A DNA stretch of 64,000 nucleotides from Stenotrophomonas sp. 169. GTDB lineage: Bacteria; Pseudomonadota; Gammaproteobacteria; Xanthomonadales; Xanthomonadaceae. Each line of letters starts with the position of its first letter. The first letter of the stretch is position 1. Positions 1 through 64,000 of this stretch are shown piece by piece. The position numbers and the translations under genes were made by a program. Location of the stretch: contig NZ_CP061204.1 in assembly GCF_014621775.1 (NCBI RefSeq), forward strand, positions 3,554,501-3,618,500, given 5' to 3'. The notes under the pieces are model-generated. The model had not been told where the DNA came from, searched no databases, and saw only the letters and a list, made by a program, of their open reading frames with translations.

Positions 1-646
1 TCACAAGCAGACTGGACAACAGCACCCCCATCTCCTTCAGGGCTTCACCGTCCCCACCCGCCAGCGCCTCGTCGAGTAGCCCGGTCACCGCCTCACCGCG
101 CCCTGTGGCAGTCCGCTCGATGATGCGTGCAGAGAGATCGCCGGCCTCTGCTGCCTGCCTACGCCACTGATGCGCGATGGCCTGCATCTGATCCGGGGCG
201 AGCCGCAACGCGTCGCACTGCAGCTTCAGACGCCCGGCGGCGGCGCGGTACTGCGCTGCGGTGACCTGATCACCACGTGCAAGGTTCGCCGACACCGAAT
301 CCACCGTGCTGTCGAACCTTGACCGTGCGTAGCCCATTCCCACGCAGCGCGCACCGATCCCCGCCAGCTGCCGCATGGCCGCAGCATCACCGGCTTGCGC
401 TGAGCGCTTCAGGGCGCTGACCGTGTGAACCTGTGCCTGGGCTTCCGGCATCGGCACCTGATGCACAGCCGGGTCCACAGATGGCACAGATGCAGGGATT
501 GGTGTTCTGTCCGGCCGACTTGTCTCCGGCGAGCCGACCACGTCCATGACTGTCCGCTCCTGCCTCCCCATGATCAGCAGAATCACGATTACCAAGGCGG
601 CACACCAGGCGATCACGCTGCTTCTTCGCGCACTTCGTTTGCGCAT
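1..646 (-). CDS. Anchored Sel1-like hypothetical protein, C-terminus cut by window edge
   Basis: The reading frame is open from an ATG at 646 to the left edge of the window, so about 215 N-terminal residues are visible and the stop lies outside. It begins with a basic stretch (MRKRSARRSS) and one hydrophobic segment (about residues 11-27), so it is probably anchored in the inner membrane or exported. The rest is rich in short helical blocks such as AQAGDAAAMRQL and AAEAGDLSAR, which resemble Sel1/TPR-type repeats. The same blocks recur in the protein at 2221-3141 (AGDPVAMREL, QCENLRL, AAESGDLLAR), so the two are paralogues. No catalytic motif is visible and the function is unknown. The family resemblance is inference; the open frame and hydrophobic N-terminus are seen directly. 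Confidence 0.7.
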   Translation of the reverse strand, partial: MRKRSARRSSVIAWCAALVIVILLIMGRQERTVMDVVGSPETSRPDRTPIPASVPSVDPAVHQVPMPEAQAQVHTVSALKRSAQAGDAAAMRQLAGIGARCVGMGYARSRFDSTVDSVSANLARGDQVTAAQYRAAAGRLKLQCDALRLAPDQMQAIAHQWRRQAAEAGDLSARIIERTATGRGEAVTGLLDEALAGGDGEALKEMGVLLSSLLV

Positions 647-723
647 TGCTACATCCGGCCCGTCATCAAGTACGTTCACCACCGGATGCTAGCATCGGGC
701 GCTCATCCTCAAGGACGATCACC

Positions 724-885
724 ATGGGAAGTTTCAGCATCTGGCACATCCTGATCCTGTTGAGCCTGCTTTTGATCCCGGTCGGTATCGCGCTGGTCGT
801 CTGGTTCATCGTGCGCATCTCGAACAAGCGCTCGCCGGTGAGTCAGTTGCCACCGCGTACGCCCACTGACGACAACCCGCCGTAA
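724..885 (+). CDS. Small single-pass membrane protein, 53 aa
   Basis: The start is set by an AAGGACG ribosome site 6-7 bases before the ATG at 724; the frame is open further upstream but has no such site there. The same AAGGACG-type leader precedes the gene at 2221-3141. The product is almost entirely one hydrophobic helix (IWHILILLSLLLIPVGIALVV) followed by a short polar, proline-rich tail. It is divergent from the gene at 1-646, with only about 80 bases between the start codons. Function is unknown; it could be a small membrane regulator or partner of a larger complex. Confidence 0.6.
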   Translation: MGSFSIWHILILLSLLLIPVGIALVVWFIVRISNKRSPVSQLPPRTPTDDNPP

Positions 886-974
886 CGCCGAACGAGCCCG
901 CCCAGCTGAATTGGGTAGTGACGGCCGCTGGCCGCCAGTTTCTGCATGACGCCATCCGCGACCGGCGGCAGCCT

Positions 975-1340
975 TCAAGCACCCGCCCGCCCATCGACCG
1001 GCTTGACCAGCTCGCGACTCGCCACCAGCAGTCCCTCAACCAGTTCCTGCCCAAGAATCGGCTCACTGCCGCCGTCGTGCAGACTCAGGTGTTCGGCGTG
1101 GAGTATTTCGAGAATGGCCGACAGCCCATGCAGCCGGCGCTGTTCCACTGTCGAGTTCGCACGCCGGTTTGATGCGGCAAGCAGCCACGCAGCGCGCGCC
1201 GCCGGATCGCACAGACACGCCAGCACCGGGTGATCGGCAAGCAGCGCCTCAAGTTTTTCGACGGCACGCGCAGGCAGGTCGAGTACGGCGTCGCCGATCA
1301 GCGCATGCAGGCGGTGGGCGGGCGGATAGTGACGTGACAT
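975..1340 (-). CDS. Hypothetical soluble protein, 121 aa
   Basis: The ATG at 1340 begins MSRHYPPAHRLHALIG. The frame extends upstream without a good start, and the upstream translation has low-quality, Cys/Arg-rich composition, so 1340 is preferred. The product is predicted all-helical (leucine and alanine rich, LPARAVEKLEALLADHP, AILEILHAEHLSL), with no signal peptide or membrane segment. I do not recognise a named family or any catalytic motif. It faces the small membrane protein at 724-885 tail to tail, about 90 bases apart, and is not evidently in an operon. Confidence 0.55.
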   Translation of the reverse strand: MSRHYPPAHRLHALIGDAVLDLPARAVEKLEALLADHPVLACLCDPAARAAWLLAASNRRANSTVEQRRLHGLSAILEILHAEHLSLHDGGSEPILGQELVEGLLVASRELVKPVDGRAGA

Positions 1341-1654
1341 GGCAGGCTCTCGCAGCACGGAAGCGCCACCCGCGCCGAAGCGCAGGGTGGCAGGCGATGC
1401 GGGTTGACGTACCGGCCAAGTTGTCGCCGAAAAACCGGCGGATCGGGTGATCCCCGCGCACCGCCTGCCGCAGAACCGGCATGGCAGTACATTCTCCGCC
1501 GTACCCGGAGGGCCACAACAGAGGTAAGCGACAACAACTTGATTCGGAACGTCAATTCCGGCTGGAGCGAAGGCCCCAGCCCCGTTATCGTGCACAGCCG
1601 CTGCGGCTTTTCGCTATCAGGCTTCCTGCAATCTTGAGATCGATCGCCGATATC
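1341..1654. other. Intergenic stretch without a clear gene
   Basis: About 310 bases between the hypothetical gene at 975-1340 and the membrane protein at 1655-2122. Reading frames here have poor composition and no ribosome site. A short GCCGC/GCGGC stem near 1599-1612 is followed by TTTTCG and could be a weak terminator. Upstream promoter elements for the 975-1340 gene should lie in the part next to 1340, but I see no convincing -35/-10 pair. Confidence 0.4.
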
Positions 1655-2122
1655 TCACTGCCCTGACCCGCCATCCCGACCTGATCCGTCGCTTCGACGG
1701 CGTTTCCCCCATAGCGACCACAGCTTCAAAAGCTCGCCAAGGGCCATCAAGACCATCAGCAATGCGGGCGAAAAACCGGCCCAACCCATGTGTGCCAGGA
1801 AAAATACCGACGGCATCACGAGCAGTATTCTGAAAGGCAGTTGGGCAATGACGACGTAACGCCCCAGCCTGGAACGCTTCACCAGCAAGATGCCAGATAG
1901 CAGCATCGACAGCAGCAGGGTGGCATCAAGAATCGACACAAGTAACGGCAGCATGCTGCCGTGGCGCTGCTGTATCGCCATGCCCGACGCGATGTCATGA
2001 GCCACCGGGATCCCTCCCTGGTAAACGCTGCTCACCGCATATAAAAGGAGAGCAGCAAGGTCCATCGCTCCCCAGAGCATCATCCATCGATTGTCAGCGA
2101 CACGGCCCATTCCCTTGCTCAC
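1655..2122 (-). CDS. Hypothetical four-helix membrane protein, 155 aa
   Basis: The best start is a GTG at 2122, because AGGAG sits five bases upstream; in-frame ATG codons further upstream run back through the GTAG palindrome and lack such a site. The product has about four hydrophobic helices (LWGAMDLAALLLYAVSSV, LLVSILDATLLLSMLLSGILLV, VIAQLPFRILLVMPSVFFLA, PALLMVLMALGELLKLW) and a basic, glycine-rich C-terminus. No conserved active-site motif is evident and the function is unknown. It is downstream of, and on the same strand as, the anchored Sel1-like gene at 2221-3141, separated by a GTAG repeat. Confidence 0.6.
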   Translation of the reverse strand: MSKGMGRVADNRWMMLWGAMDLAALLLYAVSSVYQGGIPVAHDIASGMAIQQRHGSMLPLLVSILDATLLLSMLLSGILLVKRSRLGRYVVIAQLPFRILLVMPSVFFLAHMGWAGFSPALLMVLMALGELLKLWSLWGKRRRSDGSGRDGGSGQ

Positions 2123-2180
2123 AGTTTCTCCTTCCCACATACATTCCATGGATGATCCAACACAAGACGGACCGACACCG

Positions 2181-2203
2181 GTAGCGCCGAGCCATGCTCG
2201 GCG
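2181..2203. repeat. SMAG-type GTAG palindrome
   Basis: A GTAG tetranucleotide is followed by the palindrome CGCCGAGCCATGCTCGGCG. This is the same GTAG-stem pattern seen at 36143, 36213 and 38437 and is typical of Stenotrophomonas genomes. Confidence 0.75.
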
Positions 2204-2220
2204 GCAGCGCGCGCTCCGCA

Positions 2221-3141
2221 TCAGTGCCCCGAATGCATCTCATCAAGCAGTCTGCGCAACCACTCAAGGCGCTCATTCACCCGCTCCATTTCACCCTCCC
2301 CCTGGGCCTGCTTGCGCACCATGCCTTCAAACGTCTCACCGCACATCAAACCTATGAGGCACGTTTCATCGTGGCGAACCGATTCCATCCCGCAGTCCAT
2401 TCCACGTTCGCAGGCCAAGAGAATCAGCGCCGTGTGGTCGTACGGGGTGCTGCCAATACCAAAGCGGGGAGGCGCCCTCTGCACTGTCGGTAAGTAGATC
2501 ATCGACAGCTCATACAATGCGCGCGGATCGTCGGAAGCCAGTGCGTCGTCGATGAGGGTGTCCGCATCATCCGGCAATGCCGCCTGCGTCTCCGGCGTAA
2601 ACGCGCGGCCGCGTTGACGCAAGCGCGCCAGCAGATCACCACTTTCCGCAGCATCAGCAAGAAGCTGACGGTACAGCAGCACGTGCTCCTTTTGGCTGCC
2701 AAGCCGGAGGTTCTCGCACTGCGATCCCACGCGGGTGGCGGCAGCGCGCAGCGCGGCCTGATCGACAGGATTCAACCGCGATGCCGTGGACTCAACGCCG
2801 CTCCAGAAATCGCTCCCCCGGTTGAGTCCAAAACTACAATTCAGGATCAGCTCGGAAAGCTCGCGCATGGCAACCGGGTCGCCGGCTTCCGCGTCGCGCC
2901 GAAGTTCCAGCACACGCGACGCCGCCGTCGCTGGATTGCTGCGCGGTGTCTCCGCCGCACCGCTCTGGCTCCCGGACACTCCAGTCGATCTCGTGACCGC
3001 TACGTCCCCGTCATTCGCGGGTTCGACGGAAGATGTGCCCTGCCCTGACCACCAGACGACAGCGGCAACCACACACAGCAGAAGCCCAACGAGGGTGAGC
3101 GCGCGTTTGAGCGGCCCCTTTGGCGGTTGATCCCTGCGCAT
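2221..3141 (-). CDS. Anchored Sel1-like hypothetical protein, 306 aa
   Basis: The ATG at 3141 (MRRDQPPKGPLKRALT) is chosen over one 18 bases upstream because an AAGGACGA ribosome site lies just before it. One hydrophobic segment (LVGLLLCVVAAVVWW, about residues 15-30) follows a basic N-terminus and points to a membrane anchor with a periplasmic body. The body carries helical blocks such as DAEAGDPVAMRELSELI, QCENLRLGSQ and ADAAESGDLLARLR that match the protein at 1-646, and four Cys residues late in the chain (CERGMDCGM, CLIGLMCGE) that may form disulfides. The function is unknown. The GTAG repeat at 2181 lies just after its stop. Confidence 0.65.
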   Translation of the reverse strand: MRRDQPPKGPLKRALTLVGLLLCVVAAVVWWSGQGTSSVEPANDGDVAVTRSTGVSGSQSGAAETPRSNPATAASRVLELRRDAEAGDPVAMRELSELILNCSFGLNRGSDFWSGVESTASRLNPVDQAALRAAATRVGSQCENLRLGSQKEHVLLYRQLLADAAESGDLLARLRQRGRAFTPETQAALPDDADTLIDDALASDDPRALYELSMIYLPTVQRAPPRFGIGSTPYDHTALILLACERGMDCGMESVRHDETCLIGLMCGETFEGMVRKQAQGEGEMERVNERLEWLRRLLDEMHSGH

Positions 3142-3257
3142 GTGTCGTCCTTGATTCAATCCCTGTCCACTTTACCCGGCAGGCGCGACATGTCATCACC
3201 CGCCGCTGGCGGCAGCCCGTATTACAGTGGATTCCACGCTCATCCTGAGGCATGCCC

Positions 3258-4880
3258 ATGCGCGCATCCCACGGCCTGGCCGGCCTGTTCCTGTCCCCCC
3301 TGCTGTGGAGTGGCATCGCCGCTGCCGCCGATCCGGTACCACCCGATCAACAGTTGCAGCCGCTGTTTCAACAGGTCCAGGGCGCTCATCTGTTTCCCGA
3401 CCAGAAGACGTTTGCTGACGCGATACCCCGCCGTGCGCCTGCCGACGTGCTGGGTGCCTGGCATCGTGAGCAGCTCCAACCGGGCTACGCACTGCAGACC
3501 TTTGTCAGCGACAACTTTGAGATGCCTGCCGAGGCCAAGGCATACACCCCGCCGGCGGGCGAGACACTGCGCGCGCACATCGACGGTCTGTGGCCGGTGC
3601 TGACCCGGCAGACTGGCACGGTGGATCCACACGGCTCGCTGCTGCCCCTGCCCAAGCCGTATGTCGTGCCCGGCGGTCGCTTCCGCGAGGTGTATTACTG
3701 GGACAGCTACTTCACGCTGCTTGGGTTGGCGAGCAGCCAGCAGTGGCAGCTGGTACGCGACATGGTGGACAACTTCGCCTACCAGATCGATACCTACGGC
3801 CACATTCCCAACGGCAACCGCAGTTACTACCTCAGCCGCTCGCAACCGCCCTTCTTCAGCCTGATGGTGGATCTGCTGGCGACGCACGAAGGCGACGAGG
3901 CCTACCGACGCTACCTGCCCCAGCTGCGCGCGGAGCATGCGTTTTGGATGTCCGGCGCTGAGGCCCTGGCGCCCGGCACCGCACAGACCCGCGTGGTGAA
4001 ACTGGTCGACGGCAGCGTATTGAACCGCTACTACGATGCCCGCGCGGTGCCACGCACCGAATCGTGGACGGATGACTTGGCGACGGCCGCGCAGGCGCCT
4101 CAGCGTGCACCGTCACAGGTCTACCGCGATCTGCGGGCCGGCGCTGAATCCGGCTGGGATTTCAGCTCGCGCTGGCTGGATGATCCGTCGGCGCTGTCCA
4201 GCATCCGCACCACCGATATCGTGCCAGTGGATCTGAACAGTCTGCTGTACCACCTGGAAGTCACGATCGCGCGTGCCAGTAGCGCGGCCGGTGACCGTGC
4301 GGGCCGCCGCGCCTTCAAGCAGAAGGCCGACGACCGTGCCCGCGCCATCAACAGTGCCCTGTGGGACGCGGAACAGGGCTGGTATGTCGACCGTGACCTG
4401 CGCAGTGGGCAAACGCGCCCGGCCCTCACGGCGGCGGCACTGTTCCCGCTGTGGCTGAAGGTGGCAACCCGGCCGCAGGCACGCCGCACGGCCGATGCGG
4501 TCGAACAGCAGTTGGTGAAACAGGGCGGCCTGCTGACCACGACCATCACCACCGGCCAACAGTGGGATGCGCCCAACGGCTGGGCGCCGCTGCAGTGGGT
4601 CGCCGTGGACGGGCTTCAGCACTATGGCCAGGACACGCTGGCGCGGCAGGTCGGTGTGCGCTTCCTGCGGACCGTGCAATCGGTCTACGACGGCGAACAG
4701 AAACTGGTGGAGAAATACGTCGTGGATGGGTCCGCCGGCGGTGGTGGTGGCGGCGAATACCCGCTGCAGGATGGCTTCGGCTGGAGCAACGGCGTGACGC
4801 TGGCGCTGCTGGATCGGCTGTGTGCACCGAAGAAGCGCTGTGACAGTGCAGCCGACGTGGAAGAAGGCAACGCGCCTTGA
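3258..4880 (+). CDS. treA: Periplasmic alpha,alpha-trehalase (GH37)
   Basis: This enzyme hydrolyses trehalose to two glucose molecules. Both family signatures are present: PGGRFREVYYWDSY (about residue 140) and QWDAPNGWAP (about residue 435), followed by the glycine-rich GGGGGGEY segment usual near the catalytic end. A signal peptide (LAGLFLSPLLWSGIAAAAD) indicates export to the periplasm, where external trehalose would be broken down. The 540-residue length fits bacterial TreA. Two in-frame ATGs, 3252 and 3258, are possible; the GAGG at 3247-3250 is better spaced for 3258. The gene stands alone, divergent from 2221-3141. No operator is evident. Identification is secure; the exact start is less so. 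Confidence 0.95.
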   Translation: MRASHGLAGLFLSPLLWSGIAAAADPVPPDQQLQPLFQQVQGAHLFPDQKTFADAIPRRAPADVLGAWHREQLQPGYALQTFVSDNFEMPAEAKAYTPPAGETLRAHIDGLWPVLTRQTGTVDPHGSLLPLPKPYVVPGGRFREVYYWDSYFTLLGLASSQQWQLVRDMVDNFAYQIDTYGHIPNGNRSYYLSRSQPPFFSLMVDLLATHEGDEAYRRYLPQLRAEHAFWMSGAEALAPGTAQTRVVKLVDGSVLNRYYDARAVPRTESWTDDLATAAQAPQRAPSQVYRDLRAGAESGWDFSSRWLDDPSALSSIRTTDIVPVDLNSLLYHLEVTIARASSAAGDRAGRRAFKQKADDRARAINSALWDAEQGWYVDRDLRSGQTRPALTAAALFPLWLKVATRPQARRTADAVEQQLVKQGGLLTTTITTGQQWDAPNGWAPLQWVAVDGLQHYGQDTLARQVGVRFLRTVQSVYDGEQKLVEKYVVDGSAGGGGGGEYPLQDGFGWSNGVTLALLDRLCAPKKRCDSAADVEEGNAP

Positions 4881-5001
4881 AGCCGCACGGTCCCACTCCA
4901 TGAAACCAGCGTGAAACGGCCCTTCGAAAACTTTCACAACCAAACGCGCAGCCTCATGGCGCACGCTGCATCGGCAGCGCACAGATACGGAGCGTCATCC
5001 C

Positions 5002-6054
5002 ATGAATACCCGCAGCGATTACGAAGATCGCAGACCCCTCGGTGCCGATGTGGCAACGGTTGTCAGCACACCGGCGATCGTCGCCCCTACGCACGAAAGC
5101 GCCGTCTCCTGGGGCGCCATCCTTGCCGGCGCCATCGGTGCTGCCGCGCTCTCGCTGATCCTGCTGATCCTTGGCGTCGGCCTCGGTCTGTCGTCGGTTT
5201 CCCCGTGGTCATTCGATGGCGTGTCGAAGGAAACGTTCGGCTGGACCAGCGTCGCGTGGCTGACCTTCACCGCCATCGCGGCATCGGCGCTCGGTGGCTA
5301 TCTGGCCGGCCGTCTGCGCACCAAGTGGGCGGGCCTGCACGGTGACGAGACCTACTTCCGCGATACCGCACACGGCTTCGTGTCGTGGGCCGTTGCCACC
5401 CTGCTGACCGCTGCGCTGCTGACCTCCGCCATCGGCGGCATCCTCGGTGCCGGGGCAAAGGTTGCCGGTGCGACTGCAGGCGCTGCGGCGTCCACCGTCG
5501 GCGTTGCCGCCGCAGGTGCAGGCTCGGCCGCGATGGGCACTCAGGAAGGTGATCTGGACTACTGGGTCGACTCGCTGTTCCGCAACGCATCGACCGATCC
5601 GGCAGCGCCGCCGCCGGCTCCGTTGGCACCGGGCGCCATGCCGTCGCCGACCGCAGCGGCCCCTGCTGCACCGGGTAACGTCCCGCCGCCGCCGCGTCCG
5701 ATGCCGGGCAACGAGCGTGGTGCAGATCGCCGCGAAGTCCGCAGCGAAGTGAACCGCATCATCGTGTCCAGCCTTCGTTCGGAAGGCCTGAATCCGGCCG
5801 ACACGCAGTATCTGGCCCAGCTGATTGCCCGCGAAACCGGCATGAGCCAGGCTGAAGCACAGGCGCGCGTCACCGACGTGCAGACCCGCATGCGTGCAGC
5901 GCTGGAAGAAGCCAAGACCACCGCCATGAAGGCGGCCGATGACGCCCGCAAGGCATCTGCCTATGCCGCACTGTGGCTGTTCATCACCCTGCTGATCGGC
6001 GCGTTCTTCGCCAGCCTCAGCGCCACGTGGGGCGGCCGTCGCCGTGACCTGTAA
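5002..6054 (+). CDS. Multi-pass membrane protein, PhnA-like family
   Basis: The 350-residue product has hydrophobic helices at about residues 33-60 (AILAGAIGAAALSLILLIL), 82-100, 125-150 and 318-340, an alanine/glycine-rich stretch, then a long proline-rich linker (PAAPPPAPLAPGAMPSPTAAA) and a charged helical region before the last helix. Proteins with this arrangement are sometimes annotated as PhnA-like membrane proteins; the name carries no proven function. It is followed 27 bases later by a 23-codon gene with a strong ribosome site and then by a perfect terminator, so the two probably form one transcript. Function is unknown. Confidence 0.7.
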   Translation: MNTRSDYEDRRPLGADVATVVSTPAIVAPTHESAVSWGAILAGAIGAAALSLILLILGVGLGLSSVSPWSFDGVSKETFGWTSVAWLTFTAIAASALGGYLAGRLRTKWAGLHGDETYFRDTAHGFVSWAVATLLTAALLTSAIGGILGAGAKVAGATAGAAASTVGVAAAGAGSAAMGTQEGDLDYWVDSLFRNASTDPAAPPPAPLAPGAMPSPTAAAPAAPGNVPPPPRPMPGNERGADRREVRSEVNRIIVSSLRSEGLNPADTQYLAQLIARETGMSQAEAQARVTDVQTRMRAALEEAKTTAMKAADDARKASAYAALWLFITLLIGAFFASLSATWGGRRRDL

Positions 6055-6081
6055 CTTCATTTCCCACCAAGGAGAGCTTTC

Positions 6082-6153
6082 ATGAAGACCTTGCTGCTGT
6101 GGTTCCTGGGCGTGCCGATTCCGCTCTTGATCCTGTACGCGATCTTCTTCTGA
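6082..6153 (+). CDS. Very small hydrophobic protein, 23 aa
   Basis: An AAGGAGAG ribosome site precedes the ATG by seven bases. The whole product (MKTLLLWFLGVPIPLLILYA plus IFF) is a single membrane helix interrupted by a GVPIP kink. It lies between the membrane protein at 5002-6054 and a strong terminator, so it is probably co-transcribed and translated. Such tiny membrane proteins usually modulate a larger membrane partner; the upstream gene is the obvious candidate, but that is inference. Confidence 0.65.
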   Translation: MKTLLLWFLGVPIPLLILYAIFF

Positions 6154-6170
6154 GATCGCAGACCTGCATC

Positions 6171-6200
6171 GCATCAGGCCACCTTCGGGTGGCCTGATGC
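6171..6200. terminator. Strong bidirectional hairpin terminator
   Basis: A perfect 13-base stem GCATCAGGCCACC / GGTGGCCTGATGC closes on a TTCG tetraloop, followed by GTTTC on the plus strand. It sits between convergent genes (6082-6153 and 6211-6852) and can serve both. Confidence 0.85.
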
Positions 6201-6210
6201 GTTTCGGCGG

Positions 6211-6852
6211 TCAGCTTTCCTGGCTGAGCTGCTGCACCAGATGGCGCGTCAACCGGCGGCGCGCGAAGAAACCCTGCAACTGCCGCGCCTTGATGGTGGT
6301 CGGGCGCAGACGGACTCCGTTCCCGGCAGTTTCCTCCACGCGGTAACCGCGTGACGCCGCGCAGAGCTCCGCCCGCGCAGCGGTAATCACCACCACCGTG
6401 ATTTCCAGTGAGGCCAGCGGCATGTCCGCAGTGATATCCGGATTCTCCGCGCAGGCCCGGTTGATCATCGTAGAGAATCGCCCGATGTCGATCTCCTCGC
6501 CACTGCTCAGCGGCCCCACGTTGGTCGCCCGCCGCGCATCGCCCGAATCGGGCTCGTCACCACTGGCCCACTGCTCGTTACGCTCGGGAATGATCGCGCG
6601 GATGCGGGTGCCATCGGGCTGGGTGAGGTCGAACATGATGTCCAGAAGGAATACCGGCTCCAGACCAAGGTTGGTGACGAAACAGTGCGCATTCATGCCC
6701 CGCCCTGCTCCGGAGGTAATCAGGATCGACGGTCGCCGCTGCCGCCGGTAGCTGGAGAGGAAGACGTTGAGGTAGACGATCCAGATAAGGGCCGTCACGC
6801 CTGCCATCACGGCGGTAATCAGGGGTGCGTAGTGGAGCAGGGTCTGGAGCAA
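6211..6852 (-). CDS. Hypothetical anchored protein, 213 aa
   Basis: The product starts with one strong hydrophobic helix (residues about 7-33, LITAVMAGVTALIWIVYLNVF), a basic stop-transfer sequence (YRRQRRP) and a soluble domain on the cytoplasmic side with beta-like segments (PSILITSGAGRG, HCFVTNLGLEPVFLLDIMF). This layout fits a membrane-anchored protein of unknown function, and no catalytic motif can be assigned. Convergent with the small protein at 6082 across the terminator. The start at 6852 is the first ATG of the frame; no strong ribosome site was found. Confidence 0.6.
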   Translation of the reverse strand: MLQTLLHYAPLITAVMAGVTALIWIVYLNVFLSSYRRQRRPSILITSGAGRGMNAHCFVTNLGLEPVFLLDIMFDLTQPDGTRIRAIIPERNEQWASGDEPDSGDARRATNVGPLSSGEEIDIGRFSTMINRACAENPDITADMPLASLEITVVVITAARAELCAASRGYRVEETAGNGVRLRPTTIKARQLQGFFARRRLTRHLVQQLSQES

Positions 6853-7048
6853 CGTGGGATCCTCGTGCGTCTGTCAGGGCGCCCGCCGCAGGTGGAGTGA
6901 GGCGGCAGCGCGAGCGGCCCAATCTGCAGCGTATGCCGTAAGCACTGCGAGAAGCCAACATGAAATTCCGAGCCGGACCGCTGGAAAATCGGTCCGCCGT
7001 TGGGTAACGTCGTGCATCGGAACAGGGCATGCAAGGAGCGACGCCGCG

Positions 7049-7411
7049 ATGGCAAGAGGGTATTCAAAGCAACGGGGCGATGGCACGGTCGCCTACTATG
7101 ATTCCGAAGAAGCCATGCGGGCCGACGTGCCACCCGCGCCCGGAATGTTCGAGTTTTCCGTTTTCTGGGCCGTCATCGGATTCTTCATGTCCGTGGTCGC
7201 CGTGGCCCTGATCAACTACGCCGTGGAGCCGGGCGTGGCCTGGTCCAAACCCATCCGCTTCAGCCTGTCTCTACTGGGCGTAGCAGCAGGCACGTACGTG
7301 ATAGGTCGTGCAGGTCAGTTCCTGTTACATGCTTGCTGGCTGCTGATGGGCATTCTGATCGTGCTGGGCATCCTGGGCACCGTCGTTGCCACGCTCTGGC
7401 ATTTCGCCTGA
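7049..7411 (+). CDS. Hypothetical membrane protein, 120 aa
   Basis: The start ATG at 7049 (MARGYSKQRGDGTVAYYD) has an AAGGAG site 10-12 bases upstream; the frame is open upstream without one. A hydrophilic N-terminus is followed by three hydrophobic helices (FSVFWAVIGFFMSVVAVALI, FSLSLLGVAAGTYVIG, HACWLLMGILIVLGILGTVVA). No functional motif is recognised. It is 31 bases upstream of the DUF1272 gene on the same strand and may share a transcript with it. Confidence 0.6.
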   Translation: MARGYSKQRGDGTVAYYDSEEAMRADVPPAPGMFEFSVFWAVIGFFMSVVAVALINYAVEPGVAWSKPIRFSLSLLGVAAGTYVIGRAGQFLLHACWLLMGILIVLGILGTVVATLWHFA

Positions 7412-7442
7412 GCCTCCCTTTCCCCATGTGGAGTGCCGACTC

Positions 7443-7652
7443 ATGCTGCAGATGCGCCCCCATTGCGAATGCTGCGATGTTGATCTTCCTGCAACCTCGA
7501 CAGATGCCTGGATCTGCTCGTTCGAATGCACGTTCTGCACCCATTGCGTGGAGACCGCGCTGAAGCAGCGATGCCCGAACTGCGCCGGCGAACTTTGCAT
7601 AAGGCCCACACGCGTGGGCGACGCGTTGGCGCGCAATCCAGCCTCAGGGTAG
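7443..7652 (+). CDS. DUF1272 zinc-ribbon-like protein, 69 aa
   Basis: The sequence opens MLQMRPHCECCDVDLPA and contains ICSFECTFCTHCVE and RCPNCAGELCIRP, the Cys pattern of the DUF1272 family. Nine or so Cys residues in CxxC pairs indicate structural zinc binding. The family has no settled role. The TAG stop codon is the TAG of a GTAG palindrome (7649-7671), so the repeat supplies the end of this gene. Confidence 0.85.
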   Translation: MLQMRPHCECCDVDLPATSTDAWICSFECTFCTHCVETALKQRCPNCAGELCIRPTRVGDALARNPASG

Positions 7653-7671
7653 AGCCGACTTCAGTCGGCTG
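7649..7671. repeat. SMAG-type GTAG palindrome overlapping a stop codon
   Basis: GGTAGAGCCGACTTCAGTCGGCT: GTAG plus a CCGACT/AGTCGG stem. Its TAG ends the DUF1272 gene. Confidence 0.75.
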
Positions 7672-7693
7672 CCGTCCCCTTTTCCTGCCGGAC

Positions 7694-8614
7694 TCACTCC
7701 ACAGGTGGTTGCCGCGCGGCTTCTTCTTCCCGCACTTCCCTGTACAAGGCCTCGAGCTTTGCCTCACCGGCGGCGCGTGCAAGGGCATCCGCTTCGCTGT
7801 TCTGCCGTGCAGTTTCCTGGTATTCCGCCCAGCGGCCAGGCGGCAGGACCTCAAGCTGGTTGTCAGGGCGTAGCTGGAGCGACGCCGGGGTCTTCATCGA
7901 GACGGCGAAGTTGTCCAACAGCCACTTCCGCCGCACGTCGGGCGATGCATGAAGCAGGTCGGCCTCGGCGTACGTCTGCATGGGCAGCAGTTGCTCGGCA
8001 AGCACCTCATCGGTGGATACCCGCACGAGCCTGACAATCAGCCGCTCTCGATCCGAGTCGTCGTTGTAGAGCGCGACGACGTCGCCCTCTATCCAAAGCA
8101 CCCACCAGTACCCCGCTATCGGATAGACATGGAACGGCCGCTCGCGCACCAGCAACACATTGCTTGCCTCGTCATAGAGTGTCTGCCAGCCGGGCGCTGT
8201 CTCACTCGGGGAGCAGTCAGTCGAGCTTGTCTTGATCCTCTCGACCCTGGCCTTGCCCTTCCCCGCGAGCAGTCGCGTCGTCCAGCAGCGCGTCGAATCG
8301 CGATTGTGCGACGCCAGCAATATCGCATCATCGGCGAGCACGACTACATCGCTGTGCACGAACGTATCGTTGGTGGCTTGCGGGTCCTGCAGCAGCGAGG
8401 CGAACGCCTTGTCGGACAGCTTTTCGCCATCGAGGTACAGCACGTACGTCGTGTAGTGCCGGTACTCACTGATGTTGATGTCCAATCTGCTCTCGGTAAC
8501 CGCGACGACCTTCAAGGTGTCGGAGGAGAGCACTGGTTCCTTGCTGGTCCAGGCGCAGCCGGTCGAAAGCAGCAATGCGGCGATGCCCAAGACTCGGATA
8601 ACTCTGGAGGTCAT
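7694..8614 (-). CDS. Hypothetical lipoprotein, 306 aa
   Basis: The ATG at 8614 gives a lipoprotein signal (MTSRVIRVLGIAALLLSTGC) with the lipobox LSTGC, so the mature protein is lipid-anchored at Cys20. The frame is open further upstream, but only this start produces an N-terminal signal. The body is mixed alpha/beta with a hydrophobic WWVLWIEGDVVALYND segment and a charged helical C-terminus (AAGEAKLEALYREVREEEAA). I recognise no family. Convergent with the DUF1272 gene. Confidence 0.65.
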   Translation of the reverse strand: MTSRVIRVLGIAALLLSTGCAWTSKEPVLSSDTLKVVAVTESRLDINISEYRHYTTYVLYLDGEKLSDKAFASLLQDPQATNDTFVHSDVVVLADDAILLASHNRDSTRCWTTRLLAGKGKARVERIKTSSTDCSPSETAPGWQTLYDEASNVLLVRERPFHVYPIAGYWWVLWIEGDVVALYNDDSDRERLIVRLVRVSTDEVLAEQLLPMQTYAEADLLHASPDVRRKWLLDNFAVSMKTPASLQLRPDNQLEVLPPGRWAEYQETARQNSEADALARAAGEAKLEALYREVREEEAARQPPVE

Positions 8615-8979
8615 AGTGTTCCGGTCTGCCAAGACGTGGTGATGAGGTCGCGGCGCGCCAAGAACCGCATGACAGCCTACATCGAAGTCAGGGACGTTAG
8701 GAGTGCCCAGCGACCACCATGGCACGTCCTGTCCATGCTCATTGGCAAAGCGCACCCGAGCCGAGGCATGCCCGCCGGGGTAACCTTCACACTCATCGCG
8801 GCAAAGCTAGCGACTGAAAGCTGGGCTGGAACGCGTGGCATCGCGGACGCTTCGACCCTGGACAGCGCCAACACCGCGCTCCACCTGGGCTTCCATCACA
8901 GCTCACTCCTATGTGTCAGGCCTCGCGACCGTTCCTTTGACCAGCAGACTCTGCATACCACGGCCGGACAATTGCGGAC
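8615..8979. other. Intergenic stretch without a clear gene
   Basis: About 365 bases between two minus-strand lipoprotein-like genes. No frame has a ribosome site with plausible composition, and no hairpin or GTAG repeat is visible. It should contain the promoter of the lipoprotein at 7694-8614. Confidence 0.4.
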
Positions 8980-9549
8980 CTACGGCTCGACCTCCATTTG
9001 CCGCCTTACCTCAAGAATGAGCTGCTGTGCAGCTGCATTGGCTTTACTTGCATCGGATCGCCTGGCCGCCTCCAAGGCATCAAGCAGCATTGCATGTCGC
9101 TTCGCTGCATCGCTCTCACGCCTTGCCGCCAAGACCGTACTTGATGCGTAGAAGTACAGCTCGTTCGAATCACCAAGCTCGCGAGCGGTTGCCTTCCACT
9201 TCTCGGCAAGTTCGTCGCTCCCCGAGAGCGCCTCATAGTGCGCGATCAAGCGCCTCACGGATTCGAGATCGCCCTTCTTCGCGGCCGCCTCCACCAATGC
9301 ACGCTCCTTCTCCGGAATCATGTGCGCATCGCTTGGACTCATGATCTCATTATCGTCGGGGACGCCTCGCTCGCCTTCACAGCCAGCTAGGGCGAATGCA
9401 ACAGCTATAAGCAACACCACGGGCCAACCTTTGCCGTCTATGTAGTGCCGGATGCCGTTCTGCCGGAAGAAACGCAGCTGGCCATCCCTCCGCGGGCTGC
9501 GCGCCATCGCTTTGATCTCGTCGCGTGTCAAGCAGAGCTTTTCTGGCAT
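8980..9549 (-). CDS. Chimeric ORF: DUF4224-like head joined to a lipoprotein body
   Basis: Residues 1-43 (LCLTRDEIKAMARSPRRDGQ ... FFRQNGIRHYIDGKGWPVV) have the layout of DUF4224, a small helix-turn-helix-like protein usually found beside phage integrases. Immediately after comes a hydrophobic stretch with a lipobox (LLIAVAFALAGC) and a helical Sel1-like body (AAAKKGDLESVRRLIAHYE, ARELGDSNELYFYASSTVL). A lipoprotein signal should be at the N-terminus; here no start codon with a basic n-region lies between the two parts. The ORF therefore looks like a lipoprotein whose own start was replaced by the end of a phage-derived gene. Whether the body is still exported is uncertain. It marks the left shoulder of the accessory island. 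Confidence 0.55.
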   Translation of the reverse strand: MPEKLCLTRDEIKAMARSPRRDGQLRFFRQNGIRHYIDGKGWPVVLLIAVAFALAGCEGERGVPDDNEIMSPSDAHMIPEKERALVEAAAKKGDLESVRRLIAHYEALSGSDELAEKWKATARELGDSNELYFYASSTVLAARRESDAAKRHAMLLDALEAARRSDASKANAAAQQLILEVRRQMEVEP

Positions 9550-9929
9550 CAGACTACCGCCTTGTTGGAGCGCCCTATCGGAAGGGGCGAGTCAGGTCGT
9601 ACTGGAGCCCCGACCGCTTGCCGTAGGACGATGCAAGTGGACTTCGCTGGACGCCTGTAAACGTCAATGTCCCACCAGCAACCAAATAGAAAGCGCATCT
9701 TGTTGTTTCTACTTTAATATACATCCGCCAAATAGGAATTCGACTCACTTTCTGACTCACTTTTGAGTCAGAAAGGTTCGGACGTATGCGGACGATGCTG
9801 GACATTCTGGGCGCCAAGCGCCCGCAACCAAGTCCCTTCTCGCTGCGCGGTCTTGGATGCGCTTGGAGCACGCAGACGCAGGCTCGGCGGTTGCGACTAG
9901 CTTATGGCCTTGCCGCCCCCAGCTTCATA
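9550..9929. other. AT-richer island-end region without a clear gene
   Basis: About 380 bases, clearly richer in A/T than the flanks (for example 9690-9740). Short frames here lack ribosome sites. The notable content is the inverted repeat at 9748-9775 with TGACTCA motifs also present at the other end of the island. An eight-base CCCACCAG near 9670 matches part of the tRNA 3' end, too short to call an attachment site. Confidence 0.45.
9741..9775. repeat. Inverted repeat with GACTCA motifs, candidate integrase arm sites
   Basis: CTTTCTGACTCA (9748-9759) and TGAGTCAGAAAG (9764-9775) form a perfect 12-base inverted repeat around CTTT. The block contains one perfect TGACTCAC (9753-9760) and two 7-of-8 copies (9741-9748 and 9763-9770). 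The same octamer occurs four times beside the integrase at 27111-27174. Confidence 0.6.
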
Positions 9930-11415
9930 CTATATAGATCGCGGCTTTATGGCCTTTTCGAATTCCTCCTTCATTGACTGCGGAAGCTCTCGCCCGGTTA
10001 TTAATTGGAAGAGCAGTTTTATTTCGCCGTTAGGAAAGTAATTGCAAACTTCCTTGCAGAACTCCGCCGCCATCCTACTAAGTTTTGGGTTGCGCACTTC
10101 TGGACCAGACTTCCCGCTTGGAAAGTCTTCATCAAGGACCAGCATCCGACTTGCCCACACATCAGCCAAGCCTATGGCTTTCGACAGGTCGTCACCGATG
10201 AAATCTGCGTCAGCCTTGAAGCGCGCCCACCTCATTTGATCCGCCACTCTGGTGTCCTGCAATTTCCCAACACCAGACCCCAACCCACCATCAGTGTCCG
10301 CTTTCTCAATCAGCTTGAAAGCAGACCTTGCACAATGTCCGCTCATCAATTTCGACCTGATAGAAGTGCCGAAATCATCGGTAAGACTCCCAGGCAAAAC
10401 CTCAAGACTCTTCCTGACCTGATCTACGCCCCCAGGAATACTCCCAAGCGCATTTCAGTTGTAAGCAATTTGAAACATCCAATATATTGCAGGGGAAACA
10501 TCCTTATGCAGGAGTTTGTAACTCCTGTTTAGCTTAAGGTTGGCCAGTGTGATGGGGCATTCCTTGAGGTCATCCTCGTTGAACCAAATGCTCTCCCGCG
10601 TGAGTGTCTGCTGGACCGGGAAGTAAAGAATGGTCTGGGCCTTGGGCTCCCTGTCGATATAAGCTTCCTTGATCATTCCTTTCGGAGTGAAGAAGAGTGA
10701 GATGAGAGGGGAAAGCCCGTTTTCATTACGCTGAGATTTCAGGAAAGTTGTTTTGATCATGTACTTCCGAATCAAAATGCACTTTTCGAACTTGTCCGGA
10801 GCCAGTATGTCCGGGCCATGCTCCTGACGCGCATACCAAAGACCGTACTTCCCAAACGACTCTCGCTGCGACTCGCCCGTGGCCAGCACCTCGGAAATGA
10901 GTTCGTGATCCAAGGCAAAAAGCTGCAACGACTCACAGAACTGTACAACAGGCCAATAGTCACCACGCTCCTTTACGGCCAGCGCCACGAGCTGGTTCCG
11001 GTCATCGATGCGGCCATAAAGCTGGCGCCCATTTTTTGATCAGGAATAGAAGTGGATCTTGTCCAGAGGGTGAGTATTTTTTCCAATCGATATCTGCGAT
11101 GCGCCTCATACAGTACCGATTGGGCTGTCCGATGCCTTCACCGCCGTCAAACTCTGTCGCTGGTTTCGTTTTTTCCGCGGCGAAAAGCGGCTGATCTTCT
11201 ACTGCGAAATAGCTCGGCCCCAAATCGTCGACAGTGAACTTCAGTTTACGGTAGGGGAACGGCTTCCCTTTGTGCGGCGACCCCATTTCGGAATGCCGCC
11301 TGACTCTGGCGGTGACTACCGGTGGCACTTCCTGCGACGGCTCCGCACGCAAGGGTTCAACGAATCCATCTTGGGCTGAGCGAGACTTGGCTGCGTTGGA
11401 TTTCTTGTCGTTCAT
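9930..11415 (-). pseudogene. Broken gene of unknown family, one frameshift and one nonsense codon
   Basis: Three consecutive open segments read as one protein of about 490 residues. Segment 1 (11415 to about 11035) runs into a run of six A; removing one A continues it as LIKNGRQLYGRIDDRNQLVALAVK, which joins segment 2 smoothly. Segment 2 ends at an in-frame TGA (10455-10457) in FQIAYN-stop-NALGSIPGG, after which the frame stays open to 9930. The segments share composition and AT-richer base use unlike the flanks. I do not recognise a family; there is no signal peptide, membrane segment or clear nuclease motif. It lies 30 bases downstream of the Res gene on the same strand, so it may once have been the last gene of that operon. 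Confidence 0.65.
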
Positions 11416-11445
11416 GTAGGCAAAACGAATGGCAGTGAGCGCTGG

Positions 11446-14160
11446 TCAGGCGTTGAGGAGGGAGGCAACTTTGCTGGCATCAGCATCCGTCGACTTCATC
11501 AGCATGTACTCCATGCCGCTGGCGACGGCGATTTGGTTGGCGAAGTCTTTCTTGGCTTGCACCACGGCATCGTCGATTTGGTAGTCGGCCTTCACTTCGA
11601 CGATGACGTACTTGGTACTGCCATCATCCTCGACACGCTCGAACAAGAAGTCCGGGTAATAGCTACGGACAGTGTGGCTAACCGGGTCGATGTACTGGAT
11701 GAAGAAGTCGGACTGCCCGTGGGTCAACATGCCGGTGAAATACACCTTCTTGACCTTGTTGCTGCGGATCAGCTCCCAAAACACCTTCTGCTCGGAGCCA
11801 GAGTCGAAACAGTAGGCATCCAGATGGAAGCTCTTGCCCTTGAACTCGTCGGTGACGTTGCTGTCGGCTTGCCGCACAATCTTGTCCTTAGCGGCATTGA
11901 CCTCATAGTAGCCCTGTGGTGGCAGCTTGATGAGCTCCACCTCGTGCTCCTCGGTTTCCTTTGTTTCGTCCAAGTCGTAGAGCAGCTTGAACAGACGCGG
12001 GATGATCTCGTCGTAGAGCAGCTCGTTGAACTCGTTGGTGATGGCGACTAGCTCCTCAGTGCCTTCCTTGGTGGAATCCAGCAGGTCTTCCACATCCAAC
12101 GGATTGCGGTTGAGGTAGCGAGCAATCTCCGCTACCAAGGTTAGCCGCGAGAACTCGCGCTTCTGGCGGCGGTTGGTCAGGTCGCGGGTTTCGATGTTGC
12201 CGGACTGCATGGCATCTTCGAGACTCAGACCCTCCTGCCGAATCTCCAACAGGTGGTATTTCTCAGTCAGATCTTTCCAGGCTTCTGCCTCCGACCGATC
12301 CATGCCTAGGGCGACGCCATGCGTTAGCGCCTTCTCAGTAACGTTGAACTGCTTGCGTACGCGCACCAGCTTGATCTGTACCGGCGGAAGCACAACCTTG
12401 ATCTTCACGCACTCCTTGTTGGTGTCCTTCTTCTGCAATTCGTCGGCGCTGACGCGGAAGTTCTGCAGCAGCTCTTCGTTGAGAATATTCAGGTTGTCCT
12501 TGGAGAGGAAGACGTGGCCGGTGTATTGGGCCTGACCGATTTGGCGAAGACAGCGCATGGTGGCTTGCAGAACGAAGACCTTGGACTTCGGTTGACGGAA
12601 CAATCCGACGCCGAACAGGGAACGGCAGTTCCAGCCTTCGCGGCCTTTGTTTACTAGCAAGATGAACTGCTTCTCGGAGCCTTCGGTGTCAAGTCTGTTG
12701 AACTCACGGATGTCGTCGTTTGAGGTGATCTTGTCGTCACCCACATTGACTAGGATGCGTGAGGTGGGGATGCCGTGCTTGATGAGCGCGGCCTCAACGG
12801 CAGGCTTCAGCTCGGCGGTCAGCTCGTCCACGGTGGCGGCGAAGAAGGCTAGTTTTGGGCGTAGGCCTTCGGGATTCAGGTCGGTGGTTTGCTTGAGAAA
12901 CTCCTCTATGGCGATGTCCACGAACTCGTCGGTACGAGTGTTGGTGTAGCCGTGCAGTTCGACATTCTTCAGAAATCCTTTGTCTATGGCTTTCTTCAGG
13001 CCATAGGCATACACCACTTCCGGCAGCACTTCGCGTCCGACATAGGGCGTGCCGGTGTAGTTGAAGCAGGCCACGACGTGCGTGCCGGTGTTCTTCAGAC
13101 TCTTGGCCAGCTCGTCGATCGTGGTGCGTAGGCTGGTGTCGGTTTCCTTCTGACCAACGCCCATGTCCTTGGCCAGGCTCTTGCCAAAGGCGTGGTGGGC
13201 CTCGTCCACATAGACGCCCAATTGCTCCAGCCGGCGAAGCTTCTCGAAACGCTGGTTGGTGGTCAGGTCGGCCTCGTCCTCGGGCTGGTCGAAGCCGTAG
13301 AGGTCGGCGTTATCGTCGTACACGGTAGACGGCGCGAGGACTTCCGCCGTAGCCCCGAACAGCTTATCGGTGGCATTCTTGTCCTTGTGCTGGCGCTTGA
13401 GAATGATCTTCTGTGTGTTGGAGACGATGATGTTGAACTTGGACTTGTCCATCGTGTCCAGCGAGGTGCCGGCTTCTTCCAGGTAGTGGAAGTGCAGGTT
13501 CACTGTCATCCACGCAACGTACTCCGGCGGCACAACCAGCGACAGGTCGAACCCTTCGATCTCCTTCAGCGATTGCAGCACCGTCTTGTCCGGGGCAAAC
13601 ACCAGTGCGTTGTGGCAGAAGTGGGCGTCCTTCGGGAATTTGTTGGCGAGCAGGAACTCGTAGAAGATGCACGTCGCCATCAGAATGGTTTTCCCCGTGC
13701 CCATTGTCAGAGCGAAGATATAGTTGGGGTACATCCGGCTGTTCTTGCGCATCCGGTCAAACAGGGTCTTGTACGAGGTCAGCTCCAGTTCATCCGAGTC
13801 GCCGAACTGGAACATCTCCTGCCCAGCAGTACCACGGAACGAGCCGAACAGGCGGCCTTCAAACTTGCCGCTGCGCTCATACCACGCCTTGAAGATTTCC
13901 TCGACCTTGGCGTTGCCCAGGAACTCTTTCAGGAGGACGTAGGTTTCCAAGGCTTCGAACTGCGGTTGGCGCAGGAAGGCCTTGGGGTTCTTCTCCGGGT
14001 CGTTGTGGTCGAGGAACTTGCGGGTCAGCTCGCGATAGTTCTGGCGGATCTTGCCCTTGTTGGCTTGGTAGAACTGCCACAGGAAACGGAAGAACGCGAA
14101 GTCGAGCGAGGCGGCCACGCTCGTCGTGGTTTCCTTGGCCTTGCGCGTGCCTTTAGCCAT
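11446..14160 (-). CDS. Type III-like restriction enzyme, Res helicase-nuclease subunit
   Basis: The 904-residue product is a DEAD/DEAH-type translocase. The Walker A motif is TMGTGKTIL (about residues 152-160), the Walker B/DEAH box is VYVDEAHHAF (about 317-326), and a motif III-like FNYTGTPY follows. At the C-terminus, YYPDFLFE (about 833) and YVIVEVKAD (about 850) form a PD-(D/E)XK nuclease core. In type III systems Res cuts DNA after ATP-driven communication between two target sites and needs Mod for recognition. Its start overlaps the end of the mod gene by eight bases, and the two share an operon with the helicase-nuclease at 16009. The family assignment is solid; true type III behaviour is inferred from pairing. 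Confidence 0.88.
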   Translation of the reverse strand: MAKGTRKAKETTTSVAASLDFAFFRFLWQFYQANKGKIRQNYRELTRKFLDHNDPEKNPKAFLRQPQFEALETYVLLKEFLGNAKVEEIFKAWYERSGKFEGRLFGSFRGTAGQEMFQFGDSDELELTSYKTLFDRMRKNSRMYPNYIFALTMGTGKTILMATCIFYEFLLANKFPKDAHFCHNALVFAPDKTVLQSLKEIEGFDLSLVVPPEYVAWMTVNLHFHYLEEAGTSLDTMDKSKFNIIVSNTQKIILKRQHKDKNATDKLFGATAEVLAPSTVYDDNADLYGFDQPEDEADLTTNQRFEKLRRLEQLGVYVDEAHHAFGKSLAKDMGVGQKETDTSLRTTIDELAKSLKNTGTHVVACFNYTGTPYVGREVLPEVVYAYGLKKAIDKGFLKNVELHGYTNTRTDEFVDIAIEEFLKQTTDLNPEGLRPKLAFFAATVDELTAELKPAVEAALIKHGIPTSRILVNVGDDKITSNDDIREFNRLDTEGSEKQFILLVNKGREGWNCRSLFGVGLFRQPKSKVFVLQATMRCLRQIGQAQYTGHVFLSKDNLNILNEELLQNFRVSADELQKKDTNKECVKIKVVLPPVQIKLVRVRKQFNVTEKALTHGVALGMDRSEAEAWKDLTEKYHLLEIRQEGLSLEDAMQSGNIETRDLTNRRQKREFSRLTLVAEIARYLNRNPLDVEDLLDSTKEGTEELVAITNEFNELLYDEIIPRLFKLLYDLDETKETEEHEVELIKLPPQGYYEVNAAKDKIVRQADSNVTDEFKGKSFHLDAYCFDSGSEQKVFWELIRSNKVKKVYFTGMLTHGQSDFFIQYIDPVSHTVRSYYPDFLFERVEDDGSTKYVIVEVKADYQIDDAVVQAKKDFANQIAVASGMEYMLMKSTDADASKVASLLNA

Positions 14161-16012
14161 TGTCGATGCTTCCTTCCCACGATTCGGACAGCAGGTCGGT
14201 GATCTTCACGCGGATGGTGCCCGCGTCGGCCGGCACTTTGTACTTGCCGGAGGCGAGCTCGTTCTTGTCCGGGATATCTACCTCAGCCGGTTGCAGCACC
14301 GCGCCGTCGTAGTTCCAGTCGATCAGCACGGATTCGACCAGCTCGCGCCAGTCGCCGGTCGATTCCTTCTGCAAGGACAGCTTTTGCAGCAAGTTCATCG
14401 GGTAAAACTTCTCGATGACCAGCTCGCCGTTCTTGATGATGACCTTGGCTTCGGAATCGCGCTTGAACTCAAGGTTGGACTTGTCGCGCAGGATGTCCAC
14501 CACTTGCACGTCGATCATGTAGGGCTTGGCGGCCAGCACCAGTTGCGCGGCCAGGTCGGGCTCGTGACCCATACAGACCAGCGTGACCTTTTCGACCGGG
14601 CGCGTGGGTGCTTCGGCCTTGCGACGTTCCCAGGCCTTGTAGTCGAAGCCGGCGATCAGCTCGTTTAGATCGGCGCGGGTGGCGATACGGTTGACCGGCA
14701 TGATCTTGATCATGCGGCCGTCCTTCTCGCCGTCGAACACTGTGCTGAACTCAAGCTTCTGAATCTCAAGTGCCTCGATCAAAAGGTCTATCGCTTGAGC
14801 GGGGTTGCGAAAAACGTCGTAGTGATTGACGTTGTAGACCTCAAATCCTGCTTGCGAGAACTCATCTTCATCAATGGAGTGCTGTTGACTCTCTTCCTGA
14901 ACTCTAAGAAGCCGTGCGGATGCCGTTTGAATGGAGCCGAGGTTGATATCTGCACCGATGAACCTTCTGCCCAGCTTCTTGGCAACGGCTTGTGTGGTCC
15001 CCGACCCCATAAAGCAATCAAAAACAAGCGCGCCCGGCTTAGTGGAGGCTGAGATTAGCTTGTAAAGGAGCTGCTCTGGCTTTTGAGTCGGGTAGTCAGT
15101 TCGGTTGTCTGAGGATTGATTTTCAATGTCAATGAAAAAATAGTCGTTAGCTACTTTGCCCTCACGCAAGTAGTCCCGAACTACCAATTCCGGATGCGAA
15201 ATTTCCCAATTTTGGTCAACATCCTTGGCGCCCTTAATTGGGCTTTCTTTGAGAAATCGACCGTTTAGCCGATATTTTCCGTTCTCGTCTTCCAGCCTAT
15301 ATTTCTTAATGGTGGCCTCGGACAGAGGCTCAATCACCATCCCATCATCCCAGTTATAGACTGGGTCTTTCCTCTTCTTGTAGAAATGAATGTCGTGATG
15401 ACTACGCTTCCACGAAGTTTTAATTGAGCTTCTGGTTCCAAACATCCAAACGATTGAATTGAGGAAGTTGTCCTTCCCAAAAACCTCATCCAAAAGACAG
15501 CGAAGCTCATGAGATTTCCGGTAATCGCAATGTAAATAGATTGCGCCCTCTTCGGAAAGCAGCTCTCTCAGCAGGATCAAACGCTCGAACATGAACTGGA
15601 GGTATTCATCATTACTCCAGATGTCCGTGTATTGTTTTTCCTCAAACGTCGTGTTGCTTGATTCGACATCCTTCTTTCTGACTTTTATTTTTTTCCGATA
15701 GTCAGCTTTCGAGTCGAACGGAGGATCGATGTAGATCAGATCGACCTTGCCGCGAAATTGCTTCAGCAGATGGCCCATCACCTGAAGGTTGTCACCCCAG
15801 AAAATCTTATTGCGCCAGCCGTCCACCTCCTCGCCGTGGACTTCCTTCAGCTGCGCCGGATAGAACTGCGTCGCTGTAAACGGACGCTTGCCGCGCCAGT
15901 TCAACATCGGATAGCCCTTGATCGGCTCGAACTCGTATTTCTCGACGTTAGTGCCGCCGTCCGGCGTGCCCAGTCCAAGATTGCCCTGCTCGGTGGTTGT
16001 TATCTTGCTCAT
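14153..16012 (-). CDS. Site-specific adenine DNA methyltransferase, type III Mod-like
   Basis: This protein should recognise the target sequence and methylate adenine N6. The catalytic motif IV is DPPFD (residues 96-100) and the SAM-binding motif FMGSGTT lies later (about 336-343), the order of beta-class enzymes to which Mod subunits belong. KKIKVRKKDVESSNTTFEEK, just after DPPF, probably belongs to the DNA-contact region. The ATG at 16012 overlaps the TGA of the upstream helicase gene (ATGA), showing translational coupling, and the stop overlaps the Res start. Length is 619 residues, normal for Mod. Nothing in the catalytic motifs is missing, so it may be active. Confidence 0.9.
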   Translation of the reverse strand: MSKITTTEQGNLGLGTPDGGTNVEKYEFEPIKGYPMLNWRGKRPFTATQFYPAQLKEVHGEEVDGWRNKIFWGDNLQVMGHLLKQFRGKVDLIYIDPPFDSKADYRKKIKVRKKDVESSNTTFEEKQYTDIWSNDEYLQFMFERLILLRELLSEEGAIYLHCDYRKSHELRCLLDEVFGKDNFLNSIVWMFGTRSSIKTSWKRSHHDIHFYKKRKDPVYNWDDGMVIEPLSEATIKKYRLEDENGKYRLNGRFLKESPIKGAKDVDQNWEISHPELVVRDYLREGKVANDYFFIDIENQSSDNRTDYPTQKPEQLLYKLISASTKPGALVFDCFMGSGTTQAVAKKLGRRFIGADINLGSIQTASARLLRVQEESQQHSIDEDEFSQAGFEVYNVNHYDVFRNPAQAIDLLIEALEIQKLEFSTVFDGEKDGRMIKIMPVNRIATRADLNELIAGFDYKAWERRKAEAPTRPVEKVTLVCMGHEPDLAAQLVLAAKPYMIDVQVVDILRDKSNLEFKRDSEAKVIIKNGELVIEKFYPMNLLQKLSLQKESTGDWRELVESVLIDWNYDGAVLQPAEVDIPDKNELASGKYKVPADAGTIRVKITDLLSESWEGSIDNG

Positions 16013-18933
16013 GTTCCCGTCTTCCTGAATTTCCAATTCTTGTTGTCGCAATAGGCCCGCATGTCGCACTCGACGCATAACTTGGCCGGCCGCGCCGCCA
16101 TCTGATAGTCCTGCCGCTCGATGCGTGCCACGATGTCGTCAAACCGCGCGATGGTCTTGCCGATGGCGCGGTCGTCCTTTGGGAAGGAGACGTAAGGGTT
16201 GCCGCCTTCTTCGCCGGTGTAATAAAGGTGCATCCGGCTGACCTTCTGTCCGGTGCGCTCCTCGACCAGATGGGCGTACACCTCCAACTGGCTCTGGTAT
16301 TGCTTCAGCCGTTCCTTGTCCCTCTCCATGTCGGGCTTCTTCTCCGACTTGAAGTCGATGATCTCGACCGTATCGTTCTCGCCTCGGATCAAGTCCACGC
16401 TTCCCTTGAGAATGTAGCTGTCCTTGACCAGCGAAATCTCGACCTCGGCCTCCCTGATCCTGTCCCAGTGGCCCTTCTCGCGCTCGAAGTAGCGCAGGAT
16501 GTGGTTCAGTGCCGCCCGCTGCGAACCAGTTGCCAGGTAGACACGCTCCTTCTTCGAGAGCGTGGCGTAGTTTGCCGAAAACCAGCTTTCGATAATGCCC
16601 GCATTCAGCGCAGCCTGCTCGCCGCGCAACACAGTCTTGTGGATGTCCTCGATGGTTTGGTGTACCAACGTACCGAACAGGATCTGGCTCTCGCGGATAG
16701 GCGCGAAGTCCAGCTCTTTAAAGAAACGGTATTGCTCGGCGCAGTTCTCGAACACAGTGATGTGCGAGGTGAAGGAATACTCGCGCTTGAGGTTGATCTC
16801 TTTTACCGACTCGTAGTCGAGACCCCCCAGGTCCACGTCCCCCCACTTCGGCAACGCATCAAACATGCACTCGAAATACTTCGACGGAGCACGGCGCTGG
16901 CCCTTGCCTTCGCGCTGCTGAGCGGCCAGCACCAACAGGTTCTGCGCCCGCGAGAAGGCGGTGTAGAACAGCCGCCAAAAATCGAAGGTCTTGATGCGTT
17001 CCAGCGGCTCGAAGGTTGCCTTGGACAAGTAGCCGCCTTCTTCCAGCAGCACATCCATATCGCGATGCTGCTTGCGTGGCGTAGATTCCATCGACCCGCA
17101 CACCACCACCGGAAATTCCAGTCCCTTGGCCTGGTGGATGGTCAAGAAGCTCACGCAGCCCTTGGGCGCGTAGTCGGCCACGTCCTCGTATTCGCCGATG
17201 CCGCCGTCCTTGAGGAAGCGGAAATACTGGTTGAACAGGGCGATCAGGTTCCGATCCAGCCACTCCGGGTTCAACACGCTGACGTGATGCAGATATTCGA
17301 ATTTTGTCAACAGGCTGGAGAAGCTGGCAAGGTTGCGCGCCGCACGGCCCTTGTCCACGCCTTGCGTGGCCTCCTCGCCCAGATAGCGGGCGAACAGCGG
17401 AAACTGCAACAACTGGTAGAACAGCCCGGAGAAGGCGTAGTCCGTACTCTGCGTCAACACGATGTGGCGCTTCGCGATCGGACGTGCCCATTCCAACAGC
17501 GCCTTGTTCTCCGGCTTGCGCAGTTCGTCGGTGAAGGGCTTGTAGCACTGGTGGTCGAAGTAGCCCCAGATCGGCAGGGTCGCACCCTCGGCCCACACCC
17601 GCACCTTGGAGTACTGCGGAAACAGGAAGATCAGCGCACCGATCATCAGCCGCACTTCTTCGCGCTCGAAGAACATATTGGACCGCGGCGAATACACCGG
17701 CACACCTGCGCTTTCGAGGAATCGCGCCAAGTCCTGCGCCCGATCGCTCTTGACCGACTGGTAGAGGAAGGCAACCTGGTTCCAGTCGGTCAGCTTGCCG
17801 GCCTCTTTCAGCGCATTGAGGAAAGCCAGCACTTCGCCGTACCAGTTGGCACTGTCGCCCACAGGGTCGGATGCCCTCAGCTTGAGGACGGCCGGCACTT
17901 CCGCGAACTCAGCCTCACGCGGCAGGATCTGCTTGTCGTAGCGGAACTGACGTTCGCCATCGCCCCACGCCTGCTCGCGCATCCACTCGTTGTAGAAGCG
18001 GATGATGTCCGGGTGTGATCTGTAGTTGACCGCCAGCCTGACCTGCTTGCACTTGCCCTCTGCAAACAGCTTGGGGAATTCGAGGATGTTGCGAATGGTC
18101 GCGCCACGGAAGCGGTACAAGCCTTGGTCGTCGTCGCCAACCACACACAGGTTCTGTTTCTCGCCAGCCAGCAGCAACAACAGCCGCTCCTGAATGGTGT
18201 TGGTGTCCTGATACTCGTCCACCATCAGGTAGGACAGCTTGGCGCGCACAGCCTCCAATACGTGCGGATGCTGTTCCAGCAGTTTCAGCGCTTCGAACTG
18301 GATGCCGGAGAAGTCCAGCGCATTGTTCTCGGCCAGCATTTCCTGATAACGGCGGAACAGCAGCCCCAGCGCCTTCACCTCAACTTCCGGAGCCTCTGCC
18401 AGCGCGTCCGAGTCCAGTGGTTCCTCGCTGACCTTGTTGAGCCAGTGCAACAGGTTCTCGGACTGGTTCCAGCGGCCAATGCCGTCGTCGCCCATGACCA
18501 GATTGGCGTCCGCGATGGCGCGGAACTCCTTGATGCGTTGATACAGGAAGTATTGCTGGTCGAATTGGTCGAACAGGGTGAAGCTCCGCTTGAGGCGGGT
18601 GTATTCCTGATGCTCTTCCAGAAGCCGCAGACAGATGGAGTGGAAGGTGCCGAGGTACATCTCGTTCAGATTGAACTTGATGTCCATTTCGGCCAGTCGG
18701 TTTGAGATACGGGTGGTCAGCTCCCGCGCCGCCTTGTCGGTGAAGGTGACGACCAGCAGCGATTCGGGGGCTACCCCCTTCTGGGTGATGAGATAGACGA
18801 TGCGTTCGACCAAGGTAAAGCTCTTGCCCGACCCTGGCCCCGCTATGATGAGCACCGGGCCTTCCGTAGTCAGGATGGCTTCCCGCTGCCGCGGGTTGGC
18901 CTTGCTCAACAGTGTCGCCTCGTCCCCCGGCAT
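16009..18933 (-). CDS. UvrD-type helicase fused to an Fe-S PD-(D/E)XK nuclease
   Basis: The N-terminal two thirds form an SF1 helicase: Walker A GPGSGKS (residues 32-38), VTFTDKAARELTTR, VDEYQDTN, VVGDDDQGLYRFRGA and, later, LTIHQAKGLEFPVVV. The C-terminal part carries a RecB/Cas4-type nuclease core (GSVDLIRG, then EIIDFKSEKK near residue 861) and Cys residues 953, 956 and 962 plus an upstream Cys in FENCAEQY (about 731), the spacing of AddB/Cas4 iron-sulfur clusters. It should unwind and degrade DNA. The start at 18933 is chosen because AAGGGG lies six bases before it; the ATG at 18939 would touch that site. It is the first gene of the operon with Mod and Res. Confidence 0.88.
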   Translation of the reverse strand: MPGDEATLLSKANPRQREAILTTEGPVLIIAGPGSGKSFTLVERIVYLITQKGVAPESLLVVTFTDKAARELTTRISNRLAEMDIKFNLNEMYLGTFHSICLRLLEEHQEYTRLKRSFTLFDQFDQQYFLYQRIKEFRAIADANLVMGDDGIGRWNQSENLLHWLNKVSEEPLDSDALAEAPEVEVKALGLLFRRYQEMLAENNALDFSGIQFEALKLLEQHPHVLEAVRAKLSYLMVDEYQDTNTIQERLLLLLAGEKQNLCVVGDDDQGLYRFRGATIRNILEFPKLFAEGKCKQVRLAVNYRSHPDIIRFYNEWMREQAWGDGERQFRYDKQILPREAEFAEVPAVLKLRASDPVGDSANWYGEVLAFLNALKEAGKLTDWNQVAFLYQSVKSDRAQDLARFLESAGVPVYSPRSNMFFEREEVRLMIGALIFLFPQYSKVRVWAEGATLPIWGYFDHQCYKPFTDELRKPENKALLEWARPIAKRHIVLTQSTDYAFSGLFYQLLQFPLFARYLGEEATQGVDKGRAARNLASFSSLLTKFEYLHHVSVLNPEWLDRNLIALFNQYFRFLKDGGIGEYEDVADYAPKGCVSFLTIHQAKGLEFPVVVCGSMESTPRKQHRDMDVLLEEGGYLSKATFEPLERIKTFDFWRLFYTAFSRAQNLLVLAAQQREGKGQRRAPSKYFECMFDALPKWGDVDLGGLDYESVKEINLKREYSFTSHITVFENCAEQYRFFKELDFAPIRESQILFGTLVHQTIEDIHKTVLRGEQAALNAGIIESWFSANYATLSKKERVYLATGSQRAALNHILRYFEREKGHWDRIREAEVEISLVKDSYILKGSVDLIRGENDTVEIIDFKSEKKPDMERDKERLKQYQSQLEVYAHLVEERTGQKVSRMHLYYTGEEGGNPYVSFPKDDRAIGKTIARFDDIVARIERQDYQMAARPAKLCVECDMRAYCDNKNWKFRKTGT

Positions 18934-19111
18934 CCCCATCCCCTTGATTTTCCTAAAAACCCCGCTGGCAAGACTTTTTCGCCCTTCATGCGGAAACTGC
19001 TGCCGATCTACCCTTCTGTGGCCCTCAATGGTCGCATGATATGGCGAGAATGGGTAATGTTCAGCTACCTTGACGGGCGGCAGAACGGGAACGGATTTTA
19101 GGGGGAAGACG

Positions 19112-22100
19112 GTGGCATCAGATTACGAGGAAATTTGCCGGCAGAACCGCGAGGACTACGGCAAGAAGGGGGCGAAAAAGTCCGGCGACCTAGCTGCCGG
19201 CCTTTACGATGACGAAACCCATTTCATCTACGAGTTGCTCCAAAACACCGAGGACGCGCTCAAGCGCCGTGACGAGGGCTGGAAGGGCTCCCGGCAGATC
19301 AACTTCATCCTGGACGATATCCGGCTGGTGCTGTCCCACTACGGCCACCCGTTCACAGAGAACGACGTGCGCAGCGTGTGTGACATCTCCGAAAGCACCA
19401 AGGACGAGAGCTCGATTGGCCGTTTCGGGCTGGGCTTCAAGTCGGTTTACAAGGTTTCGGACTTGCCAGAGATCCATTCCGGCGACGAAGACTTCGTCAT
19501 CGAGGAATACCTGTTCCCCAAACAGGCCGAGCGGACGCGCCGCGATGCCGACGAAACCCAGATCCTCCTTCCGCTGAAGGCGGATTCCGCCAAGTTCAAG
19601 GCGCGTATCGGTGCAGGCCTCAAGGCGCTAGGGGCGAGCTCCTTGCTGTTCCTACGTCACATCCGGGAAATTTCCTGGCGCATCGAGGGCGGCGCATCGG
19701 GCTTGTACTTGCGTGACGATCCTGAAGTGTTGGGCAACAACGTCAGCCGGATCAAGCTGATCGGCCAAGCCACCGGCCAAGCGGACATCGACCAAGATTG
19801 GCTGGTGTTCCACCGGGACGTGGGCAAAGGCCGCGTCGAACTGGCCTTCTCGGTCATCACCGACAAAGACGACAAATCCAAGTGGGGTGTGCAACCACTA
19901 CCGGCATCGCCCTTGGTGGTGTTCTTTCCGACGGCTTACCAAACCAACCTCGGCTTCTACCTGCAAGGCCCGTTCCAGAGCACGCCCAGCCGCGACAACA
20001 TTCGAAACGATGAGCCTTGGAATCACCGGCTGATTGCTGAAGCTGCGTCCCTGCTGGTCGAAGCGATGACTTGGCTGCGCGACAACAACCGATTGGACGT
20101 GAATGCTTTGCGCTGTCTGCCGCTGGACAGAGTCAAATTCCCCGATGGCAGGCTGTTCTCGCCGATGTTTGAGGCGACGCTGGAAGCCTTCAAGGCACAG
20201 CCCTTCTTGCCGAACAACGATGGCGGCTATTCGCTTGCCGAAGAATCGAAACTAGCTGATTCAGCAGGATTGGCCGAACTTTTCAGTAGCGATCAGATCT
20301 CAGCATTGTACGAAATCGAGAATACTCATTGGCTCACTGGGAAAATCACAGATAGGCGCACGGCAGATATCTGGAACTACCTGACTAAAGAGCTTGGAGT
20401 CAAGGAAGTTCGCCCCCGCGACATCTTCCCGACGTTGACCAAGCAATTCCTTGAGGCGCAATCCGATGAGTGGATTGCTGGCATGTACGAGTTCTTGAAG
20501 GATCAGGGAACAGTCAAGTCGCTACTGTCTAACACACCCATCGTCCGACTCGAGAATGGCTCGCACGTATCAGGTAAAACACCCGGAGGCGAGCCTCGGG
20601 CCTTCCTGCCGACAGGATCCCCCACTGGCTTTCCTACGGTTCTGGCTTCAGTTTGCCAATCCGAAGATGCTATCGAATTCCTAAAAGCCCTTGGCATCGG
20701 CGAACCTGATCCAGTTGACGACGTAATCCGAAATATCTTGCCGAAATACGAAGCCGAAACCATTGAGATCGACGATGAGGCGTATGCTTCAGACATCGGA
20801 AAGATTGCATCCGCGTACCAAATGGCGGACTCCACAATCAAGAAATCCCAGCTCGTTGAGCGACTGAAGCGAACTTCGTTCTTGATGGTAGTAGATTGCG
20901 GCGATGGCAACGGGTACAGAGGACTCCCTGGCAATACCTACATAGCCACGGATCGCATGAAGCGGCTCTTTTCAGGGGCCGTAGGTATCTTCGTGGTGGA
21001 TGACGACTACGATTGCTTGCGAGGTGAAGACGTTCGCAACGTTCTGGTCGCGTCAGGAGCATCGCGCTATCTGCGTCCGAAGGAAATCAGGAATTCGTTG
21101 GATTTCACCAAGCGCCGTGAATTGCAGATTGCATCCGGTTATCCAGCATCAACCTGGCGCACGGACAAAGATCAGGACTGGGTAATCGAGGGGCTTGATC
21201 AGATTGTTGCGCTTCTTCCGACGCTCCCAGCAGATGAGTGCATCGCGCGTGCGAAATTAATCTGGGAAACGCTGGAGGAGCTTGAATCCAATGCTGCCAA
21301 GCACTTCTTTACTGGCACCTATTGGTGGACAAATAGAGCCCCCTATCATGCGAACTTCCCGCCTTCCTTCGTTCGACTTCTGACGGAATCCTCCTGGATT
21401 CCCGACAGCAAGGGCGAGCTCTATCAGCCGAAGAACATCGCCTTCGAGGCAACGGGCTGGAAAGCCAATCCCTTCCTGCAATCCAAGATCATCTTTAGAC
21501 CCGACCTCATTGACCAATTGGCGGAAGAAATCGGCATTGATCCAGGTGAACTGAATTTACTGCTTAAACTGAAACGACAAGGAATTTCCCTTGCATCGCT
21601 GGTGGATGACAGCCTAGACGCTGCAACGTCTCCTGAGGGCCGCCCTGCGCCACAAGCACCTGACGCACCTGCGCCCGCCACTGCTGATGATCCTGACCGT
21701 CCTGCGCCAGGAGATTCCGTCTATGACAAGAACATCGACTTGTACGGGCCTGATGTGCCTGAAATCCCCGAAGGCACTTACGATCCGGACAGCGGCGATG
21801 CTGAAGCCGATCGCCCCACGCATCCCATCAACGAAGGTGCTGGCCGCGGCGCATCGCCGGGCGGCGATAGCCGCTCAGATGGGAATGGAGGTTATCACCC
21901 CGGTACGCCTTCTGGTGGCGGCCCGCCCTTCGGCACGCGAGAGCATGGCAAGCGCACTCCCGGCAGTTTGGGCGGTCGGCGTTTCATCTCCTACGTCGGC
22001 ACTCGTCCCGATGAGGCAGAAGACGATCCTGATGGACTCGACCAGTCGCAACGCATGAGTATCGAAGCCGAGGCAATCAAGCACATCATCGAAGCAGAGC

Positions 22101-22423
22101 CGCACCTGCACAAAACAGAAGCCGGCAACCCCGGCTTTGACCTGCTGGAGAAGGATGCCAGCAATCTGCCCGTTCGCTGGATAGAGATCAAAGCGATGAC
22201 CGAATCACTTGAGCATCGCCCGGTCACGTTGTCCCACACTCAGTTCAAGCACGCCCTCCAAAAGCAGAACAGGTATTGGCTGTACGTTGTCGAATTCGCT
22301 ACGGTCCCGGAACAACGCCGCATCCTGCGCATCCAGAACCCGGCGGGCAATGCCAAGTCCTTCACCTTCGACAAGGGTTGGAAGCACATCGCACTGACCA
22401 ATCCGCCCACCGAGGGCGCGTGA
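19112..22423 (+). CDS. Sacsin-like HSP90-type ATPase with C-terminal DUF3883 domain
   Basis: The N-terminus has GHKL ATPase motifs: ELLQNTEDA (residues 41-49, with the Mg-binding Asn) and GRFGLGFKSVY (about 103-113), the arrangement of sacsin-type HSP90-like domains. A long middle region lacks recognised motifs. A low-complexity Pro/Gly/Asp-rich linker (about residues 830-970) leads to a DUF3883 domain: GNPGFDLLEKD, then WIEIKAM, and QNRYWLYVVEF, which fits a PD-(D/E)XK-like fold. The GTG at 19112 is chosen because AGGGGG lies just upstream. It is divergent from the helicase-Mod-Res operon, with about 180 bases between. Such proteins occur in defence islands; the precise role here is inference. 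Confidence 0.8.
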   Translation: MASDYEEICRQNREDYGKKGAKKSGDLAAGLYDDETHFIYELLQNTEDALKRRDEGWKGSRQINFILDDIRLVLSHYGHPFTENDVRSVCDISESTKDESSIGRFGLGFKSVYKVSDLPEIHSGDEDFVIEEYLFPKQAERTRRDADETQILLPLKADSAKFKARIGAGLKALGASSLLFLRHIREISWRIEGGASGLYLRDDPEVLGNNVSRIKLIGQATGQADIDQDWLVFHRDVGKGRVELAFSVITDKDDKSKWGVQPLPASPLVVFFPTAYQTNLGFYLQGPFQSTPSRDNIRNDEPWNHRLIAEAASLLVEAMTWLRDNNRLDVNALRCLPLDRVKFPDGRLFSPMFEATLEAFKAQPFLPNNDGGYSLAEESKLADSAGLAELFSSDQISALYEIENTHWLTGKITDRRTADIWNYLTKELGVKEVRPRDIFPTLTKQFLEAQSDEWIAGMYEFLKDQGTVKSLLSNTPIVRLENGSHVSGKTPGGEPRAFLPTGSPTGFPTVLASVCQSEDAIEFLKALGIGEPDPVDDVIRNILPKYEAETIEIDDEAYASDIGKIASAYQMADSTIKKSQLVERLKRTSFLMVVDCGDGNGYRGLPGNTYIATDRMKRLFSGAVGIFVVDDDYDCLRGEDVRNVLVASGASRYLRPKEIRNSLDFTKRRELQIASGYPASTWRTDKDQDWVIEGLDQIVALLPTLPADECIARAKLIWETLEELESNAAKHFFTGTYWWTNRAPYHANFPPSFVRLLTESSWIPDSKGELYQPKNIAFEATGWKANPFLQSKIIFRPDLIDQLAEEIGIDPGELNLLLKLKRQGISLASLVDDSLDAATSPEGRPAPQAPDAPAPATADDPDRPAPGDSVYDKNIDLYGPDVPEIPEGTYDPDSGDAEADRPTHPINEGAGRGASPGGDSRSDGNGGYHPGTPSGGGPPFGTREHGKRTPGSLGGRRFISYVGTRPDEAEDDPDGLDQSQRMSIEAEAIKHIIEAEPHLHKTEAGNPGFDLLEKDASNLPVRWIEIKAMTESLEHRPVTLSHTQFKHALQKQNRYWLYVVEFATVPEQRRILRIQNPAGNAKSFTFDKGWKHIALTNPPTEGA

Positions 22424-22424
22424 C

Positions 22425-22616
22425 ATGCCGACAACTTCCGCCGAACTGCTCAAGTCCCGCCACCGCTTGATCCGCGACGGACAACCCGAGACTCTGCGTC
22501 TACGCATCCACGCTGCCGGGCCTTGTGCGAAGTACCAAAGATTGTCGGGTGTCAGTCGTAGGGATCGACCATGCCACCGCATCGACTGCAGGCCGCGCTT
22601 GTGGTGCATCTCATGA
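22425..22616 (+). pseudogene. Truncated 5' end of a possible HEPN-family gene
   Basis: The ATG follows the sacsin gene's stop by one base, as in a coupled operon. The first 28 or so residues (MPTTSAELLKSRHRLIRDGQ, then PETLRLRIH) resemble the conserved beginning of a HEPN-like protein that normally continues into a SWL-RAE segment. Here the sequence changes abruptly after LRLRIH at about 22512 to an unrelated, Cys/Arg-rich translation lying antisense to the small gene at 22552. The simplest reading is a deletion or insertion joint that removed most of the gene. The HEPN link is from memory of similar sequences and is tentative. Confidence 0.4.
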
Positions 22617-22680
22617 CACCGGCCAGCACGGCCGTGGCCACGACCATCACGCAGTAAATCAGCTCGACCTTGCTCTTCAT
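22552..22680 (-). CDS. Small membrane protein with a CxxC motif, 42 aa
   Basis: An ATG at 22680 (or two codons earlier at 22686, which has GGGGAG eight bases upstream) opens a 42-residue frame: a hydrophobic helix (VELIYCVMVVATAVLAGVM) and a short tail with CTTSAACSRCGGMVDPYD. The CSRCGG pair could bind metal or form a disulfide. It overlaps the truncated HEPN-like remnant on the other strand. The composition is good for a real small protein, but there is no homologue that I recognise. Confidence 0.45.
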   Translation of the reverse strand: MKSKVELIYCVMVVATAVLAGVMRCTTSAACSRCGGMVDPYD

Positions 22681-22759
22681 CCTCATCCGCTCCCCTGTGG
22701 GGCGCTACCCGCGCAGCGCCGTGCGCGAAGCCAGAACCGACCAGCTTCAAGGAGGTAGT

Positions 22760-22822
22760 ATGGTTTTGAAACTAAGTTCAATCGCGAATCCGGCGACTAA
22801 CTACCTGCAGTCTAGAAACTGA
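22760..22822 (+). CDS. Short ORF with perfect ribosome site, 20 aa
   Basis: AAGGAGGT is followed five bases later by ATG, an ideal initiation site. The frame encodes MVLKLSSIANPATNYLQSRN and stops at 22820-22822, overlapping the last codons of the convergent TcmP gene. It is either a genuine tiny peptide or the preserved start of a gene whose remainder was lost when the TcmP cassette arrived. The strong initiation site is seen; the rest is inference. Confidence 0.4.
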   Translation: MVLKLSSIANPATNYLQSRN

Positions 22823-24080
22823 AGACTCGCTGGTTGGCCGTAGTCAGAACATCGCGACCACCAATTGTGCTGGCGCGAAGCCTTCGCGCCCCTGTTGAGG
22901 AAGTAATGACAATCTCCTTGTACGACACCAACTGTTCCAGCGCCATTCTGTACTTTGCGCTGTCCGCTGGAGAACTATTGCAGTGGCTGGAAAAAAGTTC
23001 CCCAAAGGAGATGCCATCGGGACGCGCATGGACCAAGGGCGATATCTGATTGACTAGGGCATTGACGGTGGCATCACCGGCAGCACCGTCAAAACAGAAG
23101 CCAAGCTCGTTCTGGCCTGTGAAGGACTGATCATCACGGGTGCTGTATCCCAACGCACGGAACATATCCAGCCCCGCGCCGCCGTAGTGGATGAAGTGGT
23201 TGTTCTTGTTCCAGTGAACGGTGGTCATGACATCGCGGGCGCGCGGATGCTGCGACAGATGTACTAGCCAGTAATCTCCATGCCCGGTGGTGCGAATAAA
23301 GAAGACAGTAAAGAACTTGGCACCGCAGCGCTCAACCAAACCCTGGTATAGGCAACTTTGGATGTAGAGCCTGACATCCCTCTCGTTCCGCTTGATGTCT
23401 TCGAAAGTTCGCCCCTTGAGGACGTCTGGAAGGTCAAGCTTCTCAAGTTTTCGTTGTGTCGCCGCGGAGTCGCTGGCAAAGTTGATGAAGGCATCCACAG
23501 CGAAGGTCAGGATTACCTCGGCGGTAGGTAGCGTCTGGAAGATCGACCGAATTTGCGACGTCGGAACCTGCGCATAGCCGTACTGATCGAGCAGGAAGAT
23601 GGAGCGCCCCTTTCGCGGGCTCTTCTGCCCGACGAACCCCATGATCTGTTCAACGTTTTTCTCGAACGTACCGTGGATGAGATGGATATCCTTGCCGACA
23701 CTGTCACCATAACCATGCTCGGTCAACTCTGACGCCAGGAGCTTATGGGCGCTACGGTTCCTCTCGACGAAGAAGTAATCCAGATTCCAATGCAGGGGCT
23801 TATTCCGGCCCAGAGCGACCAGTGCCTGAGCTTCCTTCGCAGCTTCGAGAAATACGAAGGGTGATCCCAGGACGAGTTCACGAGTGTCTTCGTGGATGTA
23901 AATTCCACCGCCCGCGAAGCCATCAACCAGTGTGACCGTCAGAACATCCTGAGCAGGTGAGACGACAAGGGTCTGAAGGTAAGCGACCAGATACTCTCGC
24001 AGCACCTCATGCTTGGCGATACTGTGTTGCTGGATCGTGGCAGGCTTCCCTTCGTCCCAGCGATACTGAGAAATTGCCAT
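22812..24080 (-). CDS. Three-Cys-motif partner protein, TcmP type 1, 422 aa
   Basis: The product matches the TcmP family pattern: WDEGKPATIQQHSIAKHEVL at the N-terminus, a Rossmann-like glycine motif TLVDGFAGGGIY (about residues 50-60) that resembles the SAM-binding loop of methyltransferases, and FLLDQYGYA (about 160-168) in the place of a catalytic DPPY-type motif. TcmP proteins are named for sitting beside proteins with a CX6CX2C motif, exactly as here. A GGGAGG site overlaps the stop of the upstream DUF5131 gene, nine bases before this start, so the genes are co-translated. Activity is unknown; the methyltransferase-like fold is my reading of the motifs. Confidence 0.78.
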   Translation of the reverse strand: MAISQYRWDEGKPATIQQHSIAKHEVLREYLVAYLQTLVVSPAQDVLTVTLVDGFAGGGIYIHEDTRELVLGSPFVFLEAAKEAQALVALGRNKPLHWNLDYFFVERNRSAHKLLASELTEHGYGDSVGKDIHLIHGTFEKNVEQIMGFVGQKSPRKGRSIFLLDQYGYAQVPTSQIRSIFQTLPTAEVILTFAVDAFINFASDSAATQRKLEKLDLPDVLKGRTFEDIKRNERDVRLYIQSCLYQGLVERCGAKFFTVFFIRTTGHGDYWLVHLSQHPRARDVMTTVHWNKNNHFIHYGGAGLDMFRALGYSTRDDQSFTGQNELGFCFDGAAGDATVNALVNQISPLVHARPDGISFGELFSSHCNSSPADSAKYRMALEQLVSYKEIVITSSTGARRLRASTIGGRDVLTTANQRVFSF

Positions 24081-24089
24081 CGTGCCTCC

Positions 24090-24833
24090 CTACATTGGAG
24101 CGTGCGCTGGCATTTCGTCCCAGGTACGGCCGTTGAGCAGCCTTCCGTTCTTGGCCTTGGCTCGGCGTTTGCCATCCGCCCCCCAGCCGCCCCACTGCTT
24201 GAAGAAGAAGGCCACCCCCTGCTCCTCGCACTGGATGCGAACCACATCGGCCCACTCTGGTTTCATTGGGCGCGCCTTAGGACCTGATTCGCCACCTACA
24301 ATGACCCAATGGATGTCGTCCAAATCCAGCACACCGACATCCTCCAGCAGGGGCTCCACTGACAGGAATCGGATCCGCGCGTCAACCGAACGAAGGTAGT
24401 CAATGCGCGGCACGCCATGGCGACGGTTCTCCACAGACACTCCGAGCCACACGTTCTCGGGCACCGGGCGGGCCTTGAAGTATCTCGCCATGCGAGCCGC
24501 ACGCTTGGTTAGGATCTGATAGCTGTGCCAATGGGTGCGCGTAATCACGTCCATCACCTGATCGATATAGTCCACAGGGACCTTTTCGTGGAAGAGGTCG
24601 GACATCGAGTTGACGAAGTAGATTGTCGGCTTCTTGCGCTTGAGCGGGTCGCTGAGGCGCTCGGGAATAAGCCGCAGGGCGAAGCCGTTCTCATAGCCCG
24701 GGGTGCCCATGGCTTGGAGGCGACGGGCCATGAGCTCGGCATAGCAGTGCTTGCACCCCGCGGATATCTTCGTGCAGCCCACAATGGGGTTCCACGTTTG
24801 CTCGGTCCATTCGATGCGGGAAGACGTAGTCAT
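24090..24833 (-). CDS. Three-Cys-motif protein, DUF5131 / phage Gp37-Gp68 family, 247 aa
   Basis: The N-terminal IEWTEQTWNPIVGCTKISAG, followed by CKHCYAE, contains Cys20, Cys27 and Cys30, a CX6CX2C motif that gives the TcmP partner its name and resembles a variant radical-SAM cluster site. SMSDLFHEKVP, TKRAARM, VWLGVSVEN and VIVGGESGPKARPM are the further conserved blocks of the DUF5131 family, which is common in phages. The start at 24833 (MTTSSRIEW) has a GGAGAG site; the open frame upstream is unlikely to be translated. It lies between two different TcmP genes on the same strand. Chemistry is unproven. Confidence 0.8.
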   Translation of the reverse strand: MTTSSRIEWTEQTWNPIVGCTKISAGCKHCYAELMARRLQAMGTPGYENGFALRLIPERLSDPLKRKKPTIYFVNSMSDLFHEKVPVDYIDQVMDVITRTHWHSYQILTKRAARMARYFKARPVPENVWLGVSVENRRHGVPRIDYLRSVDARIRFLSVEPLLEDVGVLDLDDIHWVIVGGESGPKARPMKPEWADVVRIQCEEQGVAFFFKQWGGWGADGKRRAKAKNGRLLNGRTWDEMPAHAPM

Positions 24834-24959
24834 AACTGGACTCTCCGGTTGGCGAATATTACTCGCAACTTGGGTACGACGGGGATCGGCGCCAGCTGGT
24901 ACGCCTTGCGGCAGGAGCAACAACGACCGCAAGTTGCACCCGAACTGACGAAAACGGAT

Positions 24960-25793
24960 CTAAAAATCAAAGCGATGCTGAGCAGTCACATTGCTGACCT
25001 TTCCCCAGAAGGCCTGGCCCAAGGCGCTTTTCGATGCCAGCACAAGCCAGTACAGCGGCTGATTCTTGGAGCCCGACACGAGCTCGACATTGTCGCTCAC
25101 GTCCTGATAGCCCAACTTCTTGATCAGCCCGCACCAATGCCGAAAGACAGCCAGCACGGCAACATCGTTTCGCACGGCGGGATCCACGTGATCACGCCAG
25201 CCTGGTGCAAACACGTCCAGCTTCCCATTCGACATTAGCTGCTTGACGTTACGCTGCATGTCCATCGCACTGAAATGAATCAGCAGATCCATTTTGGGCA
25301 GCTCTGCCAAGGTCTGAATGACCTCGAATGGCAGAGCTTGGACACTGTAGGGATCCAGAAACGCAAAATGCAGTCCTGAAGGCGATAGCTTTGAGACGAC
25401 CTGTCGTGCTGTCTCCTCTGCCTTCCCGATGTATGTGGAAATCGGCCCTAGTCCTTCGCCGTTCAGTCGGTCCCGGCAGGCACTGACGTTGACAGCATCA
25501 AGGTCGGCGATATGAATCGCTCCAAATGAGGCGTGTCGCGCTGCCTCGGCGCAGGCCGCGATCGCACTGCCAGGGATAACTTCGCCCGTATCCTTGACGG
25601 CAGCCCGACCCGGCCCGCAGTACAGGTCAGTAAAGGTCGAATTGCGGCCAAACTTCCGCCTGGCGGCTCGACTGATATCCACGTAATGACGCAGGCGCAG
25701 ATGCTTCTCCTGCGCCCAACCACCGACGATCTCACGCCGACTGCCGTCGACCGGATCTATGTCGTAACGTTCTTCCGGCCGCTTTGTCGGCAT
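24960..25793 (-). CDS. Three-Cys-motif partner protein, TcmP type 2, 277 aa
   Basis: A second, clearly different TcmP-like protein. WAQEKHLRLRHYVDISRAAR is followed by TFTDLYCGPGRA (about residues 53-64), a SAM-loop-like motif, and HFAFLDPYSVQALPFEVI (about 143-160), where LDPYS takes the place of a methyltransferase DPPY motif. NQPLYWLVLASK near the C-terminus is a typical closing block. The ATG at 25793 is preceded by GGGAGAGG. It is first in the presumed operon, 126 bases before the DUF5131 gene, and about 100 bases from the end of the broken integrase. Confidence 0.75.
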   Translation of the reverse strand: MPTKRPEERYDIDPVDGSRREIVGGWAQEKHLRLRHYVDISRAARRKFGRNSTFTDLYCGPGRAAVKDTGEVIPGSAIAACAEAARHASFGAIHIADLDAVNVSACRDRLNGEGLGPISTYIGKAEETARQVVSKLSPSGLHFAFLDPYSVQALPFEVIQTLAELPKMDLLIHFSAMDMQRNVKQLMSNGKLDVFAPGWRDHVDPAVRNDVAVLAVFRHWCGLIKKLGYQDVSDNVELVSGSKNQPLYWLVLASKSALGQAFWGKVSNVTAQHRFDF

Positions 25794-25894
25794 GGACGTT
25801 CCTCTCCCACTAGAGGCGTGCGCTGGTCGCGGAGCCAGCCTACCGCATGTCTGGCCAAGAATGGGCCGCGTTGAGTCGGGAGTTGCGCCCCGCC

Positions 25895-27110
25895 CTAACC
25901 AGCCTTTCGCTTGATCGAAACGACCTTTTCCAGGCTTTCTCGAAGCTGATCAAGGTAGTTGGCCCACGCCTGCATCATCTTCTTTCGCTCAGCCAAGTGC
26001 GCGGTACGGCTGTAGGCACGCCCAAGCGGATCCCTGACCGCATGCGCCAGTTGATGCTCGATGTAGTCCGGCCGGAATCCCAATACCTCGTCCAGGACCG
26101 TTCTCGCCATGACCCTAAAGCCGTGACCAGTAATAGCGTCGCTATCGAAGCCAAGTTTCCGCAACGCCGCATTGATCGTGTTCTCACTCATCGGGCGGCT
26201 CGAACTTCTAACCCCCGGAAAGACAAATTCGCTCCGACGGGTGAGAGGCCTCAGGTCCTCGAAGATCTCTTTCGCCTGGGACGAGAGGGGCACGATGTGT
26301 GGGGTTCCTGTCTTGCTGGCCACAAAACGCCACTCTGCCTTCTCAAGATCGACATCCTCCCACCGAGCCTTTCGCAATTCCCCGGGCCGCACGAAGAGCA
26401 TCGGTCCAAGCTTCAGCGCCGCCAAGGTCACGGGCGATCCCTGTTAGGAATACATTGCCCGTAACAGATCGCTGATCTGGGCAGGATCGGTCATGCTGGC
26501 GAAGTGCTTGGTCTTGGGTTGCTCCAGCGCTCCGATCAAGCTTTCGGCTGGATTTGATGTCGCCCGTCCAGTGGCAATCGCATAACGAAACACACGACTA
26601 GCAAGCGAGCGCGTCCTGTGCGCTGTCTCGGCAACGCCGCGCTTCTCCATCTTGCGCAACGCCGCCAGCAGCACCGGCGCCGTCACATCAGTGATCGGGA
26701 TATCGCCGATGCTCGCTAGGTCCTTTTCGATAAGGCGGCGCTCGCGCTTTACCGACCCGGGAGTCAGGCCCTCCTTGGTTCGCTTCTCCAGCAGTTCAAT
26801 GGCGATCGCGCTGACGGTGGATTCAGCTCGCTCGGTCTGCGCGGCGCGCTCGATACGAGCCACCTGGGCTGGGTTGGCTCCGCCCTTAACCAATGCCCGT
26901 AACCGGTCCCGCTCGGCTCGCGCCTCGCTGAGCGACATGATCGGATACTCGGCCAGCGTAATCATGCTTGCCTTGCCCGAGTGCCGATAGCGATAGCCGC
27001 CACACCTTCGCCCCGGACGGTCGCACTTCGATGCATAGGCCATTTGTGTCGGCGACACGGTAGGCGTCTTCACGTGGTTTCAGGGAGCACAGCTTGGTAT
27101 CGGTCAGCAT
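25895..27110 (-). pseudogene. P4-type tyrosine integrase, inactivated
   Basis: The intact protein would recombine island DNA into the adjacent tRNA. The N-terminal arm (MLTDTKLCSLKPREDAYRVA) and later blocks are typical of P4-type integrases, and the catalytic HxxR (GHGFR), a preceding Arg (RPGELR) and the Tyr (GRAYSRT) all remain. Two lesions break it: one extra base near 27000, after GAKVWRL, shifts the frame, with the reading resumed as YRYRHSGKASM; and a TAA at 26444-26446 replaces what should be a Tyr codon in MYS-stop-QGSPVTLAALK. The ATG at 27110 is chosen because the upstream in-frame codons overlap repeated GTGAGTCA sites. Without correction the island cannot use it. Confidence 0.85.
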
Positions 27111-27174
27111 GTGAGTCAGGTGATTGTGAGTCATCGAGCATAGCCCACGCCCGTTGACTCACAGCCTGACTCAC
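27111..27174. promoter_or_regulatory. Four GTGAGTCA/TGACTCAC octamers, candidate integrase arm sites
   Basis: Perfect octamers occur at 27111-27118 and 27126-27133 (GTGAGTCA) and at 27155-27162 and 27167-27174 (TGACTCAC), forming an inverted arrangement between the integrase start and the tRNA. The same motif occurs near the other island end at 9741-9770. This is what arm-type binding sites of a tyrosine integrase look like; a regulatory operator for the integrase is the alternative. Confidence 0.6.
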
Positions 27175-27276
27175 TTCCGCCCCGGATTTAAGTGGACCAA
27201 CTTGGACCATGGCGCACAAAACCCCCGAATTTAGCGGGAATCTACGGACTAATTCGGACTGCCTTGGATTGCTAAG

Positions 27277-27352
27277 TGGTGGGCCCACCAGGATTCGAAC
27301 CTGGAACCAAAGGATTATGAGTCCTCTGCTCTAACCGTTGAGCTATAGGCCC
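27277..27352 (-). tRNA. tRNA with CAU anticodon, probably tRNA-Ile2
   Basis: A full cloverleaf reads on the minus strand: acceptor GGGCCTA with TGGGCCC, D arm GCTC/GAGC, anticodon stem around CTCATAA, T arm CCAGG-TTCGAAT-CCTGG and an encoded CCA. The anticodon is CAT (plus-strand 27317-27319). CAT serves initiator Met, elongator Met or lysidine-modified Ile2. The location close to rpoD matches the Ile2 gene of other gammaproteobacteria, so Ile2 is favoured, but Met cannot be excluded by eye. Its 3' end is the island insertion side. Confidence 0.92.
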
Positions 27353-27489
27353 GCTTGCCGAGCGTCAGTGTAATGCAAGGCCCCTGTCGGGCTCCAGATA
27401 CCCATGCGTCGCCACGTGTGTCGCCCGCTCCTCTAGCGCACGCCCGCGTGGGTCACCCAGCATGGAGGCCCACCTTCCAGGCTTCGTTC

Positions 27490-28767
27490 ATGCCCCTGTT
27501 CCGATGGACACGGTTGCCTGCTGGATCCTCCGTCGTTGACATAGATCAGCGGCTCTCGTGGCCCCACACCGTCATTCTGGGCACGCAGTACTTCACCGTC
27601 ATGCTGGGGGCCATGGTGGCCGCCCTGCTCATGGGGTTCGATCCCAACCTTTCTCTGCTGATGTGTGGGATTTCCACGCTGCTGTTCTACGTGGTCACGG
27701 CCGATCGGGTACCAAGCTTCATCGGCACCAGCGGCGTCTTTGTCGGTGCGGTGATCGCACTTACCGGCTACGACGGCCAGGGTGGCAACGCCCACCTGGG
27801 AGCCGTACTGGGCGGCATCCTCTTCTGCGGCGCGGCCACGTTCCTGCTGGGCATCGCCGTCCGCCGTTTCGGCACCCGCTGGATCATGGCGCTGCTTCCG
27901 CCGGTGGTGACCGGCACCATACTGCTGCTGCTCGGTACCAGCCTGGCGTCGATCCCGGCGACGATGCACGATGGCACGCCCTTCGGCACGGGGACCCTGC
28001 TTGCTACGGCGGCCCTGCTCGCCGTACTGCTGACATCGCATCATCAATTCGTGCGGCGCATCGTGCTGCTGGCGGCTCTGGTCATCGGTACGCTCGTCCA
28101 TGCCCTGTTCGGCAGCATGCTGGCGCTGGCAGCGCCGATCTCCCTGCAGCCGTTGCGTCAGGCAGCGTGGTTCGGCGTACCTGCCTTCCAGGCTCCACGA
28201 CTGGACGTGGCGACGTCCATGACGCTGCTGCCATTGGTGCTGGTGCTCGCGGCGGAGACATTGACCCACGTCAAGACGGTCGGCGACATGACCGGACGCG
28301 ACCTTCAGGGGCAGATGGGAAATGCGCTCATGGCGGATGGTGTGGGCACCCTGCTCAGCGGGAGCAGTGGTGGCCCGCCGATGACGGCCTACGCCGAGAA
28401 TGTCGGACTGATGGCGACAACCCGTGCCTACTCCACGGCCGTACTTGTGGTGGCGGGCATCTTCGCCGTTGTACTCGGTCTGTCGCCCAAACTGGGGGCC
28501 GTGCTGCGCTTGATACCTGCGCCCGTGCTCGGCGGCGTGGTGCTGGTGATGTTCGGGATGATTGCGATTGCCGGTATCCGCATGCTGCACGAGCACGCCG
28601 TCGATCTACGCCAGCCACGCAATCAAGTCATCGTACTTGTTCCGCTGATGCTGGGCGCTGGCCACTTCTCGCTGTCACTGGGAGCACTTACCTTTGACGG
28701 GGTGTCTGTTGCCTCAGTCGCGGCCATTGCCCTGCAGGCGATGGTGCCACGGCGCGCCGGCCCCTGA
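27490..28767 (+). CDS. Uracil/xanthine permease, NCS2 family
   Basis: A 425-residue integral membrane transporter that imports a nucleobase with protons. It shows the NCS2 pattern: about 14 hydrophobic segments, LAAETLTHVKTVG with the conserved Glu and His of the UraA substrate site, and GGPPMTAYAENVGLMATTRAYS, the family signature with the second conserved Glu. That Tyr-Ala-Glu-Asn version is nearer to the uracil (UraA/RutG) branch than to xanthine permeases, so uracil is the likely substrate. The ATG at 27490 (MPLFRWTRL) begins the conserved region; earlier starts lie too close to the tRNA. It stands alone and is convergent with the CNB-TIR gene. Confidence 0.85.
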   Translation: MPLFRWTRLPAGSSVVDIDQRLSWPHTVILGTQYFTVMLGAMVAALLMGFDPNLSLLMCGISTLLFYVVTADRVPSFIGTSGVFVGAVIALTGYDGQGGNAHLGAVLGGILFCGAATFLLGIAVRRFGTRWIMALLPPVVTGTILLLLGTSLASIPATMHDGTPFGTGTLLATAALLAVLLTSHHQFVRRIVLLAALVIGTLVHALFGSMLALAAPISLQPLRQAAWFGVPAFQAPRLDVATSMTLLPLVLVLAAETLTHVKTVGDMTGRDLQGQMGNALMADGVGTLLSGSSGGPPMTAYAENVGLMATTRAYSTAVLVVAGIFAVVLGLSPKLGAVLRLIPAPVLGGVVLVMFGMIAIAGIRMLHEHAVDLRQPRNQVIVLVPLMLGAGHFSLSLGALTFDGVSVASVAAIALQAMVPRRAGP

Positions 28768-28792
28768 GAGACCGGCGCACAGTAGAACCAGA

Positions 28793-29698
28793 TCACGCGA
28801 CCGCGTAAGGCCCTTGCGACTCGAAGTAACGCCGCAGACGCGTGCACGCTGGCGTCAGCACCGTTTCCAGATCGCGGCTGGCATCCGGCTGCCACCGCAG
28901 GTTGACCACCCCCGCCAGCTCAGCCGTACCGCCGTGGCTTTCCACCAGCACCACTCGGTCACCGCCGAGCACACCCAGCAGCACGCCCACTTCCAACAGC
29001 ACTTCATCGCGCGATGCCGGCCATGCCGCATCACCGGCGGTGCGCGCATCCTCGGTTCCCGCAAGCACGACCGCGAAGTCCACGCCGGCGGCGGTTTCCT
29101 GCAAGCGCTGCACCGCCAGCCCACCACTGCGCGCCAGGCCGTCCTGCCACAGGCGCACGGTGAAGCCTTCACTGGCCAATGTTTCCTGCAGCACCTGTGC
29201 GGCATCGGTCGACTGCGCCGAGGCAAGCACGAGCACCTTCGTGCGTTCGCGTGCGCTGCCCACGTAGTCATTGCGTTGGAACAGGCGGCGCGCGAGCTCC
29301 TGCGCGACATGACGATGGATCAGCGGGAACTGCTGCGCCAGGTCGTCCAGACGGGCCGCACTGAGACGTGCGACCACACTGGGTTCGGCCGCGACCACGG
29401 TGGCCGAGCGGATCTGCGTCGGCTGCACGGCGGCCATTTCGCCCACATGCTCGCCCGCTTTGCGGTGCGCTACGCGCTTGCCGTTGACGAAGACATCGAA
29501 CGAACCGGTAACGATGAGGTAGACGTCATTGTCCACTCCACCCTGATGGATGACGGCGGCACCGACCTGTGCCTCCAACAAGGTCACACTGCTGGCCAAT
29601 GCCTCGGCAAGTGCGCTGTCACCCCGAACGAGTTTCTGTTCGGACAGCGCATACAGCAGGTTGCGGCGACCTTCGTCGCCGGTGAATCGAGCCAACAT
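28793..29698 (-). CDS. Cyclic-nucleotide-binding domain fused to TIR-like domain, Pycsar-effector-like
   Basis: Residues about 20-130 form a cyclic-nucleotide-binding domain; GEHVGEMAAVQPTQIRSATV is a phosphate-binding cassette with the GE and RS-A residues that hold a cyclic nucleotide phosphate. Residues about 150-300 (TKVLVLASAQ, GFTVRLW, VDFAVVLAGTED, RDEVLLEVGVLLGVLGGDRV) match the TIR-like nucleotide-binding domain of CBASS/Pycsar effectors. Such PycTIR proteins destroy NAD when phage infection triggers cCMP or cUMP production. No pyrimidine cyclase gene is adjacent. The ATG at 29698 is preceded by GGGGG. It is downstream of and on the same strand as the HipA-like gene. The domain call is good; a defence role is inference. 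Confidence 0.75.
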   Translation of the reverse strand: MLARFTGDEGRRNLLYALSEQKLVRGDSALAEALASSVTLLEAQVGAAVIHQGGVDNDVYLIVTGSFDVFVNGKRVAHRKAGEHVGEMAAVQPTQIRSATVVAAEPSVVARLSAARLDDLAQQFPLIHRHVAQELARRLFQRNDYVGSARERTKVLVLASAQSTDAAQVLQETLASEGFTVRLWQDGLARSGGLAVQRLQETAAGVDFAVVLAGTEDARTAGDAAWPASRDEVLLEVGVLLGVLGGDRVVLVESHGGTAELAGVVNLRWQPDASRDLETVLTPACTRLRRYFESQGPYAVA

Positions 29699-29819
29699 TG
29701 ACGTCCCCCTGTGGACTGCATCCGATATGGATGTCACGCGCAGATTACCCCCAAATATGTGACGCGGAGCACGCATTTTTGGCAAATTAATAGGCACTTG
29801 CTGAACAGGATGAACGCGC

Positions 29820-31223
29820 TCAGCCTCCGAATTGCCTTCCCAAGACGCCCACCCGGCGGGCGTTTTCCGCCGCCAAGTCGCGCACCGTGGATGAGCGTAT
29901 CAAGTTGGATGCTGCCACGCGCTCCCAGAACTGTCGCGCCAGCGGTGCCGCCCACTGCAGGTGCACCAGATCCCGGCTGCTGGTGGGCGCGGGCGGTTGC
30001 AGCCCGGACGCTGGACGCAGGATGCCGGTACGCGAGGGCGCCAACGACATCGGCAGCATGTCGTACGCTGGCGCCAGCAACAGCGGGCCGCTATCGACCA
30101 GATGGAAACCCAGGTTTCCTTGATGCATGTCGGTGTTGCCGATGAGGCGGCCGAATGCCTGCAGGCGTCCAATGTCCGCCACGGTGTCGGCCGTCAGCCA
30201 GCCTTGGGCCTGCAGCAGGCCGGCAGCACCCGTCCACTCTTGTGATGCCTCACCCGTAAACGCCGAAGACAGCGCCGACAACGACACGAATCCGTGTCGC
30301 CCGAGCAGGTTGGGCGTGCGGTCGAAGCGCTCGACTTCCAGGAAGGTGTGCGTGTCTGTGGTCAGCAGCGAAGTGGCCGATGCAGCCACCCCCGCCGCAC
30401 TTAGCGTATCCAACGCCAGATGCTCGCAGACCAGCAGATCTGCCCAGCGCTCGGCTGCGTCCCCGGCTCCCTGCTGGGCAAATTTCACCAACACGGCGCG
30501 ACGCATGCCGTCCTGCTCCAGCGTTGCGGTGAACTTGGGTTGCTCACCGCCCGGTGACGACCCGACTTCCTCGCCTTCCAGCGCAGCCAGTGCGCGGCGT
30601 GGGTACTCCCGGATGCGCTCACTCACCGCCATTCTGTCAGGTGGCGACTCAAGGACCTGAAGGGCCTGTTGCGCGGCCGTTCCACCGAGCAGCAGATCGC
30701 CCGACTGGGTGCCCCCCGCATTGACCAAGGCCAGCAAGGTATCGCTCAGCTGCCAGCGGTTGAGGTCGTTCGGCACGTCAAGCGAGCGCGCCGCGCGGTG
30801 TGCGAACGTGTGCCCGAGAAAGCCCTGCGGCCGCAGTTCGTCGAGGTACCACGGCAGACCGGGGAAAAACGCAGGCACGTCGCCGTCAGGCGAGCGGGTG
30901 AGGTTGGGCCGCACCGCATTGGCTTGGAAATGGAAGGTATCGCCTGTCAGCGCGTGCAGTTCTCCCAGCGCTTCAAGCGTTGCATCGGCGCGAAGCCGAT
31001 AAAGCGGCCACTGGCTGCCAGCGGGTGTCACCTGGCGTGCGGCGTACGCCGTGCTCCGGGTCTGGCCGATACGGACGACCTGGTCACCGGCCTTGGCGAC
31101 CAAGCGGCTCAACGCCATCCGGTTCACACCCAAGCGCTCAGCCAAGGCGCCGGCCGCGATGGGATCACCGGGCGACAGCTGGGCCAAGAGGGTCTGGATG
31201 GTCGGGGATGTGGGCGTGGACAT
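29820..31223 (-). CDS. yjjJ: HipA-family kinase, YjjJ type
   Basis: The 467-residue protein has an N-terminal winged-helix-like DNA-binding region (ALAERLGVNRMALSRLVAKA) followed by a HipA-type Ser/Thr kinase. EVGSSPGGEQPKFTA is the HipA ATP-loop, GNTDMHQGNLGF the catalytic loop with Asp and Asn, and PAYDMLPM carries the metal-binding Asp. This fusion of HTH and kinase is the YjjJ arrangement, a solitary toxin without a separate HipB antitoxin; none is present here. The kinase motifs look intact. The start at 31223 faces repeated GTTACGTAAT motifs that may be its own operator. Confidence 0.85.
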   Translation of the reverse strand: MSTPTSPTIQTLLAQLSPGDPIAAGALAERLGVNRMALSRLVAKAGDQVVRIGQTRSTAYAARQVTPAGSQWPLYRLRADATLEALGELHALTGDTFHFQANAVRPNLTRSPDGDVPAFFPGLPWYLDELRPQGFLGHTFAHRAARSLDVPNDLNRWQLSDTLLALVNAGGTQSGDLLLGGTAAQQALQVLESPPDRMAVSERIREYPRRALAALEGEEVGSSPGGEQPKFTATLEQDGMRRAVLVKFAQQGAGDAAERWADLLVCEHLALDTLSAAGVAASATSLLTTDTHTFLEVERFDRTPNLLGRHGFVSLSALSSAFTGEASQEWTGAAGLLQAQGWLTADTVADIGRLQAFGRLIGNTDMHQGNLGFHLVDSGPLLLAPAYDMLPMSLAPSRTGILRPASGLQPPAPTSSRDLVHLQWAAPLARQFWERVAASNLIRSSTVRDLAAENARRVGVLGRQFGG

Positions 31224-31244
31224 GCGTGCAGTGTTACATGATTT

Positions 31245-31330
31245 GTTACGTAATATTTTGGCTTGGTGGGGGACAGCCTATTGCGGCGCATGGCATTTTC
31301 GGAATTTTGTTACGAATAATGTTACGTAAT
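31245..31330. promoter_or_regulatory. Paired GTTACGTAAT motifs upstream of yjjJ
   Basis: Identical ten-base, nearly palindromic GTTACGTAAT copies lie at 31245-31254 and 31321-31330, with partial copies (GTTACATGAT, GTTACGAATAAT) beside them. The block is A/T-rich between GC-rich genes. Since YjjJ carries its own DNA-binding domain, autoregulation through these sites is plausible; this is inference. Confidence 0.5.
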
Positions 31331-31364
31331 ATCGGCTATGGGGCACTGGCACTGGCACTGGACG

Positions 31365-31471
31365 GTAGAGCCGACTTTAGTCGGCTGCCCCGGAGGGCGG
31401 TGCGGACTGAAGTCCGCACTACCAGAGGCGGCTGCCCCGGAGGGCGGTGCGGACCGAAATCCGCATTACCA
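31365..31471. repeat. Cluster of three SMAG-type palindromes with a 47-base tandem repeat
   Basis: One GTAG element (31365-31387) is followed by two near-identical 42-base blocks starting at 31383 and 31430, each containing a GGTGCGGA stem and an ACTACC or ATTACC end. They lie after the rpoD terminator. Confidence 0.7.
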
Positions 31472-31533
31472 AGCGCAGGGGCATCAAGCGCAGACGTACC
31501 AGAGGCAGCCGGCAGACCATATTCCGCGCAAAG

Positions 31534-31559
31534 AAAAACCCCGCCGAGGCGGGGTTTTT
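31534..31559 (-). terminator. Rho-independent terminator of rpoD
   Basis: AAAAA-CCCCGCC-GA-GGCGGGG-TTTTT forms a strong GC stem flanked by A5/T5, 25 bases past the rpoD stop. The A5 side lets it act in both directions. Confidence 0.88.
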
Positions 31560-31584
31560 CAGATCCTCGAGGAACCGACCGGAA

Positions 31585-33432
<1,848 letters not shown>

Positions 33433-33522
33433 GGATGCTCGCGCCACCGGCTGGAGTAGGAAAAGGGAACGTAGCATTATACCAGCCCCTCGCCCGGCCT
33501 GCCCGGGCGGTGGTCCCGGGGG

Positions 33523-33963
33523 TCAGGGCCTGAGCAGGAAGGTCACGGGACCGTCGTTGACCAGGCTGACGACCATATGGGCACCAAAGCGCCCCGTTTC
33601 CACCCCTGTTGCATGCTTTTCACGACAGATCTCGACAAATCGATTGAACCCGCGTTCAGCCTCGGCCGGCGGGGCCGCGCTGGTGAAGCTCGGCCGCATG
33701 CCTGATCGCGTGTCGGCAGCGAGGGTGAACTGGCTGACCAGTAACAGCCCGCCGCCGGTGTCGCGCAGCGAGCGGTTCATTTTTCCGTCGTCATCGGCGA
33801 ACACACGGTAACCCAGCAGCCGATCGGCCATCCGCTGCAACTGCGCGTCGGTATCGCCCGGCTCCATGCCCACCAAGGCCAGCAACCCGGCACCGATCTG
33901 CCCGATGGACTGGCCATCGACGTGCACGGCGGCCTGGCTGACGCGCTGGATAAGAACAAGCAT
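33523..33963 (-). CDS. dtd: D-aminoacyl-tRNA deacylase
   Basis: A 146-residue enzyme that hydrolyses D-amino acids (and mischarged glycine) from tRNA. The family active-site block [17 protein letters not shown] (about residues 77-93) and the closing NDGPVTFLL are both present. The ATG at 33963 ([17 protein letters not shown]) matches the usual start. It is divergent from the acyltransferase gene at 34025, with only about 60 bases between, so the two share a promoter region. Confidence 0.95.
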
Positions 33964-34024
33964 GGGGACCTCGATCAGGGGAGCAACGGGCCACCTTAGC
34001 AGCGGCCACGCTAGACTTGCCGGG

Positions 34025-34945
34025 ATGAACCCGCACCGCAAAGCCCGGCTGGCCTACCGTGCCGCCAACCTGCTCACCCGCCTGCCCTGGCCCATGTTGC
34101 GCGCCCTCGCCAACGGCCTGGCCTGGCTGTGGATGACCTTCAATGCCCGCGAAAGCCGGGTTACCCGCCGCAACCTGGAGCTCGCCTATCCCGCGCTGGA
34201 CAGCGCCGAGCGCACGCGCCTGCAACGTGACGTGCTGCGCTCCACTGCCTTGCAGGCGCTGGAGACGCTGCGCCTGTGGACCCGCCCGGCGGCCCACAAC
34301 CTGCGCGACCATCTGCGCGAGCGCCATGGCGAGGCGTTGTACGACGCCGCGCTGGCCTCGGGAAAAGGGGTGATCGTGGCGGCCCCGCATTTCGGCAACT
34401 GGGAGCTGTTGAACCAGTGGCTGGCGTCCCGCGGCCAGATCGCGATCGTCTACAAGCCGCCGGAAGATGCCGCCGGCGACGCGTTCCTGCAACTGGTGCG
34501 TGGCGGTGACAACGTGCAGCAGGTGCGCGCCGAAGGCACCGCAGTGCGCCAGTTGCTGAAAGTGCTCAAGGACGGCGGTGCGACCGGCATCCTGCCCGAC
34601 CAGCAGCCCAAGGCCGGCGATGGGGTGTTCGTGCCGTTCTTCGGCATGCAGGCGCTGACCATGACCCTGGTCAACCGACTGGCCGCGCGCACCGGTGCGA
34701 CCGTGCTGTACGGCTGGTGCGAGCGCACCGGGCCGGGCATGCAGTTCGCCCTGCACATCGAAGCGTCCGCGCCCGCCCTGGCCGACCCGGATCCACTGGT
34801 CGCCGGCACCGCATTGAACGCCGGTATCGAGCGCATCGCGCGCCGTGACCCGGCGCAGTACCAGTGGACCTACAAGCGTTTCACCCTGCGTCCGGATGGC
34901 AGCGGCGAGGCCGACCCGTACGCCACCGCGACCCATCCGCATTGA
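34025..34945 (+). CDS. Lipid A lauroyl/myristoyl acyltransferase, LpxL/HtrB family
   Basis: The 306-residue protein should add a secondary acyl chain to lipid A at the inner membrane. The HX4D/E catalytic motif is HFGNWE (about residues 120-125), followed by [25 protein letters not shown] (substrate region) and the ending QWTYKRF, all typical of LpxL-like enzymes. A hydrophobic/amphipathic N-terminus ([20 protein letters not shown]) anchors it. Which acyl position it serves cannot be told by eye. The ATG at 34025 is set by the conserved N-terminus. Divergent from dtd, upstream of ribA. Confidence 0.85.
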
Positions 34946-34979
34946 TTCCGTCGCACTCAACCCCATGTGATTGACCACG

Positions 34980-36128
34980 ATGTCTCCCCTGCCCGGTCCT
35001 GCCATGCCTGTTGCTGCCTCCTCCCTGTTCGGTGATCCGGCGGCCATCCGCTGCGAGCGCGCGGTGGCCGAACTGCGTTCCGGGCGGCCGGTCGTGATCA
35101 CCGATGACACCGGCCAGCGCATGGCCGTGATTGCGCTGGACAGTGCAACCGCGCGCAGTTTCGAGACCTTCGCCGGGCTGGCCGACGACCGCCATTACCT
35201 GTTCCTGACTGAAACCCGTGCCCGCGTGCTGGGGGTGGAGGGCATCGAAGCTGCCCAGGGCGTCCGCATTCCGTTGGCGGGCATCCCCTTCGATGCCCTG
35301 CCGCAGCTGGGCTACCTGCGTGAGCCCGGCCCGTTGCCACCGCAGTGGAACCCCGGCGATGCACTCGATGCCGGCGCCGTGGAGCTGGCCCGCCTGGGCC
35401 TGTTGCTGCCTGCGATGGTCGGCCTGCCCTTGGCCAGCGACGATGCACGTTTCGACGGTGCCGCGCAGGTCGCCCTGTGCGACCTGGCCGAAGGCGCGGC
35501 CCACGCCGCCCACGATTACGAGCTGGTGGCACGCTCACCGGTACCGCTGCGCGAGGTGGGGATGACCACCTTCGCGGTGTTCCGCGGCGGCGTGGCCCAG
35601 CGCGATCAGGTGGCGATCATCGTGGGCGAGCCCGACCTTGCAGCGGTGGTCCCGGTGCGCGTGCACTCTTCGTGCCTGACCGGCGACCTGTTCGGTTCGT
35701 TGAAGTGTGATTGCGGCGACCAGCTGCGCCGTGGTCTGCGCAAGTTGAAAGAGCTCGGTGGCGGGGTGCTGTTGTACCTGGACCAGGAAGGCCGCGGCAC
35801 CGGCATCGCCGCGAAGATGCGCGCGTATGGCTACCAGCACGATGGGCTGGACACCATCGACGCCGATGCACAGTTGGGCTTCGGCGCGGACGAGCGCCGC
35901 TACGGCAGCGCGGTGGCGATGCTGAAAGGGCTGGGCATCGCCCGCATCGCCCTGTTGAGCAACAACCCGACCAAGGTCCAGCGCCTGCGCAATGCGGGAA
36001 TGGACGTGGTCGACTGCATCCCGGTGACCGGCGACATCACCGTGGAGAACGAACAGTACCTGCGCACCAAGGCCGAACGTGCCGGCCACCTGCTGGACGT
36101 GGACGCACTGATCCAGGCCGCGCAGTAA
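34980..36128 (+). CDS. ribA: GTP cyclohydrolase II with an extra N-terminal domain
   Basis: The C-terminal half (about residues 180-380) is GTP cyclohydrolase II, the first step of riboflavin synthesis: HSSCLTGDLFGSLKCDCGDQ holds the three zinc Cys, DQEGRGTGIAAK the active-site Arg, and LLSNNPTK the family end. The first 170 or so residues (AVAELRSGRPVVITDDTGQR, YLFLTETRARVLGVEGIEAA) recall the RibB half of RibBA but lack its acidic metal-binding EE motif, so RibB activity is doubtful. Starts at TTG 34971, ATG 34980 and ATG 35005 are possible; 34980 is a compromise. It is about 35 bases after the acyltransferase gene. Confidence 0.85.
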   Translation: MSPLPGPAMPVAASSLFGDPAAIRCERAVAELRSGRPVVITDDTGQRMAVIALDSATARSFETFAGLADDRHYLFLTETRARVLGVEGIEAAQGVRIPLAGIPFDALPQLGYLREPGPLPPQWNPGDALDAGAVELARLGLLLPAMVGLPLASDDARFDGAAQVALCDLAEGAAHAAHDYELVARSPVPLREVGMTTFAVFRGGVAQRDQVAIIVGEPDLAAVVPVRVHSSCLTGDLFGSLKCDCGDQLRRGLRKLKELGGGVLLYLDQEGRGTGIAAKMRAYGYQHDGLDTIDADAQLGFGADERRYGSAVAMLKGLGIARIALLSNNPTKVQRLRNAGMDVVDCIPVTGDITVENEQYLRTKAERAGHLLDVDALIQAAQ

Positions 36129-36142
36129 CCGGCGGACCAGCG

Positions 36143-36246
36143 GTAGCGCCGAGCCACGCTCGGCGAGCGCAGCGGGCTTCCCTCCAAAAGCCGACGCACC
36201 CTCCGTCCATCCGTAGCGCCGAGCCACGCTCGGCGAGCGCAGCGGG
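36143..36246. repeat. Two identical 34-base GTAG repeats
   Basis: GTAGCGCCGAGCCACGCTCG and the bases that follow (total 34) occur at 36143-36176 and again at 36213-36246. They are direct copies of a SMAG-type palindrome plus GAGCGCAGCGGG, 70 bases apart. Confidence 0.75.
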
Positions 36247-36313
36247 CCCTTCGCGGATCGACCCCACCGGGGCAGGCTTCTGCGCTACACAAGCCACCTG
36301 CTACCTTCTGCAC

Positions 36314-36829
36314 ATGCCTGACACCCCCATGACCTCATCGCCCTCCCCTGACGCCACGCCGGACGGCTGGCAGCTGTTGCCGGTGCGCGCCGCGCGGCTC
36401 GCGGCACTGGGCGGCCTGCCCGCGGGCGCCCTTTTCCCCGGCCTGCCTTTCGCTGCTGCGTGGTGGCTGCTGGACCTGCCTGGCGGCCTGCCCGCCGCTG
36501 CAGCGTGGCTGCTGGTCGGCGCACTGATCGGCGCGCGCATCAGCTGGCGCCGCGTGCGGCGCACCTGGTGGCGGCTGGATGACAGCGGGCTGGGCCTGCG
36601 CCGCGATCTGTGGTGGCAGCGCGACACCCGCGTGCCGACATCACGCGTGCAGCACCTCGACGTGCGCCGCGGCCCCCTGCAGCGACGCGCGCGGCTGGCG
36701 ACGCTGGTGGTGCATACCGCGGGCAGTCGCTTCAGTGCGGTGGTGCTGGATGGATTGGACGAGGATGACGCCGAGCGGCTGCGCGATACGCTTGCCCGCC
36801 AGCTCGACCAGGACGCCGACGCCCTGTGA
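36314..36829 (+). CDS. PH-domain membrane protein, YdbS-like
   Basis: The 171-residue product has two hydrophobic helices (AALGGLPAGALFPGLPFAAA, AAAAWLLVGALIGARI) and a bacterial PH (bPH2/DUF304) domain with WWRLDDSGLGLRRDLWW, TSRVQHLDVRRGPLQRR and LATLVVHTAGS, the DUF304 motif. Its stop overlaps the GTG start of the next gene, a larger protein of the same family, as in the ydbS-ydbT pair of Bacillus. Function of the pair is poorly known; it probably forms one membrane complex. Confidence 0.8.
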   Translation: MPDTPMTSSPSPDATPDGWQLLPVRAARLAALGGLPAGALFPGLPFAAAWWLLDLPGGLPAAAAWLLVGALIGARISWRRVRRTWWRLDDSGLGLRRDLWWQRDTRVPTSRVQHLDVRRGPLQRRARLATLVVHTAGSRFSAVVLDGLDEDDAERLRDTLARQLDQDADAL

Positions 36830-38370
36830 GCAGCGTGCCACCGCCGATTCCCGCCACCGATGCCGAACGCCGCCTGCATCCGTGGTCCTGGTTGTTCGTC
36901 CTGATCATGCAGCTCCGGCAGTACCTGCTGCCGCTGGCGGCGCTGCTGGTGTTCGGCCAGCGCGGTGACCGCGATCCGTTATGGGCGCAACTGATCCCGC
37001 TGATCGTCATCGCCTGCCTGGTGCTGGCGTCGGTGCTGCAGTACCTGAGCTACCGCTACCGCATCGGCGAGGACGGCATCACGATCCGCAGCGGCGTGTT
37101 CGCGCGCAACCGGCGCGAAATTCCGTTCGCGCGCATCCACAACGTGGTCGTGCACCAGAACCCGTTGCACCGGCTGTTCGGTGTGGCCGAGCTGCGGCTG
37201 GAGTCCGCCGGCGGCAATCGTCCGGAAGCGGAAATGCGGGTGCTTCGGATGGACGAGGCCCTGGCGCTGGAACAGCGCGTGCGCCATCGCGGCCCGGTGA
37301 TGGCGAACCCCACACCGGACGGCGATCCGGGCACGCCCCCGCCGTTGCCGGAAACCGACACGCGCCACGTGCTGCTGCGCATGAGCAGCATCGAAGTCAT
37401 CAAGCTGGGCATGCTGTCCAACCGTGGCTGGGTGATGGTGGCCGCCGCGCTCGGCGCGCTGGTGCAGGTGGTACCGCGCGACCGCATGGATACGTTCGTG
37501 GAGTACGGCGGGCGTGAGGCCTTCGGCTATGCCAACGGTCTGCAGCCCGGCATCATCGGCATGCTGGTCATTGCGGCGGTGCTGCTTCTCGCCGGCTGGG
37601 TAGCACTGCGCGTGCTCTCGGTACTGTTGGCGCTGCTGCGCTATTACGGCTTCGAGTTGAGCGAACAACAACGACGGCTGACGGTCAGTACCGGCCTGCT
37701 GAGCAAGGTGCGCAGCAGCGTGGCGCTTCGCCGCATACAAGCCTGGACGCTGAGCGAGACCACGCTGCAGCGCTGGGCCGGGCGGCGCCAGCTCAGCGTG
37801 GACAGCGCGGCCAGCCAGGGCAACGATGAGCAACAGCAGCGCGGGCTGCGCGAGCTGGCTCCGTTGGCCGCACCGGCTGACTGCGATGCGCTGGTGCAGC
37901 ACCTGCTGCCCACCGTGCAGTGGCCGCCAGCGCTCTGGCATCCGGTAGCGCTGCGCGGCAGCTGGCGGCTGTGCGTGACCAGCCTGTGGCTGACCCCGCT
38001 GCTGGCGGCGGGCCTGACATGGCGCTGGGGCGGGATGGGCCTGCTGGTGTTGGCCTGGTTGCCGGTTGCGCTGTGGACAGCGCGCTTGCAGATGGCGCGC
38101 ATCGGCTGGCATCTGGATGATCGCTACGTCGCGCTGCGCGGCGGCTGGTGGCGGCGCTGGTGGCGCTGGGCGGAACTGGACAAGTTGCAGGCGCTGCGGT
38201 TGTCACGCTCGCCGTTGGATCGCCTGCTGGGGACCAGCAGCGTGTGGCTGGATACCGCAGGTGCGCGCGGTGATGTGGCGCTGTGCCTGCGCTACCTGCC
38301 GCAGGCGCAGGCCGCCGAAGTATTGGAGCAGTTGGGCCGTGCGCTGGCGCGGCGGCAGTTGCGTTGGTAA
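36826..38370 (+). CDS. PH-domain membrane protein, YdbT-like
   Basis: The 514-residue protein starts at a GTG that overlaps the previous stop (GTGA), so the two are translationally coupled. It carries three DUF304/bPH2 blocks: YRIGEDGITIRSGVFARNRR with RIHNVVVHQNPLHRLFG, a second around LTVSTGLLSKVRSSVALRRI, and a third near DRYVALRGGWWRRWWRW with DKLQALRLSRSPLDRLLGTS, separated by pairs of membrane helices. This matches the YdbT architecture. It has no catalytic residues and probably acts as a membrane scaffold or resistance factor. Confidence 0.8.
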   Translation: MSSVPPPIPATDAERRLHPWSWLFVLIMQLRQYLLPLAALLVFGQRGDRDPLWAQLIPLIVIACLVLASVLQYLSYRYRIGEDGITIRSGVFARNRREIPFARIHNVVVHQNPLHRLFGVAELRLESAGGNRPEAEMRVLRMDEALALEQRVRHRGPVMANPTPDGDPGTPPPLPETDTRHVLLRMSSIEVIKLGMLSNRGWVMVAAALGALVQVVPRDRMDTFVEYGGREAFGYANGLQPGIIGMLVIAAVLLLAGWVALRVLSVLLALLRYYGFELSEQQRRLTVSTGLLSKVRSSVALRRIQAWTLSETTLQRWAGRRQLSVDSAASQGNDEQQQRGLRELAPLAAPADCDALVQHLLPTVQWPPALWHPVALRGSWRLCVTSLWLTPLLAAGLTWRWGGMGLLVLAWLPVALWTARLQMARIGWHLDDRYVALRGGWWRRWWRWAELDKLQALRLSRSPLDRLLGTSSVWLDTAGARGDVALCLRYLPQAQAAEVLEQLGRALARRQLRW

Positions 38371-38400
38371 GGGAGCGGGTAACGCGCCGGCCGCTGCGCT

Positions 38401-38511
38401 CGCCGACCATGGGTCGGCGCTACCGGGATGATCGCCGTAGCGCCGAGCCGTGCTCGGCGGGATGCAGGGATCGCGCGGGGTGCGGAGCAGCCGACTGAAG
38501 TCGGCTCTACC
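38401..38511. repeat. Three SMAG-type palindromes between convergent genes
   Basis: Palindromes lie at 38401-38423 (CGCCGACC/GGTCGGCG then CTAC, reversed), 38437-38459 (GTAG with CGAGC/GCTCG) and 38488-38511 (AGCCGACT/AGTCGGCT then CTAC, reversed). They fill the gap between the PH-domain gene and the minus-strand transferase. Confidence 0.7.
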
Positions 38512-38523
38512 CTGCCTTGGGCG

Positions 38524-39576
38524 TCAGCCCTTCGGGCCCCAATAGCCCAGGTCCTTGCGGATCTGCAGATTGCGCAGCCAGCTGCCCAGCGGCTTGCGTG
38601 CCAGCGTCCCCAACGCGCCGGACACGAACGCATCAGTGGCTGCGATCACCCGCTCGCTGGATCGTCCGTCCCGCCACGGGTGGATCGCATCGGCATACCG
38701 CGTGATCTCGGCCTGCAGCGCGGCCGTGGGGTGCAGCGCCTGCTCCAGCATGGCCGGCAACTGCGCCGCATCATCGAAGTCGATCATGTGCGGCTGCGGC
38801 ACGCGGTTGCGGAAGGTCACCACCGGCTTGTGCTGGACGATGAACTCCGAAACGATCGACGAGGTATCAGACACCAGCACGTCGGCTGCACGCTGCGCAG
38901 CCATCACCTGCTCCGGCTCGACGAAGCAGGCATTCGCGCCGGCCAGCGCGCGGTACTGCGCGAACAGCTCCGGGGCGCACTTGGGATGCAGCGTCAGCAG
39001 CCAGTAGCGCTGGCCCGCCGCGATGTCGGCGGCGATCTGCGGGTACAGATGCGGGGCTGCGCTCAGGCGCTCGGTGAAGGTGGAGCCGAACAGCACCACC
39101 GGTCGCCCGGCCGCCGGAGCACGCAGTGCGGCGCTGGCTCCACCGTCGTCGCGGAACAGGGGGTCCAGCTTCGGCCAGCCGGTTTCCACCACGGTGAAAT
39201 GACCCTGCTCCGCGGCCATCGCCTGGAATGGCGCGGTGGTCGCCGGGCCCTGTGTGCAGTACAGATCGAACATGCCGCGCACCCGGAAGTGCCCCCGCGC
39301 ACTGTCCCGCTTCTGCACGTTGAAGCCATGGAACAGCTGCACCTTGGCACCGGACAGGAAGGTCGGCACCCAGTTGGCGGCACTGAACACGGCCTGCGGG
39401 CGCATCGCCAAGGCCTCGCGCAGGCCGACGCTGGCCACCCCCGGCAACCGGCTACCGGCGGCGCCATCTTCGAACCAGGCGGCAACCTCATGCCCGGATG
39501 CGTGCAAGGCCTCGGCCAACGGGGCGAGAATAGGCAGCGCGTAACGCTCCGTCGCAAACAACAGGTACCCGGCCAT
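38524..39576 (-). CDS. CDP-glycerol glycerophosphotransferase-like enzyme
   Basis: The 350-residue protein has the fold pattern of the TagB/TagF-like transferases: an N-terminal domain (YLLFATERYALPILAPLAEA) and a C-terminal half with VVLFGSTFTERLS, LLTLHPKCAPELF and VLVSDTSSIVSEF, the last two being the family's HP and D-S-S motifs. It should transfer a phospho-glycerol-type or sugar group onto LPS or a surface glycan. The start codon at 39574-39576 directly abuts that of the divergent GT2 gene (CATATG). The frame stays open far upstream, but that is only the low-stop GC-rich antisense of the next genes. The substrate cannot be told. Confidence 0.75.
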   Translation of the reverse strand: MAGYLLFATERYALPILAPLAEALHASGHEVAAWFEDGAAGSRLPGVASVGLREALAMRPQAVFSAANWVPTFLSGAKVQLFHGFNVQKRDSARGHFRVRGMFDLYCTQGPATTAPFQAMAAEQGHFTVVETGWPKLDPLFRDDGGASAALRAPAAGRPVVLFGSTFTERLSAAPHLYPQIAADIAAGQRYWLLTLHPKCAPELFAQYRALAGANACFVEPEQVMAAQRAADVLVSDTSSIVSEFIVQHKPVVTFRNRVPQPHMIDFDDAAQLPAMLEQALHPTAALQAEITRYADAIHPWRDGRSSERVIAATDAFVSGALGTLARKPLGSWLRNLQIRKDLGYWGPKG

Positions 39577-40383
39577 ATGTCCTCCACGACCGCCCACAAC
39601 GAACGGCCTCGCATTTCGGCCTGCATTATCGCGTTCAACGAGGCGGGGCGCATCGGCGACTGCCTGGCCTCGCTGGCATTCTGCGATGAGGTGGTGGTGG
39701 TCGACTCGCAGTCCACCGACAACACGGTGGCCCTTGCCGAGGCGGCCGGGGCCCGCGTGCTGCAGCGCCCGTTCCAGGGTTTCCGCAGCCAGAAGGCCTT
39801 CGCCGTAGAGCAGGCACGCCATGACTGGGTGCTGTGCCTGGACGCCGACGAGCGGGTCAGCGATGCCTTGCGCGCGGCCATCGAGCAGGCCCGCGACGGC
39901 GGGTTCGCGGAGCACCACGGTTACCGCTTCGCCCGCCTGTCGGAGTACTTCGGCCGCTTCCTGCGGCATGGCAATGCCTATCCCGACCGCGTGTTGCGAC
40001 TGTTCGACCGTCGCCATGGCGGCTGGCGCGGCAAGCGCGAGATCCACGAAGCCGCCAGCGTGGACGGCCGCGTCGGCACCCTGCGTGGCGACCTCATCCA
40101 CTACCCTTATCGCTCCCTGCAACAGCAGCTGGCGAAAACAGAAAAGTACGCGCGGATGATGGCCGAGCATGAGTTCGCGCGCGGCAAACGGGCCACCCTG
40201 CCCAAGCTGGTGCTCGCACCCGCTTGGCGTTTCTGGCGTGGTTTTGTGTTTCGAGGGGGCTTCCGCGATGGCTGGCACGGGCTGGTCTACGCCTACGTGC
40301 GCGCCAACTACGTGCGACAGAAGACCATCATGCTGTGGATGCTGCAGCACGGCCAGCCGGTGGCCGACCCGCCGACACCGTAG
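39577..40383 (+). CDS. LPS core-type glycosyltransferase, GT2 family (WaaE/KdtX-like)
   Basis: The 268-residue product is a GT-A fold enzyme: ISACIIAFNEAGRIGDCLAS at the N-terminus, VVVDSQSTDNT and the DXD-type LCLDADERVS. GGWRGKREIHEAA and GDLIHYPYRS are the blocks typical of WaaE/KdtX-type enzymes that add a glucose to the inner LPS core. The ATG at 39577 touches the start of the divergent transferase at 38524-39576, so both must use a promoter lying inside the other gene or share very compact signals. It heads a plus-strand group with the O-antigen-ligase-like gene. Confidence 0.85.
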   Translation: MSSTTAHNERPRISACIIAFNEAGRIGDCLASLAFCDEVVVVDSQSTDNTVALAEAAGARVLQRPFQGFRSQKAFAVEQARHDWVLCLDADERVSDALRAAIEQARDGGFAEHHGYRFARLSEYFGRFLRHGNAYPDRVLRLFDRRHGGWRGKREIHEAASVDGRVGTLRGDLIHYPYRSLQQQLAKTEKYARMMAEHEFARGKRATLPKLVLAPAWRFWRGFVFRGGFRDGWHGLVYAYVRANYVRQKTIMLWMLQHGQPVADPPTP

Positions 40384-40528
40384 CGGGATCGCCACTCCGC
40401 AGGACGCCTGACGCTTGGCCGCATTGCCGCAACGCGTCGCCATGCGCACGCCACTGTCAGCAACACCCCGCCTTTTTGCAACATTCCTCATAGAAGAGGA
40501 TCGCAGCGGGCCATAGCATGCCCGCCCC

Positions 40529-41803
40529 ATGACCCCATCGACTGCCCTCGTCCGCGATGCGCGTTCGCGGCTGCTCGTTGCAGGCCGTGGCTGCGTGGTA
40601 CTGGCCCTGTTCTGCGTCCCGCTCAACAAGCCACTGACCTCCTGCTTCATCGTCCTGGCCGGCTTGGCGTCGCTGGCCGGCGCCGAAACGCGCGCGCGCT
40701 GGCGACAGGCCTGGCATGACCCCATCGCCAAGGGGATGCTGGTGTGGGCCGCCGTGCTGCTGGCCAGTGCGCTGCACGCGCTCGCGGCCGGCCATGGTGG
40801 CAGCGCGCTGCGGGGCTCGTCGCTGTGGACGTTCCTGCTGCCGATGGTGGTCGCTTCCCTGCTGCAGACACCGCAGCAGCGGTGGCGCGCGCTGTACGGC
40901 TTCGCTGCGGGGACGACGCTGGTGTTACTGGCGTCCTGGTTGATGGCTGCCGGGCTGCTGCCCCAGCGCGCCATCGCCGAACAGATGGCCAGCATGCGCA
41001 ACACCGTGTTCAAGGAATACACCCAGCAAGGCCTGGCCACGCTGTTGCTGGCCGCGTTCGCGCTCTCACGCCTGCCGCGTGCCGCCACCCGGCCGCGGCA
41101 CTGGCTGGCCATCGCCATCGCCGTGCTCGCCCTGCTCAATGTCGCCCTGCTGCTGGGTAGTCGCACCAGCTACCTCGCGGCCGTGCCCCTGCTGCTGTAC
41201 TGGCTGTGGGTCGTGTGTCGTGCGACCGCGTGGCGGTGGCGCCTGCACCTGCCGGTCATTGGCCTGTGCCTGGTAGTCGGCGGCAGTGCCATTGCCGTGT
41301 CGGACATCGGCGAGCGGTTGCTGCGCTCGGTATCCACCGAAGTGAGCCGTTACGCGCAGCACGGGGATGCGACGTCCAGCGGCACCCGGCTCTGGTTGTG
41401 GCAGCACACCGTCGACATGGTCAGCGAGGCCCCGATGCTCGGGCGGGGGCTGGGCCAATGGCGGCCGCAATACCAGACGCGGATGGACGACATCCAAGGT
41501 GCAGCGCCGTTCATTGTCGCCCACCCGCATCAGGAATACCTGTTGGTGCTGGCCGAAGAAGGCGCGCTGGGTTTCGCTGCCCTGCTGATCCTGCTGGTGC
41601 TGCTGGCCCGCGTGATCCAGCGGCTGCCAGCACCGCAGCGTCACTTCTTCAACAGTGTGCTGATCCTCTACCTGGTGGCCGGGCTGGGCAATGGGCTGGT
41701 TTCGGACTACACCCACCGCAACACGTTCGTGCTGCTGCTGTCGTGCATGCCCGCCGTCGCCGTGTGGGCGCGACGAAACGCCCGGGTCGACCGCCATGAC
41801 TGA
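40529..41803 (+). CDS. O-antigen ligase-like membrane protein
   Basis: The 424-residue protein has about ten membrane helices and the WaaL/Wzy_C signature region: a large periplasmic loop with SSGTRLWLWQHTVDMVSEAP, MLGRGLGQW and IVAHPHQEYLLVLAEEGALG, containing the conserved Arg and His that ligases use. It would join O-antigen or another glycan to lipid A core at the outer face of the inner membrane, or polymerise it. A similar protein is encoded at 42691-43971 on the other strand. The gene ends overlapping the start of the next GT2 gene by eight bases. Confidence 0.8.
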   Translation: MTPSTALVRDARSRLLVAGRGCVVLALFCVPLNKPLTSCFIVLAGLASLAGAETRARWRQAWHDPIAKGMLVWAAVLLASALHALAAGHGGSALRGSSLWTFLLPMVVASLLQTPQQRWRALYGFAAGTTLVLLASWLMAAGLLPQRAIAEQMASMRNTVFKEYTQQGLATLLLAAFALSRLPRAATRPRHWLAIAIAVLALLNVALLLGSRTSYLAAVPLLLYWLWVVCRATAWRWRLHLPVIGLCLVVGGSAIAVSDIGERLLRSVSTEVSRYAQHGDATSSGTRLWLWQHTVDMVSEAPMLGRGLGQWRPQYQTRMDDIQGAAPFIVAHPHQEYLLVLAEEGALGFAALLILLVLLARVIQRLPAPQRHFFNSVLILYLVAGLGNGLVSDYTHRNTFVLLLSCMPAVAVWARRNARVDRHD

Positions 41804-42683
41804 CCCGACGCTCACGCGCGTGACCGTTGTCTGTGTCACCTACAACAGCGCGCCGGTCCTGCCCGCCCTGGCCGTCACCCTGGCGCGCTTCCGCAACGTG
41901 GTGGTCATCGACAACGGCAGCCGCGACGACACGTTGCACCAGTTGCGCGACCGCGTGCCGCATGCACGGGTGATCGCCCGCACCGACAACGCCGGCTTCG
42001 GCGTCGCCAACAACCAGGCGATGCAGCAGGTTGAAACCGAGTACGCGCTGCTGCTGAATCCGGATTGCCAGATCGAACCGCACGCCGTGGACCTGCTGGA
42101 GCAGACTCTGGATTCACATCCCGATGCAGGCATCGTCGCTCCACAGGGCTGGCGCAGCCTGACCGTGCCACAGAAATCATGGCGGCCCGCCTTCTTCAGG
42201 TCGCAGCCTCCCGGTCAGTACTGTGTGCCGGATCAACTGGTGGCAGCCGAGTGGCTGCACGGCAGTTGTCAGTTGGTGCGCACGCGTGCGTTCGCCGCGA
42301 TCGGCGGGTTCGATCCTGCGTTCTTCCTGTACTACGAAGACGATGACCTGTGCCTGCGCATGCAGCAGGCGGGGTGGCGCTGCCTGCTGCAACCGGCCGC
42401 ACGTGCCTTGCATCCCGGTGGCGCCTCGTCCGCGCCCAGCGTGCGCACGACCTTCATCAAGCAGTTCCACTACGCCCGCTCACGACAGATCGCCCTGCAG
42501 CGTTATGTCAGTGGCGGCGCAGCGTTTGCGCATCGCGCGCGCCTGCTGGTGGCCTGGCTGCCGGCCACTGTCCTGTATGCGCTGATCCTGCAGCGCCAGC
42601 ACGCCAGCAAATGGTTTGGCTGGGGCTTGGCCGGGCTTTGCGCTGCGTTCCACCTCGACGGTATCGCCAACCGGATCCGTTGA
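41796..42683 (+). CDS. Glycosyltransferase, GT2 family (rhamnosyltransferase-like)
   Basis: The 295-residue protein shows a GT-A fold: VTVVCVTYNSAPVLPALAVT, VVVIDNGSRDDT, NAGFGVANNQAM and the metal-binding LLLNPDCQIEP. FFLYYEDDDLCLRMQQAGW is the ED acceptor/catalytic motif common in rhamnosyltransferase-type GT2 enzymes. The C-terminus has hydrophobic stretches that may bind the membrane. It overlaps the upstream ligase-like gene by eight bases and so is co-translated with it, suggesting action on the same glycan. The donor sugar is not identifiable. Confidence 0.82.
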   Translation: MTDPTLTRVTVVCVTYNSAPVLPALAVTLARFRNVVVIDNGSRDDTLHQLRDRVPHARVIARTDNAGFGVANNQAMQQVETEYALLLNPDCQIEPHAVDLLEQTLDSHPDAGIVAPQGWRSLTVPQKSWRPAFFRSQPPGQYCVPDQLVAAEWLHGSCQLVRTRAFAAIGGFDPAFFLYYEDDDLCLRMQQAGWRCLLQPAARALHPGGASSAPSVRTTFIKQFHYARSRQIALQRYVSGGAAFAHRARLLVAWLPATVLYALILQRQHASKWFGWGLAGLCAAFHLDGIANRIR

Positions 42684-42690
42684 GACGCTG

Positions 42691-43971
42691 TTACGCCCGG
42701 TTGCGCTGGTGACGCAGGCCTTCCACGCGTGACAGGCCGGCCAGCACGCCGACGATGGACGCATAGAAGCTGGCGGTGATCTGGTGCGCGAACATCGACT
42801 GGGTCAGGCCGCACAACACGTAGCAGACCACGATCATCACGCCTGCGGCCGCCGGGCCGCGGAAGGTCGCCCGTCCGCTGTGCCGATGCAGCCCCAGGAA
42901 CAGCCACAGCGGCACGCCATAGACCGCCAGCAGCAACAGTGCGCCCAGGACACCCTGGGTTGCGCCCCACTCGGCCAGATCGTTGTGCGCGTGCCCAAGG
43001 TGGCAGCGTGCCTCGAGTGGATCGTCACGGCACACCGGCAGGCGCTGCATCGCGTTGTCGAAATGGCCAACGCCGACGCCGGTCAGCGGGTGGTCCAGGA
43101 ACGTGTCCCACGCCACCTGCAACCGCTCCACGCGCGCCCCTGCGGAGGAATCCGCATCGCCGCGCTCCAGCCGCTGCACATCACTGTGCAGCTCTGTCAG
43201 GCGCACCTGGTGGCGCAGCTCCGGCACACTCACCACTGCCACGACCGACAGGCCCAGCAGCGCCGCCAGGATCAGCAGGCGCCGCTGCAGCGATCCCCAG
43301 CGCAGGGTCAGCGCCATCACCAGGAACACTGCTAGCAGTGCCAACAGCGCCCCGCGGCTGCCGGTGAGCACCAGCGTGGCGCAGCCCAGCGCCGCCGCTG
43401 GCAGGCCCCACGCCCAGCCCCGCACGCCGTGCGGACGACAGAACAAGGCCAGCACCAGCAGCATCACCACCATGTCGGCGAGCACGATGGCATTGGTGAA
43501 CAGGTCAGCACGCGGCGCACCGCCCAGCACCTGCCGCAGCGACAGCCCGAACACGAGCAGCAGGCCCACCACGGCACCGCGCCACAGCCAGCGCAGGCGC
43601 AGTTCCAGCGCGCACACCCACAGCGCGATCCATGGCATCACGAAGAAACGCGAGCGGTTGTCCACGTCGCGGAATCCATGCTCGAACAGCACGACCGACA
43701 GCACACCGGCCGCCAGCACGGCCAGCATCAGCCAGGCCAGCACGCGGATGCTGCGCCCCGCATCGGCGCGGGCGCGCCACAACAGGTCAGGCACCATCAC
43801 CGTGCTGACCAGCAGCAGCAACCCGAACGGCAGCAGGTTGGCCGGGGTGGAGACCACCAACGCCGGCAACAGCAGCAGCCCCAGGTGGCCGAGCCCCTGG
43901 GCGAAGCGCACGCGCGGCGGCTGCGGCAACCGCGCACGGGGGGTGGAGGAATCGTAGGGCGGCAGGCTCAC
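42691..43971 (-). CDS. Second O-antigen ligase-like membrane protein
   Basis: The 426-residue protein has about ten to twelve membrane helices with a Wzy_C-type loop: VLTGSRGALLALLAVF, then VERLQVAWDTFLDHPLTGVG and CHLGHAHNDLAEWGATQGVLG, in which the conserved Arg and His residues of ligases recur. It differs strongly from the ligase-like protein at 40529-41803, so the pair probably have different glycan substrates (for example core ligation versus another polymer). It lies tail to tail with the GT2 gene, seven bases apart, and is followed on its own side by the GT39 gene further right. Confidence 0.75.
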   Translation of the reverse strand: MSLPPYDSSTPRARLPQPPRVRFAQGLGHLGLLLLPALVVSTPANLLPFGLLLLVSTVMVPDLLWRARADAGRSIRVLAWLMLAVLAAGVLSVVLFEHGFRDVDNRSRFFVMPWIALWVCALELRLRWLWRGAVVGLLLVFGLSLRQVLGGAPRADLFTNAIVLADMVVMLLVLALFCRPHGVRGWAWGLPAAALGCATLVLTGSRGALLALLAVFLVMALTLRWGSLQRRLLILAALLGLSVVAVVSVPELRHQVRLTELHSDVQRLERGDADSSAGARVERLQVAWDTFLDHPLTGVGVGHFDNAMQRLPVCRDDPLEARCHLGHAHNDLAEWGATQGVLGALLLLAVYGVPLWLFLGLHRHSGRATFRGPAAAGVMIVVCYVLCGLTQSMFAHQITASFYASIVGVLAGLSRVEGLRHQRNRA

Positions 43972-44082
43972 GGCAGGATCATCGGATCAGGTCGGCAACG
44001 GAAAGGGATACTGCACAGTGAACGCCCAACACGCGCTGTCCAGCAGTACCAGCGGTCAGCGCGGCGGCGTCAGCGGTCGCCT

Positions 44083-45804
44083 TCACTCGTTGGCCTGCCG
44101 CGACTGCATGGCGTGCTCACGCACCAGGTCCTCGGCGGTCGCCTCGCAGGGCGCGGTCACCGCTTCGGCCCGCACCAGCCACCAACGACGCCGATTGGCG
44201 ATACCGGCCAGCTCGGCTCGACTACGGTCCACGCAGGCCAGCAGGGCATCTTCCTGCACCAGCAGCCAGCGCGTGGCCGGTGCCTGCGCCTGCCACGCCA
44301 CGCCTTCGCGCAACTGCAGGTCCCATTTTTTCTGGAAGCCGAACGTCGCGGCGGGTCGGTCGGCCATCAGCAGGTTCTGTTCTTTCCATGCCACCAGGCC
44401 CAGCTCGGCGTCGACACCGATGCGCTCACCGACACGGTGCATGAGTCCGCGTGCCGAACTGGAATCGTTCAGATGCGGGTAGCCGACCAGGCTGTACAGC
44501 ACCCAGATCACCGTCAGCGCCGATACCACGCCGATGTGGGCGCGCGGCCCCCGCCATACCAGCAGGCTGGCCAGTGCCCAGCAGCCCATCGCTACCGCCG
44601 CCCAGGCCAGCGACGCGGTCACTGAACTGTCGATGCCGCGCGACCCCATCAGCTTCGTTTCAAAGCCCGGCTGGCCCGTCAGCATGGCGATGCCCGCGCC
44701 CAGCGTCAGCACGGCAAGCAGTGCGGTGAAGCCGGTCAGCATCCACTGCACGCTGCGCTTGCGCAGCAGGCCGGGCACCAGCGGTGCCAAGGCCAGGCAG
44801 AACATCGGCAGCGACGGCAGGATGTAGACATCGCGCTTGCCATCGGGAATGGAGAAGAACAACACGATCAGCGCCCACCAGCCCAGCAGCACCAGATAAC
44901 GGGGGTCGCGCCGACGCAGGCGCCGCCACCAGGCCGGGATCGCCCATGGCACCGCCAGGAACGCCGGAATCCACATGGACGGCATCGTGGCGAGGAAGTA
45001 CCACCATGGCTGGTGGTGGTCCCACGACTGCGAATACCGCTTGGCCGTCTGCCGGAACAGGATGTCGTCCATGTAGGCGCGGTACTCGGCCGAGCCGGTG
45101 GACAGCGCGGTGACCACCATCGGCACCAGCCACAGGGCGATCGCCAGCAGGAACACCAGCGGTGCCACCCAGAACTGCCAGCGGCGCACGCTCAGGCCCA
45201 CGCCTCGCCAGCCCCACACCGATGCCAGCGCGGCCGGCACGATCATCAGCAACGCGACCACGCCCACGCCCTTGGTGATCACCCCCAGGCCGGCGGCGAA
45301 CCAGCCCAGCCACCACCAGCGCCACGCCGGGCCCAGCAACAGGTGCCGGATGAGGCCATAGTTGGCCAGGGTGATGAAAAACACGATCAACGGATCGATC
45401 TGTGCCTTCTTCGCCTGGAAGGTGAAGTGCAACGCGAACAGCAGGGTCCACGCGGCATACAGGCCGACCCGGCGGGTCCACAGCCGGCGCCCCAGGTCAT
45501 GCACGCACCAGAGCGTGCCCAGCGCAGCCAGCAGGGACGGCAGCAGGAAGGCGATGCGCCAGTTGCCGATCAGCGAATACAGCGTGGCCTGCCACCACAT
45601 CAGCATCGGCGGCTTGTCGGAGTACAGCTCCAGGCCGCGATGCGGGAACAGCCAGTCGCCGCTTTCCACCATCTGCCGTGCCACCAGCGCGAAACGCGGT
45701 TCGTCCGAGGGCCACGGATCGCGCAGGCCCAGGCCGGCACCGAGCACCAGCAGGGCCATGACGATCAACAACCAGGATTCGCGGGAAGCGCGTGTCTTCA
45801 GCAT
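44083..45804 (-). CDS. GT39-family membrane glycosyltransferase (ArnT-like)
   Basis: The 573-residue protein has many membrane helices. GLRDPWPSDEPRFALVARQM holds the acidic DE motif of the first periplasmic loop and is followed by SGDWLFPHRG and SDKPPMLMWWQA, the pattern of undecaprenyl-phosphate-sugar-dependent transferases such as ArnT. It would move a sugar from a lipid carrier to lipid A, LPS or protein in the periplasm. The ATG at 45804 is preferred over GTG 45810, although neither has a clear ribosome site. It is about 25 bases past the rsmB stop on the same strand. The acceptor is unknown. Confidence 0.8.
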   Translation of the reverse strand: MLKTRASRESWLLIVMALLVLGAGLGLRDPWPSDEPRFALVARQMVESGDWLFPHRGLELYSDKPPMLMWWQATLYSLIGNWRIAFLLPSLLAALGTLWCVHDLGRRLWTRRVGLYAAWTLLFALHFTFQAKKAQIDPLIVFFITLANYGLIRHLLLGPAWRWWWLGWFAAGLGVITKGVGVVALLMIVPAALASVWGWRGVGLSVRRWQFWVAPLVFLLAIALWLVPMVVTALSTGSAEYRAYMDDILFRQTAKRYSQSWDHHQPWWYFLATMPSMWIPAFLAVPWAIPAWWRRLRRRDPRYLVLLGWWALIVLFFSIPDGKRDVYILPSLPMFCLALAPLVPGLLRKRSVQWMLTGFTALLAVLTLGAGIAMLTGQPGFETKLMGSRGIDSSVTASLAWAAVAMGCWALASLLVWRGPRAHIGVVSALTVIWVLYSLVGYPHLNDSSSARGLMHRVGERIGVDAELGLVAWKEQNLLMADRPAATFGFQKKWDLQLREGVAWQAQAPATRWLLVQEDALLACVDRSRAELAGIANRRRWWLVRAEAVTAPCEATAEDLVREHAMQSRQANE

Positions 45805-45829
45805 GGGCACGGCAGTGATAAGGAAAGGG

Positions 45830-47161
45830 TCAGGCGTTTTTTAACAGACGCGCGTAGAAAAAGCCGTCGCCGCCATCATCACCCGGCAGCCGCTGGCGAC
45901 CAACCCCTGCGCAGTCCATGCCGAACCCGTCATCGAGCGCGTCTGCAGTGGCGTCTGCGTGCCACTTCAGGAAGGCCTGCACCTGATCCACGTTTTCGGC
46001 GCGCAGGATCGAGCACGTGGCATACACCAGCACGCCACCCGGGCGCAGCATCGTCCAGCACGCTTCAAGCAGGCGGGCCTGGATACCGACCAACACGTCG
46101 ATGTCTTCGGCACGACGGTGGAACATCACATCCGGCTGGCGGCGGATGATGCCGGTCGCCGAACAGGGCGCATCCAACAGGATCGCGTCGAACGGCGTTC
46201 CGTCCCACCACGAACGCGGATCACTGGCATCGGCGGCACGCACCTGTGCCTCGGCGCCGACGCCGGTGCGGGTGAATGTGTCCTTGACCCGCGCCAGCCG
46301 ACGCGCGTCGATATCCAACGCCAACAGGCGCAGCGACGGATCGCGTTCAAGCAGGTGCGCCGACTTGCCACCCGGCGCGGCACAGGCATCCAACACCCGG
46401 GCGCCGGCAGGCGGGGCCAGCGCATCGGCCGCGCACTGGGCCGAAAGGTCCTGCACCGACAGTGCGCCTTCGGCAAAGCCGGGCAGCTGGTTGACCGGCG
46501 TGGACGCGGCCAGGCGCACGGCATCGGCGCTGACAGGACTGGGTTCGGCCTCGATGCCGACGGCGGCCAGCGCGGCCAGCGTCTGCGCACGGTCACCCTG
46601 CTGCCGGTTGACGCGCAGCCACAAGGGGGCCGGCTGCAGGCTGGCGGCGAAGATGGCATCGGCCTGGCCGGGCCAATCCGCTTCGATGCTGTCGGCCAGC
46701 CACGCGGGGAACGCATCGCGCGGCGGCTGCGGTGCGAAGCCTTCGCGCTGCGCACGGCGCAGGATCGCATTGACCAGGCCGGCCTGGCGCTCACGGCCGA
46801 GTGCACGTGCCGCATCGACCGTGGCCGACAGCGCCGCGTGGGCGGGCAGCTCCAGCACATCCAGCTGGGCGAAGCCCACCATCAGCAGGGTGCGCAGGTC
46901 GGCATCGCGTGCGGACAGGGGCTTCTGCATCCAGCTCGCCAAGGCGGCATCGTAGGTGCTGCGTCGACGCAGCACGGCGAAACACAGCGCCTCCAGCAGC
47001 GCGCGGTCGCGCGTGTCGGCCAGCTTGGGCAGCGCCCAGTTGAGCTCGGCCTTCAGTGAACGGCCGCGGGTGAAGACCTGGGCCAGCACGCGCGCAGCGA
47101 GCATGCGCGTGGCAGCGCCCGGCGCGGCGTTGGACACAGACAGATCAGCTTGCTTGCTCAC
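45830..47161 (-). CDS. rsmB: 16S rRNA m5C967 methyltransferase RsmB
   Basis: The 443-residue enzyme methylates C967 of 16S rRNA. Its N-terminal NusB-like helical domain ([36 protein letters not shown]) is followed by a SAM-binding [13 protein letters not shown], the [16 protein letters not shown] motif and YATCSI with the catalytic Cys. The GTG at 47161 lies four bases after the fmt stop, the usual fmt-rsmB arrangement, and fits the normal length; earlier starts fall inside fmt. Belongs to the def-fmt-rsmB group on the minus strand. Confidence 0.93.
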
Positions 47162-47165
47162 CGGC

Positions 47166-48089
47166 TCAGGCTCCCGCACGCAGGTCGCGTCGTGCGTTGA
47201 GGTAGTCGGCGGCGGTGATCGCCTTGCCGCCTTCGCGCTGCAGCACACGCAGTCGCAGCGCGCCGTGGCCGCACGCGATGTCGATGCCCTCGCGTGCAGC
47301 GGCGATCACCGTACCCGGGGCATGGCCGCCGTTGTCCTCCAGTGCGACCGCGCCGTGGATGCGCACGCGCTCACCCGCCAGCTGCGCTTCGGCGATGGGC
47401 CACGGATTGAACGCACGCACCGTGCGCGCCAACACGTCGGCATCGGCCGTCCAGTCCAGCCGGGCTTCGGCCTTGTCCAGCTTGTGCGCATAGGTCACGC
47501 CTTCGGCCGGTTGCGGCTGCTTGACCGGGATCAGGCCTGCGCGCAGCAGGCCCAGGCCGTCGGACAGCACCTGCTCGCCCAGTGCGGCCAGCTTGTCGTG
47601 CAGCTGTCCGCCCGTGTCGGTGGGGCTGATCGGCAGCGCCTGCTGCAACAACACCGGGCCGGTATCCAGGCCCGCTTCCATCTGCATCAGGCAGACACCG
47701 GTCTGTGCATCGCCGGCCTGGATGGCGCGCTGGATCGGCGCGGCACCGCGCCAGCGCGGCAGCAGCGAGGCATGCACGTTCCAACCGCCATGGGTCGGGA
47801 TGGCCAGCACGGCCTTCGGCAGGATCAGCCCGTAAGCCACCACCACCATCAGGTCCGGCTGCAGGTCACGCAGTTGCTGCTGGGCCGCCTCGTCCTTCAG
47901 CGATTCCGGCTGGTATACCGGAATCCCACGCGCCACCGCTTCCAGCTTCACCGGCGAAGGCGCCAGGCCACGGCCACGGCCGGCTGGACGGTCCGGCTGG
48001 GTGTAAACGGCCACCACTTCGTGATGGCGTGCAGCCGCGCGCAGCGACGACACCGCGAACTCCGGCGTACCGGCAAAGACAATCCTCAT
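47166..48089 (-). CDS. fmt: Methionyl-tRNA formyltransferase
   Basis: The 307-residue enzyme formylates initiator Met-tRNA for translation start, using 10-formyl-THF. The N-terminal [19 protein letters not shown] and the signature [20 protein letters not shown] are diagnostic. The C-terminal OB-like domain ([27 protein letters not shown]) is complete. ATG 48089 is preferred over GTG 48095 because it begins the conserved MRIVFAG. It lies between def and rsmB, in a conserved cluster. Confidence 0.96.
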
Positions 48090-48102
48090 GGTCACCCCGT
48101 TA

Positions 48103-48151
48103 TGCAGGTGGAAACCTGCAGGCAGAAAATGGGCGCCGATGTGCGGCGCCC
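48103..48151. other. Two small hairpins between def and fmt
   Basis: TGCAGGT-GGAA-ACCTGCA (48103-48120) and GGGCGCC-GATGTGC-GGCGCCC (48131-48151) are perfect stems without a T-run. They may slow transcription or protect an mRNA end between def and fmt; no stronger statement is possible. Confidence 0.35.
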
Positions 48152-48227
48152 CTGGGTCCGTCCGCGCACGCCACTGGCAGGCAGGCGGACAGTGGGCACC
48201 ACCGCGGGTGGCGCCCCGTTGTTACGG

Positions 48228-48740
48228 TCAGGCGACGTGCCGGCGCTGCTTGGCCAGCTTCTTGCGCACCATCTCGCGCTTCAGCGGCGACAGATAGTCG
48301 ATGAACAGCTTGCCGTCCAGGTGATCCATTTCGTGCTGCACGCAGACCGCCAGCAGACCCTCGGTGGTCAGCTCCTGCGGCTGGCCCTGGCGATCCAGGA
48401 AGCGCACGGTGATCTGGTTGGCGCGGGTGACGTCGGCAAAGATGCCGGGCACCGACAGGCAGCCTTCCTGGTACACCTGGCCACCGTCGTGGGCGACGAT
48501 CTCCGGGTTGATGAAGACCATCGGCTGGTTCTTCTCTTCGCTGACGTCGATCACCATGAAGCGCTGGTGCACGTCGACCTGGCTGGCGGCAAGGCCGATG
48601 CCCGGGGCGTCGTACATGGTGTCGAACATATCCGACAGCAGGGTCTGGAAGGCCGGCGTGGTGACCTCGGCGGCATCGATCAACACGGCCTTGGTGCGCA
48701 GGCGCGGATCGGGGAACTCGAGAATGGGAAGCAGTGCCAT
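48228..48740 (-). CDS. def: Peptide deformylase
   Basis: The 170-residue metalloenzyme removes the formyl group from new proteins. All three motifs are present: GIGLAASQV (motif 1), EGCLSVPG (motif 2, with the metal Cys) and [12 protein letters not shown] (motif 3, with the two His and catalytic Glu). The ATG at 48740 begins [15 protein letters not shown] as usual. It lies first in the minus-strand def-fmt-rsmB group and is divergent from the LysM gene. Confidence 0.97.
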
Positions 48741-48803
48741 GGCTGTAATCGTCTGGTGGGGGCCGGTCAACGCCGGGCTGCGTTGCAATTCTATCGCCAA
48801 CGC

Positions 48804-48834
48804 TTGCCCTGCGCCCCGGTTTCTGGACTATAGT
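48804..48834 (+). promoter_or_regulatory. Possible promoter of the LysM gene
   Basis: TTGCCC (48804-48809) and TATAGT (48829-48834) are spaced 19 bases apart, about 38 bases before the LysM start. The -10 is good; the -35 and spacing are weak. Confidence 0.35.
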
Positions 48835-48871
48835 GCGGCAACCTGTTGGGGAATCAGGGCTGACCACTCTT

Positions 48872-50011
48872 ATGTTGCTACGAATCCGCACGGTCGTCGC
48901 CGCGGCGATGTTGACCGTTGCCGCCTATGCTACCGCCGTTGAAATGAACGGGCACCCGACCACCTATGTCGTCCAGAAGGGCGACACGTTGTGGGATATC
49001 TCTGCGCGTTTCCTGAAAAAGCCTTGGCTTTGGCCGGAAATCTGGCAGGCGAACCCACAGGTGGCGAACCCGCACCTGATCTATCCGGGCGATGTACTCA
49101 GCCTGGCGTACCTGGACCGCGTCGTCGCGAGCCAGCAGCCAGGGCCGCGCCAGGAGGCACCGATCACCGGCATTCCATTGTCGGAAGTCGAGCCGTTCCT
49201 GAAGCAGTTGAGCGTCGTCGATCGCATCGACAACCTGCCGCACGTCGCTGGACTGGAAGACAACCGTCTTCGGGCCACGGCCGGCCAGGTGGCCTATGTG
49301 AAGGGGTTGGACCAGGCCGCCGTGGGCCAGCGTTATGCGGTGGTGCGTCCCACCGTCCGCTATGCGCTGCCGAAGGCGACCGAGGACCTGACCGCCAATG
49401 GCCATGTCACGCCGGGCAGCGGGAACCTGTGGAAGGACTTCACCGTCCCGAACAAGCGTCCGCACCAGGTGCTGGGCTACGAGCTCGCCAAGGTCAACGT
49501 CGGCACCATCACCGCGGTGCCCTCCGGCCGCGTGGACGTGGCGACGCTGGCACTGCAGGGCAGTGGCGATGGCCGCGAAGTACGTGCCGGTGACCGCCTT
49601 GTGCCGGTGGAAGCCACACCGTACGACCTGCAGTTCTTCCCGCATGTGCCGGCTGCCGGCACCGAAGGGCTGGACGTGCGCGTACTGGCGGTAACGGACA
49701 TGTTCCTGTCCGGCGGCCCGCGTGACGTGATCGCGCTGTCTGCCGGCCGCCTGCAGGGTGTGGACAACGGCACCGTGTTCTCGATGTGGCGCTTCGGCAG
49801 CCACGTGAAGGACCGGATGAAGGCGCCGAACTCGTCGCAGATGGACGATGCACGTGCCGACGGCAACAACCGCGTCAGCCTGCCGGACGAGTACGCCGCG
49901 CATGCGATGGTGTTCCGCACCTTCGACAACGTCAGCTACGCGCTGGTGATGGAAGGGATCAAGCCGGTGCAGCTGGGCTACAGCGCGCGCCACCCGGACG
50001 CCACGCAGTAA
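48872..50011 (+). CDS. LysM-domain cell-envelope protein
   Basis: The 379-residue protein begins with a signal peptide (MLLRIRTVVAAAMLTVAAYA) and one LysM domain (TYVVQKGDTLWDISARFLKK, then PWLWPEIWQANPQ and IYPGDVLSL; about residues 30-80). LysM binds peptidoglycan. The rest is beta-rich with no enzymatic motif. In xanthomonads and other gammaproteobacteria a LysM gene commonly lies between def and dprA, as here. The ATG at 48872 sits just before the signal peptide. It ends before a strong terminator, so it is probably a single-gene transcript. Confidence 0.9.
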   Translation: MLLRIRTVVAAAMLTVAAYATAVEMNGHPTTYVVQKGDTLWDISARFLKKPWLWPEIWQANPQVANPHLIYPGDVLSLAYLDRVVASQQPGPRQEAPITGIPLSEVEPFLKQLSVVDRIDNLPHVAGLEDNRLRATAGQVAYVKGLDQAAVGQRYAVVRPTVRYALPKATEDLTANGHVTPGSGNLWKDFTVPNKRPHQVLGYELAKVNVGTITAVPSGRVDVATLALQGSGDGREVRAGDRLVPVEATPYDLQFFPHVPAAGTEGLDVRVLAVTDMFLSGGPRDVIALSAGRLQGVDNGTVFSMWRFGSHVKDRMKAPNSSQMDDARADGNNRVSLPDEYAAHAMVFRTFDNVSYALVMEGIKPVQLGYSARHPDATQ

Positions 50012-50041
50012 CCGCTGCCGGATTCGTCCGACAGCAGATGC

Positions 50042-50070
50042 CAACGGCGCCCTAGGGCGCCGTTGTTGTT
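50042..50070 (+). terminator. Terminator after the LysM gene
   Basis: A perfect 11-base stem CAACGGCGCCC / GGGCGCCGTTG around TA is followed by TTGTT. It ends about 20 bases before dprA. Confidence 0.8.
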
Positions 50071-50089
50071 TCCGCGCCACGCTGCGGCC

Positions 50090-51259
50090 ATGGACGAACA
50101 CACCCCAGCCCTGCTCACGTTGATCCTGGCCGGGGGCAGTCTGGCCTCGCGGCGGGCCCTGGCCGCTGCCCGGCCGACCGTGGCTGCGGCATTGCACGCG
50201 GGCCCCGTCGCCTGGCGGCAGGCCGGCTGTTCGGCCGCCCAGCAACAACACTTGGCCAGCCCCGATCACGCAGCCATCGAACGCGCCCTGCGATGGCTGC
50301 AGCAGCCGGGCCACCACTTGATCGCCGCCGACGATGATGGATTCCCGCCACTGCTGCGCGCAGCACCGGAACCGCCCTTGGCGCTGTTCGTGGACGGCGA
50401 CCCCAGCCATCTGTGGCATCCGGCCATCGCCGTGGTCGGCAGCCGCTCGCCGACACCGAGCGGCCGGGCGCTTGCGGCAGAGTTCAGCACGGCGTTCTCC
50501 CGCGCGGGCCTGGCGGTGACCAGCGGCCTGGCGGCCGGCATCGACGCCGCCGCGCACCGTGCCGCGCTGGATAACGACGGCATCACCGTCGCCGTGGTGG
50601 GCAACGGGCCGGACCATGTCTTCCCCCTGCATCACCGCAGCCTGCAGGCTGCCGTCGCCAGCCGCGGTGCGGTGGCCAGCGAGTACCTGCCCGGCACCCC
50701 GGCGCGGCCCGCCTACTTCCCGGCCCGCAACAGGTTGGTGGCCGGGCTCAGCCTGGCCACGGTGGTCGTCGAAGCAGCAAACCGCTCCGGCGCGCTGATC
50801 ACCGCCCGCCTGGCGGCAGAAGCCGGTCGCGAGGTCTGCGCCCTGCCCGGCTCGGTGCGCAATCCCCGCGCGGCCGGCTGCCATCGGCTGATCCGCGAGG
50901 GTGCCGCCCTGGTGGAGTCGGCGGATGAGGTCATGGCCCTGATTGCCCCCGCCTTGGCCGACGCCGTCCCCGACTTGCAAAGGCATCTGGCCACCCCCAC
51001 TGAACAGGGACGGCGAGCCCGCCTTCCGCCCACACTGGCCTCCGACCCGGACTACCAGTGCTTGTGGAAACTGCTCGACCACGACCCAACCCCTGCCGAT
51101 TCATTGATCACACAGTCCGGATTGACGGCCGCTCGGCTGTCCTCCATGCTGCTGGCCATGGAACTGGCGGGTATCGTGGTGTGCGAACACGGCCGCTACT
51201 GTCGAAACCCTGGTTTCCCAACCTCCACAGCGTCGATGACGCAGGCCGAGGGGCAATGA
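50090..51259 (+). CDS. dprA: DNA-processing protein DprA/Smf
   Basis: The 389-residue protein loads RecA on incoming single-stranded DNA in natural transformation. It shows [38 protein letters not shown] and [18 protein letters not shown], the Rossmann-like DprA core, followed by a C-terminal winged-helix ([20 protein letters not shown]). A SAM-like N-terminal part is present but divergent. ATG 50090 is chosen by position after the terminator. It overlaps smg by four bases (ATGA). Confidence 0.94.
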
Positions 51260-51729
51260 AAGAGAGCATTCTCGATGTACTGCTGTACCTGTTTGAACAC
51301 TATTTCAGCGAAGACGCTGACCTCATCCGTGACCGCGATTCCCTGCAGAACGGCCTGATCCAGGCGGGCTTCAGTCCAGCCGAGACAGCCAAGGCGTTTG
51401 ATTGGCTGGATGCCCTGGCTGCCCAGCGGCCCGCCGTTTCGCATACGCGCGTCGACGGCCCGGTGCGCATCTATCACGGTCCAGAGCTCGACAAGCTGGA
51501 CGTGGAGTGCCGGGGCTTCATCCTGTATCTGGAACAGCACGGCATCCTCGATGCGGACCAGCGCGAGCTGGTGCTTGATCGGGCGATGGCGCTGGACCAG
51601 GACGAATTGGATCTGGACGACCTGAAGTGGGTCGTGTTGATGGTGCTGTTCAATCAGCCTGGCTCGGAAGCCGCTTATGCGTGGATGGAAACCCAGATGT
51701 TCATGGACGAGCCAGAACCCCTTCACTGA
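51256..51729 (+). CDS. smg: Smg family protein (DUF494)
   Basis: The 157-residue acidic protein begins [17 protein letters not shown], the unmistakable Smg/DUF494 start, and contains [17 protein letters not shown] and a [18 protein letters not shown] end. The family has no firm function but is almost always next to dprA and topA, as here. Its ATG overlaps the dprA stop. Confidence 0.95.
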
Positions 51730-51768
51730 CCGTACACTGCACCCCTTGCGCATACAGGGGGCGTTCAC

Positions 51769-52536
51769 GTGAGCGAGTGGTTCCACGCCGAGGGCAGTCG
51801 GCAGGTCGGCCCGGTTTCCAGTGAGGAAATCGGGTCGCTGTTCAGAGACAACCGTATTGGACTGGACACGCTGGTGTGGCGCGAGGGCTTGCCTGCGTGG
51901 CAGCCCCTGCGCAGCGTCGTGGCCGAACTCGGCCTGACGGCCGTGCCACCTGCTCCGCTGCCCCCTCCCGTGCCACCGGCGCCCGATCCCACGATACCGC
52001 CACCGGTCTCGCCGGCGTCGATCGTGCCTGACAGCAGCCCGTACGCCGGGCCCGGCGTCAGCCGCGTACCGCCCATGGCGATGCAGCCTGCGAAGAAAGG
52101 GCTGTCCGGCTGCGCCTTGACGGCCATCATCGGCGGCGGCGCCTTGCTGGTGGTGGTGCCGGTGTGTGCGATTCTCGCGGCCATCGCGCTGCCTGCCTAC
52201 AACGACTACACGATCCGCGCCAAGGTGGCGCAGTCGATTGCCACGTTGCAGCCGCTGAAGGCGCAGGTACAGGAGTTCCACCAGATTCACAGCCGCTGTC
52301 CGAGCAGCAGCGACCCCGGCTTCCCGGCGCACGACGCGTTCACGGCACAGGGGCTGTCCAGCGTGCAGCTGGGCCAGTTCGAGAACGCGCATTGCGGCAT
52401 CGAAGCGACGCTGGGCGTGGGCAAGCCCCAACTCGACGGCGACCTGCTGTGGCTCGAATACAGCCCGGCTGATTCGGCCTGGGAATGCAGCAGCGACACG
52501 ACCGATAAATACCTTCCCGTGAACTGCCGCGGCTGA
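51769..52536 (+). CDS. GYF_2-domain protein with a pilin-like helix
   Basis: The 255-residue product starts with a GYF_2/DUF4339 domain (GTG start; WFHAEGSRQVGPVSSEEIGS, DTLVWREGLPAWQPLRSVV, residues 1-55), then a proline-rich linker, and a hydrophobic helix (ALTAIIGGGALLVVVPVCAI) leading into LAAIALPAYNDYTIRAKVAQ, the sequence characteristic of type IV pilin-like helices. Four Cys residues in the C-terminal part may form disulfides. The GYF-plus-pilin-like combination occurs in xanthomonads; its role is unknown. It precedes a second GYF_2 gene by about 50 bases. Confidence 0.75.
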   Translation: MSEWFHAEGSRQVGPVSSEEIGSLFRDNRIGLDTLVWREGLPAWQPLRSVVAELGLTAVPPAPLPPPVPPAPDPTIPPPVSPASIVPDSSPYAGPGVSRVPPMAMQPAKKGLSGCALTAIIGGGALLVVVPVCAILAAIALPAYNDYTIRAKVAQSIATLQPLKAQVQEFHQIHSRCPSSSDPGFPAHDAFTAQGLSSVQLGQFENAHCGIEATLGVGKPQLDGDLLWLEYSPADSAWECSSDTTDKYLPVNCRG

Positions 52537-52589
52537 TGCCGGCGCAGGGGAAAACCCTTTTCACCAACACGATTTGACAGGGAAAAACG

Positions 52590-53519
52590 ATGAGCGAGTG
52601 GTATTACGCCGAAGGCCAGCAGCGCCAGGGTCCGGTGCCGGACACCGAAATACGCCAGTTGTTCCAGCGCAGCCAGATCACCCTGGACACGCTGGTCTGG
52701 CGCGAAGGCATGGGCCAATGGGCGGAACTGCGCAGCGTGGTCGATGAGCTGCAGCTGCAGTCACTGGCGGCCGTTGCGGCCGAACCTGCCACCGGCTTCG
52801 ACCTGCGCGGCGACTACGCGGCCATCGACAACGGCACCGCGCCGCTGCCGGGCACCGGGCCGCTCAGCGCCTCGCCCTACAGCGCCCCTGCTTCGGACGT
52901 CGGCTTTGCCGGTGCGATGCCGGTACACGGCGCCGAAGTGGTCTACGCCGGCTTCTGGAAGCGCCTCGCGGCCTACCTGATCGACTATGTGATCCTGACC
53001 GCGTCTTCCATGGCGATCGGTGCCATCGTCGGCCTGGGCATCGGCGGTGCGGCCAGCCTGGCGGGCGGCGGATCGACCACTGCCGGGGTGATGAGCCAGG
53101 TGATCGGCGCGCTGATCGGCTTCGGCATCAGCCTGGCCTACTATGCGTGGTTCCACGCCTCCAGCGGCGGCGCCACGCCGGGCAAGATGGCCATCGGCAT
53201 CAAGGTCGTACGCAGCGACGGCGACCGCATCACCATGGCGCGTTCGATCGGCCGCTACTTCGCGACCCTGCTGAGCAGCCTCACCCTGCTGATCGGCTAC
53301 CTGCTGGCGGCGTTCACCGAGCGCAAGCAGGCCCTGCACGACATGATCTGCGACACCGTAGTCGTCGACAAATGGGCCTTCACCGACCAGCCGCAGCGCC
53401 AGCGCCACGAGCTGGGCGCGGTCACCATCGTCATCCTGATCATCGGCGGCATCCTGACCGCTGGCGTGATGGTGGCCATGGTGGTGGCCATCGGCGCGAT
53501 CGCCAAAATGGCCGGTTGA
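52590..53519 (+). CDS. GYF_2-domain plus RDD-family membrane protein
   Basis: The 309-residue product has the same N-terminal GYF_2 domain as its neighbour (WYYAEGQQRQGPVPDTEIRQ, TLDTLVWREGMGQWAELRSV), a short linker and then an RDD domain: GFWKRLAAYLIDYVIL (the R-D pair), TPGKMAIGIKVVR and TERKQALHDMICDTVVV. About five membrane helices follow this pattern. RDD proteins are membrane proteins of poorly known, perhaps transport, function. The shared N-terminus suggests that both partners dock on the same target. A terminator follows. Confidence 0.8.
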   Translation: MSEWYYAEGQQRQGPVPDTEIRQLFQRSQITLDTLVWREGMGQWAELRSVVDELQLQSLAAVAAEPATGFDLRGDYAAIDNGTAPLPGTGPLSASPYSAPASDVGFAGAMPVHGAEVVYAGFWKRLAAYLIDYVILTASSMAIGAIVGLGIGGAASLAGGGSTTAGVMSQVIGALIGFGISLAYYAWFHASSGGATPGKMAIGIKVVRSDGDRITMARSIGRYFATLLSSLTLLIGYLLAAFTERKQALHDMICDTVVVDKWAFTDQPQRQRHELGAVTIVILIIGGILTAGVMVAMVVAIGAIAKMAG

Positions 53520-53587
53520 GCCGGCGGCGGGACGTGTCCGGCGCTTGACAGAGCGCTCACGGCATGATTCCTCTAATAAGGAGAAAG

Positions 53588-53622
53588 CTGAACGCCCGGC
53601 TCACCCCCGGGCGTTCAGTTTA
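53588..53622 (+). terminator. Terminator after the GYF_2-RDD gene
   Basis: Perfect 12-base stem CTGAACGCCCGG / CCGGGCGTTCAG with a seven-base loop, followed by TTTAT. Confidence 0.8.
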
Positions 53623-53711
53623 TGTATCTCGACACCGCCGCTTCACTAATGCGGCCATTTGCTCCACCCTAGCGGCCCTCACCCCTGCCGTGCGCACAGA
53701 ACCCGACCCTC

Positions 53712-56186
<2,475 letters not shown>

Positions 56187-56297
56187 CACGGGGGCGTTGG
56201 CGCCGCGCACTGCGCGGCAGATCGACGTCTGCGTGGCGCACTCGCCGGGCTGGGCCGGGCGCTATCCGTTTGTGCTGCACAGGCGGATACTGGCGGT

Positions 56298-56858
56298 ATG
56301 AAAGAACTCACCCTGCTGACCGCCGTTGCCCGCCTGCGTGCCGGGGGCGTGATCGCGTATCCCACTGAAGCCGTGTGGGGACTGGGCTGCGACCCGGGCC
56401 ACCAGATGGCTGTGCATGCCCTGCTGAAGCTGAAACAGCGCCCGGTGGAAAAGGGGATGATCCTGGTCGCCGCCGATCTGCATCAACTGCAGGGATGGGC
56501 GCGCCTGGATGCGCTTCCCGATGAACGACAGCGCGAAGTCCTGGCCAGCTGGCCGGGCGCGAATACCTGGATACTGCCTGCCGGTCCGCGTGCGCCCAAG
56601 TGGGTGACCGGTGATCACAGCGGGTTGGCGGTGCGCATCAGCGCGCATCCGCTGGTTGCCGCATTGTGCCGCGCCTGGGGCGGGCCGCTGGTATCCACCA
56701 GCGCCAATCTGGCCGGAGAGCCACCGGCGCGCACCCGCGACGAACTGGATCCGCGCCTGCTGTCGCTGCTGGACGGCGTACTGGACGGGGATACCGGTGG
56801 ACTGGCGCAGCCCACCCCCATCCGCGATGCATTGAGCGGAAACGTCCTGCGCTCATGA
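56298..56858 (+). CDS. tsaC: Threonylcarbamoyl-AMP synthase TsaC
   Basis: The 186-residue enzyme makes threonylcarbamoyl-AMP for the t6A37 modification of tRNAs. GGVIAYPTEAVWGLGCDP, LLKLKQRPVEKGMILVAA and LVSTSANLAGEPPARTRDEL are the diagnostic blocks of the YrdC/TsaC family. The short single-domain form is TsaC rather than TsaC2/Sua5. The stop overlaps the beginning of three imperfect repeats. In gammaproteobacteria it commonly follows topA/dprA, as here. Confidence 0.94.
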   Translation: MKELTLLTAVARLRAGGVIAYPTEAVWGLGCDPGHQMAVHALLKLKQRPVEKGMILVAADLHQLQGWARLDALPDERQREVLASWPGANTWILPAGPRAPKWVTGDHSGLAVRISAHPLVAALCRAWGGPLVSTSANLAGEPPARTRDELDPRLLSLLDGVLDGDTGGLAQPTPIRDALSGNVLRS

Positions 56859-56927
56859 TGTGGGCCGACGGCCGCGGCGGTTGATGGCCGACGGCCGCTC
56901 CGGTTGACGGCCCGCGGCCGTCACTAC
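56857..56927. repeat. Three imperfect GGCCGACGGCCG tandem units
   Basis: GATGTGGGCCGACGGCCGCG, GATGGCCGACGGCCGCTCC and GACGGCCCGCGGCCGTCAC are spaced about 23-26 bases apart immediately after tsaC and end with CTAC. They could be decayed GTAG-type elements. Confidence 0.5.
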
Positions 56928-56962
56928 TGGCGCCGGGTGCGGTGATACCGCACGATGTGGGC

Positions 56963-57663
56963 ATGCGCCTGCCCCCTGCCCTGTTGTTGTCCCTGCTGCC
57001 CCTATGGGCCTTCGCCGTGCCTGTTGCGTCCGCTGAAAACGTGCGGATCTACCGGTGTGTCGGCAGCACGGGCGCGGTGACCCTGCAGGACAGCCCGTGT
57101 ACCAGCGGTCGGCAGGAAGTCCGGGACATGCAGCGGCCGCAGGATCCGCCCCCCGTCGCGCCAGTACGGCCGACGTCGCCACGCCGGCGGCACCGTCCAC
57201 CCAGGCGCCGCGCGAGATCCGCCATGTCTACATCCAGCCGCCACAGCCCATGTACGAATGCGTGACTGAAGAAGGCCGGCGCTACATCAGCGACAACAAC
57301 GAAGGCAATCCACGCTGGGTGCCGCTGTGGACCACCGGCTGGATCCCGGGCGGCGGCGGTCACCGCCCCTGGCAGGGCGGTCCCGGCCTGCCCCCCGTAC
57401 GTGCGGAAGGACAGGGAATCGCCGGTGGTCATTACCCGCCGTCCCACGGCATCGGTCACAGCGTCAGTTTCCCTGCCGGCAACATCCTCGTGCGTGACAC
57501 CTGCAACGCGCTGCCACCGCGCGAGGTCTGTTCCCGCCTGCGCGACCAGCGCTGGGACCTGGATCGTCGCTATAACAGCGCCCTGCAGAGCGAGCGCCAG
57601 GACATCAGCCGCGAGCAGCGCGGCATCGACGCACGCCTGGACCAGGATTGCGGTCGCTACTGA
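56963..57663 (+). pseudogene. DUF4124 secreted protein gene with a C-tract frameshift
   Basis: The ATG at 56963 gives a signal peptide (MRLPPALLLSLLPLWAFAVP) and a DUF4124 domain (VRIYRCVGSTGAVTLQDSPC). At the six-C run 57149-57154 the frame is lost; one additional C continues it as RRASTADVATPAAPSTQAPR and on to MYECVTEEGRRYISDNNEGN and the end at 57663. Restored, the protein would be about 230 residues, exported and Cys-rich. The lesion could be a true mutation, a slippage-prone tract or a sequence error. An intact relative lies at 57686. Confidence 0.8.
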
Positions 57664-57685
57664 GCCACGCCGCTACAATCAGCGG

Positions 57686-58366
57686 ATGAAACTCCTGACG
57701 TCCGTAGTGCTGTTGATGGCGCTGTCGCTCACCGCATCGGCCGACGATGCCGTGGTGTTCCGCTGCACGGACGCCGAGGGCGCAGTGAACGTGCAGGACA
57801 CCCCCTGCCCCGCTGGCACCGCGCAGATCATCCAGCGTCGTGGCGCATCGGCCACGTCGACCGCCAGCACCGCGCTGGGCGACCCGGCGCCCGTGGCGGC
57901 CGGCGTGCTCGACAGCGACCTGCTGCCGACCCTGCAGGCCGCCCCCGCGGCAGGCGATGGCAACGACGCCATCCTGGACAGCGATGTGTTCCGCGCGCGC
58001 GCAGCGGCGGCAGCGGCCAACACCGACCAACCGCCGAAACCCCCGTTGCCGGAGATCTACCAGTGCGTGGGCAAGGACGGCAACCAGTACCTGCATGAGC
58101 TTGAACCTGCGCCTCCGCGCTGCGCGCCGCTGGCACTGACAGGTCTGGGCGGCAGCCTCGCGCCGGGCAATGCCGAGAGCTGCGAGGTGCAGCGGGATAC
58201 CTGCACCGCCTTGGTCGAAGACCAGCGCTGTGGCGCGTGGCAACAGCGCCTGCGCGATGCGCGCGGTCGCGAGCGCTTCGTGTTGGCCGAAGGACAAACC
58301 GCCGCCACCGCCGAACGCGAACGGCTGCAGGCTGTACTTGAAGCCAGCGATTGCGCGGTGCCCTGA
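57686..58366 (+). CDS. DUF4124-domain secreted protein, 226 aa
   Basis: A signal peptide (MKLLTSVVLLMALSLTASAD) precedes a DUF4124 block (AVVFRCTDAEGAVNVQDTPC, then PAGTAQIIQRR), an Ala/Pro-rich middle and a second Cys-containing part (PEIYQCVGKDGNQYLHELEP). DUF4124 proteins are exported and of unknown function. It is 22 bases after the frameshifted relative and probably in the same transcript; the two look like a diverged duplication. Confidence 0.85.
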   Translation: MKLLTSVVLLMALSLTASADDAVVFRCTDAEGAVNVQDTPCPAGTAQIIQRRGASATSTASTALGDPAPVAAGVLDSDLLPTLQAAPAAGDGNDAILDSDVFRARAAAAAANTDQPPKPPLPEIYQCVGKDGNQYLHELEPAPPRCAPLALTGLGGSLAPGNAESCEVQRDTCTALVEDQRCGAWQQRLRDARGRERFVLAEGQTAATAERERLQAVLEASDCAVP

Positions 58367-58421
58367 GATCAGGGATCGACCCTCCAAGGCCAGCGACGCC
58401 ACTGCCCCGCGATGATGCCGC

Positions 58422-59198
58422 TCAGAACCCGTAACGCAGGAACCCGCCGTCGACTGCGATGCATTCGCCGGTGACATAGCTGGCTGCCGGCAGGCACAGG
58501 AATCCAACCGCCGACGCCACCTCTTCCGGCTCGCCGATACGCCGCATCGGCGTGCGGTCGATCACCTGCTCGTAGTAATCCGGATCCGCCAGCGCACCCG
58601 ACGTGCGTCGCGTGCGGATGTACCACGGCGCCACGGCATTCACCCGGATGCCATCTTCGGCCCACTCCACCGCCAAGTTGCGGGTCATCTGGTGCATCGC
58701 CGCCTTCGTCATGCCATAGACCGCCCCACTGCGTACATGGGTCAGGCCGGACACGCTTCCCACGTTGACGATGGCCGATGCGGCATGGCGTGCCAGCAGC
58801 GGATGCGCGTAGCGCGACAGTTCGAACGCGGAAAAGAGATTGGTCTCGAAGATGTTGCGCCACTCGTCTTCGGTGTAGTCGATCGCCGGACGGGTGATGT
58901 TGCCGCCAGCGTTGTTGACCAGGATATGCAACCCGTCTGCATGATCCTCCACCCAGTCGAGGATCTCGCGTCGGTCTTCGTCATCGGATACGTCTGCAGC
59001 GAGCGCATGGATCGCCTGCGCGGGATATTCATCGGCCAGGTCGTCGCGCGCGCTTTCCAGCATGTCTAGATCGCGCCCCACGATCATCACGTCGGCACCA
59101 AAGCCGAGCAGTTCGCGGGCGATCGCCAGCCCGATGCCGGCGCTTGCGCCGGTGATGAGTGCGGTCTGTCCATCCAGCCGCCAACGCTGCGCAGTCAC
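58422..59198 (-). CDS. Short-chain dehydrogenase/reductase (tropinone-reductase-like)
   Basis: The 258-residue enzyme has the SDR set: [12 protein letters not shown] (cofactor), [20 protein letters not shown] and the catalytic [10 protein letters not shown] (Tyr and Lys). The overall sequence ([14 protein letters not shown] at the start, [20 protein letters not shown] and [13 protein letters not shown] at the end) resembles tropinone-reductase-like SDRs. The substrate is unknown. The GTG at 59198 ([10 protein letters not shown]) is chosen because GGAGA lies eight bases upstream; an earlier ATG would add a sequence unlike the family. Confidence 0.88.
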
Positions 59199-59322
59199 GT
59201 CTGTATCTCCTGCCGGGCCATGCCCGTGTAACGATGACGCAAGCATAGCGCCGCTGCCCCCGTCACGGCAGTCGGCCCTCTGCGTGGCACACTCCGCACT
59301 TCACCGTCCGGGAGATCCGTGC

Positions 59323-59535
59323 ATGCCTGTCTTGAAGATCACCGCCGCTGCCATGGCGATGTTGATGCTCGCCGCCTGCCAACGGCCGCCGGTACCAGCG
59401 CAGGACAAACCGCCGGAACCGAAAGCACTCACACGCAGCGTGCAGGCCCCGTTGGAGAAGGCGCGCGGCGTGCAGCAGACAGTGGATGACGCAGAAAAAG
59501 AACGGCGCGCCCAGGAAGAGCGCGCCGAACAATGA
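59323..59535 (+). CDS. Small lipoprotein, 70 aa
   Basis: The ATG at 59323 follows GGGAGAT. A lipoprotein signal (MPVLKITAAAMAMLMLAAC, lipobox LAAC) gives a short mature chain rich in Pro, Lys and Glu (QRPPVPAQDKPPEPKAL, DDAEKERRAQEERAEQ), probably helical at the end. The role is unknown. Confidence 0.75.
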   Translation: MPVLKITAAAMAMLMLAACQRPPVPAQDKPPEPKALTRSVQAPLEKARGVQQTVDDAEKERRAQEERAEQ

Positions 59536-59542
59536 GCCGACG

Positions 59543-59664
59543 GTAGAGCCGACTTCAGTCGGCTGGTGTGTCGCGGGCGATGAGGAAAGCCGACTGAAGT
59601 CGGCTCTACCTGGTCGGCTGGTGTACCGCAGGTGATGAGGGAAGCCGACTGAAGTCGGCTCTAC
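59543..59664. repeat. Array of three SMAG-type palindromes
   Basis: GTAGAGCCGACTTCAGTCGG and a reversed copy occur at 59543-59564, 59587-59609 and 59641-59664 (the last two as GCCGACTGAAGTCGGCTCTA). The first faces the other two. They fill the gap between the lipoprotein and sppA. Confidence 0.8.
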
Positions 59665-59678
59665 CCCCGCCGGGTGTC

Positions 59679-61601
59679 TCAGAAGCCGCAGAAGCAGTAC
59701 GCCAGCGCCTTCACCGGGGTGCCCTTGCCCTGCTCGCGCGCGGCGTCTTCGACGAAGCGCAGCTGGGTATTCACTTCCGGCATCGTGCGCGCCAGCACCA
59801 TCCGGCCCACGCCGGATTCGGCCAGCATCCAGCCACCGGCATGGGTGCCGGCGAAGCTGCTGACGAACTGCGCAAACGGCGTGGCCGCCTTTTCGATGTA
59901 ACGCACGCGGTACTTGTCGTCGGCGCCGAGCTTGGCCCGGCCCGCCGCATCGGCCACTGCATCCTTCAAGCCACCAAACGCGTCGACCAGACCGCGTTCC
60001 TTGGCCTGCGCGCCAGACCAGACGCGGCCACGTGCCACTTCGTCCACGGCTTCCACCGGCTTCTTGCGCGCATCGGCCACACGACCGGTGAAGTCGGCAT
60101 ATCCCTTGTTGATCACCGACTGGATCACCTGGCCTACGGCCGGATCCAGCGGCTTGGTCATGTCGAACGCGCCGGCGAAGCGGGTCGTACCCACGCCATC
60201 GGTGTGCACGCCGATCTTGTCCAGCGCGCGGGCCACGTTCGGCACCATGCCGAAGATGCCGATCGAGCCGGTGATGGTCGATGCATCGGCATAGATGCGG
60301 TCAGCGTTCATGCTGATCCAGTAACCGCCCGATGCCGCCAGGTCGCCCATCGACACCACCACCGGCTTGCCGGCAGCCTGCAGTGCGACGACTTCGCGAC
60401 GGATCTGCTCGGACGCGAACACTTCGCCACCCGGCGAATCCACCCGCAGCACCACGGCCTTTACGTTGTCGTCGTCGCGCGCTTCGCGCAGCAGCGCGGA
60501 GGTCGATTCGCCACCGATGCGACCGGCCGGCAGATCGCCGCCGCTGATCTCACCGGCCGCGACCACCACCGCTACCTGCGGACGCGAATCCACCGGGCTG
60601 CGGCGTGCGTCCAGCTGGCCCAGATAGGCGCCCAGGTTGACGTTGCGGAAGCCGCCGTCTGCATCGCCGTCGGCAACGCCGCGCTCGATCATCAGGTCTT
60701 CGAACTCTTCGCGCGTCTTCAGCGCGGTGACCAGCTTCTGCTGGAGCGCGAACTTGGCGAGATCACCACCGGCGGCGGCGACGCCTTCCGGCAACGTATC
60801 GATGCCAGCGGCCAGCTGCGCCGGATCCAGGCGACGGGCCTTGGCGATATCGCCGAGGTAGCGCTGCCACACATCGTTCATCCAGTACAGGTCGGCTTCC
60901 TTGGCCTGCGGGGATGCGGCGTCGAGCACGTAGGGCTCGGCGGCGGACTTGTACTCGCCAACCTTGAACAGGTGCACATCCACGCCCAGCTTGTCCTGCA
61001 GGCCGGTGCGGAAGTACTGGCGGTAGCGACCCAGGCCTTCCAGCAGCACCGCGCCCATCGGATCGAGGTACACCTCGTCGGCCTGCGCGGCCAGCAGGTA
61101 CTGCGACTGGCCCATGCTCTCGCTGTAGGCCACGATCTGCTTGCCCGACGCGCGCAGCTGCTGCAGCGAGGCGGCCACTTCACGCAGCGACGCGAAGCCG
61201 GACGGCTGCAGCTTGTCCAGCTCCAGCACGACACGCTCGATCTTCTTGTCGTCGCGTGCCGCGTCGATCGCGCGGATCAGGTCGCGCAGCTGGATTTCCT
61301 CGGCATTGGTATCGCCCATCGCCTTGGCGAAGGCACGGCTGACCGGGTCGGTACTGAACTGCTCCACCAGGCGGCCTTCCGGCGCGATGACCAGCGTGGT
61401 GCGGTCCTGCAGCGACTTGCTGGCGCCTGCACCCATGCCGGCGGCCACGACCAGCGCGACCAGAATGAAGAACAACAGGCCGAAGAACAGCACGTTGAGG
61501 ATCAGCCGGCGGGTGAAGTTCATCACGTCCCACAGCCCGACGAAGAACGCGGCGATAGGATTGCGACGCGCCGGGGGCAGCGGTGGCACGGTTTGGTTCA
61601 T
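59679..61601 (-). CDS. sppA: Signal peptide peptidase SppA, 67-kDa type
   Basis: The 640-residue membrane protease cleaves leftover signal peptides. After one membrane helix (RLILNVLFFGLLFFILVALV) the two tandem S49 halves follow: the first carries the catalytic Lys in VGEYKSAAEPY, and the second the Ser in SMGDLAASGGYW. TGSIGIFGMVPN and GRVWSGAQAKERGLVDAFGG are further family blocks. The size fits the E. coli-type enzyme. The ATG at 61601 (MNQTVPPLPPARR) is chosen from the family start; earlier codons are not conserved. Confidence 0.95.
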   Translation of the reverse strand: MNQTVPPLPPARRNPIAAFFVGLWDVMNFTRRLILNVLFFGLLFFILVALVVAAGMGAGASKSLQDRTTLVIAPEGRLVEQFSTDPVSRAFAKAMGDTNAEEIQLRDLIRAIDAARDDKKIERVVLELDKLQPSGFASLREVAASLQQLRASGKQIVAYSESMGQSQYLLAAQADEVYLDPMGAVLLEGLGRYRQYFRTGLQDKLGVDVHLFKVGEYKSAAEPYVLDAASPQAKEADLYWMNDVWQRYLGDIAKARRLDPAQLAAGIDTLPEGVAAAGGDLAKFALQQKLVTALKTREEFEDLMIERGVADGDADGGFRNVNLGAYLGQLDARRSPVDSRPQVAVVVAAGEISGGDLPAGRIGGESTSALLREARDDDNVKAVVLRVDSPGGEVFASEQIRREVVALQAAGKPVVVSMGDLAASGGYWISMNADRIYADASTITGSIGIFGMVPNVARALDKIGVHTDGVGTTRFAGAFDMTKPLDPAVGQVIQSVINKGYADFTGRVADARKKPVEAVDEVARGRVWSGAQAKERGLVDAFGGLKDAVADAAGRAKLGADDKYRVRYIEKAATPFAQFVSSFAGTHAGGWMLAESGVGRMVLARTMPEVNTQLRFVEDAAREQGKGTPVKALAYCFCGF

Positions 61602-61721
61602 GGGGTGCTCCGGTTGGCATCTTGCCGAGGAATTTGCGGGATCAGCATAACGGGTGTGGTTGTCCGCAGCATCGGACACAAGTAAGGGGGTCTGCGTGAG
61701 GAATGTGGGCGCAGCGAGCGT

Positions 61722-63086
61722 TCAGGCCGGCAGCGACTGCCCCACCCGGGCGCCACTGCGGTGCAGGCGCCACCCCATCAGGATGGCCGCCGCCGTCAGC
61801 CCGACAATCAGGCCGATCCACATGCCCTGCGGGCCCATGCCCAGCCACAACCCAAGCCCGGCGCCGAGCGGCATGCCCAGGCCCCAGTACGCGAACATGG
61901 CAATGAACATCGGCACGCGCGTGTCTTTCAAGCCACGCAGCGCACCGGCGGACATCACCTGGATGCCATCCGGGAACTGGAAGGCCGCGGCGTACAGCAG
62001 CAACGTCGACGCCAGCCCGGCGACGGCAAGGTCATTGGTGTACACACCGACGATGGCGTCATGGCCAAGCAACAGGGCCAACGCGGACACGGTCTGCGTG
62101 CCCAGGATGATCGCGTAGCCCGCCCAGGCCGCGCGGCGCACGCCGTGGCCGTCACCGCGCCCGACCGAATGGCCGACACGTACGGTGGTGGCTTCGGCCA
62201 CGCCCATCGGAATCATGAAGCACAGCTGGGCCACGTTGATGGCGATCTGGTGCGCTGCCGCTTCGTTGGCGCCGAGTCGTCCGATCAGCAGCGCGGTGAC
62301 GATGAACAGTCCACCCTCCATCAGCACGGTGATACCGATCGGCAGGCCGGTACGCAGCAGCTCCCAGATGGCGCGCCAGCGTGGGCCCTCGAAATGGCTG
62401 AAAAGCTGCAGGTGCTCGAAGCGCTTGGTCTTCCACAGGTAGGTGCCGAAGCAGAGCGCCTGCAGCCACATCATCACCGCCGAGGCGATGCCCAGCCCTT
62501 CCGCGCCCAGCTCCGGGAAGCCCAGCTTGCCGTTGGCCAGCACATAGCCCATCGGGGCCAGCACCAGCAGCCCGCCGAAGCCGATCAGCATGGTCGGCAG
62601 CGTCCAGTGCATGCCCTCGCTGAGATAGCGCATGCAGAAGTACAGCGTCAGGGCCGGGCCACCCCAGCGCACCGCGTGCAGGAACGCGGTGGCCCCTGGC
62701 ACGATCTCCGGCGCGATGCCGAATGCCGGCAGCAGCGGCGGCACCACGCTGAGGAACGTGAACATGATCAGTCCCAGCCCGAGCGCCAGCCACAGGGCCT
62801 GGCGGAACAGCGGGCCGATCTCACGCTCGCGGCCGGCCCCGTGCAGCTGGGAAACCGACGCGGTGAGCGAGATCAGGGTTCCGATCGGGATCAGCATCGG
62901 CAGCCACAGCAGGGCCGTGCCGATGGTGACCGCAGCGAGCGTATGGGTGCCATGGTGGCCGGCGATCACGTTGTCGACGAACGAGATCAATCCGGTAGAC
63001 ACGTGGCCGAGGACAAGCGGCAGCGCGAGGATGCCGGTGGCGCGCACTTCCTGGCTGAAGCGCGGGGCGGGGGATGCGATGGACAT
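61722..63086 (-). CDS. MATE-family efflux transporter
   Basis: The 454-residue protein has twelve membrane helices in two halves. The MATE pattern is recognisable in ILALPLVLGHVSTGLISFVD, GTALLWLPMLIPIGTLISLT and AAHQIAINVAQLCFMIPMGV (the second-half repeat). It exports cationic drugs or metabolites, coupled to Na+ or H+; in this family the substrate is not predictable. The ATG at 63086 (MSIASPAPRFSQEVRATG) is preferred over an earlier non-ATG start. Confidence 0.9.
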   Translation of the reverse strand: MSIASPAPRFSQEVRATGILALPLVLGHVSTGLISFVDNVIAGHHGTHTLAAVTIGTALLWLPMLIPIGTLISLTASVSQLHGAGREREIGPLFRQALWLALGLGLIMFTFLSVVPPLLPAFGIAPEIVPGATAFLHAVRWGGPALTLYFCMRYLSEGMHWTLPTMLIGFGGLLVLAPMGYVLANGKLGFPELGAEGLGIASAVMMWLQALCFGTYLWKTKRFEHLQLFSHFEGPRWRAIWELLRTGLPIGITVLMEGGLFIVTALLIGRLGANEAAAHQIAINVAQLCFMIPMGVAEATTVRVGHSVGRGDGHGVRRAAWAGYAIILGTQTVSALALLLGHDAIVGVYTNDLAVAGLASTLLLYAAAFQFPDGIQVMSAGALRGLKDTRVPMFIAMFAYWGLGMPLGAGLGLWLGMGPQGMWIGLIVGLTAAAILMGWRLHRSGARVGQSLPA

Positions 63087-63177
63087 GGATGCGGCGGAGG
63101 TCGCCAACTGCGGCTGCGCGCGAAGGGCACAGGCACCGGGTTGCGGGGCGCCATCTTACCTGTTCTTCAGCGAGCTG

Positions 63178-63204
63178 GAGCCAGCCGGCTGAAGCCGGCT
63201 CTAC
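63178..63204. repeat. SMAG-type palindrome, reversed
   Basis: AGCCGGCTGAAGCCGGCTCT followed by AC: a CCGGCT/AGCCGG stem with CTAC at the end, upstream of the MATE gene. Confidence 0.7.
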
Positions 63205-63271
63205 CAGAAAACGGACAGACCGCTTACGCCGACCCACCGGTAGCGCAGCGGCCGCGCGATGAAGGCACTGC

Positions 63272-63850
63272 TTACCGGCCTACCTGGCGGGTCAGCCAGG
63301 CGTCGCGCTGTGCGGGTGCGACCGCCAGGAATTCGCTGCGCACGGCGTCGCGCTGTTGCGGCGGCGTGCGCTGTGCCACCAGCGTCAACTGCGACACCTG
63401 GGCAGGAGTCAGCTGCCGCAGCATGGCCAGCGTCGCGTCGCGCTGGTCTTCCGGCACATACCCGAACATGCCCTGCAGCCGACCGAAGTGCTCACCGAGC
63501 AAGGGGCCAAGCCGCCACCCATCGCGGAAGGCCTGGTCCTGTGCAGTGAAGCTGTCCCGCAGAGCCTGCTGGCGCGCCGGCGGCAACGCCGAGAACTGGC
63601 CGGCCGCCTGCCGTACGCGTTGCCGTTCCGATTCGCTCATTGATCGCCACGCGGCATAGTCGCTGCGACGCTGACGCTTCTGCTCGGGGCTGAGCTGATC
63701 CCAGGCCGGGAGCGCGGGCGCGGGCGTGACCGGGACGCCGGCGGGGCCACTCGATGACGAAAGCGGCAGCACATTGCGGTCCGGCGCGGCCTGCGCTGCG
63801 GTCGACATCATCATCCCAACCAGCAGCAGCCTCCCGACCGACTTATTCAT
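63272..63850 (-). CDS. DUF3106-domain exported protein, 192 aa
   Basis: A signal peptide (MNKSVGRLLLVGMMMSTAAQ) is followed by a helical, Gln/Arg-rich body: PAWDQLSPEQKRQRRSDYAA, WRSMSESERQRVRQ, and repeats of the type LTPAQVSQL and VAPAQRDAWL. This is the DUF3106 pattern. The protein is periplasmic and of unknown function. Its ATG overlaps the end of the upstream gene (ATGAATAA), so the two are translationally coupled. Confidence 0.88.
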   Translation of the reverse strand: MNKSVGRLLLVGMMMSTAAQAAPDRNVLPLSSSSGPAGVPVTPAPALPAWDQLSPEQKRQRRSDYAAWRSMSESERQRVRQAAGQFSALPPARQQALRDSFTAQDQAFRDGWRLGPLLGEHFGRLQGMFGYVPEDQRDATLAMLRQLTPAQVSQLTLVAQRTPPQQRDAVRSEFLAVAPAQRDAWLTRQVGR

Positions 63851-64000
63851 CGGCCGCGGCCGTTTCAAGCCCAGCAGCCACCGGCTCCGGACGGGTCGGT
63901 TTTGCCTGCGACTCGTCCACCGGCAGCGGGCCACCCGCGGCTGACCAGGCATGCAGGTCCGCGTCGGCAAGCAGCGGGAAATCGGGGTCGGCCAGCATCG
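63843..64000 (-). CDS. C-terminus of an unidentified gene, continuing past the window
   Basis: A frame open to the right edge ends at TAA 63843-63845, overlapping the DUF3106 start by eight bases. The visible end reads LADPDFPLLADADLHAWSAA and then GGPLPVDESQAKPTRPEPVA. The piece is too short to identify; the coupling suggests a common function with the DUF3106 protein, such as an envelope or sigma-factor-linked regulatory gene. Confidence 0.6.
   Translation of the reverse strand, partial: MLADPDFPLLADADLHAWSAAGGPLPVDESQAKPTRPEPVAAGLETAAADE

What the first reader, a model, noticed from the sequence alone, without database searches (positions are those of the whole stretch)
22812..25793. A TcmP - DUF5131 - TcmP cassette of unknown function
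Seen: three same-strand genes, with a CX6CX2C protein (Cys20, 27, 30) between two clearly different TcmP-like proteins. Both TcmPs have a SAM-loop-like glycine motif (DGFAGGG; DLYCGPG) and a DPPY-like position (LDQYG; LDPYS). Known: TcmP and DUF5131/Gp37 genes are named for occurring together and are common in phages and islands, without a proven role. Inferred: a methyltransferase-like pair with a radical-SAM-like Cys protein could modify nucleic acid or a small molecule, as defence or anti-defence. The doubled TcmP is unusual and suggests a heteromeric enzyme.
Basis: partly seen in the sequence, partly recalled or inferred. Interest (0 to 1): 0.78.

Follow-up and report, generated by a model that had tools for sequence, protein, structure and literature searches.

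The report
Radical-SAM enzyme with two methyltransferase-like partners
Three neighbouring genes in a bacterial genomic island encode what looks like a radical enzyme shaped like a DNA-repair lyase plus two different methyltransferase-like helpers, a combination that evolution seems to have put together more than once and that may repair or modify DNA under stress or phage attack.

The parts
24960..25793 (-). TcmP2: short TcmP (277 aa), methyltransferase-like partner, motif I DLYCGPG, motif IV LDPY; first gene of the trio
   Evidence: (TIGR04474 148.1 bits); no structure model made
24090..24833 (-). DUF5131 (247 aa from the conserved ATG): CX6CX2C radical-SAM-like core, fold closest to spore photoproduct lyase
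22812..24080 (-). TcmP1: long TcmP (422 aa), RlmJ-like methyltransferase fold plus C-terminal GMT-like winged helix (residues 311-397)
25895..27073 (-). tyrosine integrase next to the trio, in two pieces in one reading frame (26444-27073 and 25895-26431) parted by an in-frame stop
27277..27352 (-). tRNA-Met, presumed attachment site of the island (no second exact copy of 14 nt or more found in the window)
9000..27276 (.). approximate low-GC island (about 52-60% against about 62-71% outside, 2-kb windows) carrying the trio and other defence-type genes; left end not located

Best explanation
The trio is a mobile enzyme system acting on nucleic acid, most likely DNA under damage stress. DUF5131 is the catalyst: a radical-SAM barrel that uses C20, C27 and C30 to hold a [4Fe-4S] cluster and cleave SAM, as spore photoproduct lyase does when it opens a thymine lesion. 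The TcmPs are RlmJ-like methyltransferase-fold proteins that bind nucleic acid (TcmP1 also by a winged helix), present the substrate base and may methylate it. In a normal pair one TcmP serves one DUF5131. In the trio two TcmPs of separate lineages share one conserved DUF5131, which would give the same chemistry two targets. Shown by computation: folds of DUF5131 and TcmP1, motif conservation, co-occurrence, more than one place of the trio on the trees, SOS genes near some relatives. Inferred: cluster binding, nucleic-acid substrate, complex formation, repair as the purpose, and that TcmP2 has the TcmP1 fold.
Against: No sequence kinship of DUF5131 to SplB-like proteins was found (hhalign 0.3%), and its CX6CX2C differs from the CX3CX2C of those proteins. 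The fold also fits viperin and RlmN, so the substrate is not fixed. 13 of 16 trio loci examined have no Imu genes in the fetched flank, and the window shows no SOS link: no match to TTAGN6TACTA with up to 1 mismatch (consensus recalled) and no sigma-70-like promoter match in 22400-27300. Neighbours of trios also include restriction and defence genes. The rate difference may only mean that the core is buried, and the 0.91 correlation is inflated by shared ancestry. That BCG_2748c, reported with a TcmP domain, is Rv2735c, and that Rv2734 is DUF5131, is recalled. TcmP2 was not modelled, and the RlmJ profile comparison is weak (50% for TcmP2, 12% for TcmP1). Changes on the trees may be gains or losses.
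Confidence: 0.45

Rival explanations
1. Defence modification: DUF5131 and the TcmPs install or remove an unusual base modification to tell self from phage DNA or to attack modified phage DNA. Repair-gene neighbours are then incidental, and S24 repressors act as prophage-style switches.
For: PADLOC lists TcmP+DUF5131 as candidates PDC-M30 and PDC-M41 (model names). The window island holds a sacsin/NOV_C protein scored as TmtA and a helicase-nuclease, methyltransferase and TnsA-like set. Neighbours of trios include matches to pAgo, Gabija, DrmD, type III and IIG R-M models. Pairs sit in viral contigs; in a Gordonia phage a DUF5131 gene and a gene annotated methyltransferase lie beside the immunity repressor. 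PDC-M30 was predicted in 32 P. aeruginosa strains, 68.8% of them phage-resistant (PMC10855318 passage).
Against: Defence models match one or two neighbours each in the part of the list shown, as expected of any cargo of a defence island. It does not explain the recA-recX and Imu links. No phage test of the pair was seen in the papers listed or read.
Confidence: 0.3
2. RNA modification: a radical-SAM modifier of RNA bases (RlmN-like) with RlmJ-like helpers that acts on rRNA or tRNA under stress.
Against: SPL stands 2.8 Z units above RlmN. The recurrent neighbours seen are DNA-repair, restriction and mobile genes; the only RNA-modification families among the 25 shown per scan are Sua5/YrdC domains in 2 of 119 pair neighbours.
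Confidence: 0.14
3. Viperin-like antiviral: DUF5131 makes a chain-terminating nucleotide analogue.
Confidence: 0.06
4. Chance neighbourhood: two unrelated TcmP-DUF5131 remnants side by side.
For: The trio is rare: two TcmPs within 3 kb in 2 of 299 genomes of the order.
Against: Same order and strand in ten loci including the window, other orders elsewhere; all three reading frames open here.
Confidence: 0.03

Closest known systems
TcmP + DUF5131 (Gp37/Gp68) pair; PADLOC candidates PDC-M30 and PDC-M41
   Same: Same two families side by side; DUF5131 scores 372.7-375 bits with the two PDC B models
   Different: Here two TcmPs of separate lineages share one DUF5131. PADLOC lists A and B components (seen as model names only); function unproven.
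Spore photoproduct lyase (SPL, PF20903)
   Same: Best-matching solved fold of DUF5131; radical-SAM barrel; SplB-like genes are reported with SOS genes (PMC3765255 and PMC3323433, passages)
   Different: No detectable sequence kinship, CX6CX2C instead of CX3CX2C, 247 residues, dedicated TcmP partner
RlmJ, 23S rRNA m6A2030 methyltransferase
   Different: DQY or DPY/DPF instead of DPPY at the catalytic motif; TcmP1 has a winged helix; beside DUF5131 in nearly every locus read
Radical SAM mobile pair protein A (TIGR04471)
   Same: DUF5131 of the window scores 84.6 bits
   Different: Far below that model's cut-off of 355 bits

Membership tests
Three-Cys-motif partner TcmP (TIGR04474) | score over the curated cut-off of 53 bits | tested here: met
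   TcmP1 215.9, TcmP2 148.1 bits
DUF5131 (PF07505) | score over the gathering cut-off of 28.9 bits | tested here: met
   362.8 bits
Radical SAM superfamily | barrel fold of the radical-SAM type | tested here: met
Radical SAM superfamily | three conserved cysteines as cluster ligands | tested here: met
   C20, C27, C30 in 72 of 72 rows; ligand role itself inferred
Radical SAM superfamily | [4Fe-4S] cluster and reductive SAM cleavage | not testable with these tools
   needs purified protein
Spore photoproduct lyase | SPL sequence family (PF20903) or detectable profile kinship | tested here: not met
   only DUF5131 in the Pfam scan; hhalign with 12 SPL-like proteins 0.3%
Spore photoproduct lyase | CX3CX2C cluster motif | tested here: not met
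   CX6CX2C
Spore photoproduct lyase | cleaves spore photoproduct | not testable with these tools
   assay needed
RlmJ | RlmJ fold | tested here: met
RlmJ | DPPY catalytic motif | tested here: not met
   TcmP1: Q after the Asp in 46 of 49 rows; TcmP2: DP then Y or F in 66 of 66
PADLOC PDC-M30 / PDC-M41 | A and B component models matched in adjacent genes | tested here: met
   both TcmPs hit A models, DUF5131 hits B models at E <= 0.001; PADLOC's own system rules and cut-offs not run
Radical SAM mobile pair protein A (TIGR04471) | score over the cut-off of 355 bits | tested here: not met
   84.6 bits

The most novel reading that the evidence does not exclude
A new kind of direct-reversal or base-editing DNA repair spread on mobile elements: a spore-photoproduct-lyase-like radical enzyme whose lesion recognition is outsourced to exchangeable RlmJ-like methyltransferase-fold subunits, two of which share one catalytic core in the trio, and which some hosts place under LexA-type control.
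Probability: 0.33. Interest if true: 0.85.

Novelty: new variant of a known kind. Interest (0 to 1): 0.62.

Why it matters
DUF5131 is widespread on mobile elements (399 of 72,556 plasmid records and 159 of 50,697 phage records hold a match), and no function for it or for TcmP was seen in the paper searches run here. A fold match to spore photoproduct lyase plus SOS neighbours turns an unexplained pair into a testable repair or modification enzyme. If it repairs DNA, mobile elements would be spreading a damage-reversal enzyme. If it modifies DNA, it would be a radical-SAM-based defence. The trio suggests how the pair is built: one conserved core with exchangeable partners.

Tried and rejected
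Sequence searches of the PDB (TcmP1 and DUF5131 alone, profiles of all three) found nothing meaningful. A thymidine-hypermodification lead from memory found no fitting paper. No LexA box of the recalled type in the window. No repeat of the tRNA-Met stretch of 14 nt or more elsewhere in the window. Flank searches in 25 congeners gave no empty site: the right flank matched none of them along its length and the left flank matched 5 in part. No match to TcmP2 in the phage records; in IMG/VR only pairs, no trio. DUF5131 against SplB-like profiles: nothing. The plain Foldseek search was never accepted; only the VIA-align second look was used. Chance neighbourhood disfavoured.

Rows dropped before counts: the neighbour scans used 102 of 154 listed ORFs for trio loci and 235 of 338 for pair loci. 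The dropped ones were mostly short ORFs, a few longer ones, and all neighbours of L073, L074 and L141-L143. Gene calls there were my own ORF heuristic. Each scan shows only the 25 most matched families. The 20 class regions fetched were 20 of 30 DUF5131 places outside the own genome. The distance correlations used 8 of the 10 same-order trio loci, without L009 and L154. The RlmJ-like profile used the 5 of 13 candidate ORFs that hold DPPY. L012 and L154 are identical in DUF5131 and TcmP1 and may be one genome counted twice.

Full report
What is there. Three genes run on the minus strand: TcmP2 (24960-25793), DUF5131 (24090-24833 from the ATG that most homologues share) and TcmP1 (22812-24080). 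Nine bases part DUF5131 and TcmP1; 126 part TcmP2 and DUF5131. Upstream lies a tyrosine integrase in two pieces, in the same frame with one stop between them, next to a tRNA-Met. The stretch from about 9 to 27 kb is lower in GC than its surroundings. It also carries a UvrD-PDDEXK protein, an N6/N4 DNA methyltransferase and a TnsA-like/ResIII protein (a similar set is on Nitrosomonas plasmids), and on the other strand a sacsin/NO-VEIN protein that PADLOC models call TmtA. The nearest named relative of TcmP2 is from Stenotrophomonas maltophilia, 94% identical. In the genus 3 of 91 genomes, the own one included, have DUF5131; in the other two the 3.7-kb loci show TcmP2 and DUF5131 only. So this is a patchy cassette in an island.

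Is the trio real? TcmP and DUF5131 go together: DUF5131 lies within 1.5 kb in 73 of 80 TcmP2-anchored loci (of the seven misses L080 and L082 lie at a contig end). It is beside TcmP in 17 of 17 other genomes of a class sample of 274 that have an over-cut-off TcmP and in 37 of 38 viral-contig loci. From the DUF5131 side, 17 of 20 fetched class regions have a TcmP that my profiles see. Over 123 loci read in one script, pairs dominate (T2>D> 38, D>T2< 25, D>T1> 14, T1>D> 9, D>T2> 6), and trios with both TcmP types number 18: T2>D>T1> 10 (window included), D>T1<T2> 5, T2<D>T1> 2, D>T1>T2> 1 (L012 and L154 may be one genome twice). Of the 80 TcmP2 loci 13 are trios, and one more (L006) is cut by its contig end. 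In broader samples the trio is rare: two TcmPs within 3 kb in 2 of 299 genomes of the order (G000, G539; G579 has a split second TcmP far off on the same contig) and only in the window's own genome among 274 of the class.

Where did the trio come from? On a tree of 118 DUF5131 rows the trios lie in three separate places; the label needs 4 changes, one due to the cut locus L006. The window's clade is nested among DUF5131-TcmP1 pairs (L153, L155, L141). Its TcmP2 lies beside TcmP2-DUF5131 pairs of other Lysobacteraceae and a Rhizobium MAG. The simplest account is that in this lineage a second partner was added to an existing pair, and that the same composition was reached elsewhere with other DUF5131 lineages and gene orders; changes on a tree may also be losses. 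That argues for a working set. Both TcmP types also persist alone with a DUF5131, so each is probably a complete partner.

Context in relatives. A Burkholderia glumae plasmid has the trio beside ImuA, a Y-family DNA polymerase gene and DnaE2. Searching 106 loci with those proteins, all three recur within 7 kb of the trio loci L009 (S24 gene, ImuA, ImuB, DnaE2, a DUF3800 gene, then TcmP2) and L068; a DnaE2 piece lies at a contig end near the pair L022. That is 3 of 106 loci with the full set, the query locus included, all trios; 13 of 16 trio loci have none. An S24-type repressor, LexA-like or in L020 CI-like, is the direct neighbour in 5 of 106 loci (L020, L022, L078, L141, L193; four of them also seeded the profile). 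As a rough yardstick, 20 class genomes of about 60 Mb in all held 39 S24 matches, so about 0.14 would be expected within 1 kb of 106 loci. L022, L078 and L193 have the repressor facing TcmP across one promoter region with the palindrome CGAACGATCGTTCG (one mismatch in L193) just after TACGATACC; of 205 loci only L017, L022 and L078 hold the exact palindrome. Literature passages add that mycobacterial Rv2735c is co-transcribed with recA-recX (PMC3062782), that Rv2734, Rv2735c, recX and recA form one cluster of genes changed by mitomycin C (PMC5057432), and that BCG_2748c is reported with a TcmP domain (PMC7387457). The equations BCG_2748c = Rv2735c and Rv2734 = DUF5131 are recalled, not tested. 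SplB-like radical-SAM genes are themselves reported with SOS genes (PMC3765255, PMC3323433, passages).

Against a pure repair reading. Most trio loci have no SOS gene in the fetched flank. Pair neighbours scanned (235 of 338 listed) gave Peptidase_S24 in 6, but also MmeI-type, Eco57I-type and ResIII genes, SIR2 and STALD. Trio neighbours (102 of 154) matched DrmD, mad2, pAgo, Gabija and type III or IIG restriction models, one or two each, along with IMS, DnaE-type and one photolyase domain. Pairs sit in viral contigs. One survey predicts PDC-M30 in 32 P. aeruginosa strains of which 68.8% were phage-resistant (PMC10855318, one passage), a correlation only.

How it most likely works. DUF5131 generates a 5'-deoxyadenosyl radical and works on a base, as SPL does; TcmP delivers the nucleic acid. 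In eight trio loci DUF5131 is strongly conserved (mean difference 14%) while the TcmPs differ by 38% and 40% and in step with each other (r 0.91; 0.68 and 0.56 with DUF5131). A conserved catalyst with fast-evolving recognition partners fits this, though a buried core and shared ancestry would do part of it. Two partners on one core would give two targets, for instance two lesions or two sequence or structure contexts. I put the damage-linked version at 0.45, defence modification at 0.30 and RNA modification at 0.14.

Novelty. The pair is known by name and as a PADLOC candidate. Searches of the open library for DUF5131, Gp37/Gp68 wordings, PF07505, TcmP, three-Cys-motif and PDC names showed no functional study (one search listed 20 of 394 papers, most with another meaning of TCMP); preprints and most subscription journals are not held. 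New here, as far as those searches go, are the SPL-like fold of DUF5131 standing clear of other radical-SAM families, the RlmJ fold of TcmP1, the recurrent trio, and the LexA/Imu neighbourhoods. DUF5131 is not filed as an SPL: the sequence and motif tests failed.

Noticed in passing
window 25895-27073 (-): The island's tyrosine integrase is interrupted by one in-frame stop between two pieces that match neighbouring parts of one integrase model; the island may no longer be able to move by itself.
   Followed up: partly
window 11446-18939 (-): UvrD-PDDEXK, N6/N4 DNA methyltransferase and TnsA-like/ResIII genes: stretches of this set match Nitrosomonas plasmids at about 78-80% DNA identity; looks like a restriction-type defence operon.
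   Followed up: no
window 19070-22423 (+): Sacsin-type ATPase with a NO-VEIN C-terminal domain, scored as TmtA by PADLOC models.
   Followed up: no
L022 1770-1783, L078 3354-3367, L193 7763-7776: Shared palindromic operator (one mismatch in L193) between a LexA-like S24 gene and a TcmP-DUF5131 pair in three different loci.
   Followed up: yes
L152 2333-4555: dTMP kinase and a 499-aa radical-SAM gene directly beside the trio on a Burkholderia glumae plasmid.
   Followed up: no
L218-L255: In viral contigs TcmP2 and DUF5131 are convergent in most loci, a few bases apart, some at a contig end: a cargo-gene layout as in prophages.
   Followed up: partly
G579:C1:4624334-4625192: A second TcmP in that genome is split over two pieces.
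   Followed up: no
window 8980-9549 (-): Small DUF4224 protein near the left side of the low-GC stretch, a type often seen beside integrases (recalled).
   Followed up: no
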